A stretch of DNA of 36,056 bases from a virus, in IMG/VR virus record IMGVR_UViG_3300009705_004322, positions 1-36,056 of that record. One strand, written 5' to 3'. Position numbers and translations under genes: made by a program. Below, in pieces: positions 1-36,056 of this stretch. The number at the start of each line of letters is the position of its first letter. Within the stretch, counting starts at the first letter, position 1. Under the pieces are notes generated by a model. It was not told the DNA's origin. It did no database searches and saw only the letters and a program-made list of their open reading frames with translations.

Positions 1-749
1 ATATACTCAGAACGAGAAGGGAAGGATTTTAATATAATATTTTTAATATTACCCCAGCCCATGCTTTCTAAGCGCTCTTGTGTTGAAAGGCCATCAGTAG
101 CATAAGGATTATCTATCGAAGCTACAAGCTGAACGTTTGGGTCGTTACCAAACAATTCCACGAAACACTCTAAAATTTCAGTAGTTGATTTTCGGTTATC
201 CCATCTGCCTAACAAACAAAACGTGAAGGTTGAATCGTCTGGCACTATTTCCTTATCAGGAAAACAATCAGACTCAACGGCCTCAGGAACCACTTTAACT
301 CGATCCGTTGGGTAGCCCTGCGCAACGCTACACTCTTTTTGCCATTGAGATGGGACCCAAAGCTCATCGTACTGAAGAAGTCTTTTGAAAAAATTAGCAT
401 CATATAAATCTGTTTCCCAAACAGTGTAAGCAATTTTAGGTTTAGTATAATCCCTCCAAAAGTGGGAGTGGTTGTGCTCGTGTAATACAATATCTATATC
501 ATATTCAAACCTCTCTATTTCTTTTTTCCAGTCGGGGGGGTATTGGTTTTCGCTGCCGTCACCATCCCTTAAGGTAACCTCTGAGATGATATCTTTTTGT
601 TGGTCCGTAAGATAATTATGGTGGTCGTCGCACCATGTGTAGTTATCCACACGCAACTCAACCAAATTGCTTAAAGCGGTAAAAAAACCTCGAGTATGGG
701 CGTTATAACCAGTATAACCTAAAAAAGGACAGTGCGCTTTGATTTTCAT
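1..749 (-). CDS. Glycosyltransferase, GT4-like, 3' end cut by window edge
   Basis: This open frame begins at ATG 749 and runs off the left edge, giving 249 residues without a stop. The N-terminus (MKIKAHCPFLGYTGYNAHTR, residues 1-20) has the glycine-rich first loop of GT-B glycosyltransferases. A segment near residues 140-165 (ELWVPSQWQKE) matches the place where GT4 enzymes describe the 'other domain', and TFTFCLLGRWDNRKS near residue 193 looks like the start of the nucleotide-sugar-binding domain. The catalytic E-x7-E region would lie beyond the window. It starts one base downstream of the FkbM-type gene stop (750), so it is in the same operon. The donor and acceptor sugars cannot be read. 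Confidence 0.8.
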   Translation of the reverse strand, partial: MKIKAHCPFLGYTGYNAHTRGFFTALSNLVELRVDNYTWCDDHHNYLTDQQKDIISEVTLRDGDGSENQYPPDWKKEIERFEYDIDIVLHEHNHSHFWRDYTKPKIAYTVWETDLYDANFFKRLLQYDELWVPSQWQKECSVAQGYPTDRVKVVPEAVESDCFPDKEIVPDDSTFTFCLLGRWDNRKSTTEILECFVELFGNDPNVQLVASIDNPYATDGLSTQERLESMGWGNIKNIILKSFPSRSEY

Positions 750-1637
750 TTAAAATTTAAGTTCACGGGGTAGCGTTGCTAGGCAAGAGATCTGCCCAGA
801 CGTTAGATCGTACCCTTTACCTCTAAGGTAAGCGTAGATAGATTTTTTTTGTTGTTCGTCATTATGCATCTCTTCAAAGATAATGAAGGGAGGGAGGGGT
901 TCTTTTATAGCTCTTAGCAAATCTATATCGTACCCCTCGGTATCAAAATGAAGCCAATCTAATTGGTCAGTACTAGATATGTAATCAGCAATCAAATCGT
1001 TAATTGAACAAGAAGATCTTATGGAACTTTTTATTTCCTCTTTTTCCGAACCTCTTATAACTCTTTCTACAACAGAATTAGTATAACCTTTTCCTGCTTC
1101 GAAGAATTCTATGTCTTGCCCTTCTGTGGTAATCAACTGATTGACCAGTTTAACATTAGGGTACTTTTGGTAATTGTGAACAAGCTTAGCGAATTGAGGT
1201 TTAGAAGCTTCCGCTAAACAAGCGTCGGTCAAATTTTCTTGTACAGCGGGAGCCCATTCTCCAAACTCTCCATCGTGGCTTCCTACAACGATACCCTTGG
1301 GTCTTTTACCTTCGAAAATAAGACGCTTGCAATAAAGATAAAAAGCCTGATAAAGGGCGTCCCCGTCTTCTATGGTGTTCCATTTCTTTTGAGCTACCAT
1401 ATTCCCATTACTATCGGTTAAAACCGTATCGTACATTTCCGTATCGGGAAAGGATGCCCAAGAGTTATCACCAATCGAACAGCCCCATTGCTTTCTGGTG
1501 CCACGGTACATAGCGACTTCTAGGGGAAGCGCGTAATGCCGGGAGATCTCGCCGGTGGTCACTTTAATCTGCATATCGTCACTTTCGTAACTACCCAAGT
1601 AGTCGATTGTTATAACTTTTTTAGCTGTGTTTGTCAT
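750..1637 (-). CDS. FkbM-family SAM-dependent methyltransferase
   Basis: This 295-residue protein carries the two hallmarks of FkbM methyltransferases. One is a SAM-binding loop, GIVVGSHDGEFGEW, near residues 115-128. The other is an acidic motif near 228-243 (LDWLHFDTEGYDIDLL), matching the family 'D-x-E-G-x-E/D-x-x-x-L' signature, preceded by the usual 'SINDLI' stretch. FkbM enzymes usually O-methylate sugars or glycoconjugates. The first ~110 residues are extra and of unknown fold. Its ATG overlaps the stop of the upstream glycosyltransferase by 4 bases (ATGA), implying translational coupling. In this setting it probably methylates a glycan built by the neighbours; that is inference. Confidence 0.85.
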   Translation of the reverse strand: MTNTAKKVITIDYLGSYESDDMQIKVTTGEISRHYALPLEVAMYRGTRKQWGCSIGDNSWASFPDTEMYDTVLTDSNGNMVAQKKWNTIEDGDALYQAFYLYCKRLIFEGKRPKGIVVGSHDGEFGEWAPAVQENLTDACLAEASKPQFAKLVHNYQKYPNVKLVNQLITTEGQDIEFFEAGKGYTNSVVERVIRGSEKEEIKSSIRSSCSINDLIADYISSTDQLDWLHFDTEGYDIDLLRAIKEPLPPFIIFEEMHNDEQQKKSIYAYLRGKGYDLTSGQISCLATLPRELKF

Positions 1638-2524
1638 GTTTCGTTGAAATATTGTTGGAGCAAATTCGTGTTTTTCTCATTTAATTTGCCGTGCAAACAC
1701 TTAATGTCGTCAAAATTTGATTTGCTTGGTATGCGGGTAAATTCATCGTAGTAGAACTGATCTTGGGGCCGACCGCGGTCGGCGTGGTTGCCTGCGCTCT
1801 GATGATCGTGGTTTTTAATTAATTTAAAAAAATCCGTTAAATCTTCGAGATGGGTCGGCATATCAATATGAATAGCGCCTAGGTCGTTATAATATTGGTT
1901 GCCCCATAATAAGACATTAGCAATTGATTCGTCATGCAGTGGGGCATATTTTTTATAATTATTTATTAGGTGTTTGTCGCTACAGGCAAGGAACCATTCC
2001 TTTAGAAAAACTTGGCACCTTTTGTTAAAAAGAAGCACGCAACTTTGGACATACCTAGTATTGTGCCTTAAAGCGCTATCGTAGCCTAAATATTCAAATA
2101 AATTTTTCTCGTGGTTTTTGTCCACAGCCATATCATTAAAAATGATAAAGTCCCATGAATGTAAGGCAACTAAAGGGTAGTTTTCTAAACTGTCAAATTT
2201 ATTAAATATAGAATCGATGTTTTTAAGAGGAATAATGTCAGAATCCAGATAACAAAAACTAGCATCACCGAAGAGCTGTAACACAAATTGACAAATGGCA
2301 GGTTTCATAAACATATACGATATATTTTTTCCGTATTCTTCGGCGCTCTCTGCTCCTGTAGTTGTATCGTAGGCAACAGGGATTACCTTAGCAAAAGGGG
2401 ATGTATAATCAAAATCTAATGTAACATATATAATTTTATACTGAGAGTGTTCTTCTAAAAAAGAAAACAATTTCTCAGCGTCTTTGACGTATTTCTTATC
2501 CGAATAAACAACAAAATAATTCAT
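1634..2524 (-). CDS. Nucleotide-diphospho-sugar transferase (GT-A fold, GT8-like)
   Basis: This is a 296-residue protein. Residues 88-100 (ASFCYLDSDIIPL) contain the Asp-x-Asp metal and sugar-nucleotide binding motif (D94, D96) in the hydrophobic context typical of GT-A transferases. A block after it (YVQSCVLLFNKRCQVFLKEW) matches the segment where GT8-like enzymes place the acceptor site, and 'HDESIANVLLW' follows as in that group. No signal peptide or membrane segment is seen. It overlaps the heptosyltransferase-like gene upstream and the FkbM gene downstream by 4 bases each. The sugar specificity is not readable. Confidence 0.75.
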   Translation of the reverse strand: MNYFVVYSDKKYVKDAEKLFSFLEEHSQYKIIYVTLDFDYTSPFAKVIPVAYDTTTGAESAEEYGKNISYMFMKPAICQFVLQLFGDASFCYLDSDIIPLKNIDSIFNKFDSLENYPLVALHSWDFIIFNDMAVDKNHEKNLFEYLGYDSALRHNTRYVQSCVLLFNKRCQVFLKEWFLACSDKHLINNYKKYAPLHDESIANVLLWGNQYYNDLGAIHIDMPTHLEDLTDFFKLIKNHDHQSAGNHADRGRPQDQFYYDEFTRIPSKSNFDDIKCLHGKLNEKNTNLLQQYFNET

Positions 2525-3414
2525 ATCTCGTTTAAATTTAAAATTAGATCAATTTTTTCGATCACCATCTCGGGCGTTATTTGTCTAGTGCATTCAAAAT
2601 CTTTCTTTTCAGGGCACCAGTACCAATCGTCTGCCACCATGTCGTGATTGTCCCAACATGCATGGCAAACGTTTTTGTTTTGTATGATATAAGGGTTTTT
2701 AAAATGATATCTTTCGCTGATTGGCCCCACCACCATCACCACGGGCTTCTTGAGCGCCCATGCAAGCCATGATAAGCCTCCGCTCAGCCCCATAAAAAAC
2801 AATGACTTATCGATATAGCTCGCTACTGTACGAAGAGGGAGTCCGGTTTTGTTTTTTGACCCTGACGGGATGGGGGTATAGGCAGGAATGTCTCCAGAAG
2901 GTATTCCGGCCCCAAATTGCGTATAATGATCTAAACTAACGACATCGATTTTTCGTTGTTTTAAATGAGAGATAACCTTATTCCATCCGCCTTTGAGGGT
3001 CCACAATCGTTGTTGCATCGTAGAAAGAGAAGCCATAGATACTGTGGGGCGTTTCAGTTTAATATTTTTAGACTTAAACCGAAGAGTAGGTTTAGCTTCA
3101 TGTATTTCTTCAAACCCTAAAATTTCAGAAGCCATTTGAATTAACCCTCCTTCTTTAATGTCTTTTACTTCGTTTGTAAGATAAGAAGGCCTTTGCCAGC
3201 CCTGATAGTCTATAACAAAAGATTGATCGTAGGTATCATGAATCAACGGGCTACTCTTTGAGTATATGTTAATATTCGTAGCTCCAAAAATATCATTAAA
3301 TTTGCAAAAAACATCAACTTGGTGCTCACTGGCCTTTTGGTATCTTTCTACTTGCCCCATCCATCCAATAGAATCACCAAGGCCATTTGCTTTGAAAAAG
3401 ATTTTAGTTTTCAT
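2521..3414 (-). CDS. GT9-type heptosyltransferase-like protein with four-cysteine 'iron finger' (copy 1)
   Basis: This is a 297-residue GT-B protein. The N-terminus (KANGLGDSIGWMGQVERY) is the GT9-type first loop with the G-x-G-D turn. Residues 206-229 (LFFMGLSGGLSWLAWALKKPVVMV) match the nucleotide-sugar domain motif of GT9 enzymes. The C-terminal part has Cys250, Cys253, Cys267 and Cys275 (C-x2-C-x13-C-x7-C). That arrangement is characteristic of bacterial autotransporter heptosyltransferases such as TibC, where four cysteines hold an iron. It is a clear paralogue of the protein at 3784-4668. It overlaps the next gene by 4 bases. Protein heptosylation is inferred from the family; the acceptor is unknown. 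Confidence 0.8.
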   Translation of the reverse strand: MKTKIFFKANGLGDSIGWMGQVERYQKASEHQVDVFCKFNDIFGATNINIYSKSSPLIHDTYDQSFVIDYQGWQRPSYLTNEVKDIKEGGLIQMASEILGFEEIHEAKPTLRFKSKNIKLKRPTVSMASLSTMQQRLWTLKGGWNKVISHLKQRKIDVVSLDHYTQFGAGIPSGDIPAYTPIPSGSKNKTGLPLRTVASYIDKSLFFMGLSGGLSWLAWALKKPVVMVVGPISERYHFKNPYIIQNKNVCHACWDNHDMVADDWYWCPEKKDFECTRQITPEMVIEKIDLILNLNEI

Positions 3415-3787
3415 AATGTTTTTCCTCTATAAGCATAGAGCCTGTGATCACATTGATTTCTTTTTTGATGCGGGCTCTTCTATCGTTGATTTTGTAAACA
3501 GAGCGAGCTAATTTAATAAAATCTTTATCGAACTCATCTTTAAATTCTTTTTCTCTAATTTTATGTTCAATAGACCATAGTTTTAAATTAACATTACTCA
3601 ACTCCCTATAGAAGTCCTCAGGAAAGGTTTTATCGTTGGTGGAAAGGATTTTTGTGCTTACTGTTTTTAAGAGATCGTATCCTTTTTGGACATTAGTTTT
3701 TTGCGATTCATCTTCCATAAAATGAAGCTTCAGCTCAAGGATGGATAGTTTATCTAAGATTTCTCCGTTTGATACTTCTATTTTCAT
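3404..3787 (-). CDS. DUF6165-like small protein of glycan clusters
   Basis: This 127-residue protein opens with KIEVSNGEILDKLSILELK, the signature start of the DUF6165 family (I-E-V-S-x-G-E-x-x-D-K-L-s-I-L-E-x-K). It is predicted to be largely helical and highly charged, with no membrane segment. Members of this family often sit beside GT9-like genes; here the gene lies exactly between the two four-cysteine transferases, overlapping the first by 11 bases and the second by 4. A role as partner of the transferases is only inference. Confidence 0.7.
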   Translation of the reverse strand: MKIEVSNGEILDKLSILELKLHFMEDESQKTNVQKGYDLLKTVSTKILSTNDKTFPEDFYRELSNVNLKLWSIEHKIREKEFKDEFDKDFIKLARSVYKINDRRARIKKEINVITGSMLIEEKHYEN

Positions 3788-4668
3788 ATCAATCTATCTA
3801 TTTGTTTTTTAACCATTTCAAAAGTGATTTCTTTGCTGCATTCAAAATGACGAGCCGTGCCCTTATGGCGAGGGCACCACATCCAGTCACCTTTATCAAA
3901 AGTATGAGCAGGATCGTTCCAGCAGGAATTGCAAACACTTTCGTTGATAACCCTATATGGGGTATAAAATTCTGCTTTGGGGGCCGAAAATCCAGATATA
4001 AGCACAACGGGTTTGTTAAGTGCCCACGCTAACCATGAAAGTCCCGACCCGAGGCCAATGAAAAAATCACAAAAATATAAATCGTTAATTCGATCAGTTA
4101 TGGAAATTTCGGGATTTTTGTTAAACCGATTCTTTCTAATAGAATTAGCTGGCGTATCGTTCCAGTGATCTGCTACTCCAAATCTCGCATGCTGATCTAT
4201 GCAAACAGCATCATACCCTAGGCTTTGTAGGTAATCTACTGTTTGGTTCCACCCTGTTGGATTATTCCAGTATTTACATTGGGCGGTGCTTTGCGTAGCA
4301 ATGCAAACATAAGGTTTATCAAAATTATTTTTTAAATTAGGAGGAACAGTAATGGGAGGCCTAATCTCCGCATAAGGCAGCTTTAACACATCGGTCGCAT
4401 GACATATATTAGGTTTAATAAAGTCCGCAGAATCATTAACCCCAATGTTGTAGATGTGGGTGTACCCCTGCTTCTGCGCGCTGGTTAATGGCTCATCAAG
4501 AAAACGCAAAGATGGATAGCCGTCCCGAAAAAGACCTCTCCATTTAGGGGTAACGTAGACATCTGTATCTAGGCCGTGTAACAACTGAAACTCTCTTGCG
4601 TGAGGGATCCAGCTAATGTTGTCGCCTAGTGATTCAGAGTTAAGCTGAATTAGAACCTGAGCGCTCAC
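3784..4668 (-). CDS. GT9-type heptosyltransferase-like protein with four-cysteine 'iron finger' (copy 2)
   Basis: This 294-residue paralogue of the protein at 2521-3414 shares its layout: an N-terminal loop with G-D-N-I-S-W, a central PYVCIATQSTAQCKYW strand that resembles the start of the second domain, and FFIGLGSGLSWLAWALNKPVVLIS (residues 202-225). Four cysteines follow: Cys246, Cys249, Cys265 and Cys277 (C-x2-C-x15-C-x11-C). This spacing is close to what I recall for the iron site of TibC-type autotransporter heptosyltransferases. The two copies have clearly diverged, so they may act on different acceptors or at successive steps. The start ATG follows a 5-base gap after the next upstream gene. 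Confidence 0.8.
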   Translation of the reverse strand: MSAQVLIQLNSESLGDNISWIPHAREFQLLHGLDTDVYVTPKWRGLFRDGYPSLRFLDEPLTSAQKQGYTHIYNIGVNDSADFIKPNICHATDVLKLPYAEIRPPITVPPNLKNNFDKPYVCIATQSTAQCKYWNNPTGWNQTVDYLQSLGYDAVCIDQHARFGVADHWNDTPANSIRKNRFNKNPEISITDRINDLYFCDFFIGLGSGLSWLAWALNKPVVLISGFSAPKAEFYTPYRVINESVCNSCWNDPAHTFDKGDWMWCPRHKGTARHFECSKEITFEMVKKQIDRLI

Positions 4669-4673
4669 CCGCT

Positions 4674-4889
4674 TTAAGTTTTGTGTGAAACAAGGTAGTT
4701 GGCAATCTCTTCTTCAGCCTCCCCTTCGTTTTTACGAAAATAAAGCACACCTTTCGAACGTTTGGCACAATCGCGAGCCCATAACTGTGCTTGTTTTTCT
4801 CCTAGCTTTGAGCTGTAACCGCTCATGTAGGTGCCACGTTTATCTCTTACGATATAAGAGCCGCTTTTCGAAGACATGTCGTCGTTCAT
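4674..4889 (-). CDS. Small hypothetical protein, 71 aa
   Basis: I do not recognise this protein. It is soluble and charged, with a first half reading like a short beta-hairpin (SYIVRDKRGTYMSGYSSKLGEK) and an alpha-helical acidic C-terminus. An in-frame ATG at residue 5 (MSSKSG) is a possible alternative start; no strong Shine-Dalgarno precedes either. It lies between the copy-2 transferase (5 bases) and the 88-residue gene (7 bases), which supports it being a real member of the operon. Confidence 0.55.
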   Translation of the reverse strand: MNDDMSSKSGSYIVRDKRGTYMSGYSSKLGEKQAQLWARDCAKRSKGVLYFRKNEGEAEEEIANYLVSHKT

Positions 4890-4896
4890 TTGTTTT

Positions 4897-5163
4897 TTAA
4901 GAAACTTGGATTAGAATGTCGTGAATCATGTGTCGCGTCTTGTAATCTAAAACGCGCCCTTCGTCGTCTTTAGGCAGGTCGTCTACCACTTGAGTAAATT
5001 CAAGGCCTAGTACATGAGTCATACATTTAATTTTTCTAAAAATACCAATCTCTTTATACTTCAAGATACTCCACAAAGTATCAAGTTGTTCTGAGTTGGC
5101 TGATTCAATAGCGCTAACCAGTGTTGCTGGAGCGTCCGTTACGGTTTCTAGTATAGTACTCAT
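4897..5163 (-). CDS. Hypothetical protein, 88 aa
   Basis: This is a mostly helical soluble protein with no motif I recognise (MSTILETVTDAPATLVSAIE at the start, DYKTRHMIHDILIQVS at the end). It is preceded by a good sigma70-like promoter (5177-5204) located just downstream of the stop of the 83-residue gene. It is therefore probably the first gene of the transcript that continues into the heptosyltransferase-like cluster. Confidence 0.6.
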   Translation of the reverse strand: MSTILETVTDAPATLVSAIESANSEQLDTLWSILKYKEIGIFRKIKCMTHVLGLEFTQVVDDLPKDDEGRVLDYKTRHMIHDILIQVS

Positions 5164-5176
5164 TCGTGTATGTAAA

Positions 5177-5204
5177 ATTTTAACTGAAAGTGGGGGAAAG
5201 TCAA
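5177..5204 (-). promoter_or_regulatory. Sigma70-like promoter before the glycan operon
   Basis: On the minus strand, TTGACT (5204-5199), a 16-base spacer and TAAAAT (5182-5177) precede ATG 5163 by 13 bases. The predicted start point would leave a leader of only about 5-7 bases. The site lies in the short gap after the stop at 5209. Confidence 0.6.
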
Positions 5205-5208
5205 CCTT

Positions 5209-5460
5209 TTATTCAGATATAACTAAAAAAAGATGGCTGTTTGTTTGGAGGTGTTTTATTTTAGAAGAAAGAAGTTCTAATAGCTTGCTCTTTGGCAAAA
5301 ACAAATATTTAAGGCTTGTAGAGTTCTCGACTTGGTGTTCAATGATATCGGACATAAAGTTATCTAAGGCAATAATACAATTATCGGAAGAAATGTTTTT
5401 ATCTAACTGCAATATGAAGTGATGTGCTTCATCATCTAAACCAAAATCAAATGGTGTCAT
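5209..5460 (-). CDS. Hypothetical protein, 83 aa
   Basis: I do not recognise this protein. It starts with an acidic segment (MTPFDFGLDDEAHHFILQLD), is rich in hydrophobic and helical residues, and has no clear membrane helix or catalytic motif. It starts 2 bases downstream of the deaminase stop, so it is coupled to it, and ends just before the promoter at 5177-5204, so it is probably the last gene of its transcript. Confidence 0.55.
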   Translation of the reverse strand: MTPFDFGLDDEAHHFILQLDKNISSDNCIIALDNFMSDIIEHQVENSTSLKYLFLPKSKLLELLSSKIKHLQTNSHLFLVISE

Positions 5461-5462
5461 AG

Positions 5463-5888
5463 CTACTCTAAGTCATATATTCCTTCAACGTATTTGCATA
5501 AGCTTACACCAAACTCTTTTGCTAATTCAAAAGCAAACTCGTCTTTATCATATTCCTCTTCGTAACATACGATCTTAATACCATAGGATGCAATTGCCTG
5601 CACGCAGTGCCTACAAGGAGAGAGGGAGCATGCTAAAATATAACCTTCGTTCGGCTTAACATACCGTAAAGCGTTGATTTCTGCATGAATAACTCTCTTT
5701 CGCCGTTCGTCACGGTCTGACCATTCAATGTTGATTCCAGAGGGTACTCCATTATACCCTAGGGAGGCTATAGAGTGATCTTTTCTCAGGATAGTTGCCC
5801 CGACCTTAACATAAGGATCTTCGCTGCGTGTTGCGGCTACCTTAGCAAGGTCGAGGGCATATCTAACCCAATCAATTCTTTTATTCAC
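5463..5888 (-). CDS. dCMP/cytidine deaminase family, zinc-dependent
   Basis: I choose the GTG at 5888, giving 141 residues. It sits inside the end of the upstream gene with a short overlap and an AAAGG just before it, whereas the longer frame to 5957 would overlap that gene by 77 bases. The zinc site is clear: H68-A-E70 (proton shuttle Glu) and P91-C92-x2-C95, with SxGYNGxPSG near residues 42-51 as in deoxycytidylate deaminases. The enzyme would convert dCMP to dUMP for dTMP supply. Length fits phage dCMP deaminases. It probably supports nucleotide supply together with the reductase at 29171-31108. Confidence 0.85.
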   Translation of the reverse strand: MNKRIDWVRYALDLAKVAATRSEDPYVKVGATILRKDHSIASLGYNGVPSGINIEWSDRDERRKRVIHAEINALRYVKPNEGYILACSLSPCRHCVQAIASYGIKIVCYEEEYDKDEFAFELAKEFGVSLCKYVEGIYDLE

Positions 5889-6090
5889 CCTTTTTGAACG
5901 CTTCAAACAATTCTTGTATGTCAACCAACACCATTGCGGAAGTTCTCTGGATGCCAAAATCTTCTGCGTCCATATCGGGGTGTACCTCGCTAAGTTTTTG
6001 GTATTTCTCTAGAACCTCTTTGAATGCAGCAAAGGTTTTAATTGGCTTTGTGCGTTCAAACTCGCTGACGCTTTTCATGTTGTAAAACAT
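5881..6090 (-). CDS. Hypothetical protein, 69 aa
   Basis: This is a small helical soluble protein (FAAFKEVLEKYQKLSEV, then VLVDIQELFEAFKKGE) with no recognised motif. ATG 6090 directly abuts the stop of the 52-residue ORF (6091), and its end overlaps the deaminase GTG start. Tight packing on both sides supports it as a gene; its function is unknown. Confidence 0.55.
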   Translation of the reverse strand: MFYNMKSVSEFERTKPIKTFAAFKEVLEKYQKLSEVHPDMDAEDFGIQRTSAMVLVDIQELFEAFKKGE

Positions 6091-6249
6091 TTATGCTAAT
6101 TGTTCTTGTACTTTTTCCAGATCGAGAACTGCCTCGTTAATCAAATAGATGTACTCTTCTTTGTCTTCATCGCTCTCAAAGCTAGGAGCGTAAGAGACTA
6201 GAGCGTCTGACATCTCTGTTATTCTTTCTGAGAGAAGTGAATTAGTCAT
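6091..6249 (-). CDS. Small acidic helical protein, 52 aa
   Basis: This ORF starts at ATG 6249, one base after the stop of the 103-residue gene, and ends with TAA directly before ATG 6090. The protein (MTNSLLSERITEMSDALVSY at the start) is acidic and predicted to be two helices, ending in VLDLEKVQEQLA. I recognise no family. The exact packing between two genes and the ordinary amino-acid composition support it. Confidence 0.5.
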   Translation of the reverse strand: MTNSLLSERITEMSDALVSYAPSFESDEDKEEYIYLINEAVLDLEKVQEQLA

Positions 6250-6250
6250 C

Positions 6251-6562
6251 TTACTTCAACAAGGCTGGGATTTCTTCGACAACCTCTTCGGCAACCTCTT
6301 CGCTGGAAGAGGTTGTAGTGTTAGTTGCGGTATTAGTATCGTCAGTTTTGCTGATATCCTGCGATTCGTAAATAATGAAATCAGGAGCGTTTTCGCTGGT
6401 CTTGTTTTTATTTGCAAAAACAATCACCTTATTTTTAACTTCCTGTCCCATGTCGTCTAGGCTCTTGATGACTCCAGTTAGGTAGTTCTGGCTCTGGCCT
6501 TGCTTTTTCCAAAGAGCACCTCGTTCGCGCTTCTTCCATTCGGATTCTTTAGTTTCGTTCAT
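6251..6562 (-). CDS. Hypothetical protein with DUF736-like N-terminal half, 103 aa
   Basis: Residues 8-65 (WKKRERGALWKKQGQSQNYL through NKTSENAPDFIIYES) resemble small beta-rich phage proteins with the 'GAlWkk…yltG…k…vfkNk…aPDf' pattern, loosely like DUF736. Residues 72-103 form a Thr/Ser/Glu-rich acidic tail that is probably disordered. Its ATG shares its last base with the stop of the 60-residue gene upstream. The function is unknown; the acidic tail could mediate a protein contact. Confidence 0.55.
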   Translation of the reverse strand: MNETKESEWKKRERGALWKKQGQSQNYLTGVIKSLDDMGQEVKNKVIVFANKNKTSENAPDFIIYESQDISKTDDTNTATNTTTSSSEEVAEEVVEEIPALLK

Positions 6563-6744
6563 TATCTTAGTGTTTTTTGTTTGCTATTATTGTGTAAGAT
6601 TCTTTCTTCTATAAGGAGTATAACGTCTTCGTTTAGATTGTCAAGCCAAACCGGAGAGACTCTTGTAAACTGGGGGCACTTTTCCTTACAGATCTCTAGA
6701 GCCTGTTTTTGCGATGAAGTTCTATTTATTACATTGATTGTCAT
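6562..6744 (-). CDS. Hypothetical protein, 60 aa
   Basis: This small basic-to-neutral protein (MTINVINRTSSQKQALEICK at the start) has two cysteines four residues apart (CKEKC) but no second pair, so a zinc finger is not supported. It is the first of several packed small genes after a roughly 65-base gap. No strong Shine-Dalgarno is visible before ATG 6744. Confidence 0.5.
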   Translation of the reverse strand: MTINVINRTSSQKQALEICKEKCPQFTRVSPVWLDNLNEDVILLIEERILHNNSKQKTLR

Positions 6745-6810
6745 AATATGTAGTCCACTATTGTTTAAATTTGTTTTGAAAAAATTTTCTTATTTACGAA
6801 GATTGAATAT

Positions 6811-6909
6811 TTAGCGCCAGATCGGGCCATCGTCATCGTCTTCGTTGCTTTTACGGTGGAGAGTCCACATAACAATACCGGCAGCGAGTATAATAAAAAA
6901 TAAATACAT
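6811..6909 (-). CDS. Single-span small membrane protein, 32 aa
   Basis: ATG 6909-6907 overlaps the stop of the 243-residue gene in a TAATG arrangement, implying translational coupling. The product has one hydrophobic helix (YLFFIILAAGIVMWTL, residues 2-17), then HRKS (positive inside) and an acidic cytosolic tail EDDDDGPIWR. Tiny one-span proteins of this form are common in phages, but I cannot assign a function. From 6745 to 6810 I see no gene. Confidence 0.5.
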   Translation of the reverse strand: MYLFFIILAAGIVMWTLHRKSNEDDDDGPIWR

Positions 6910-7640
6910 TAGTCTATAATTCCTAGGATTTTAACAACTTCGCGCTTCGGGATATCATCCCAACTCTCCCATTCTGATGTCTTTTCGTTTTGGTATTGCT
7001 TGCTCTTCCATAGGCCGCGCAAAATATCTTTAAAGGTAGAAAAATCTTCTTCCCCTAGGTCTACTTTTTCCATCAACAGGTTAATAGGCGACAGCTTGTC
7101 TAGTCGCTTAACCTCTTTAGTCGCAGGAGGTGAAGCGTTGCCTTGAGAGCTATCTATCTCGTCGGCCCCTACGATATGAACGTTTAAGAAGTTACGAACA
7201 CAGCGCACAAAAGCACGATTAGCTGCTATGGTTTCTAGAAATTTTTGGGCAAAGCTGCTCGTGTTGTCGGTTGTCGCGTTAGCAATATCCTCAAAAGACA
7301 CTCCGCTTAAAGCTGTAAAGCCAGATTCAAAATTTGGCACCCAATGTATGCGGCACTTAACTGCAACGTGGTCTTTTTCGCATTTGATTATGTCGTAACA
7401 AACGGCATCAAAACCTCGCAACTTAGCTAACTCTTTAATACCTGACAGCTTGATAAGCAACTGGTTATCAGCTAACCCCTCAGGGGAACGAGGCATTGGT
7501 TCTCCGCGCGATTCAAACCATCCTTTGTTGGGGTAAAGGTGTTTGGGGTCGATCATTGCGCGCCAATCTACCGAACCGTCATCATTAAATTTGTAATCTC
7601 CCCCTTCGAGGAGGCCTTGTTCGTCTCGTTTGTATGTCAT
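6909..7640 (-). CDS. Conserved phage-type protein, possible DNA-annealing role, 243 aa
   Basis: I do not recognise this protein with certainty. It opens with a domain containing NQLLIKLSGIKELAKLRGFD (residues 59-78) and a strand pair VAVKCRIHWVPNF. A helix then reads ETIAANRAFVRCVRNFLNV near residues 136-154, resembling the 'E-T-x-A-x-x-R-A-h-x-R' helix seen in some phage recombination or annealing proteins. The C-terminal third is charged and mentions no catalytic motif. A single-strand annealing function is a weak inference from this helix. It overlaps the upstream GT9-like gene by 4 bases. Confidence 0.5.
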   Translation of the reverse strand: MTYKRDEQGLLEGGDYKFNDDGSVDWRAMIDPKHLYPNKGWFESRGEPMPRSPEGLADNQLLIKLSGIKELAKLRGFDAVCYDIIKCEKDHVAVKCRIHWVPNFESGFTALSGVSFEDIANATTDNTSSFAQKFLETIAANRAFVRCVRNFLNVHIVGADEIDSSQGNASPPATKEVKRLDKLSPINLLMEKVDLGEEDFSTFKDILRGLWKSKQYQNEKTSEWESWDDIPKREVVKILGIID

Positions 7641-8791
7641 GTTTTATTAAAGAGTCTGTAGTGATCTAATTCTTTCCAAAAGTCTTTCGTATCATACACT
7701 ATTTCAGGCTCTCCTGTCAAGACATTTTTTTGCTTTTTTGCTTCAAGGCATGAATACTTTTCACCCTCGCTTAGTAAGATCTTACCCGATAAAAAATAAG
7801 TATCTTTATTAAAATTATTTAAAGATTTTTCTAGGTCTTTTTTAGACTTGAAGATGCTCTCTTCAATGTCAAAATCAAATAACTTAAACCTAAAATCGCT
7901 TATTTTCTTTTTGTCTTCGCAGAAGATCTCTAATTTAATTCCGGTCGCCACCACCGATTCTAAATATTCCTTGGAAAAGGAGTTGTTGACGCTAACGGTC
8001 AACTGAACAATGTTTTGTTTGAAATACGATAGAAGATTTAAATTAATAGGCTCTTTGATTAATAAGTTTACCACTCTTCCTTGAAGCCAATGTATCACCT
8101 TCTCCTCGTTAAAATAATAATCAGCACGAAGATTAATCGCCCTTCCTTGTAAGAAGGCGGGGGGCGCAACATAATCCGGGATAACCTCAACTACTTTAGT
8201 GGGGTAATGATCTCCCATATAAATAGTTTTAATATTAATGGGGGAATCAATGCTTAATTTTTCTAAAATCAAAGCAGCCAACTTTTCAGGCTTAATGAAA
8301 TTAATAGTTTTAGGGGTTTCTGCTACTCCGTAAGATGGGAGGTTGCCGCATCGGTCGCCGCTTAAGGACGAGTGAAGGTTGCTCCATAAAGGGGCTGTAC
8401 AGGCGGGGGGGTAAGCAGAATAAAGCCCAACGCTTGGTACTCCTAGCGCTGAAGCGTAATAAGATGAAAGGTTGTCCCCAGAGACAACCAAAAGAGAATT
8501 CTTAACTAAATAGGCTTCTTGTTTTTTAGTGAGATTAATAAATGGTTGTGTTCCTGCTATGATGTCTCGCTCGCTACTGTTTAAGGCGTATATTTTAATA
8601 TTGGCAGATTTTAGGCCGCTATCAATGTAAGCCAATACATCTGAAAATAATTCATAAATATTAGTGGGGTATTTGTTTCTCAGGTCTAAGATAATATACT
8701 GTTCCTCCCGTAATGGAAAATAGGAAGAAGCGGGGGTTGGGCGGACTATTTTTACTCCGCAATTTACGCTGTATTTTTCTAAAACATTCAT
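7637..8791 (-). CDS. GT9-like C-terminal half fused to unknown domain, 384 aa
   Basis: Residues 30-125 read as the nucleotide-sugar-binding half of a GT9 glycosyltransferase, including KKQEAYLVKNSLLVVSGDNL and YYASALGVPSVGLYSAYPPA. The missing N-terminal GT9 half appears at the C-terminus of the upstream protein (8788-10701), and the two frames overlap by ATGA, so the domain is divided between adjacent genes. Residues ~190-384 form a beta-rich region of unknown function (repeated short LQGRxxNL units near 215-245). It could work as a non-covalent heterodimer with its neighbour. Confidence 0.6.
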   Translation of the reverse strand: MNVLEKYSVNCGVKIVRPTPASSYFPLREEQYIILDLRNKYPTNIYELFSDVLAYIDSGLKSANIKIYALNSSERDIIAGTQPFINLTKKQEAYLVKNSLLVVSGDNLSSYYASALGVPSVGLYSAYPPACTAPLWSNLHSSLSGDRCGNLPSYGVAETPKTINFIKPEKLAALILEKLSIDSPINIKTIYMGDHYPTKVVEVIPDYVAPPAFLQGRAINLRADYYFNEEKVIHWLQGRVVNLLIKEPINLNLLSYFKQNIVQLTVSVNNSFSKEYLESVVATGIKLEIFCEDKKKISDFRFKLFDFDIEESIFKSKKDLEKSLNNFNKDTYFLSGKILLSEGEKYSCLEAKKQKNVLTGEPEIVYDTKDFWKELDHYRLFNKT

Positions 8792-10701
8792 GTTAAATTA
8801 AATTGAAGCTTATCTCTACCGTGTCGGGTATAGTTTAAAGCTCGTTTTGTTTCTAGCCAAGGTAGAAAAGCCATATCAAATAGCCCTTTTTCATCCGCCT
8901 TTCCTTCAAAGTAAAAACAATCGTCCATTTCATTGTGGAACTCGCAGATCTTATAAATATCGGAGCTTTCATCGACCAGCGAAAAGTGCTTTCTCATCGT
9001 AAAAAAATATATATCATGGTCTGGGTAGAGCTTTTTAAGCGAGTGGGTGACGCTAAGGCTCATGAAGACATCCTCTTCGTGCTCTGGCATCACATAAGCA
9101 ATTCTTTTATTTGGGCGATTAAAGTCCACCTCTTCTTTAAGGGATTTTTTAAAAAGTTCGGCGTTTTCTTTTTTAGCCGTTTGAGAAAAGAAGTTTAAAA
9201 TCTCCTCTCTTTTTTTCCCTTTAATGAATTCGTTCATCCAATACTTATAGCCGTTATCGCTTTCGTCAATATCCATCATAAGCATGTTTTTATAAACACC
9301 TAATAGCCATTTTGAATCATTAGGCTCTTCAGGGGGGTCGTAGTCTGGGTTTCTTTTCTCTATTTTGGTTGTGCTTAGATCGATTGAGCTCCAGTCTATT
9401 AAGGGTAGCTCATCAAACAGGTTTTCGAAAAACTTACCAACCACTTCAATCGAATAGTTATCAATAACAAACTTTCTGGCTTCCTTGCCTTTTGTCTCTC
9501 GGTCTACAAGATCCATTTTGTAAACCTTAGAAAGCTGACTAGAAATAGAAACCGCAGAAGTAGAAGCTTTAATAAATTGGGTTCCCGGCTCGCGATATTC
9601 AGCCCACTCTAAAGGAAACCCTCCGCTATCAGGGGTGCAGCAATCCTCTCCGCAAGAATAATTTGTAACCAAAGTGATAAGCTCCGTTAGCTTTGCTTCT
9701 TGTATGGGAATTTCTTGACCGCCACTGGTAAATGGGTGACAGTAAACATCCATCAAATTGTAAACTTCATTTAACTGCTGCTCTGAAACCCCTACTTTAA
9801 TATTCGTAGTATGTACCGACCCTTTAGTGTTGCATGCTGGGCAATCTTGGGCTTGCCCGTTGTGGCTTCGTATAAAATATTGGTGACATTTTCCGCAAAT
9901 ATACGTAGTGACGATATCATCATTGTTCAATTTCTTTTCTTTAATAAGGGTGGGTATGTCCCAACCTTCGGCCCAGTGAGTATGTAGTAAAAGCTTAGGG
10001 TTGCACTCTGGGTGGGCTAATTTAAATGTTTTAAAACCCTCTAACAGATTCGGTACGCTTTTTCTCAATTGGTTTCTAAACACAAACCCGATGACAAAGT
10101 TTTTAGTAAGGTTGTGGCCTTCGCGAATACGCTCTCGTTCTTTTTTATCTATTTTAAAAAAATTCTTAGTGTCAAGGGAGCCTCTAACGGTTTTAATATG
10201 ATTATGCCCAACTCTCTCTAGTTCTCGTTGAGCAAATGAAGCCCATACAAAATAATGTTTAATTTTAGGTGCCGCTTGTATAGCCTCAGGCAAAAGGGGT
10301 ACGCTGTCTAGTGTGGTATGTATCATGCAATGCATCTTGTTCCACCATGAGCGAGAAGTAAATCCGTTGAAAGCCCAAATATCTTCTACCCCTAAATAAA
10401 TGTCAGGCTTTTCTTCTTCAATAATTTCATTAATAAGCTCGTGTCCGTACCCAGCAGTGCGTTGCCTATTAGGATCTTTGCCTATCTCTGTTAATACTTT
10501 TGAACTAGAAGGTAATGTGCCAACGGCTTTCCACGGCATGTTAGAAACTTGGTCTTTATGTTTGGCATTAGAGAGCTCTACAATTTCATATTTTCCTGTT
10601 TGATGCAGGTATTTTAAAAGATTTTTTTTATGTTTGCCAAACCCTGTGAAGGCTTTGCAGTGATTACTGTGAATAAGGATTTTCTTTTTTCTTTCGGCCA
10701 T
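8788..10701 (-). CDS. GT4 glycosyltransferase with zinc-ribbon insertion and GT9-like C-terminal half-domain, 637 aa
   Basis: Residues 6-180 form the first GT-B domain (KILIHSNHCKAFTGFGKHKK). The second carries HPFTSGGQEIPIQEAKL at 322-338, the E-x-x-x-x-E region that binds the donor. Between them, Cys269, Cys272, Cys287 and Cys290 (C-x2-C-x14-C-x2-C) make a zinc ribbon inserted in the nucleotide-binding domain, which is unusual. After residue ~535 a new Rossmann start (KRIAYVMPEHEEDVFMSLSV) matches the N-terminal half of GT9 enzymes, continued by the next gene. Two glycosyl-transfer steps could be served by this pair. A terminator and promoter precede ATG 10701. Confidence 0.8.
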   Translation of the reverse strand: MAERKKKILIHSNHCKAFTGFGKHKKNLLKYLHQTGKYEIVELSNAKHKDQVSNMPWKAVGTLPSSSKVLTEIGKDPNRQRTAGYGHELINEIIEEEKPDIYLGVEDIWAFNGFTSRSWWNKMHCMIHTTLDSVPLLPEAIQAAPKIKHYFVWASFAQRELERVGHNHIKTVRGSLDTKNFFKIDKKERERIREGHNLTKNFVIGFVFRNQLRKSVPNLLEGFKTFKLAHPECNPKLLLHTHWAEGWDIPTLIKEKKLNNDDIVTTYICGKCHQYFIRSHNGQAQDCPACNTKGSVHTTNIKVGVSEQQLNEVYNLMDVYCHPFTSGGQEIPIQEAKLTELITLVTNYSCGEDCCTPDSGGFPLEWAEYREPGTQFIKASTSAVSISSQLSKVYKMDLVDRETKGKEARKFVIDNYSIEVVGKFFENLFDELPLIDWSSIDLSTTKIEKRNPDYDPPEEPNDSKWLLGVYKNMLMMDIDESDNGYKYWMNEFIKGKKREEILNFFSQTAKKENAELFKKSLKEEVDFNRPNKRIAYVMPEHEEDVFMSLSVTHSLKKLYPDHDIYFFTMRKHFSLVDESSDIYKICEFHNEMDDCFYFEGKADEKGLFDMAFLPWLETKRALNYTRHGRDKLQFNLT

Positions 10702-10712
10702 AAAAGTCAGGG

Positions 10713-10740
10713 ATTATAAAAAAACGCACCCACAATTCAA
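10713..10740 (-). promoter_or_regulatory. Sigma70-like promoter embedded in a terminator
   Basis: On the minus strand TTGAAT (10740-10735), a 16-base spacer and TATAAT (10718-10713) lie 11 bases before ATG 10701. The -35 box is the loop of the terminator hairpin and the spacer contains its 3' stem and T-run. Confidence 0.65.
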
Positions 10741-10752
10741 CTTGTGGGTGCG
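10718..10752 (-). terminator. Rho-independent terminator after the FtsZ-like gene
   Basis: The minus strand reads CGCACCCACAA (10752-10742), loop GTTGAA, TTGTGGGTGCG (10735-10725), then seven T residues (10724-10718). An 11-bp GC-rich stem with a T-run is a strong intrinsic terminator. It is 22 bases past the stop of the FtsZ-like gene. Confidence 0.9.
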
Positions 10753-10773
10753 CCTAAATAAAACAAAACGAAA

Positions 10774-12024
10774 CTAGTTCGCGTAGTCAAAAAGTTGCTC
10801 GGGAGCTTTTATGCCTCCTATGATAGTATAGACTACCAGCCCCTTTTTTGAGGTATGGTAAATACCGCGATGAACCGTAGAATCTGACCCTAAAAGGCGA
10901 CTAAGCTGATCAAAGCCGTGCTCCAAGCTTTCTTGTGCGGTGTCGTCAAGCGTTTCACGATCCCCAATTACAACACACCCAGCTACATTGCCTGTAGATA
11001 CTTCAATGTTAGCTAGGATATTTTTCTTAAGGTTATCGCGAACTGCGTGGCTGATATCAGTTTCATCTATATTTCCATCCCCTCTTAAAACTGGAACTGC
11101 CCCAAAAGATATAATACCAGACGAAAAGATAGTATCAAGATCAGCCTTGTCGAAGGCTGTGTATTGAGAATCTTGGCAAGCTATTTTGTTAAACAAATGA
11201 AACAAAGAACAAATACTTGTATTGGCTGTTCCCCAAAACTGATTGACTGATAGTCTAGGGTAGATTTGCTTGATGCGCTCGTTATCTAAAATAATAAGAG
11301 GTGAAAGAGTACCTGCTTCAGACTGCTGTATCAGGGTATCCGCTGTCTCTTTGGCGTTCTGCTGTACCCGTGAGCCTTCTGCTCTAGTGGGTAAAGCTAC
11401 TACAGCACCTACGCGAGCGTCCGCCTCTGAAGCCTCTATACCATAAGCTTGGCAAAGGTCGTGGACTATCTCTACTACCACAGGACCACCTCCGGCACCC
11501 GTACCTCCACCCGCCCCAATACATACCAAGGCTCTATCAAACCCACCTTTAAAGGTACGCTTTAAAAAATCAAGGATATCTTCGCGATTCTCTCGAAAAA
11601 TACTTTCGGCCACCTTCCTATCTTTACCAGCTCCGTCACCTCCCACAAGAAGCTTGTTTTCCCGAGGGACTTTAATAGACTTTAGATCTTGAGGGGCAGT
11701 ATTAATAACCGCTACGCGCCTATAGCCCAACTTCCAAAATGTCTCTGCTAATCGAGACCCCCCTTGTCCCACACCTACAACGGCAAATTTATAAGCCGAA
11801 TCAAATTTATCCTCTATCTTAACCTCTGGAGGTGCTTCTGAGGGCAATAGGATATCAGGGATATCTACCCCTAGGTCATCATCTGTAAAGGCCTCAGCCT
11901 CAAAACTAGGCTCTTCTGTGAGCTCCTCTGCAACTTCTTCTTGAGGGGCACCTTCGGTCTCGTTTTCTGCGCTGTTCATATCTTCTTTATTTTGTTCTTC
12001 CATATATTCCATCAAATTAGGCAT
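10774..12024 (-). CDS. FtsZ/tubulin-superfamily GTPase, 416 aa
   Basis: Residues 79-110 (KFAVVGVGQGGSRLAETFWK and on) are the FtsZ/tubulin first nucleotide loop. Residues 172-178 (GGGTGAG) are the tubulin signature for phosphate binding. Near 291-301, FDKADLDTIFSS matches the T7 synergy loop with Asp residues (D292, D295, D297) that complete the GTPase site in polymers. All elements for GTP-dependent polymerisation appear present. An acidic, probably disordered extension of about 75 residues precedes the core. Length is near FtsZ or TubZ plus this extension. Phage relatives (PhuZ, TubZ) form filaments that position DNA; the same role here is inference. A GTGTAAA-type motif precedes ATG 12024 and a strong terminator follows. 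Confidence 0.9.
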   Translation of the reverse strand: MPNLMEYMEEQNKEDMNSAENETEGAPQEEVAEELTEEPSFEAEAFTDDDLGVDIPDILLPSEAPPEVKIEDKFDSAYKFAVVGVGQGGSRLAETFWKLGYRRVAVINTAPQDLKSIKVPRENKLLVGGDGAGKDRKVAESIFRENREDILDFLKRTFKGGFDRALVCIGAGGGTGAGGGPVVVEIVHDLCQAYGIEASEADARVGAVVALPTRAEGSRVQQNAKETADTLIQQSEAGTLSPLIILDNERIKQIYPRLSVNQFWGTANTSICSLFHLFNKIACQDSQYTAFDKADLDTIFSSGIISFGAVPVLRGDGNIDETDISHAVRDNLKKNILANIEVSTGNVAGCVVIGDRETLDDTAQESLEHGFDQLSRLLGSDSTVHRGIYHTSKKGLVVYTIIGGIKAPEQLFDYAN

Positions 12025-12042
12025 TATAATTTACACTTAAAA
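12025..12042 (-). promoter_or_regulatory. GTGTAAA-type upstream motif (FtsZ-like gene)
   Basis: The minus strand reads TTTTAAGTGTAAATTATA immediately before ATG 12024, spanning the SSB stop TAA. The same core (TTTAAGTGTAAAyTATA) precedes the ribonucleotide reductase gene, also across a TAA stop. No Shine-Dalgarno is seen between it and the ATG. It could be a phage-specific promoter or a translation signal. Confidence 0.4.
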
Positions 12043-12624
12043 TGGAGCATCGTCGTCTTCTTCTACAGGAGCTTTTGTGGGCTTAGGTGTGGCGGGTTTT
12101 TTTTGGGACGGGCGATCACCTCCTGCCGTAGTGTCGGCGCTGGAAAACTCACGGTTTTGAAACAGAACATCAAAATATTTATAGATCAATCTCTTAAGAA
12201 CCTCTACGTCGCCGGGCTCCATTGGCAATCTAAAAGCTTGATTCCCGTTTCGTGTTACCGAAAAACCAAAGGCTGGAACCACAAAAGAATCATCCCCATC
12301 TTTAGTTTTAACTGTGCGCTTCTTGTCCCACGGAGCAAGCTTAATAATGGTTTGGTTATCGTTAAAAGAATGAAAGGCATTCCATGAATAACGCCCCTTA
12401 AACGCTGACAGAATTTCGCCCAACTCAAATTCGTTTAGCTTAAAGCTGATATTCTTATCGGGATCTTCTCTGTTCTGGACAAACGAGCCGGTCTTCGTTT
12501 TATCGTTCCAGCTATGTTGCTGGATGGCATTTACATAAAAAGTAACGTCTTTTTTGGTGGAAATTTGAAAACTAAAAGCGTTGCCGGTCTTCTTCGCGTT
12601 GGGCTTATAAATAGCTACATTCAT
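12037..12624 (-). CDS. ssb: Single-stranded DNA-binding protein, 195 aa
   Basis: The last residues, EEDDDAPF, are the acidic-aromatic tail by which bacterial SSBs recruit partners (compare DDDIPF). A Lys/Pro/Thr-rich linker precedes it (residues 160-187). The N-terminal ~150 residues are not a standard OB fold by eye; the segment KNISFKLNEFELGEILSAFK and then YSWNAFHSFND resembles the PC4/whirly-like ssDNA-binding proteins of some phages. It would coat ssDNA at the fork beside DnaB, primase and DnaE from this window. It has its own promoter and an upstream terminator. Confidence 0.75.
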   Translation of the reverse strand: MNVAIYKPNAKKTGNAFSFQISTKKDVTFYVNAIQQHSWNDKTKTGSFVQNREDPDKNISFKLNEFELGEILSAFKGRYSWNAFHSFNDNQTIIKLAPWDKKRTVKTKDGDDSFVVPAFGFSVTRNGNQAFRLPMEPGDVEVLKRLIYKYFDVLFQNREFSSADTTAGGDRPSQKKPATPKPTKAPVEEDDDAPF

Positions 12625-12632
12625 TGTGTGAG

Positions 12633-12660
12633 ATTATAGTATAAAAAAGAGCTTATTCAA
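12633..12660 (-). promoter_or_regulatory. Sigma70-like promoter of ssb
   Basis: On the minus strand TTGAAT (12660-12655), 16 bases, TATAAT (12638-12633), then only 8 bases to ATG 12624. Transcription from the usual point would give an essentially leaderless message. It follows directly on the terminator at 12662-12685. Confidence 0.7.
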
Positions 12661-12661
12661 C

Positions 12662-12685
12662 AAAAAAACCACACTAAAAGTGTGG
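12662..12685 (-). terminator. Rho-independent terminator after the collagen-like gene
   Basis: The minus strand reads CCACACT (12685-12679), loop TTT, AGTGTGG (12675-12669) and seven T residues (12668-12662). It lies between the stop at 12720 and the ssb promoter. Confidence 0.85.
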
Positions 12686-12719
12686 CTAAAATGAAGCAAA
12701 ATATGTATACAAAAATATA

Positions 12720-13049
12720 CTATGGGCCAGTAGGGCCACCTACGTTCCCTGAAGGGCCAGTAGCGTCAGACGAAGGGCCAGTAGCGCCAGCTTCACCTGC
12801 AGATCCAGCCTCATGAAAATCGGCTACATCTTTTTTGATATTTTCCAAGGTAGCCTCGTCGGCCTCCTCCACAATGTCAGCTGCACGCGCTACGCAGGCG
12901 TCGCGAATAACGTTTAGGCACTCGCCCAAGGTAACTCGATTGATTAGCAAGTTTGCAAAATCAGTCTTCAATTCCCCGACCGTGCCTGTTCCTACGTTGC
13001 CACTAGAACCCGCAGGCCCAGTCGATTCAGTACTTAAGTTCGAACTCAT
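12720..13049 (-). CDS. Gly-Pro-rich (collagen-like-ended) small protein, 109 aa
   Basis: Both ends are rich in Gly-x-x triplets: residues 10-24 (TGPAGSSGNVGTGTV) and 81-109, ending ATGPSGNVGGPTGP. Between them is a folded-looking helical core of about 55 residues (LKTDFANLLINRVTLGECLN and on). Short collagen-like stretches are common in phage structural and fibre-associated proteins. At the DNA level GGGCCAGTAG recurs three times in the 3' part, a sign of repeat expansion. It has its own promoter and terminator and so is a one-gene transcript. Function unknown; a virion protein is the best guess. Confidence 0.6.
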   Translation of the reverse strand: MSSNLSTESTGPAGSSGNVGTGTVGELKTDFANLLINRVTLGECLNVIRDACVARAADIVEEADEATLENIKKDVADFHEAGSAGEAGATGPSSDATGPSGNVGGPTGP

Positions 13050-13055
13050 ATAAGA

Positions 13056-13083
13056 ATAGTATATAACAAGAGAAAAATGTCAA
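13056..13083 (-). promoter_or_regulatory. Promoter of the collagen-like gene
   Basis: On the minus strand a perfect TTGACA (13083-13078), 16 bases and TACTAT (13061-13056; an overlapping TATACT lies two bases upstream) stand 6 bases before ATG 13049. This geometry predicts a leaderless or near-leaderless message. It lies just past the stop at 13091. Confidence 0.65.
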
Positions 13084-13090
13084 GTAAAAA

Positions 13091-13336
13091 TTACTGAACG
13101 TAATACCAAATAGTACCAACCGTAGCGGCAGAAACAGCGCCTGTCACCAAGAAGGGATTGTTACCGAAGTTAACCTGTCCGGGCACACAAGCTACACCAT
13201 TGGCTGTAAAGTTAGCACTAGCGGCAACAATGTAAATATTACGCTTAGTTATCACACCAAAACCATCGGTATTCGACCCCGGATCAGCTATGCTAGTGGC
13301 GCTGTTGACTTGACATGGTGTGTCGTTAAGCGCCAT
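13091..13336 (-). CDS. Small beta-rich protein, possible virion component, 81 aa
   Basis: This protein is rich in Ala, Thr, Val, Asn and Gly with few charges (NIYIVAASANFTANGVACVP near residues 33-52), typical of small beta-barrel decoration or tail proteins. I recognise no family. A good Shine-Dalgarno (AAGGAAGG, 6 bases upstream of ATG 13336) supports the start, and it follows the holin-like gene by 2 bases. Structural role is inference from composition. Confidence 0.55.
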   Translation of the reverse strand: MALNDTPCQVNSATSIADPGSNTDGFGVITKRNIYIVAASANFTANGVACVPGQVNFGNNPFLVTGAVSAATVGTIWYYVQ

Positions 13337-13338
13337 AA

Positions 13339-13536
13339 TTAACCTTCCTTAGGTGGCCCCACAGCCTTTTTGACCTCCGATGTAACGCCTTGGCGAAGAA
13401 AAACAAGCATTAGCGCTGCAAAAACAGCCTGTATTGTTACCGTCAGGTCAACTTCCCCTGTCAAATATGCCCCGAGAGCCGTCAATACCGCCGCTCCCGC
13501 CGTGAAATAAGTCTTTTTGCCTTTTAGAGCTTCCAT
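13339..13536 (-). CDS. Holin-like small membrane protein, 65 aa
   Basis: Two hydrophobic helices (residues ~10-27, YFTAGAAVLTALGAYLTG, and ~32-48, TVTIQAVFAALMLVFLR) are joined by a short acidic turn, with a lysine-rich N-terminus (KGKK) and a charged C-terminus (SEVKKAVGPPKEG). This is the form of class II-type phage holins, which make pores in the inner membrane at lysis, but no endolysin is beside it. Other two-span phage membrane proteins look the same. TATAAT lies 10 bases before ATG 13536. Confidence 0.6.
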   Translation of the reverse strand: MEALKGKKTYFTAGAAVLTALGAYLTGEVDLTVTIQAVFAALMLVFLRQGVTSEVKKAVGPPKEG

Positions 13537-13560
13537 AGTTAGTAATATTATACACTCTAA
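13537..13560 (-). promoter_or_regulatory. GTGTA/TATAAT upstream element of the holin-like gene
   Basis: The minus strand reads TTTAGAGTGTATAATATTACTAACT before ATG 13536, with TATAAT at 13552-13547, 10 bases from the ATG. A clear -35 box at the right distance is lacking. It shares GTGTAnAnnTTACT with the element before the gene at 28305-29123. Confidence 0.45.
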
Positions 13561-13561
13561 A

Positions 13562-15967
13562 TCAAAAAATTACATCGATTTTGTCTTGCTTTTTATTATA
13601 GCGAACAGAATAGTCTTTTATATTAGGGTTTTTAACAAAGCTTAAAGAGAGTTGGTCTGTAATCTTATTTTGAACCGCTCTCTTGATTAGGCGCGCGCCA
13701 AAAGAAGAATCTCCTATATTGTCAACAATGAAATCTTCAATAGTATTTTCAAAATCTAAGGCTATTCCGTTTTTAATAGCGTTCTGTGTTAAGAACTGGA
13801 GTTCGTGGCGCACAATTGATTTTAGGTTTGAGCTGGAGAGCTCCTTAAAGAAAACAATATCATCAAATCTATTGATCAACTCTAAGGGTAAAACTTTTTT
13901 AAGTTCTTTGCGGGCATCAACCTCACGGCTATCTGCTGTAGAACCACCAAACCCAAGAGTCTCTTTTTTCATAAGAGCTTTAGAGCCTATATTACCTGTG
14001 ATAATGATTATACTGTTACGAAAATTTGCTTCTCTGCCTTGCGAATCACGAAGATGGCCTTCATCGAGTATTTGAAGCAAAATTTGATGTACTTTAGGGT
14101 GGGCTTTTTCTATCTCATCGAATAAGATTACTGAATTTGGGTTTTGGGAAATCTTTTCTACCAATAGCCCTCCTTCTTCAAAACCTACGTACCCCGGACT
14201 GGAGCCTATTAACTTTGAAACGCTATTACTTTCAGAAAACTCCGACATGTCGAAGTGAATAAAGCTATTTTTATTTTTAAAAAATAATTTAGCCAGACAT
14301 TTTGTGGCGTATGTTTTACCTACTCCTGTTGGGCCAAGAAACATTAAGCTGCCAATAGGTCTGGCCGTGTCTCTTAGGCCGCTTTTGTGTCGCAAAAGGC
14401 ACCGAGAGATAGAGCTAATAGCCTCCCCTTGGCCTACTACTAGCTTTTTCAATTGTTTTTCTAAATTGATATATTTCTTAGATACTGATTGGCCAAAATC
14501 GTGAGCCGGAATACCTGTCTTGCGAGAAAGTATCTCAAAAAAGTCTCGCTTGGAGATCTTATATCTTTTTTTAGATAATTGGTTGCTCCATTTGGCGACT
14601 TTTTGCTTTATCCCTTCAAGGATATGGTCCTCGTATCCTTTTTCTGTATTCCCAGACGAAAGGTCAGAGACGAATTTTGCTTCAAGTTGCCGAAGGCAAT
14701 CTGGTTTTTTAATTTTTTTAATTTTAACGTGGCTACATGTAAGGTCGAGTAAGTCAATAGCTTTGTCTGGAAAATGACTTTGAGGTAAAAATTCTTCGCT
14801 ATAGTTCACTATGTCTTGTAGCATATCAGAACTAATAGAAACATGGTGGAACTCTTCGTAAATTTGCTTTTTTTGGTTTAGTATCTTCAGCGTCTCCTCT
14901 TTTGTTGGCTCTTCAATAACAACTTGGTCAAAGCGGCGATGCAGGGCCTTGTCTTTGAACAGCTTCTTTCGGTACTCAGCGTAAGTTGTGGCTCCAATGA
15001 CCGTAATTTCTCCGCTGGATAGCGCAGGCTTTAGGATGTTTGCTGCATCCAGCGCCCCCTCTGCGTCTCCGGCTCCTGATAGAGTATGTATTTCGTCAAT
15101 AAATAAAATTATACTTGGGTCTTTGGCGTCTTCAATGATTTTATTTAAGCGATCTTCGAATTCGCCTCTATACTTGGTACCCGCCACTATATTATTTAAA
15201 TCAAGGCTAAAAATAACTTTATTCTGCAAGAATAATGGAGCATCCCCTTGAATGATACGCTGCACTAACCCTTCCACAATAGATGTTTTTCCTACCCCCG
15301 CGTCGCCAAGCAAAATAACACTGTTCTTTTTACGACGACTTAGAATGTCTTCTACCTTTGCCGTTTCTTTTTCTCTGCCAAAAACGGGATCTACATTCCC
15401 TTGTAGGGCTTTTTCGGTCAAATTTTCAGCATATTTATTTAAAAACTTAAAGTCTTTTCCGCCTTCCATAAAAGGCGCCCACCCTTTTTCTGTGGGAGGC
15501 TCAACTTTCGGTTCGGCATCAGAAAGGTAAGTCACGATATCCGTAAAAAGAATCGTTAGGTCGAACCTAAATAAGCTATGAATTTTTTTAGGCCACTTCT
15601 CAAAATTATCTAAAATGGCTAAAAAAACGTGATCTACGCTGACCCATCCGTGCTGAAACTCGGAAGCAATTTCTGTGGATTGTTTGAGGATAGACACAAC
15701 AAACGGTGAGAGCTTAATTTCAGAAGGCGTAGCTTCGGCGCTGGGAAGATCTGATAGGATTTCGTCGTATAAAACACGCCTTAAATCGTCCAAGTCTAAC
15801 CCTAGGTCAGAGGCAAGACTAAGAGACTTGGCTTGTTTAAGCTCAAAAAAAGCAGCAAACAAATGGGGAAGCAAGATCTTCTCGTGGTTAAGGGCTAAAG
15901 CTATACGCTTAGTTGCTTGAAGCAGCTTCTGCGAGCGGGGGGTAAAGTTAATTTCTCCTATTGTCAT
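13562..15967 (-). CDS. Clp/Hsp100 AAA+ unfoldase (ClpA/ClpC-like), 801 aa
   Basis: Residues 1-150 form a Clp N-domain. The first AAA+ module has Walker A GDAGVGKT (221-228), pore loop near GTKYRGEFEDRL (263-274) and Walker B FIDEIH (289-294). The second has GPTGVGKT (545-552), pore loop SPGYVGFEEGG (590-600) and Walker B ILFDEIEKAHP (614-624), then GNIGS. LGFGG at 671-675 corresponds to the (L/I)GF loop with which ClpA/ClpC/ClpX dock ClpP. The long coiled-coil M-domain of ClpB is absent. It may therefore deliver proteins to the host ClpP. It overlaps the DnaE C-terminal gene by 4 bases, an unusual partner. Confidence 0.92.
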   Translation of the reverse strand: MTIGEINFTPRSQKLLQATKRIALALNHEKILLPHLFAAFFELKQAKSLSLASDLGLDLDDLRRVLYDEILSDLPSAEATPSEIKLSPFVVSILKQSTEIASEFQHGWVSVDHVFLAILDNFEKWPKKIHSLFRFDLTILFTDIVTYLSDAEPKVEPPTEKGWAPFMEGGKDFKFLNKYAENLTEKALQGNVDPVFGREKETAKVEDILSRRKKNSVILLGDAGVGKTSIVEGLVQRIIQGDAPLFLQNKVIFSLDLNNIVAGTKYRGEFEDRLNKIIEDAKDPSIILFIDEIHTLSGAGDAEGALDAANILKPALSSGEITVIGATTYAEYRKKLFKDKALHRRFDQVVIEEPTKEETLKILNQKKQIYEEFHHVSISSDMLQDIVNYSEEFLPQSHFPDKAIDLLDLTCSHVKIKKIKKPDCLRQLEAKFVSDLSSGNTEKGYEDHILEGIKQKVAKWSNQLSKKRYKISKRDFFEILSRKTGIPAHDFGQSVSKKYINLEKQLKKLVVGQGEAISSISRCLLRHKSGLRDTARPIGSLMFLGPTGVGKTYATKCLAKLFFKNKNSFIHFDMSEFSESNSVSKLIGSSPGYVGFEEGGLLVEKISQNPNSVILFDEIEKAHPKVHQILLQILDEGHLRDSQGREANFRNSIIIITGNIGSKALMKKETLGFGGSTADSREVDARKELKKVLPLELINRFDDIVFFKELSSSNLKSIVRHELQFLTQNAIKNGIALDFENTIEDFIVDNIGDSSFGARLIKRAVQNKITDQLSLSFVKNPNIKDYSVRYNKKQDKIDVIF

Positions 15968-17391
15968 TTTACGTCAGATAATTTCATGTAAATACGTCCA
16001 TCTAAAATATTCATATCGTCTACAAAAACGATATCCTCGGATTTCTTACCTACTATTGTGATAATATTGTCTTTTTCAGGCAAACCTTTTTCTTCTAAAT
16101 ACTTTTCTAGCTTAGGGTCAAAAAACATACAGTCAATGCGCCCTAACTCATCTGCTATTGTGAGACGAATATAGCGATTATTGTTACGACTTACCAATCT
16201 GCGACTACAGTCTTTCACCACTCCTACAAACTTTACACCTTGCTTTGTTTCTGCGGAACATACTTCGTAGCAATTCATAAGATTTCCTGCTTCGTTTTTG
16301 AACACATCTCTAAGCGTATGAGTGTATGCATACCCTAATAGTTGGTTTTCAAAGTACCAGTTAGCAAATTTTTCGAAGCTTTTATTCTTGTCGTATATGC
16401 TTTTATATGGGCGGTATTTTTTAAGGAAAGTTTCTGTACGGCTTTCTTTCATGATGGGTTTGTTGTCGTCTCCAACCGATTTGTTCTGAATCACCTCTGT
16501 TCCCACTATATTTAAAACATCATAGTTGTGTTTGGGGCCAAGAGCTATAAAGTTTCTTTTTTCTCGGTCTGTTAAAATATTAAATGCTTGGGCTTCTAAA
16601 ACCATGCGGCTACGGCTGTTGCCAAAAGAGCTGAGAGCTCCCGCTTGTATAAGAGAGGAAAGAACCCCGATATTAATCTTTGCATCTTTTGCGGCCAAGA
16701 ACACGTCAAACTTATTCGAAATCTCAGATTCTCTAAAGTCAACTATAGACTGTAGGCTTTTTTCACTTACACCCTTGATACAATTAAGCCCATAGCGAAT
16801 GTCCTTACCTTCAACAGTAAAGTCCATGCTAGACTTTGCTAAATCAGGGGGAAGTAACTTCATATCAAAGTGGTTTAATTCTCTAGCTATCTTATTGACT
16901 TGATCAAAAGGATCTGCTTCATGTTTTGCCATTTTAAGCAAAGCAATATAAAAATGCTGAGGGTGGTTGAACTTTAAATAAGCTGTCCATGCTGTAAGGA
17001 TGGCATAGCTAATAGAATGAGATTTGTTAAAGGAATAATTCGCGCTATCTTCGGCAACTTGCCAAAGGATGTCAGCAATCTCTTCTCCTTGGTGCCCTGT
17101 CCATGCGTTCGTTAAGCGATTTGCTTCAACTTTCTTTGCAATTTTCTCTCGCCACTCCGGCATCTGGTCTATTTTTTTCTTGCCGATTATTCTTCTTAAC
17201 TGTTCCGCTTCATCTAAAGTAAACCCCACCTCTACGGCCATTTTCATCAACTGCTCTTGGTAGAGGGGGATACCTCCCGTATAATCTAAGATATCAGCAA
17301 ACTGAGGGTGGACCAACGCCGAGTCTCCTGTGCGAATATAATCAGCGTACTGATCTTTAAACTCAAGCGCTCCCGGTCTAGCTATTGCGAT
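15964..17391 (-). CDS. DnaE C-terminal part (fingers, beta-binding, OB region), in -1 frame to palm
   Basis: This frame carries the second half of a DNA polymerase III alpha subunit. It begins with IAIARPGALEFKDQYADYIR (conserved RPG motif) directly out of frame with the palm gene, then GGIPLYQEQLMKMA, QLRRIIGKKK, YSFNKSHSISYAILTAWTAY and LPPDLAKSSMDF. An OB-fold-like end reads VKFVGVVKDC and LTIADELGRIDCMF. A -1 shift at 17391 would join it to the palm without loss. If translated separately, a TTG at 17316 with AGGAG 8 bases before it (17325-17329) is the only good start, which loses the RPG segment. It is either a shifted reading, a split gene, or a sequencing error. Confidence 0.8.
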   Translation of the reverse strand: MAIARPGALEFKDQYADYIRTGDSALVHPQFADILDYTGGIPLYQEQLMKMAVEVGFTLDEAEQLRRIIGKKKIDQMPEWREKIAKKVEANRLTNAWTGHQGEEIADILWQVAEDSANYSFNKSHSISYAILTAWTAYLKFNHPQHFYIALLKMAKHEADPFDQVNKIARELNHFDMKLLPPDLAKSSMDFTVEGKDIRYGLNCIKGVSEKSLQSIVDFRESEISNKFDVFLAAKDAKINIGVLSSLIQAGALSSFGNSRSRMVLEAQAFNILTDREKRNFIALGPKHNYDVLNIVGTEVIQNKSVGDDNKPIMKESRTETFLKKYRPYKSIYDKNKSFEKFANWYFENQLLGYAYTHTLRDVFKNEAGNLMNCYEVCSAETKQGVKFVGVVKDCSRRLVSRNNNRYIRLTIADELGRIDCMFFDPKLEKYLEEKGLPEKDNIITIVGKKSEDIVFVDDMNILDGRIYMKLSDVK

Positions 17392-18533
17392 GAGGCAGAA
17401 ACCTCCTCTAAGCTACGGGGCTTAATTTTTTTACATACCCCGAAGTTAGTATCAGCTTCAATTTGGAAAAGACCTTGAGGGCATTCTAATTGTTGAAAAT
17501 GTTTATACAAAGTCTTATCGTTCAAATCAATACTGTCTAAGTCCACGCCAGAGAGGCGTGAGGCATCCTTCAAGACAGTTAAGGTTTTTAACCCCAGTAT
17601 GTCAAACTTAACAGTGAGCTCCGAAATCCAGTTCATGTCATAGCATGACGCAAGCTCTCCTTCTTTTGTCTTTTGAAGAGGGCAGATATCTGTTAGTGGC
17701 TGGTGAGAAATAGCAATCCCAGAAGCATGAACCCCTGTATTTTTAATAAGTCTTTCCAGTTTGAGTGCGATTATATATACTTTAGGGTTATCTTCGCACC
17801 ACTCGTCAAACATCTCGCTTTCTTGGCGCGCCTCAGGCAAAGGAGAAACCTTACCAAACTTTACAGGGATCAAATCGCTTAACTCGTTAACCTCTTGCTC
17901 TGTGTAAAGCCCTACAATTTTACCGGTCTCTTTGATGCATAGTTTTCCACTCAAGCTAACTAAGTTTAAGATACGACATGTACGAGACGGATGCTTGCGT
18001 TTAATGTATTCGATGACTTCACTGCGACGGTCATATGCAATGTCATTATCCACATCAGCTAACAACGAACCGTCTAGATAAGTTATACCGTCCTTTTCGA
18101 TCTTACGAGCGCGACTTTTAGAGACAAATCTCTCAAAGAAAAGATTGTACTTAATTGGATCTACCTTTGTAACCTTAAGCAAATAAAGGATAAGAGAACC
18201 TGCTGCCGAGCCACGGCCCGGACCGGTGGGGATCTCATTCTCATGGCAATAATTTAGAATATCCCAGTTAAGCAATATATAGTCAATGAATCCAAGCTCA
18301 CTCAATATCTTAAGCTCTTCTCCTGCGCGGTCATAATACTGATCTTTGTTAGGGTATTTATTGATACCCATCTCCTTAATGCTTTCCCAGCATAACTTCT
18401 TAAGAAATTTAAGGTTGTCTATCCCCTCATCAAGATCCAATTTTTTATAAAACTTCTTTTCAATTTTAATCTTAGGCAGTAGCACTCCAGCAGGCGCGCA
18501 GTCATCATAAGTTGTAAATTTATCTGCAAACAT
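17382..18533 (-). CDS. dnaE: DNA polymerase III alpha subunit, palm (catalytic) part
   Basis: I choose ATG 18533 (383 residues) because GGAGGTGG lies 7 bases before it and it forms TAATG with the exonuclease stop; the earlier ATG 18551 has no such site. The start corresponds to the region just after the PHP domain of a normal DnaE. IPTGPGRGSAAGSLILYLLK is the signature of the palm, the catalytic acids are in LLADVDNDI (D-x-D) and in VKFDILGLKTL, and NTGVHASGIAIS is conserved. The PHP domain is missing here but present at 20399-21142. It stops at TAG 17382 in the middle of the 'EEVSAS-IAIARPG' region. Confidence 0.92.
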   Translation of the reverse strand: MFADKFTTYDDCAPAGVLLPKIKIEKKFYKKLDLDEGIDNLKFLKKLCWESIKEMGINKYPNKDQYYDRAGEELKILSELGFIDYILLNWDILNYCHENEIPTGPGRGSAAGSLILYLLKVTKVDPIKYNLFFERFVSKSRARKIEKDGITYLDGSLLADVDNDIAYDRRSEVIEYIKRKHPSRTCRILNLVSLSGKLCIKETGKIVGLYTEQEVNELSDLIPVKFGKVSPLPEARQESEMFDEWCEDNPKVYIIALKLERLIKNTGVHASGIAISHQPLTDICPLQKTKEGELASCYDMNWISELTVKFDILGLKTLTVLKDASRLSGVDLDSIDLNDKTLYKHFQQLECPQGLFQIEADTNFGVCKKIKPRSLEEVSASSQ

Positions 18534-19174
18534 TATATTTCCACCTCCCATATCAACTTGTTAAAAATTTTAAATGTCATATCTATATCATAACCAGCAT
18601 CATGTAGTTTGTTTTCATCAAATCTTATGTCGTAATCTTTAAGCAGTTGTTTTTGGTTGGTCTTCAGCCCTCTTTTACGAAACTCGTTAAGCTTATATTG
18701 CCAGTTAATAAGAGATTCGTCCTTACCTTTTTTAATCTTTTCTTTTGCTGCTTTGGCTATGCAGTTAGTATCAAGGATTCTGTCGATGTATGAGTAGTCG
18801 CTCTGCTTTTTAAGCAACTTCCGATAAATGTTGTGAATGTAGACATCAAACCCCAACAGGTTATGGCCGATGATTAAATAAGACGGGTCATACAGATATG
18901 ATTCAAACTCATCAAGAATTGCCGTTGCGTCTGTTGAGTTTTTTTCATAATGCTTACGATTGAACTGGCAGATTTTAGCGGCTTCTGCGCTTACGTTTAA
19001 ATCGGGCCACCGGATCAACCGGTCAAAGGCCTTTAGAGACTTTTTGCCCTGAAAGGTACCGTACCCTATTTGCCAAGGCTTGTTGTCCGAGTTCAAGAGG
19101 TTGAGGTGGCATGTCTCAAAATCAAAACAAAGGTATTTTTGGTTTTTATTAAACCGTAGGAGGTTATCGTTCAT
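18533..19174 (-). CDS. DEDDh 3'-5' exonuclease (proofreading, DnaQ-like), 213 aa
   Basis: ExoI motif CFDFET (D18, E20), ExoII IGHNLLGFDVY (D110) and ExoIII HDAGYDIDMT (H191, D196) are all present, giving the DEDDh type used in DnaQ/epsilon. It would proofread for the polymerase encoded immediately downstream, with which it shares a TAATG junction. The beta-clamp-binding tail of host epsilon is not obvious. An extra segment between ExoII and ExoIII (residues 120-180) is lysine-rich and may contact DNA or the polymerase. It overlaps the SET-like gene upstream by 11 bases. Confidence 0.9.
   Translation of the reverse strand: MNDNLLRFNKNQKYLCFDFETCHLNLLNSDNKPWQIGYGTFQGKKSLKAFDRLIRWPDLNVSAEAAKICQFNRKHYEKNSTDATAILDEFESYLYDPSYLIIGHNLLGFDVYIHNIYRKLLKKQSDYSYIDRILDTNCIAKAAKEKIKKGKDESLINWQYKLNEFRKRGLKTNQKQLLKDYDIRFDENKLHDAGYDIDMTFKIFNKLIWEVEI
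18541..18548 (-). promoter_or_regulatory. Ribosome binding site deciding the DnaE palm start
   Basis: The minus strand reads GGAGGTGG, 7 bases before ATG 18533, one of the strongest Shine-Dalgarno sites in the window. It lies after the alternative ATG at 18551, so it supports 18533. Confidence 0.7.
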
Positions 19175-19595
19175 TATCTTTTTCAGTTTTTTTGCCTTGA
19201 GGTAAAAGCAATTCTTCTCCTTCTTTTATATCACATGTTGCTACAAAATTGCAAGTAAATAATTTTTTTTCTATCTTATGGTTAATATTGGGCAAAGGGG
19301 AGCGCCCGTAAAACATACCATATCCCAGTACTAAAACTGGACGGGTAGCATGAAAAGGCAAGATGCCTCCGTGCTCATCACAAAAATCCTTCCAATCTGA
19401 GCGTAACTCTGGCCATGGGAAAGCGCACTTTAAAAGCTCCTTGTCACAATCCTCCCATTTGTTATTTTCCAGAAGGAGCAGCCCGCTTTCTTCTACGCAC
19501 TCTCCTTTTTTAATATCTTCTATGCAGAAAACGCCGCGACTATCGTCTGAGGTTTTAACTTGTATCTTTGGTGATAAAAAAAGTTTATCTTTCAT
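19164..19595 (-). CDS. SET-domain-like protein, 143 aa
   Basis: The frame is open further upstream into the tRNA gene; the first sensible start is ATG 19595, 24 bases past the tRNA. Residues 18-40 (DSRGVFCIEDIKKGECVEES) match the first SET motif, and NINH (103-106) and CDIKEGEELLLPQG (131-144) match the motifs for SAM binding and the pseudoknot. The usual tyrosine after GEEL (YxYG) is replaced by Pro-Gln-Gly, so methyl transfer may be altered or lost. SET proteins methylate lysines; the substrate is unknown. It is very short for a SET protein and lies among replication genes. Confidence 0.6.
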   Translation of the reverse strand: MKDKLFLSPKIQVKTSDDSRGVFCIEDIKKGECVEESGLLLLENNKWEDCDKELLKCAFPWPELRSDWKDFCDEHGGILPFHATRPVLVLGYGMFYGRSPLPNINHKIEKKLFTCNFVATCDIKEGEELLLPQGKKTEKDNER

Positions 19596-19618
19596 TTTTT
19601 TAAAATATATAAAAAGGG

Positions 19619-19692
19619 AGCCACCTCTTGGATTTGAACCAAGGCGCTTCCGATTACAAATCGGATGCTCTGCCAAACTGAGCTAAGGTGGC
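19619..19692 (-). tRNA. tRNA-Thr (anticodon UGU)
   Basis: The minus strand folds as a standard cloverleaf. Acceptor GCCACCT (19692-19686) pairs perfectly with AGGTGGC (19626-19620); the D arm has GCTC/GAGC; the anticodon stem TCCGA/TCGGA holds the loop TTTGTAA; the T arm is CTTGG/CCAAG with TTCAAAT. The anticodon is UGU, reading ACA (and by wobble ACG). The discriminator base is U and no CCA is encoded. It lies between a 56-residue ORF and the SET-like gene, within the interrupted DnaE region. Confidence 0.95.
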
Positions 19693-19694
19693 GA

Positions 19695-19865
19695 CTATTT
19701 CCATTTACAGTAGCTTGGGTCCTCTGATCTCTTTCGTCGCATATATTCTCTTTTTTGTGCGCGACGCTTATCTTTATCCTTGTCGTCGTATTTTTTTTGA
19801 GCATGAGAGCGGGACTTTTTTCCCTTTGGGCTTTTGCTGTATCTTTGTTGCGGGGTGTCACTCAT
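19695..19865 (-). CDS. Small very basic protein, 56 aa
   Basis: This ORF runs from ATG 19865 to TAG 19697-19695, ending 2 bases before the tRNA. The product is about 40% Lys/Arg/His (central part HAQKKYDDKDKDKRRAQKRE, then YMRRKR), predicted to be one long helix, ending in YCKWK. The pattern resembles short basic DNA- or RNA-binding tails of phage HNH proteins, without their catalytic part. It may be a nucleic-acid-binding peptide or a remnant. The tRNA lies directly downstream, so translation of this ORF and tRNA maturation share a transcript. Confidence 0.45.
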   Translation of the reverse strand: MSDTPQQRYSKSPKGKKSRSHAQKKYDDKDKDKRRAQKREYMRRKRSEDPSYCKWK

Positions 19866-19866
19866 G

Positions 19867-19935
19867 TTACCATACCCACACCATACAGTCTTCTTCGCAT
19901 GGCAACGGGAGAATGTCGTATTGTTTCTTTTTCAT
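19867..19935 (-). CDS. Possible 22-aa peptide coupled to the nuclease gene
   Basis: ATG 19935 overlaps the nuclease stop as TAATG, and the 22-residue frame (MKKKQYDILPLPCEEDCMVW at the start) stops at TAA 19869-19867, one base before the next ATG. It contains two cysteines four apart. It may simply couple translation to the 56-residue ORF. Support is only its exact packing. Confidence 0.3.
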   Translation of the reverse strand: MKKKQYDILPLPCEEDCMVWVW

Positions 19936-20402
19936 TATAAATTCAATAAACTTATAGGAATATTATAGCAGTCTGCTTTAAAGGTAAAATTGTTAGCAGG
20001 GTCAATTTCCCCTTTGCGGTGAAAGGTTGCCTTCTTGTAAAAATTTGACTTGGTGATCTTTCCGAGGTACCATGCTTCTTTAAGTGTGTTAAGAACGCTT
20101 ACAAAAGCATATTCATCGCAGTCTTGTCTTGTGTTGAAGTCTGCAACCGAGCATTCATAGTAAGCCTTGGGCGCGACTGTGCGCTCTTTAGTTTTTACAT
20201 CCACCTTAGTGTCTTGGTAGACAATGTCATAATCATAAGTATCTTTAATCTCCCCGTTAAGAACATTTTTGACTACCTCTTCCCCGATGTATGCCACTAA
20301 GCTACCCTCTCCTTTGCGAATAGAATTCTTTAAGAGGGGGAGTTTTTCTGCTCGAGCTCTAACTCTTTGCATGGCGCCGTTGCTGATGATAAATTTTTTC
20401 AC
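19935..20402 (-). CDS. PD-(D/E)XK-type endonuclease, 155 aa
   Basis: I choose GTG 20402, which overlaps the PHP-domain stop as GTGA; a TTG at 20444 would overlap the upstream gene by 46 bases. Residues 38-70 give the nuclease core: E41 in the helix YIGEEVVKNVL, D59 in TYDYDIVY, and D68-V-K70 in TKVDVKTKE. After that, AFVSVLNTLKEAWYLGKITK fits the strand-turn-strand end of such folds. It lies between the PHP and palm parts of the polymerase, the place where homing endonucleases often interrupt phage DNA polymerase genes. A DNA repair or restriction-type role is also possible. Confidence 0.65.
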   Translation of the reverse strand: MKKFIISNGAMQRVRARAEKLPLLKNSIRKGEGSLVAYIGEEVVKNVLNGEIKDTYDYDIVYQDTKVDVKTKERTVAPKAYYECSVADFNTRQDCDEYAFVSVLNTLKEAWYLGKITKSNFYKKATFHRKGEIDPANNFTFKADCYNIPISLLNL

Positions 20403-21142
20403 TGCTCTAAAAAGCTCTCCATACAAAACTCTTGGCTCCCGCAATGGTCTAAATTAGGGCGTGTCAAGTTTGACTTGCGGCCATTATAAGTGCGATTACA
20501 AATGATTCTAAAGGTTTGGTAGGCTGCAAAATCTTTTCTATTTTTATAATAAATAGTTTTGGCTTCCTCTGTTTCGTACCCATGCACTTTTGTGTACTGT
20601 TCGATAGCGGCACGAAGCAAATGGTCGAATGGGAGCTTATTGTTCTCTAGGAAAAACAAAGGCTTTGAAAAACTGAAGTCAGGGATAAACTCACTGAATG
20701 AAAAATTATTACAATGTAAAAACGAATCGTAAAAAGGAATTGCCATTAATAGGTTGTTTGTCCAGTGCTCTTTCAGGTCTTTAAAAGTCAGGCGTTCTTC
20801 GTAATCGCAGAAGGCTGACGAATGTATCTTGTAAAGTTTTTTACATCCGTGGTCGTTCTTTGCAAAGACAATAACTTTATGATTCTTTTTCTTATCATCG
20901 CTGTGAGAGTTACAGATATTTAAACGCAAGCCAAATACTAATTGTATACCGTGCTCTTCGCATCTTTTTTTAGATTCAAGAAACCCGTGAAAGTTATCTT
21001 CTACTAGCACAAGCTTGTCCAACTTGTTATCAACAGCAATCTGTATAACACTATCAGAACTTCCTTCTTTTGTCTTAGAGGGGTCGTTAACTGTTAGTAT
21101 AGATTTACCTATGCTGTAATGCGTTTTAAATAAAGGCACCAT
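20399..21142 (-). CDS. PHP domain of DNA polymerase III alpha, free-standing, 247 aa
   Basis: The start, PLFKTHYSIGKSILTV, followed by VIQIAVDNKLDKLVLVEDNF and RCEEHGIQLVFGLRLNI, follows the order of the DnaE PHP domain (metal-binding strand, 'eLalTDh' strand, 'piiG-E' strand). HKVIVFAKNDHGCKKLYKIH matches the 'lLakNeeGy-nL-kL' segment. The protein ends near SQEFCMESFLEQ, which is where a normal DnaE continues into the part encoded from 18533. The classical HSD-YS metal motif is reduced to THYS, so metal-dependent activity is doubtful. It may assemble with the palm protein in trans. Confidence 0.75.
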   Translation of the reverse strand: MVPLFKTHYSIGKSILTVNDPSKTKEGSSDSVIQIAVDNKLDKLVLVEDNFHGFLESKKRCEEHGIQLVFGLRLNICNSHSDDKKKNHKVIVFAKNDHGCKKLYKIHSSAFCDYEERLTFKDLKEHWTNNLLMAIPFYDSFLHCNNFSFSEFIPDFSFSKPLFFLENNKLPFDHLLRAAIEQYTKVHGYETEEAKTIYYKNRKDFAAYQTFRIICNRTYNGRKSNLTRPNLDHCGSQEFCMESFLEQ

Positions 21143-21148
21143 AATATT

Positions 21149-21176
21149 AGTCTAACACTTGCTCAAGGGAAGTCAA
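21149..21176 (-). promoter_or_regulatory. Promoter before the PHP-domain gene
   Basis: On the minus strand TTGACT (21176-21171), 16 bases, TAGACT (21154-21149), then 6 bases to ATG 21142. It overlaps the end of the upstream nuclease gene (stop at 21163). The distance predicts a leaderless message. Confidence 0.5.
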
Positions 21177-22209
21177 GGTAATTCCATCGAGGGCACCCTG
21201 CGTAATGTAGTTTTTTAATAGAAAAGTTTTCTTTTTTATCCTTCAGGAGCGCACTGTAATCTTCTGGGAATGCGGTGCGCAGGAGATTGTTTTTATCGTC
21301 ATAAAGAGCGTAGTAATCAAAGGCAAATTTATAAGCACAGTGCCACATGGGGGTACCATCTTTCTTAGGCTGACCTCTGTATTTCGCTCTTCCGCAAGCA
21401 ATGGGGCCACCAAAACTACCATCTTTAGGGTGGGGTTTATCAGCGGCATAAGATCCGATAGCACAATTATAATTAAATTTTGTTAAATATGTTTGCGCTT
21501 GAGTTAATTCTATTTCAAACTCGTCAAGTTTTTTATCAGAAATCTTTCGCATCTTCATAAGACCTTCAGGCTTGTCTTCTTTTTCTAAATCAAATTTCAA
21601 AAAAACAAATTCGCTATTGCGATTTTTTACGTCTGGAAAAAGGTATTTAACGGCCAAGCTATAAATGTAATCTTGTAGGTTTTTCTTCTTCTCCTCTCCT
21701 TTGAAAACCTGCTTGCTTGTTTTAAAATCTCTTATAATGGCGGAATCTTTTTTGCCGTATATGAATAGCTTATCTATAAAACCTCTAACATAGTAATCTT
21801 TTTCGCCTTCTTCAACATGCATGTCGAACGAATACTCTGAAAACGACTGTGTAGGTTTTCCATTTTTCTTACCAAAAAAATCATAGCGCACCCCTGCCGC
21901 AATCATATCTTTGATAAGGTTCATGTTCTCTTCATCGTCAACTCCAAGCCCTTGAGCTGTTGACAGTATTAATTTTTTAATAGAAGGGACAATGAAGGGA
22001 TCATTACTTTCTAAGATGGCATCATAGTAATGCTGTCTTGATGGTTTGCCTAGGCATTCAAAGATTAAGTGACAAACCGTGCCTCGGGAAGCGCCGTCGT
22101 TAGACTTATCGGGCAGGCGCTGGTGGTACTTGCACCAGTAGAGCCATGAACACATTTTGACTGTTTTAAGTCGACTAGCTGATAGGTAAACGGGTTTTGT
22201 TTTAGACAT
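21163..22209 (-). CDS. Cas4/AddB-like PD-(D/E)XK nuclease, 348 aa
   Basis: The start LSASRLKTVKMCSWLYWCKY holds the S-x-S-R-L and Cys20 (or Cys26) of RecB-family nucleases with an Fe-S cluster. The nuclease site has H47 in RGTVCHLIFE, D146 in RGFIDKLFI, D161-F-K163 and the QDY motif (179-181). C-terminal cysteines occur in PIACGRAKYRG, MWHCAYKF and YAGCPRWNY, which could complete a 4Fe-4S site as in AddB/Cas4. No helicase is fused. It probably processes DNA ends with RecA. Its start overlaps the primase stop by 8 bases. Confidence 0.85.
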   Translation of the reverse strand: MSKTKPVYLSASRLKTVKMCSWLYWCKYHQRLPDKSNDGASRGTVCHLIFECLGKPSRQHYYDAILESNDPFIVPSIKKLILSTAQGLGVDDEENMNLIKDMIAAGVRYDFFGKKNGKPTQSFSEYSFDMHVEEGEKDYYVRGFIDKLFIYGKKDSAIIRDFKTSKQVFKGEEKKKNLQDYIYSLAVKYLFPDVKNRNSEFVFLKFDLEKEDKPEGLMKMRKISDKKLDEFEIELTQAQTYLTKFNYNCAIGSYAADKPHPKDGSFGGPIACGRAKYRGQPKKDGTPMWHCAYKFAFDYYALYDDKNNLLRTAFPEDYSALLKDKKENFSIKKLHYAGCPRWNYLDFP

Positions 22210-23296
22210 TTGTTTCCTCTATTAGGTTTTTAAGAAAATTTATTTTCTTGTTTCTGTCGGTCTTGTTTTTAAGTATATTCATTCCTTCTTTGCTTTTTAA
22301 TATAGAGTAAATCTTTGATATTTGTTTTCCTCTGTCTAAGGGCTTCTCGTGCCATTCCTCTTTAAAATTTACACCTTCTTGTTGCATGTCTCCAAAATCG
22401 TTAGTTGTGGGAAGGTTGATGCGAAGCTTCGTGATATCAAAGTAGCTTAAGAGTTTAGTGAAGATTTTAATAGCCGCATGGAGACCGGCTTTAGATTTAT
22501 CATTGTTCGTTCCAATGATAATTTGATCTAACTCTTGGGAAAGCAGGAAAGATATTTGTTTTGAGCTAAGGTCTAATCCGCCTACAACCAAGTGGTTTAA
22601 AAAACCGTTTTCAGTTAGTGCTAGGCTGTCCCCGACACTCTCTACAATGATAATTTCGCGTCGATCTTGTGTGCATTCCAAGAAAGGTTTTGCCCCTGTG
22701 CTGTCCGAAATGCAAAGCGGATAAAGCCAATTGGACTTGCGCCCGACATGCTTCCATTTAGGGAATTCGGATTCAGCCTTCCATCGTAAGTGGCGACCGG
22801 TAAACCCAATGATTTGGGAAGGGTCATTTTCATCAAAGACAGGAAAGACAAATCTGCCATTCAGTTTCCCAGCCGTCGCGAGCCCTCCCTTGTATAATTT
22901 TAACGTTAAAGTTGAGATTTCTTTATCGTTATAGAATTTAAAGTGAGGCAACAGTTTAGACAGATATTCTAGCGAGTAAATTTCATCCATCTGTATCTTA
23001 ACTTTTTCGCTATGTTTTTCAAAAGTGCCAGACGGTTTCGCTGAACCTGAAGGCTGAATGTAACGAGAAAGTATTTTTTTATCCTTAGTGCCTAAGACCT
23101 TCTCCACCAAGGCCTGAAAGGGCAAAAACGAAGAGTCATTAACATAGTCGCGCCAAACACCTGAGTCTTTATATATCTGTACAGCGGTAAAATTATTTCC
23201 GTTACGCCATAAGGCGTTTGTTTGCCAGTAAGGCCCGCGATCCCGCAGTTTGAACCCTAGCTCATCAAGCACCTCTTTAATGTCTTCGGTTTCCAT
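22202..23296 (-). CDS. DnaG-type primase with Toprim domain and cysteine-free N-terminal domain, 364 aa
   Basis: The Toprim core is near residues 215-275: IIIVESVGDSLAL (E219) and DQIIIGTNNDKSKAGLHAA, where Asn-Asn-Asp (264-266) stands for the usual D-x-D. Residues 140-175 (GRFVFPVFDENDPSQIIGFT) match the DnaG 'G-R-i-m-F-P-i…G-f-g-g-R' segment. Residues 20-68 align by pattern with a CHC2 zinc domain (NFTAVQIYKDSGVWRDY) but have no cysteine. It lies directly after DnaB and would synthesise primers with it. It joins DnaB by a TAATG junction. Confidence 0.85.
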   Translation of the reverse strand: METEDIKEVLDELGFKLRDRGPYWQTNALWRNGNNFTAVQIYKDSGVWRDYVNDSSFLPFQALVEKVLGTKDKKILSRYIQPSGSAKPSGTFEKHSEKVKIQMDEIYSLEYLSKLLPHFKFYNDKEISTLTLKLYKGGLATAGKLNGRFVFPVFDENDPSQIIGFTGRHLRWKAESEFPKWKHVGRKSNWLYPLCISDSTGAKPFLECTQDRREIIIVESVGDSLALTENGFLNHLVVGGLDLSSKQISFLLSQELDQIIIGTNNDKSKAGLHAAIKIFTKLLSYFDITKLRINLPTTNDFGDMQQEGVNFKEEWHEKPLDRGKQISKIYSILKSKEGMNILKNKTDRNKKINFLKNLIEETNV

Positions 23297-24816
23297 TAAC
23301 GTAAAAGCTCAGGGATAAAATCATCAGCAACATTGTCGTCCGCATCAAGCTCACCATTCACGTCTAAAGCTCTAACCAAATCAACCATATCTCCACGCTC
23401 TTCTACGTTAAAGCCATCCATTTGTAAGTTAATGGCGTTCTTACGCAAGGAACCATCTGGCATTCTAACCGGGTTAATAGCTCTCATGTATTCAGCCCCT
23501 AGATGGCGAGATTTTACGTTGATTAGTTTATGTGTGCCAAAGTTTGGTTCGTTTGCTATTTCGTCTAATGTTTTTTGCCTTAAAATAAACATGTGAGAAC
23601 AGAATTGGGTAATACGATCCGAAAGAGATACGATGCTTTCGTCATCTACAACGTCCTGAGCCTGTCTATTGTTAACAATGCCTTGGCGGTTACTTTGAAC
23701 AGAGGTAATCATAGGAATTATTGGCCCTCCATCAGAAAGAATCTCTTTTTGGATGGTTTTCTTAAACTTATCCACCATTTCGCCAACGACTTGCCACTCT
23801 GATTTTGATCCGTTATTTTCAAAGGTAGTTTTGATGTAATCAAAAGAGAAGATCATGGGTTTTCCTCTACCTATCTTCGAGTAATAAAAACGCCGCAGGG
23901 TGGCACACATGTTATCCACACCCATCCCTCCTACGTTGAAATAGTAAAACTTAATATTTTTTACTTTCTCCCAAACAGCGCGAACCTTATTCACAGTTTC
24001 TTCTCCTGCTTGTCTCCATTGGCCCGTTTCTAACAGGTTTGCAGATACCCCACTTAACGCAGAGCATTGGCGGACGATCAGCTCTTCTTTGGACATCTCT
24101 CCATTATCAAAATGCAATACAGGCACGTTGTATTGAGCGGACACCTTGGTACAGAAATCCATACAGAAACGGGTCTTGCCGACGCCTGAGCGGGCCACTA
24201 TGACCGTTATATTACCCGGGCGTAACAACGAGCCATAAACATCATTAACGCGCTTATACGGGCTCATGAGGCCAAACTCGGTAACAGGATTATTACCTCT
24301 AACTTCTATCCATTCCTCCATCTCGTCTGAGATGTTAACAGGGCTATTGGGGCCAACATCAAAGAAGTTTATTTTTTCATTAAAAGTATTGTCTGCGCCC
24401 TCTATTATGTCGTTGTAAGACACAGCAGGTGACATTTTACGCATAGAGTCAGCTACTTTTTTAGCGCCTTCAAAGATTTCACGCCTAACTGTATATTTTT
24501 TTAGCTCTTGGGCTATCTTTTCTACGTTATCCGCGGAAACCTTACGGAGTGCAAGAGAATGTATGTAATCTGAAATCTTAATATCGTTAGGGAAGCTAAT
24601 ATTAAGAGCGTCTACTCGCTGAGACAGAAGCACCTCGTCCATTTTTTCTGCATTCTCGAGGGCTTGACGAAGAACATAGAAAATTGTTTTATTTATAGAA
24701 TTTTCATCTGCACAAAAATCATTCTCATTAATAAAGCTTGCAATATTGCCGTACTTTTCGGGGTACTTGATTAGTGCGGCAAGCAAATGTTGTTCAAGTT
24801 CTAAAGAAAATATCAT
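23296..24816 (-). CDS. dnaB: Replicative DNA helicase, DnaB family, 506 aa
   Basis: I choose ATG 24816, since MIFSLELEQHLLAALIKYPE is the normal DnaB start; a GTG at 24837 would add 7 residues. The N-terminal domain (residues 1-110) binds primase in relatives. The RecA-like C-terminal domain has Walker A VARSGVGKT (207-215), HFDNGEMSKEEL (motif with catalytic Glu), IFSFDYIKT (Walker B) and SVQSNRQG (motif H3). ITQFCSHMFILRQK and VKSRHLG give the later motifs. Length fits DnaB. A sigma70-like promoter stands just before it, so it is the first gene of the replication transcript. Confidence 0.93.
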   Translation of the reverse strand: MIFSLELEQHLLAALIKYPEKYGNIASFINENDFCADENSINKTIFYVLRQALENAEKMDEVLLSQRVDALNISFPNDIKISDYIHSLALRKVSADNVEKIAQELKKYTVRREIFEGAKKVADSMRKMSPAVSYNDIIEGADNTFNEKINFFDVGPNSPVNISDEMEEWIEVRGNNPVTEFGLMSPYKRVNDVYGSLLRPGNITVIVARSGVGKTRFCMDFCTKVSAQYNVPVLHFDNGEMSKEELIVRQCSALSGVSANLLETGQWRQAGEETVNKVRAVWEKVKNIKFYYFNVGGMGVDNMCATLRRFYYSKIGRGKPMIFSFDYIKTTFENNGSKSEWQVVGEMVDKFKKTIQKEILSDGGPIIPMITSVQSNRQGIVNNRQAQDVVDDESIVSLSDRITQFCSHMFILRQKTLDEIANEPNFGTHKLINVKSRHLGAEYMRAINPVRMPDGSLRKNAINLQMDGFNVEERGDMVDLVRALDVNGELDADDNVADDFIPELLR

Positions 24817-24827
24817 ACAGTAACCAC

Positions 24828-24854
24828 TGTATAGCACGAAGGGTTAAAAGTCAA
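24828..24854 (-). promoter_or_regulatory. Promoter before dnaB
   Basis: On the minus strand TTGACT (24854-24849), a 15-base spacer and TATACA (24833-24828) stand 11 bases before ATG 24816. The site is just past the cupin gene stop (24858). Confidence 0.55.
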
Positions 24855-24857
24855 GGG

Positions 24858-25214
24858 CTATCTCCACACTCGGTAGCTATCACTATCTTCGTGATAAGTA
24901 CTCGTTTCTACAAATTCAACTGGGCCATCTTTAGCGATAAGTTTATGAGGAAGGACTCTTTTTAGGGAAAAAACCTCTCCTTCTTGGAGTATTTTAGACT
25001 GCGTTTCGGTGGTGAGGGTATTTAAAATATCTATCTGAAGCTCTCCTTTTAAAACATAGAAGCTTTCGTGCTTGTTGACGTGAAAGTGCATAGACGTGCT
25101 ACACCCTTCTTTGATGTATAAAATTTTACCACAATAGTCTTCCTCTTTGTTATTAACAAGCCATATCTCATAGCCCCATTGCTTTTCTACTTTAGTTGCT
25201 TTTCCTAAACTCAT
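24858..25214 (-). CDS. Cupin protein, sugar-phosphate type, 118 aa
   Basis: WGYEIWLVNNKEEDYCGKIL (residues 13-32) matches the start of the small cupins related to type II mannose-6-phosphate isomerase and sugar-nucleotide enzymes. The metal site reads H43-F-H45 and E50, with His in VLPHKLI later, all in the usual cupin order. Proteins of this form often lie next to HAD phosphatases in glycan clusters; here the upstream HAD is truncated. It starts 13 bases past that stop. The function could be an isomerase or regulator; the substrate is unknown. Confidence 0.75.
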   Translation of the reverse strand: MSLGKATKVEKQWGYEIWLVNNKEEDYCGKILYIKEGCSTSMHFHVNKHESFYVLKGELQIDILNTLTTETQSKILQEGEVFSLKRVLPHKLIAKDGPVEFVETSTYHEDSDSYRVWR

Positions 25215-25227
25215 TCGTCAAAAAAGT

Positions 25228-25362
25228 CTAAAGGATAGTATGGCCTTCGTCATACAGTTTATTAATTTTTTTAATATTTTTCTTAATAGGGGTTGATTTC
25301 GTATAATCCCTATTTGCGGGCGTAACGCAGATAGTCTCATCAATGTCAACGTATATAGTCAT
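25228..25362 (-). pseudogene. Truncated HAD-family phosphatase, N-terminal 44 aa
   Basis: ATG 25362 directly follows TAA of the upstream gene. The product starts MTIYVDIDETICVTPANRDY, the HAD motif I (D-x-D-x-T) with the 'dY' substrate region, and goes on to INKLYDEGHTIL, where intact relatives continue with 'WTARG' (motif II region). It stops at TAG 25230-25228. None of the other two frames continue the domain, and the cupin gene begins 13 bases later. Motifs III and IV are therefore absent, suggesting a deletion remnant rather than an active enzyme. Confidence 0.6.
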
Positions 25363-25620
25363 TTAAGAGGGGTTGTCTTCTGATAGAGCTTTTTCTCCTA
25401 GTTCCATGTCGTCCAAGAATCTCTCCAACGCTTTTCGCAACCCCATCTCCACTATTTGAGAGCCTATCTTACATTGTATAAGCGGACGCCCATCTTGAGT
25501 AACGTAGGCTAAGATGAAACCCCCGTCATCACCATCACCTGTAAACTCAAATAGCTTGTCAAGAAAGCTGTTGGGTATAGTGAACTCTTCTGGGGGGAGG
25601 TCTGTAAGGTCGTCGCGCAT
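25363..25620 (-). CDS. Acidic hypothetical protein, 85 aa
   Basis: This protein is strongly acidic (MRDDLTDLPPEEFTIPNSFL at the start; GDGDDGGFILAYVTQDGRPL in the middle). It has an alpha/beta core like a small domain and an acidic tail ELGEKALSEDNPS. I recognise no family. It begins 4 bases after the Vsr-like nuclease gene and its TAA touches the ATG of the HAD remnant. Confidence 0.55.
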   Translation of the reverse strand: MRDDLTDLPPEEFTIPNSFLDKLFEFTGDGDDGGFILAYVTQDGRPLIQCKIGSQIVEMGLRKALERFLDDMELGEKALSEDNPS

Positions 25621-25624
25621 ATAT

Positions 25625-26026
25625 TTATATTATTTCCTTATGTAGTGAGTCAAAGTCCATATTGCCTTCGTGGATCTCAAGTAACTTAATACTGTTAAGG
25701 TCGCAGAAAGATAATTTTTCTTCATCTCTTTTCAGTTGATGTAAATAATTTATTTTATTACCTTTATGAAAAAACTTATTATACTTCGTGTGCTGTTTTC
25801 CTTGTACCTCTATAGCTATACCTTTAGTAGCATTATAGAAGTCTAATGTAAGGCGCGTACCCACAACGGGAAACTCTTCAAAAACGACATCGCCGTCCCA
25901 AAAGACTTTTAAAAAAACTTTAACTGTAGCTTGAAGCTTGCTTCGGCTCCCTTTTTCCCAGTTAATTAGATAAATAACCGGGCGCTTAATGCGTCGACGA
26001 CTGCCTATGAGGGTTTTAAAAGTCAT
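25625..26026 (-). CDS. Vsr/EDxHD-like endonuclease, 133 aa
   Basis: Residues 48-80 read FEEFPVV, then RLTLDFYNATKGIAIEVQGK and QH: an initial Glu (E51), Asp62, Glu73 and Gln-His (78-79) as in the small phage nucleases related to Vsr and to I-Bth0305I-type homing enzymes. A further region (INYLHQLKRDEEKLSFCDLN) matches the 'D-x-x-K' helix that follows in this family. The protein may make strand breaks for recombination with RecA, encoded immediately upstream, or it may be a free-standing homing endonuclease. It starts 1 base after the RecA stop. Confidence 0.75.
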   Translation of the reverse strand: MTFKTLIGSRRRIKRPVIYLINWEKGSRSKLQATVKVFLKVFWDGDVVFEEFPVVGTRLTLDFYNATKGIAIEVQGKQHTKYNKFFHKGNKINYLHQLKRDEEKLSFCDLNSIKLLEIHEGNMDFDSLHKEII

Positions 26027-26027
26027 T

Positions 26028-27167
26028 TTAAACAGAGAGTACCATCTTTTTAAAATAATCCATAAGGTGATCTTTTGCTTCTGGATTTTCTTCTAGGAAC
26101 TTATCAAACTGATTTTCTCCTTGTATTTTTTCAGGAAAGTCAATTTTGGCTTCCGACATTATATTAAGTAATTCGGAATCAAATTCTATCCATCCCGCTC
26201 CTTTTCTGTGGGCAAAATCCCAGAGAAACATCATATCTAGAATTTCTTTTTCCACCCAAATGCTCTTACCTCCTTTGCGGCCGTAAATAACGGGGTATTT
26301 AATAATTGAATTGGTCTTTTCGTTAGGGCTTTTTTTGACTGTAATTTTAGCGAAGTGGCCAATAATTTTATTCTTAATTGCGTCATACTTCTCGCTAGGT
26401 TTTTCTAAAATCCAGTCTTTTTTAAAGCGCGGCTCAAATTCGAGAATAAAATTAGCAAAATGTAATAAGGCGTTCCCTCCTGTTGCTGTGGTTTGGCGGA
26501 TAGGCGCTTTAGAGTAAGGGTCAAGCTGTATATCAGCTCTAACTTGGGAGATGAAAAGCGCCATATGTCCTCGCTTAGTCAAACCAATACTAACGCGCTT
26601 CATAAAATCCGCAGCTATAACTGCCCCTCCCGCAACTTTTCTTGACTCTTCAAAACTCTTAAGAGTATCGCCTTTAGAGATTAGCCCGTCCACCGAATCC
26701 AATATAAAGCAATAGCGGGTATCGTCTGAGTTTTTTCCAACCAATAGACGTAAGGCTTCCACTACGGTTTCATAAATATTGCATTCAAACACGAAACAAT
26801 TTCCAGCTTTCCAGTCGTCCTCTTTAAAGGCAAACTTAATTCCAGAACGCTCTCGCATCTGATTGGTGAGGCGCCCTTCCGCTTTAATGTAAAAGCCTCG
26901 TGAGTTGGGGACCGTTTGTAGGAAGTTTTTCATCACCTCTAAGGCTTCAGAGGTTTTACCTCCTTCGTTTACCCCTGTAAAGCGATGTAAACCCGGGCCT
27001 AACCCTCCCCCTAGAGCAAAATCTAACTTTAGACTACCGCTAGACACTTGGTAGTCATAACTTTCTTCATAATTGTAGTGATCTTTTTCTGTAGATTTTA
27101 AAAAAGATTTAATTAAATCGTTTGGGGATAGCCCTTTAGGTGTTTCTTTTTTTATTGTTTTAGTCAT
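26028..27167 (-). CDS. recA: RecA-family recombinase, 379 aa
   Basis: Walker A GVNEGGKT lies at residues 65-72 and Walker B CFILDSVDGL near 152-161. ALFISQVRADIQLDPYSKAP and then TTATGGNALLHFANFILEFE match the RecA L1/L2 region and the 'tGG-alkfy' motif. The N-terminal oligomerisation segment of host RecA is replaced by a lysine-rich start, and the C-terminus is about 100 residues of unlike sequence, so it is a phage-type (UvsX/RecA-like) enzyme. It drives strand exchange in recombination-dependent replication. Its start overlaps the upstream basic gene by 8 bases. Confidence 0.9.
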   Translation of the reverse strand: MTKTIKKETPKGLSPNDLIKSFLKSTEKDHYNYEESYDYQVSSGSLKLDFALGGGLGPGLHRFTGVNEGGKTSEALEVMKNFLQTVPNSRGFYIKAEGRLTNQMRERSGIKFAFKEDDWKAGNCFVFECNIYETVVEALRLLVGKNSDDTRYCFILDSVDGLISKGDTLKSFEESRKVAGGAVIAADFMKRVSIGLTKRGHMALFISQVRADIQLDPYSKAPIRQTTATGGNALLHFANFILEFEPRFKKDWILEKPSEKYDAIKNKIIGHFAKITVKKSPNEKTNSIIKYPVIYGRKGGKSIWVEKEILDMMFLWDFAHRKGAGWIEFDSELLNIMSEAKIDFPEKIQGENQFDKFLEENPEAKDHLMDYFKKMVLSV

Positions 27168-27507
27168 TAAGGAAGTTTTTTAATGTTTTGGTTGAGGAAA
27201 AAATGCGATCTGTGCCGGTCTTGTCTCCTATGTTAGGGGAGGAGCTTTTTTCTATTTTTAGATGAAACTCTTGGTACTTTGTTTGGAGCATCTTGTTAAA
27301 CGGCAGAGCGTAAAATTGAGCAAAACTGTTAATCTCTTTATTGAAATTTACTTTATGCCAAAAGTCCTCGTTGTCATATTTCTTCATCAGTCTTTTGAGG
27401 ATCATCATCTCTTTTGCCCAGAATTTTTTCTTTTCATATTTGGGGGCAACTAGATGTTTTCTCACTACATCTTGAATTCTTCTTTTAGTTTTTTTCTTTT
27501 GGACCAT
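27160..27507 (-). CDS. Basic hypothetical protein, 115 aa
   Basis: The first 55 residues are very lysine and arginine rich (MVQKKKTKRRIQDVVRKHLV at the start, then YEKKKFWAKEMMILKRLMKK). The rest is a helical, aromatic-rich segment (FNKEINSFAQFYALPFNKML). I recognise no family; DNA binding is a guess from charge. It overlaps the methyltransferase by 23 bases and RecA by 8, so it is embedded between them. A RecA-loading or mediator role would fit its position but is not shown. Confidence 0.5.
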   Translation of the reverse strand: MVQKKKTKRRIQDVVRKHLVAPKYEKKKFWAKEMMILKRLMKKYDNEDFWHKVNFNKEINSFAQFYALPFNKMLQTKYQEFHLKIEKSSSPNIGDKTGTDRIFSSTKTLKNFLND

Positions 27508-28225
27508 AAATTTTAAAAACGGAATATGAATCTACTAAGTCTTTATCCGAATGCTTAATATAACATCTAGCGGGCTGCTTTGTCAACCATTTTTTTTGAA
27601 CTTCTATTCTTTTATCGTAAACCTTAAATTTAAAATTATTTTTTACAAAATTAAAATCAAGTCTTTTGTACTCAAGCCAATCGGCAATAGTGATTTGAAC
27701 TCTTAAGCTGAATTTGTCACGGTAGCCACGCTGGTAGGTTGATTGTAGTTTTTCAAAATTCAAATAATATAAGTTTTTATGTTTACAGAAAGTTGAAACC
27801 ACTAGTATGCCATTTGGTTTTAGCATTGCTTGGTACTTTTTTAACAAGGCATATTGATTGTCTCCAGAGTATCCAATCGTTTCATTGAAAAAAATTCTAT
27901 CATAGCTGCCTGCGGAAAAAGAACTGAAATCAAAACACTGGTAGGCGGGGCCTCTGCTATTTTTTTGAGCCATCGAAACTTGTCTTTGAGAAAAATCAAT
28001 ACCAGTCAATTTAACATTATTAAAGTTGCTGAAAACAAAATTAAGAAATTTACCTCCGCCGCACCCAACGTCTAAAACCTTTAAATTATCTTCTATCTCG
28101 GCAAACTGGCAAAGCGAACGAAAGTGCTTATCCGCACTTTGGTTGAGAACGCAGGCGTTATAGCATTCAAAATTATCAAACAGATATTGAGAGTAAATAT
28201 CATAAAAGGAGTGGTGGAGGTTCAT
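27485..28225 (-). CDS. Class I SAM-dependent methyltransferase, 246 aa
   Basis: I choose ATG 28225; an in-frame TTG at 28246 lies inside the -10 box of the promoter. Motif I VLDVGCGGGKF is at residues 50-60, motif II (LTGIDFSQRQVSMAQ) gives the acidic residue for the SAM ribose, and FFNETIGY and MLKPNGILVVSTF follow in order as motifs post-I to III. The overall pattern is like small-molecule or lipid methyltransferases (UbiE/cyclopropane-synthase-like); the DNA-methylase motif (N/D)PP(Y/F) is absent. The substrate is unknown. It heads the RecA-containing transcript. Confidence 0.8.
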   Translation of the reverse strand: MNLHHSFYDIYSQYLFDNFECYNACVLNQSADKHFRSLCQFAEIEDNLKVLDVGCGGGKFLNFVFSNFNNVKLTGIDFSQRQVSMAQKNSRGPAYQCFDFSSFSAGSYDRIFFNETIGYSGDNQYALLKKYQAMLKPNGILVVSTFCKHKNLYYLNFEKLQSTYQRGYRDKFSLRVQITIADWLEYKRLDFNFVKNNFKFKVYDKRIEVQKKWLTKQPARCYIKHSDKDLVDSYSVFKIYGPKEKN

Positions 28226-28245
28226 GTGCGCATATCGACTAAACA

Positions 28246-28274
28246 AGTATAACGCAAAGCACCTTGAAGGTCAA
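28246..28274 (-). promoter_or_regulatory. Sigma70-like promoter of the methyltransferase-recA transcript
   Basis: On the minus strand TTGACC (28274-28269), a 17-base spacer and TATACT (28251-28246) are followed by 20 bases to ATG 28225. An 11-base palindrome (ACCTTGAAGGT, 28261-28271 on the plus strand) covers part of the -35 box and spacer and could be an operator. Upstream, a weak stem ATCCC/GGGAT and T-run (about 28285-28312) may be a terminator for the preceding gene. Confidence 0.75.
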
Positions 28275-28304
28275 GGCAAAATAAAAAACCTTATCCCTGT
28301 TGTA

Positions 28305-29123
28305 CTAGGGGATGTAATTGGGATCTAAAAACTTACGGTAATCTGCCTTGTTTTTCTTATCAAAGGTGCCAGTCTTATCCCACTTTTTTTTGGTCTTGGC
28401 TGCGTTAGGTTTGTTAAGGTCAGGATAAGAGGGTTTTCCGTCTTTCATTCCGGCTTTAGACTTGTCTTTTTCGCTGGATTTTTTATCGTCTGATTTCTTG
28501 TCGTCTGATTTCTTGTCGCCGCCTTTTTTCTTGCGAATCATTTCTAAGAACTTTTTTTGAGCGGTTTTTTGCTTGTCACTAGCAGCATCAGATTCGCTCT
28601 CAACATCTTTAATATCTTCTTGTTTGTCCTTCTCGAGGCTTTTAATTTCTTTCTCAAGGCTCTTAACGGCGTCTTGGTGGTGTTTGAGGCGCTCTTTGAG
28701 GGTTTCGTGGTCAACCTCTTCCTTGTCTTGGTGGTACTCTTCTCTCTCGAGACCCTCTTGGTTGCTTTTATCAGAAGCGGCATCAGATTTTGATACTTCC
28801 ACCCCTAGTTCTTTAGCCTTGCGCTTGATTTTAGACAACGCTTCTTTTTTGGCGGCAGGAGGGATATCTGTCTGGTTGAGGCGAGCTAAAGCGTTGCGTA
28901 CATGGGCCGCGTCTGGAATAGGGAGGTGCCGTAAGGAACGCGGAGTAGTTTTGCCTTCGGAATCCTTCTCTCCTCCCGGAGAGATGTAAGCAAAGTCAGA
29001 ATCGGGAAGGTTGTTAGCCTCTTTGCTGCTTAATTTTTCAGCTTCAGCTTTTCTGCGAATGGAGGGGGTAAAGTCTACTTCAAGTTCGTTTGTAGCTGGT
29101 AAACACGAGTCTGGATATTTCAT
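28305..29123 (-). CDS. Lysine-rich protein with DUF6582-like domain, 272 aa
   Basis: Residues 39-107 (LPDSDFAYISPGGEKDSEGK, then RHLPIPDAAHVRNALARLNQ and AKKEALSKIKRKAKELGV) match the 'daaHvRNAlaR…AkkkiL-kIk-aak-lgi' pattern of DUF6582, a segment often attached to phage head, scaffold or protease-type proteins. Residues 115-235 form a long charged region with coiled-coil heptads (ERLKHHQDAVKSLEKEIKSL) and Lys-Ser-Asp repeats. The C-terminus has a short conserved-looking block (DYRKFLDPNYIP). It may be a DNA- or capsid-associated protein. It precedes a promoter and follows a GTGTAAA-type motif. Confidence 0.6.
   Translation of the reverse strand: MKYPDSCLPATNELEVDFTPSIRRKAEAEKLSSKEANNLPDSDFAYISPGGEKDSEGKTTPRSLRHLPIPDAAHVRNALARLNQTDIPPAAKKEALSKIKRKAKELGVEVSKSDAASDKSNQEGLEREEYHQDKEEVDHETLKERLKHHQDAVKSLEKEIKSLEKDKQEDIKDVESESDAASDKQKTAQKKFLEMIRKKKGGDKKSDDKKSDDKKSSEKDKSKAGMKDGKPSYPDLNKPNAAKTKKKWDKTGTFDKKNKADYRKFLDPNYIP
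28486..28519 (-). repeat. Short tandem repeat, 15-base unit, about 2.3 copies
   Basis: On the plus strand TCGTCTGATTTCTTG occurs twice in direct succession (28486-28500, 28501-28515) and partly a third time. It encodes the SDDKK repeat of the lysine-rich protein. It keeps the reading frame. Confidence 0.85.
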
Positions 29124-29130
29124 AATGCAG

Positions 29131-29150
29131 TAATATTTACACCTTTTTAA
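29131..29150 (-). promoter_or_regulatory. GTGTAAA-type upstream motif (DUF6582 gene)
   Basis: The minus strand reads TTAAAAAGGTGTAAATATTA 7 bases before ATG 29123. It shares GTGTAAA with the elements before the reductase and FtsZ-like genes and GTGTAnAnnTTACT with the element before the holin-like gene. An AAGG lies inside it, but too far from the ATG for a usual Shine-Dalgarno. Confidence 0.4.
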
Positions 29151-29170
29151 AGAGTTTTAGAAATTTTTCT

Positions 29171-31108
29171 TTATTTTATGGGGCAGGCTCCTCCTGCGCA
29201 CTCTAGACCTTCTATTGCTTTGCCGTTTGAAATGGCTTGAGGCTTCATTTTTGTTATATTTTTCTTGATTTCAAGGTACCTTTCCTTGTTTATTTCCTCG
29301 TACGGAGCTTGGTCAAAGCCATGATCTTGATGGAGTAGGAACGATACGCTTTTAATATTATGCTTATAGTGATCGCTTAACCATTTTTTGATATCGGGAA
29401 GCTCTTCTTTACGATAATAAACCGTACAAGAGACCGCATTATCTGACCATTCTTTTTGAATAGTTTTAACTAAGTTTAGTTGCTCTATGGCCGTCATATC
29501 TTTGGCCAATGTTGCGTTTTTGCCAGACTCACAGGGGAATTCAACAACAACCGTATCTCTATTTAGTGATCCGTCAAAATTCTTAACGTATTCGGTGTAA
29601 TATCCTAGCTTTTGACAAGCCTCTACTAGCTGGTCGTCGCTAGACATGCGAACACGACGAATGTAGTATTGAGAGTATGCAGGGTGAACGCCGGGTGTAG
29701 AGCCAGCTAATAGGCTTAAGGTGCCACTAGGCTTAACCGTTGTTAGCTTAATGCTTTCAGGCCAATTGTTTTTAGCGCTCCATTCTTTGTCGAACTTGCG
29801 TAATTCTTTGTAGCAATGGTCTAGCCATGGGATTTTTTCAAAAGATTGGCATATCCCTGTGATGCCTTGTCCTATGCGGAAGTTTTTATGAACAATTTTA
29901 TTTGTATCTTCATGTATAAAGGGCAAAGCACATATCGCTTTTTGCGTTTTATATAGCAGTACAGAACACTCGGCCAGCTCCTCTTTAGACTCGATATTAT
30001 TTAAATAGAGTTCGGATAGGTTACAGCATTCTTTATCGGCTAAAGATATCTCTCCGCAGGGGTTTGTTCCTTCACAATTCTCTCGGCTTTTTTCTCCAGT
30101 ACGACCATACTTAGAGCTTAAAGCAAGGTTAAAGAAGCCATAAGGTTCACCATTCCCTGCGTAGCCGTCCCATACCCCTTCCATGATGTGATCGTAACTG
30201 TCACAATAAATAGTATTGTTGCTCATGGCTCGCCAGTTAGGTATGTTGCCAAGGTCCCATCGCTTTGCTTTAAGATAAAGGAAATCGTCTGGATCTCCTA
30301 GTGCTATTTCGGCTGAACGACGCACGTTCCCCGCTACAACTACAGAGCCAATGATATTTGCTATGTCTAAAACATCTAAACTGCGAAGTTTTTTTCCTTC
30401 GCGCGCTCTGATGACGCCACAAATTTGTGCGAGCCCCTTGATTAAGATCTCTGGACCGCTTGCGGTACCACCAAATCCGTCGATAGGCTTCCCTGCGCTA
30501 CGAACAAGAACCGTGGAATAATTGAAAGACTTGCCTGTGATAAAAAAGGCGTCTAAAGCCTTTTGTAGCAACCGAACCCAGCCTTCACGGCTATCTGGCA
30601 CAATAAAGTCCGCATCGTTGGTGTTTTTAACTTCAACACTAACGCCTCTCTTGATGCGAGGTAGCTCGTGAATGTCTTCGCGACGAATAGAGTAGCCCAC
30701 TCCTCCCCCGAGCATTAGGTTTTCAAAAATAAAACAAAAATCCTCAGGCTTCTTAATAGCTGTAAACCAACAATTTAACAAGCTATTCCCCCCAAAGCGG
30801 TCAACCGTTGAGGTTCCTAATTGCCAGAGCCCGCGCCCGGCAAAGTTACATTTAAGATTAAAAACTAAATCAAAGAGTCTTTCCGCTTCTTTCTTTGTAT
30901 ATTTAGCTCCAATTTTTTGGGCCCCGTTAATACAGCGAGCTATTGTTTCAGGCCATTCTTCCAAAAGGCCGTTTTCCTTAAGGCGAGAATAAGTACGTTT
31001 ATAAACTATGTAACCGAGGCCATTGAACCCCCACTTAGGCTGTTTGTTTTTATATTTTGCTACGAAATCGTTAGAGATGATAGGTGTGGCGTCTTTTTTT
31101 ATCTTCAT
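29171..31108 (-). CDS. nrdJ: Adenosylcobalamin-dependent (class II) ribonucleotide reductase, 645 aa
   Basis: NPCGEI at residues 349-354 has the thiyl Cys351 and Glu353; Cys113 (LLNCWFT) and Cys362 are the redox pair of the active site, in the same order as C119, C408 and C419 of Lactobacillus leichmannii reductase. KPSGTLSLLAGSTPGVHP is the conserved loop of the monomeric class II type. The C-terminal CAGGACPIK (C637, C642) is the shuttle pair. No small subunit gene (nrdB) is present, as expected. It reduces ribonucleotides to deoxy form for DNA synthesis. It is somewhat shorter than the Lactobacillus enzyme (739), so part of the regulatory insert may be missing. Confidence 0.93.
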   Translation of the reverse strand: MKIKKDATPIISNDFVAKYKNKQPKWGFNGLGYIVYKRTYSRLKENGLLEEWPETIARCINGAQKIGAKYTKKEAERLFDLVFNLKCNFAGRGLWQLGTSTVDRFGGNSLLNCWFTAIKKPEDFCFIFENLMLGGGVGYSIRREDIHELPRIKRGVSVEVKNTNDADFIVPDSREGWVRLLQKALDAFFITGKSFNYSTVLVRSAGKPIDGFGGTASGPEILIKGLAQICGVIRAREGKKLRSLDVLDIANIIGSVVVAGNVRRSAEIALGDPDDFLYLKAKRWDLGNIPNWRAMSNNTIYCDSYDHIMEGVWDGYAGNGEPYGFFNLALSSKYGRTGEKSRENCEGTNPCGEISLADKECCNLSELYLNNIESKEELAECSVLLYKTQKAICALPFIHEDTNKIVHKNFRIGQGITGICQSFEKIPWLDHCYKELRKFDKEWSAKNNWPESIKLTTVKPSGTLSLLAGSTPGVHPAYSQYYIRRVRMSSDDQLVEACQKLGYYTEYVKNFDGSLNRDTVVVEFPCESGKNATLAKDMTAIEQLNLVKTIQKEWSDNAVSCTVYYRKEELPDIKKWLSDHYKHNIKSVSFLLHQDHGFDQAPYEEINKERYLEIKKNITKMKPQAISNGKAIEGLECAGGACPIK

Positions 31109-31121
31109 TAAAGTCAGAGTC

Positions 31122-31138
31122 TATAGTTTACACTTAAA
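31122..31138 (-). promoter_or_regulatory. GTGTAAA-type upstream motif (reductase gene)
   Basis: The minus strand reads TTTAAGTGTAAACTATA, spanning the gmd stop TAA and ending 13 bases before ATG 31108. The leader CTCTGACTTTA that follows resembles the leader CCCTGACTTTT before ATG 10701. The role is unknown. Confidence 0.4.
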
Positions 31139-32204
31139 GTGCCTGTTCAAGGGACAGTATATCATGCTGGACCATTTTGTCAACCAGTTTCTCAAAGGAT
31201 GATTGACGGGTCCATCCTAATTCTTTTTCGATACGCGTTGGGTCCCCTAAAAGCAATTGAACTTCAGCGGGTCTAAAATACTTAGGGTTTACGTAGACTA
31301 GCGGGACTTCTGGCTGACCTTTTAATGTGTAAGCTATGGCGGGTCGGGGCCCGGTAAAGAAATTAGTGTTATCCATAGCGTCAAAAGGGATACCGGCAGA
31401 TATTAAGGCGGCTTCAATGAACTCTCTGATAGAGTGCGTTTTTCCTGAAGCGACCACGTAATCCGTAGGTTTTTCTTGTTGTAGCATAAGCCATACAGCT
31501 TTAACAAAATCTTCTGAATCCCCCCAATCTCTTTTTGATTCAAGGTTGCCGAGATGCATGGGTGGAGGCTTTCGGTTTTCATCTAAAGCTTTCTTTATTA
31601 AAGCTATTGATTTAGTAATTTTACGAGTGACAAACTCCTCTCCTCTTCGCGTCCCTTCGTGATTAAAAAGCCAACCTTGTACGGCAAACAAATTGTAACT
31701 ATCACGATAAACTTTCACGAGGTGTCTTGCGGCGGCTTTAGCTGCCCCATAAGGAGAGCGAGGGCGTAACGGATGCTTCTCGTCTTGTGGGCTATACTGG
31801 ACATCTCCAAACTCTTCTGAGCTTCCGGCATTATAAAATTTAGTGCTGGGGGATTCTGTGCGGATGGCTTCTAAAATATGAAGAACCCCCGTAGCTGTGC
31901 AATTCCATGTAGCTACAGGAATATCCCAACTAGCCCCAACAAAACTTTGAGCCGCAAAATTAATAAAATATTCAGGCTGGTATTTTTTAACTACATGGTT
32001 AACGGAGGTAGGGTCAGTCAAATCAAAATATACTTTTTCAAAGCGCGGGTTGCCTATGTGCTTAACAATATTTTCATCGTTAGGAACAGATAATCTCCTG
32101 ACACATCCCACAATATGGTAATCAGTTTCCTTCAAAAGGAAATCAACCATATGACTACCATCTTGTCCGGTCACTCCAGTTAATACTATTATATTATTGC
32201 TCAT
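31134..32204 (-). CDS. gmd: GDP-mannose 4,6-dehydratase, 356 aa
   Basis: The NAD(P)-binding loop GVTGQDG (residues 10-16), the catalytic S-S-E (128-130, GSSEEFGDV) and Y152-x3-K156 (SPYGAAKAAAR) are all in place. Downstream, GWLFNHEGTRRGEEFVTRKI is the diagnostic GMD segment for the GDP moiety, and SKRDWGDSEDFVKAVWLML follows as expected. The enzyme makes GDP-4-keto-6-deoxymannose, or by relation GDP-4-keto-6-deoxy-heptose. The start overlaps the fcl-like gene by 11 bases, so they form a unit. Confidence 0.93.
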   Translation of the reverse strand: MSNNIIVLTGVTGQDGSHMVDFLLKETDYHIVGCVRRLSVPNDENIVKHIGNPRFEKVYFDLTDPTSVNHVVKKYQPEYFINFAAQSFVGASWDIPVATWNCTATGVLHILEAIRTESPSTKFYNAGSSEEFGDVQYSPQDEKHPLRPRSPYGAAKAAARHLVKVYRDSYNLFAVQGWLFNHEGTRRGEEFVTRKITKSIALIKKALDENRKPPPMHLGNLESKRDWGDSEDFVKAVWLMLQQEKPTDYVVASGKTHSIREFIEAALISAGIPFDAMDNTNFFTGPRPAIAYTLKGQPEVPLVYVNPKYFRPAEVQLLLGDPTRIEKELGWTRQSSFEKLVDKMVQHDILSLEQAL

Positions 32205-33150
32205 TTAAATACCAGTTATAAGTTTTCTCTAGCCCATCTTCAAGGGAAGTTTGGGCTTCAAAGTCAAATTCTATTTTAGCTTTAGAGGTATCAAGGCACC
32301 GTCTTGGTTGGCCGTTTGGCTTGCTAGTATCCCATGTTATTTCTCCTTCAAATCCTATAAGATTTTGGATTGTTTCTGCAAGCTCTTTGATTGTAGTTTC
32401 CTTAGCGGCCCCAATATTAATAGGATCTGACTTATCATAATTCAGAAAAGCCTTCCAAATTGCATCCGCACAATCGCCTGCGTATAAAAACTCTCTAGAA
32501 GCTGAACCGTCCCCCCACAGCGTGACAGAGGGGGCTTTAGCTTCTCTAGCTTCGTGGAACTTTCGAAGCATTGCGGGGATAACATGAGAGTCTTCTAGGC
32601 TAAAGTGATCATGTTCCCCGTACATGTTAACGGGGATTAAGTGAATAAAGTTAGAACCATATTGTTGAGAAAAAGCCTGCGCCCCAATCAAAAGATTTTT
32701 CTTGGCTAACCCATAAGGAGCATTAGTTTCTTCTGGGTACCCGTTCCATAGATCTTCTTCCTTGAAGGGAACGGGGGTATGTTTAGGATAAGAGCAGACG
32801 GTACCGATGGTAACAAGCTTATCGAGCTTTAGCTCATGCGACACCCTTAAAACATTCAAGCTCATTTGAGCATTATTTAAAAAGAAATCTGCAGGTTTAC
32901 GTTGGTTAATTCCAATGCCCCCGCATTCTGCTGCCAAATGAATGATAGCACCTACGTTCTTGTGGTGACAATAGTGATAAAACTCTGAATATTTAAGGCA
33001 GTCCAGTTCGTAGCTACGCGGAGTGAAAAGCTTGTAGAGCTTAGTTTTGTCATAGCAATTAACTTCATTTATTTGGCTTATTTTATCTGCTATTCTATCG
33101 ACCAAATGGTGGCCTAAAAATCCGTGGGCTCCTGTTAGTAAAATGTTCAT
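32194..33150 (-). CDS. fcl: GDP-L-fucose synthase-like epimerase-reductase, 318 aa
   Basis: The loop GAHGFLGHH (residues 7-15) binds NADP. VTIGTVCSYPKHTPVPFKEE has Cys119 and the catalytic Ser120 region, and Y146-x3-K150 (APYGLAKKN) completes the site; this is the typical GMER/WcaG order. PVNMYGEHDHFSLEDSHVIP is the conserved family segment. It converts the GMD product to GDP-L-fucose or, if the substrate is a heptose, to a 6-deoxy-heptose. It starts 9 bases after the kinase gene. Confidence 0.92.
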   Translation of the reverse strand: MNILLTGAHGFLGHHLVDRIADKISQINEVNCYDKTKLYKLFTPRSYELDCLKYSEFYHYCHHKNVGAIIHLAAECGGIGINQRKPADFFLNNAQMSLNVLRVSHELKLDKLVTIGTVCSYPKHTPVPFKEEDLWNGYPEETNAPYGLAKKNLLIGAQAFSQQYGSNFIHLIPVNMYGEHDHFSLEDSHVIPAMLRKFHEAREAKAPSVTLWGDGSASREFLYAGDCADAIWKAFLNYDKSDPINIGAAKETTIKELAETIQNLIGFEGEITWDTSKPNGQPRRCLDTSKAKIEFDFEAQTSLEDGLEKTYNWYLNEQ

Positions 33151-33159
33151 AGTAATTTA

Positions 33160-34131
33160 TTAAAATAAAATCTTTGAACCTTCGTTGTCGGGTTCGTAGT
33201 TCAAGCGAACGATATTGTTTTGCTGCATAAATTTTTCAATCTCGGTGTGTTTTTTGTTAGCATACACCATCAAAAAACCTCCTCCTCCGGCCCCAATTAT
33301 TTTACCTCCTAAAATACCAAATCTATTTTTTAGTTCACTATAAATTTTATCAGCTAAACTAAAGGACATGTCAGGGCTGAACTCTTTTTTTAATCTCCAA
33401 TACTCGTCTAGCATCAAGCCGTATTCGTCAAAATTACTGCTTTCTAGCATTTCTAGCGTGCGGTACCCCATTTCTTTAATTTTTAAAAGGCGATCTTCGT
33501 TGCCTTCAAGGTCGCAGTGTTGTTTGGAGAGTATATCTGAAGCGTTTCTTTTTTTCTTTAAAAAATAAATATGCAGATTGTTCGTTAAGTTAGATAAGCT
33601 TTTAGAGTCCAACTTAACAGCTTCAACTTTAACTTTACCTGAGGCGTTAATGCTTAAGGATCTTAACCCTCCAAACGCTGCAATGTATTGGTCCTGCTTC
33701 CCGACCGGAAGGCCTAGTTTGTTGATTTCAATATCACAGGCTTCTTCGGCCAGCTCTTGCGTAGAACAATAGTTTTTTTGATGGTGCCGGATAGCCTTCA
33801 GCAGCGCTACCAAGTAACTACCTGAAGAGCCAAGGCCGGTTTGGCCCGGAACATCTCCACAGCTATTTACTTCAATAGATTCGTTTAAGTTGTGCAGGCG
33901 CAAGGCTTCTCGGGCTCGGTCGTGCTTTAGGTCATCCAGCCTGTTAACAACTTCAGTGTTTAAATATCTGACTTTAATTTCTTTTTCGAGAGAGTCTGCC
34001 TTAAGGTTTAAATAGATATATTTATCTATAGCCATAGAAACGACAAAACCTCCGTGCTTTTTGTAGAAATCAGGGCGATCTGTGCCACCTCCTCCTAATG
34101 TAATCCTGTACGGGGAACGAGATAAAATCAT
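33160..34131 (-). CDS. hddA: GHMP kinase, D-glycero-alpha-D-manno-heptose 7-phosphate kinase (HddA-like), 323 aa
   Basis: SPYRITLGGGGTDRPDFYKK (residues 6-25) is the typical start of HddA and its close kin. The ATP loop is PGQTGLGSSGSYL (95-107), with GLPVGKQDQYIAAFGG following, and GGKIIGAGGGGFLMVY is GHMP motif 3. Such kinases phosphorylate the 1-position of heptose 7-phosphate on the way to GDP-heptose. The neighbours (isomerase and transaldolase upstream) support this over an L-fucose kinase. The guanylyltransferase (HddC) and phosphatase (GmhB) are not in the window. Confidence 0.88.
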   Translation of the reverse strand: MILSRSPYRITLGGGGTDRPDFYKKHGGFVVSMAIDKYIYLNLKADSLEKEIKVRYLNTEVVNRLDDLKHDRAREALRLHNLNESIEVNSCGDVPGQTGLGSSGSYLVALLKAIRHHQKNYCSTQELAEEACDIEINKLGLPVGKQDQYIAAFGGLRSLSINASGKVKVEAVKLDSKSLSNLTNNLHIYFLKKKRNASDILSKQHCDLEGNEDRLLKIKEMGYRTLEMLESSNFDEYGLMLDEYWRLKKEFSPDMSFSLADKIYSELKNRFGILGGKIIGAGGGGFLMVYANKKHTEIEKFMQQNNIVRLNYEPDNEGSKILF

Positions 34132-34829
34132 AAAACGTAATTTGCTGCTTGGGCATCACTGTAAAAACCCTGTACGGTCTCTAGAGAGTATTTTTCTAAA
34201 TCTTTATTTTTTAAACTTAGTTTTTTTAGTATGCCAGAAGGAGCTGTAATAATATCACACCCTAGGGAATCTGCCTGATAGATACTATATGTTTCACGGC
34301 AGCTTGCCCACAAAAGCTCTGACACAGGGTTAAGTCGGAGCATCCCCTTACAGTTAGCCATTATAGACGCTGGGTTAACTCCTGTGTCAGCAATACGTCC
34401 GGCAAAAACAGATACTACCGATGGGGTTACAGGGCTTAAACAATCTGACAAATCTTTAACCTGCTTTTCAGTCATAACAGCTGTTACATTGACTTTCACC
34501 CCTTTGTTCCCTAAGCTCTTAATAATGGGACCCGTAAATTCGCCCTTAGTATTAGTTATAGGAATTTTAGCATAAAAATTTTCTGAAACAGAGGATATAA
34601 TTATTGCCTGCCTCTGCATCTCCTCTAGATCGTCCGCTATAACCTCGACAGAAACGTGTTTTTTTGAAGGTATTTTTTTAGCAAGATTGTGGGCGAATTC
34701 CATATAGTCTTTTACGCCCGCTTTTCTCATCAAGCTGGGGTTTGTGGTAAAGCCACTAATTTGATCGAAGTCCTTATGCTGAAGTATTTCCTCGAGGTTT
34801 GCGCCGTCTAAAAATGTTTTAATTTTCAT
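34128..34829 (-). CDS. Transaldolase family (TalC-like), 233 aa
   Basis: FLDGANLEEI and ISGFTTNPSLM (residues 6-34), the Schiff-base Lys88 in YAKIPIT (86-92), VNVTAVMT and VVSVFAGRIADTG are the family blocks in order. The length is that of the short TalC/fructose-6-phosphate aldolase group, also found in cyanophages. It overlaps the kinase start and the isomerase end. In this cluster its likely job is to form sedoheptulose 7-phosphate from fructose 6-phosphate and erythrose 4-phosphate, feeding the next enzyme; that is inference. Confidence 0.9.
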   Translation of the reverse strand: MKIKTFLDGANLEEILQHKDFDQISGFTTNPSLMRKAGVKDYMEFAHNLAKKIPSKKHVSVEVIADDLEEMQRQAIIISSVSENFYAKIPITNTKGEFTGPIIKSLGNKGVKVNVTAVMTEKQVKDLSDCLSPVTPSVVSVFAGRIADTGVNPASIMANCKGMLRLNPVSELLWASCRETYSIYQADSLGCDIITAPSGILKKLSLKNKDLEKYSLETVQGFYSDAQAANYVL

Positions 34830-35391
34830 AATTATAATTTGCTAATAAATGCCATATAATCCCTTGCCACTCTTCTGCGTGAGGGGTTATCATTGATTCT
34901 TCTATCACGGGAACTAAAACACATGCATCTGAATATTGTCTAGCGTAACCACCTCCTCGGCTAACAATCGAATAGATAGAAGCCTTGCACTCAACCGCGT
35001 ACTGCACGGCCCGAACGATATTCTGAGAAGTGGTAGAAGACCCCCCTCCTACTGATAAAACTAAAACAGCATCTTGCTCGTTAAAGTTAGAGCTTTTTAA
35101 CCATCCTGTAAAACAGCTTTCCCAGCCTTCGTCGTTAATTCGGGCGGTAAGCTCTGCGACGTTATCTGTAGGCGCGTAGCTCTCAATTCCTGCAACCTTT
35201 CTAAAATCATTTACGCAATGAGAAGCGTTTGCGGCGCTTCCTCCCACCCCTAATATAAATAAGCGACCTTTTCTTTCCTTCAAGGATCGGATTCCGTCTA
35301 TAAGGAGACCAATCTCTTTCTTGTCAATGGTGTCACAAATCTCTTTAACTTGAGTCAAGTATTTGGTTATGTAGTTTTTTGTTTTATCCAT
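34819..35391 (-). CDS. gmhA: Sedoheptulose 7-phosphate isomerase (GmhA-like SIS protein), 190 aa
   Basis: The sugar-phosphate loop GVGGSAANASH (residues 48-58), LVLSVGGGSSTTSQN (110-124) and the C-terminal PHAEEWQGIIWHLL block with the catalytic Glu, Gln and His are all as in GmhA. Length matches the family. It would isomerise sedoheptulose 7-phosphate to D-glycero-D-manno-heptose 7-phosphate, the substrate of the kinase two genes on. It overlaps the epimerase gene upstream by 25 bases and the transaldolase by 11. Confidence 0.92.
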   Translation of the reverse strand: MDKTKNYITKYLTQVKEICDTIDKKEIGLLIDGIRSLKERKGRLFILGVGGSAANASHCVNDFRKVAGIESYAPTDNVAELTARINDEGWESCFTGWLKSSNFNEQDAVLVLSVGGGSSTTSQNIVRAVQYAVECKASIYSIVSRGGGYARQYSDACVLVPVIEESMITPHAEEWQGIIWHLLANYNYEN

Positions 35392-36056
35392 TCCTTTATA
35401 GCTATGGTTGGGCTGTAGTTTAAAAGCGCTCGCGCCTTAGATATGTCCGCCAAAGTGTTTTTGGCTTCCCCGGGGCGAGGGGGAATAAAAGTGTAATTAT
35501 CGCTAATCATTTGCGCCAACTCTAACACGGAGCAATTTTCACCAGTCCCTACATTAAAAATCTCGCCTAAGATCTTGGTGCTCTCTGATTCCATTGCTAA
35601 CATATTAGCTTGTACTACGTCGCTTACGTGAGTAAAATCCCGACGCTGAGTGCCGTCTCCAACAATAGATAAGGTCTCGTTGTCACGGAACTGTTTTAAA
35701 AACAAGCCAACAACGGGTGCATATTGTCCTTTGGTGGGTTCCCTATCCCCATAAATATTAAAATAACGAAAAATGACAGTTTCAAGGCCCCACAAAGTAT
35801 AATACATTCGAGCTAAATCTTCAGCTGCTACCTTAGTTACGGCATAGGGGTTTAGGCAATCCCTTTCCATGTCTTCTCTCAAAGGGATCTTGTTTTTTAG
35901 GCCGTACCCGGAGGATGTAGAGGAATACATTACTCTTTTAACCTCACTAAGGCGAGCGGCCTGCAGCACGTTGCAGGTTCCTACAAAATTTGTCATACAG
36001 GCGTCTTGAGGCCTCTCTAACGTAGGCTGAATGCGAGATTCGGCCCCAAGGTGAAA
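35367..36056 (-). CDS. NAD-dependent sugar epimerase/dehydratase, 5' end cut by window edge
   Basis: The frame is open through the right edge, and the residues before the first ATG in the window (HLGAESRIQPTLERPQDACM) are clearly part of the domain (the 'vfHLAA-e-r-v' segment). Therefore the true start with its Rossmann loop is outside. The catalytic region is SSTSSGYG (Ser/Thr) and Y-x3-K in NPYAVTKVAAEDLA, then FRYFNIYGDR and RDFTHVSDVVQAN as in UDP-/GDP-sugar 4-epimerases. The specific sugar cannot be read. It heads the heptose gene run in this window. Confidence 0.88.
   Translation of the reverse strand, partial: FHLGAESRIQPTLERPQDACMTNFVGTCNVLQAARLSEVKRVMYSSTSSGYGLKNKIPLREDMERDCLNPYAVTKVAAEDLARMYYTLWGLETVIFRYFNIYGDREPTKGQYAPVVGLFLKQFRDNETLSIVGDGTQRRDFTHVSDVVQANMLAMESESTKILGEIFNVGTGENCSVLELAQMISDNYTFIPPRPGEAKNTLADISKARALLNYSPTIAIKEWIKQKTT

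Follow-up and report, generated by a model that had tools for sequence, protein, structure and literature searches.

On the minus strand of the window, the whole 36,056-nucleotide stretch of viral DNA that was analysed (IMG/VR record IMGVR_UViG_3300009705_004322), an intact gene at 10774..12024 encodes a tubulin of the TubZ/FtsZ superfamily of GTPases. By sequence comparison, this protein and its relatives are a third group of phage tubulins, distinct from PhuZ and from the TubRZ partition systems. We lean towards the interpretation that it is a GTP-driven filament former, neither PhuZ nor TubRZ, which would position phage DNA or procapsids and use its N-terminal tail as a cargo adaptor. No description of the family was found in the open-access literature.

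The reading frame comprises 416 aa from an ATG at 12024 and was assigned by ORF call, Pfam, AlphaFold, Foldseek and family alignment. The initial annotation had given the correct coordinates; the gene is, however, read from the minus strand, and the plus-strand reading of 10774-12024 is full of stops. An alternative start is Met16 (ATG at 11977-11979, minus strand). Most relatives begin at the equivalent position, and the ATG is preceded by AAAGAAG, a plausible ribosome-binding site. Therefore, the N-terminal tail may have about 60 rather than 75 residues. Directly upstream, after a gap of 12 nt, lies an SSB-like gene (12037..12624, minus strand) with the acidic end EEDDDAPF. The product is probably a single-stranded DNA-binding protein, and the gene is presumably co-transcribed with the tubulin gene. 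Profile searches gave no Pfam or PHROG match for the SSB-like family, and the window member matched the Whirly profile WHY2 weakly (E 0.2). Members of this family end in an acidic tail with an aromatic tip (DDDAPF, GDIPW), as does bacterial SSB. Just 3' of the tubulin gene, an intrinsic terminator with an 11-bp perfect stem and a T run was located at 10718..10752 (minus strand).

Several other features of the window, all on the minus strand, were recorded. A short protein rich in collagen-like GPTGP/GATGP repeats is encoded at 12720-13049, with the Clp ATPase gene on one side and the SSB-like gene on the other. The DNA polymerase III alpha gene (15964-18551) is split into two ORFs by a single-base frameshift compared with an 862-aa relative that is about 90% identical; the split is either a sequencing error or real. 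A homing-endonuclease-like ORF (25625-26026) adjoins a recombinase gene and is kept in relatives. The nearest isolate relatives of the ribonucleotide reductase (29171-31108) were found at 49-52% in Maribacter phage Panino and an uncultured spring phage. Many genes at 1634-4668 and 31134-35996 resemble glycosyltransferases or nucleotide-sugar enzymes (epimerases, kinases); their number is high for a phage fragment.

The GTPase core was analyzed by profile searches, alignment and structure prediction. Residues 81-255 of the window protein matched Pfam Tubulin (PF00091) with 62.3 bits (cut-off 33; E 9e-17), and residues 285-410 matched TubZ-like_C (PF22453) with 26.1 bits (cut-off 26). Alignment with E. 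coli FtsZ, plasmid TubZ and PhuZ placed the T1 loop GVGQGGS at residues 84-90 (11755..11775, minus strand) and the T4 tubulin signature GGGTGAG at residues 172-178 (11491..11511, minus strand). The T7 catalytic loop FDKADLD occupies residues 291-297 (11134..11154, minus strand), with the acidic stretch DKADLD at 292-297, and D292 and D295 align with both aspartates of the FtsZ T7 loop. The protein hence carries the GGGTGxG signature and the T7-loop catalytic aspartates by which the tubulin superfamily is recognized. The residues G84, G86-G89, G172-G174, G176, G178, D292 and D295 were invariant among 54 diverse sequences, in which the relatives share 42-87% identity with the window protein. Because of this invariance, occurrence of the loop residues by chance is excluded. 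These data confirm the initial annotation, which had described a tubulin-family GTPase with polymerisation residues and with all three loops kept. AlphaFold modelled the core confidently (mean pLDDT 85.5 with the alignment of 54 sequences). A Foldseek search against the PDB returned B. thuringiensis TubZ (2xka) at the top (E 5e-23, TM 0.69), with CetZ and FtsZ next; the single-sequence best PDB match of the window protein was CetZ 3zid.

The family is a large one from uncultured phages and has 114 distinct members among the fetched IMG/VR contigs, which are up to 211 kb long. The sole genome-bin contig among the relatives, L034, may be mis-binned. A tblastn search with the window protein as query gave zero matches in 50,697 phage records. 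With a divergent relative as query, the sole match in the phage records was Bacillus phage G gp138 (24%, E 5e-5). Judged by polymerase and terminase, even the closest isolate phages are distant. A tree that also contained FtsZ, TubZ and PhuZ recovered the family as one clade with 100/100 support, as it did FtsZ and PhuZ, and joined the family to five of the six TubZ sequences at 90/77. When PhuZ was left out, TubZ and FtsZ as sister group were not separated by the AU test with these references (p 0.73). Ranked by hhalign, TubZ came first (3e-41, 322 columns), followed by FtsZ (2e-20, 232 columns) and PhuZ (7e-7, 104 columns). Thus, by profile and fold, plasmid TubZ is the closest known family. 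Recent transfer of a host FtsZ was rejected: the window protein scored 74.8 bits with the NCBIfam FtsZ equivalog TIGR00065, whose cut-off is 295.2, and both groups form separate 100/100 clades, so that a placement inside ordinary FtsZ did not occur. Orthology to PhuZ was likewise rejected, owing to the separate clade and the short extent of profile similarity. The earlier view that the protein is not a PhuZ is therefore upheld.

The acidic N-terminal tail comprises residues 1-76 (11797..12024, minus strand) and is mostly disordered in the AlphaFold models (residues 1-61 in one model, 16-47 in another). Counted on the translation, residues 1-74 contain 25 D/E and 3 K, a net charge of about -22. 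The initial annotation had regarded the ~75-residue acidic extension as unique. It is instead a family trait with one conserved motif: an acidic N-terminal tail was found in about 99% of the 114 relatives, with a median length of 58 aa and a median net charge of -10. Across the family the chain ends 5-33 residues (median 18) past YTxIGG. Since the chain stops this soon past the last strand, the long tail is N-terminal and not C-terminal.

Sequence and length of the tail drift across the family, and a motif shortly before the core is kept. Its family core is P-[DEN]-I-P-[LIM]-P; the window protein has the version PDILLP within DIPDILLP at residues 54-61 (11842..11865, minus strand). P61 and, further on, D72 were invariant in the 54 diverse sequences, and P56, D57 and I58 were found in 46-48 of about 52. 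When the six-frame ORFs of the loci (1.1 million residues) were scanned with P[DEN]I[PLI][LIMV]P, 166 tubulin ORFs and zero other ORFs matched, and no candidate partner protein with the motif was found among the latter. With a deeper alignment, AlphaFold confidence in the motif region was intermediate (mean 65 for residues 51-60, mean 80 for residues 61-70), and the motif may therefore contact the core of its own chain or the adjacent subunit, and not cargo. In the window clade, the N-terminal extension opens with a recurring short peptide (MPNLxEY, MATLHEY, PNTDYNQY; 11980-12024 on the minus strand of the window), which is perhaps a second binding motif.

The gene neighbourhood was compared across 115 loci. 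In 75 loci the tubulin gene is part of the head/packaging cassette (terminase, portal, tubulin, capsid genes), in 24, the window included, of the replication module, and the remaining 16 show other contexts; these counts come from contig fragments and from a locus sample biased by the search seeds. In replication modules the gene either neighbours an SSB-like gene and a glycosyltransferase gene or is flanked by the recombinase and DnaB genes. In the head cassette it directly follows the portal gene, or in one clade directly precedes it, sometimes with one gene between. Portal and tubulin genes overlap by 4 nt in L032 and are 2 nt apart in L193. The terminase (TerL) identity is backed by PHROG and Pfam, six of nine portal members match the PHROG portal model, and the capsid gene matched PF25209 at E 1e-4, slightly under its cut-off. 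On the tree, at least two moves between replication and head modules are needed. A portal-seeded IMG/VR search revealed many phages with the same cassette that lack the tubulin within it. Eight such contigs, all of which may be fragments, contained no tubulin anywhere. Phages whose recovered contig has this cassette but no tubulin are common, so the tubulin gene is not required for head assembly as such; rather, it is an accessory gene that was repeatedly placed with replication or head genes. Over 580 portal relatives were seen in IMG/VR, and many phage contigs (L235-L311) share this terminase-portal-capsid cassette, mostly without the tubulin. Gene neighbourhood shows co-expression at most.

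Polymerisation, the nature of the cargo and the adaptor role of the tail are what we infer here; family, fold, catalytic residues, motif and gene contexts were computed. Filament formation is likely. Monomers would stack head to tail, with D292 and D295 completing the GTP site of the next subunit as in FtsZ and TubZ, and the conservation of the T7 aspartates points to GTP hydrolysis across the filament interface. Since TubR and a long C-terminal tail are both missing, cargo would probably be reached via the acidic N-terminal tail and its PDIPxP motif, which is the obvious candidate for cargo binding. The cargo would most likely be phage-made, namely replicating DNA with its replication proteins, procapsids at the portal, or both, and the filaments may bring genomes and heads together in the infected cell. 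From the two contexts in which the gene recurs, the tubulin would serve DNA replication and the filling of heads. Positioning of DNA by the window tubulin, as initially proposed, is plausible. PhuZ carries capsids to the phage nucleus (PMC7950403), which we use as a working analogy and not as a claim for this family.

Because TubZ is the nearest relative by profile and fold and the window group sits in the replication module, the protein could be a TubZ-type partition motor that prevents dividing cells from losing a plasmid-like or pseudolysogenic phage genome, with an unrelated adaptor in place of TubR. We consider this unlikely. A TubR profile that recovers all of the six plasmid TubRs on which it was trained, and also phage G gp137, which lay outside the training set, detected no TubR-like ORF in these phage loci, several of whose contigs had been retrieved in full. 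The absence of TubR argues against classical DNA partition. In addition, no array of tubC/tubS iterons was found near the gene (window 9800-13600), and most loci place the gene in the head cassette. A TubRZ partition cassette was accordingly rejected. Membership in the same superfamily, the replication-module position in 24 loci and a weak match of the window protein to the PHROG PhuZ model (E 5e-4) would also fit a PhuZ-like spindle with a role in centring a replication compartment or a phage nucleus. This is improbable because the family forms its own clade and resembles PhuZ weakly by profile; it also lacks the acidic C-terminal tail that PhuZ has. Moreover, 16 related contigs gave no match to the phiKZ shell protein, in a single-sequence search that is insensitive and had no positive control.

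Tails of clade I, the window type (..DIPDIPLP), resemble the FtsZ C-terminus (..LDIPAFLR), so that the protein might be a decoy which interferes with host FtsZ and blocks division, its PDIP tail mimicking the C-terminal DIPxF peptide. In clade II, however, the first DIP triplet is not conserved, whereas the following PDIPxP is. FtsZ-peptide mimicry by the tail was rejected, as it is not carried by the whole family. The core is also far from FtsZ, and full catalytic conservation favours an enzyme with filaments of its own. We therefore give the decoy little credence, and the suggestion of the initial annotation that host division is altered found no specific support. Finally, a gene position between portal and head genes and a disordered acidic tail would suit a GTPase that has lost polymerisation and works as a switch during head assembly or packaging. 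Since the T7-loop aspartates, which are needed for hydrolysis across a filament interface, are invariant, such a switch is very improbable. The filament former with a tail adaptor remains our preferred reading. A bolder version, which we put forward only tentatively, is that of a widespread third tubulin class in virion assembly, whose filaments would hook procapsids or portals via an N-terminal PDIPxP peptide and deliver them to replicating DNA, in phages with no known phage nucleus.

Previously described phage tubulins fall into two groups: TubZ, from a plasmid prophage, and PhuZ, from jumbo phages that form a nucleus (PMC7950403). A third clade whose tail is at the opposite end and whose gene is beside the portal gene suggests that phage cytoskeletons are commoner than the phage nucleus. 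Phages without a known "nucleus" may also organise DNA or particles by a cytoskeleton. The family is a direct test case for tubulin-driven capsid traffic without a nucleus, and motif and gene order offer concrete candidate partners.

Compared with known proteins, the best viral fold match was A0A6J5RW92 (BFVD), the "FtsZ" of an uncultured Caudovirales phage, with 26% identity over 410 columns. The FtsZ name is a database annotation, and we know of no characterisation of this protein. Archaeal CetZ (3zid, 4b46) is a high-ranking fold match to the window protein. Bacterial FtsZ shares the tubulin GTPase fold and the T1, T4 and T7 loops and is detected by hhalign; in contrast to FtsZ, the phage family lacks the C-terminal linker and DIPxF peptide, and the window protein stays far below the TIGR00065 cut-off. 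PhuZ of phiKZ-type phages is likewise a phage tubulin in large phages, but it forms its own fully supported clade, shows profile similarity over the 104 columns only and carries its tail at the C-terminus. Bacillus phage G gp138, a putative FtsZ-like protein, is the only isolate-phage protein with tblastn similarity and scores 89 bits with the family HMM, whereas it sits on its own long branch and has no N-terminal tail. Directly upstream of it lies gp137 (L073:5655-7119; E 3.7e-9 against the plasmid TubR profile), and as this TubR-like gene adjoins gp138, the two are probably a TubRZ partition pair. TubZ of Bacillota plasmids (TubZRC; 2xka, 4ei7) is closest, being the best match by profile and by fold, and G-x-G-Q/M-x-G, GAGK/R, GGGTG and the T7 aspartate are common to both. 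Unlike TubZ, the phage family has neither TubR, nor iterons that were seen, nor a long C-terminal tail; it has instead the acidic N-terminal PDIPxP tail, and its gene lies in head or replication modules.
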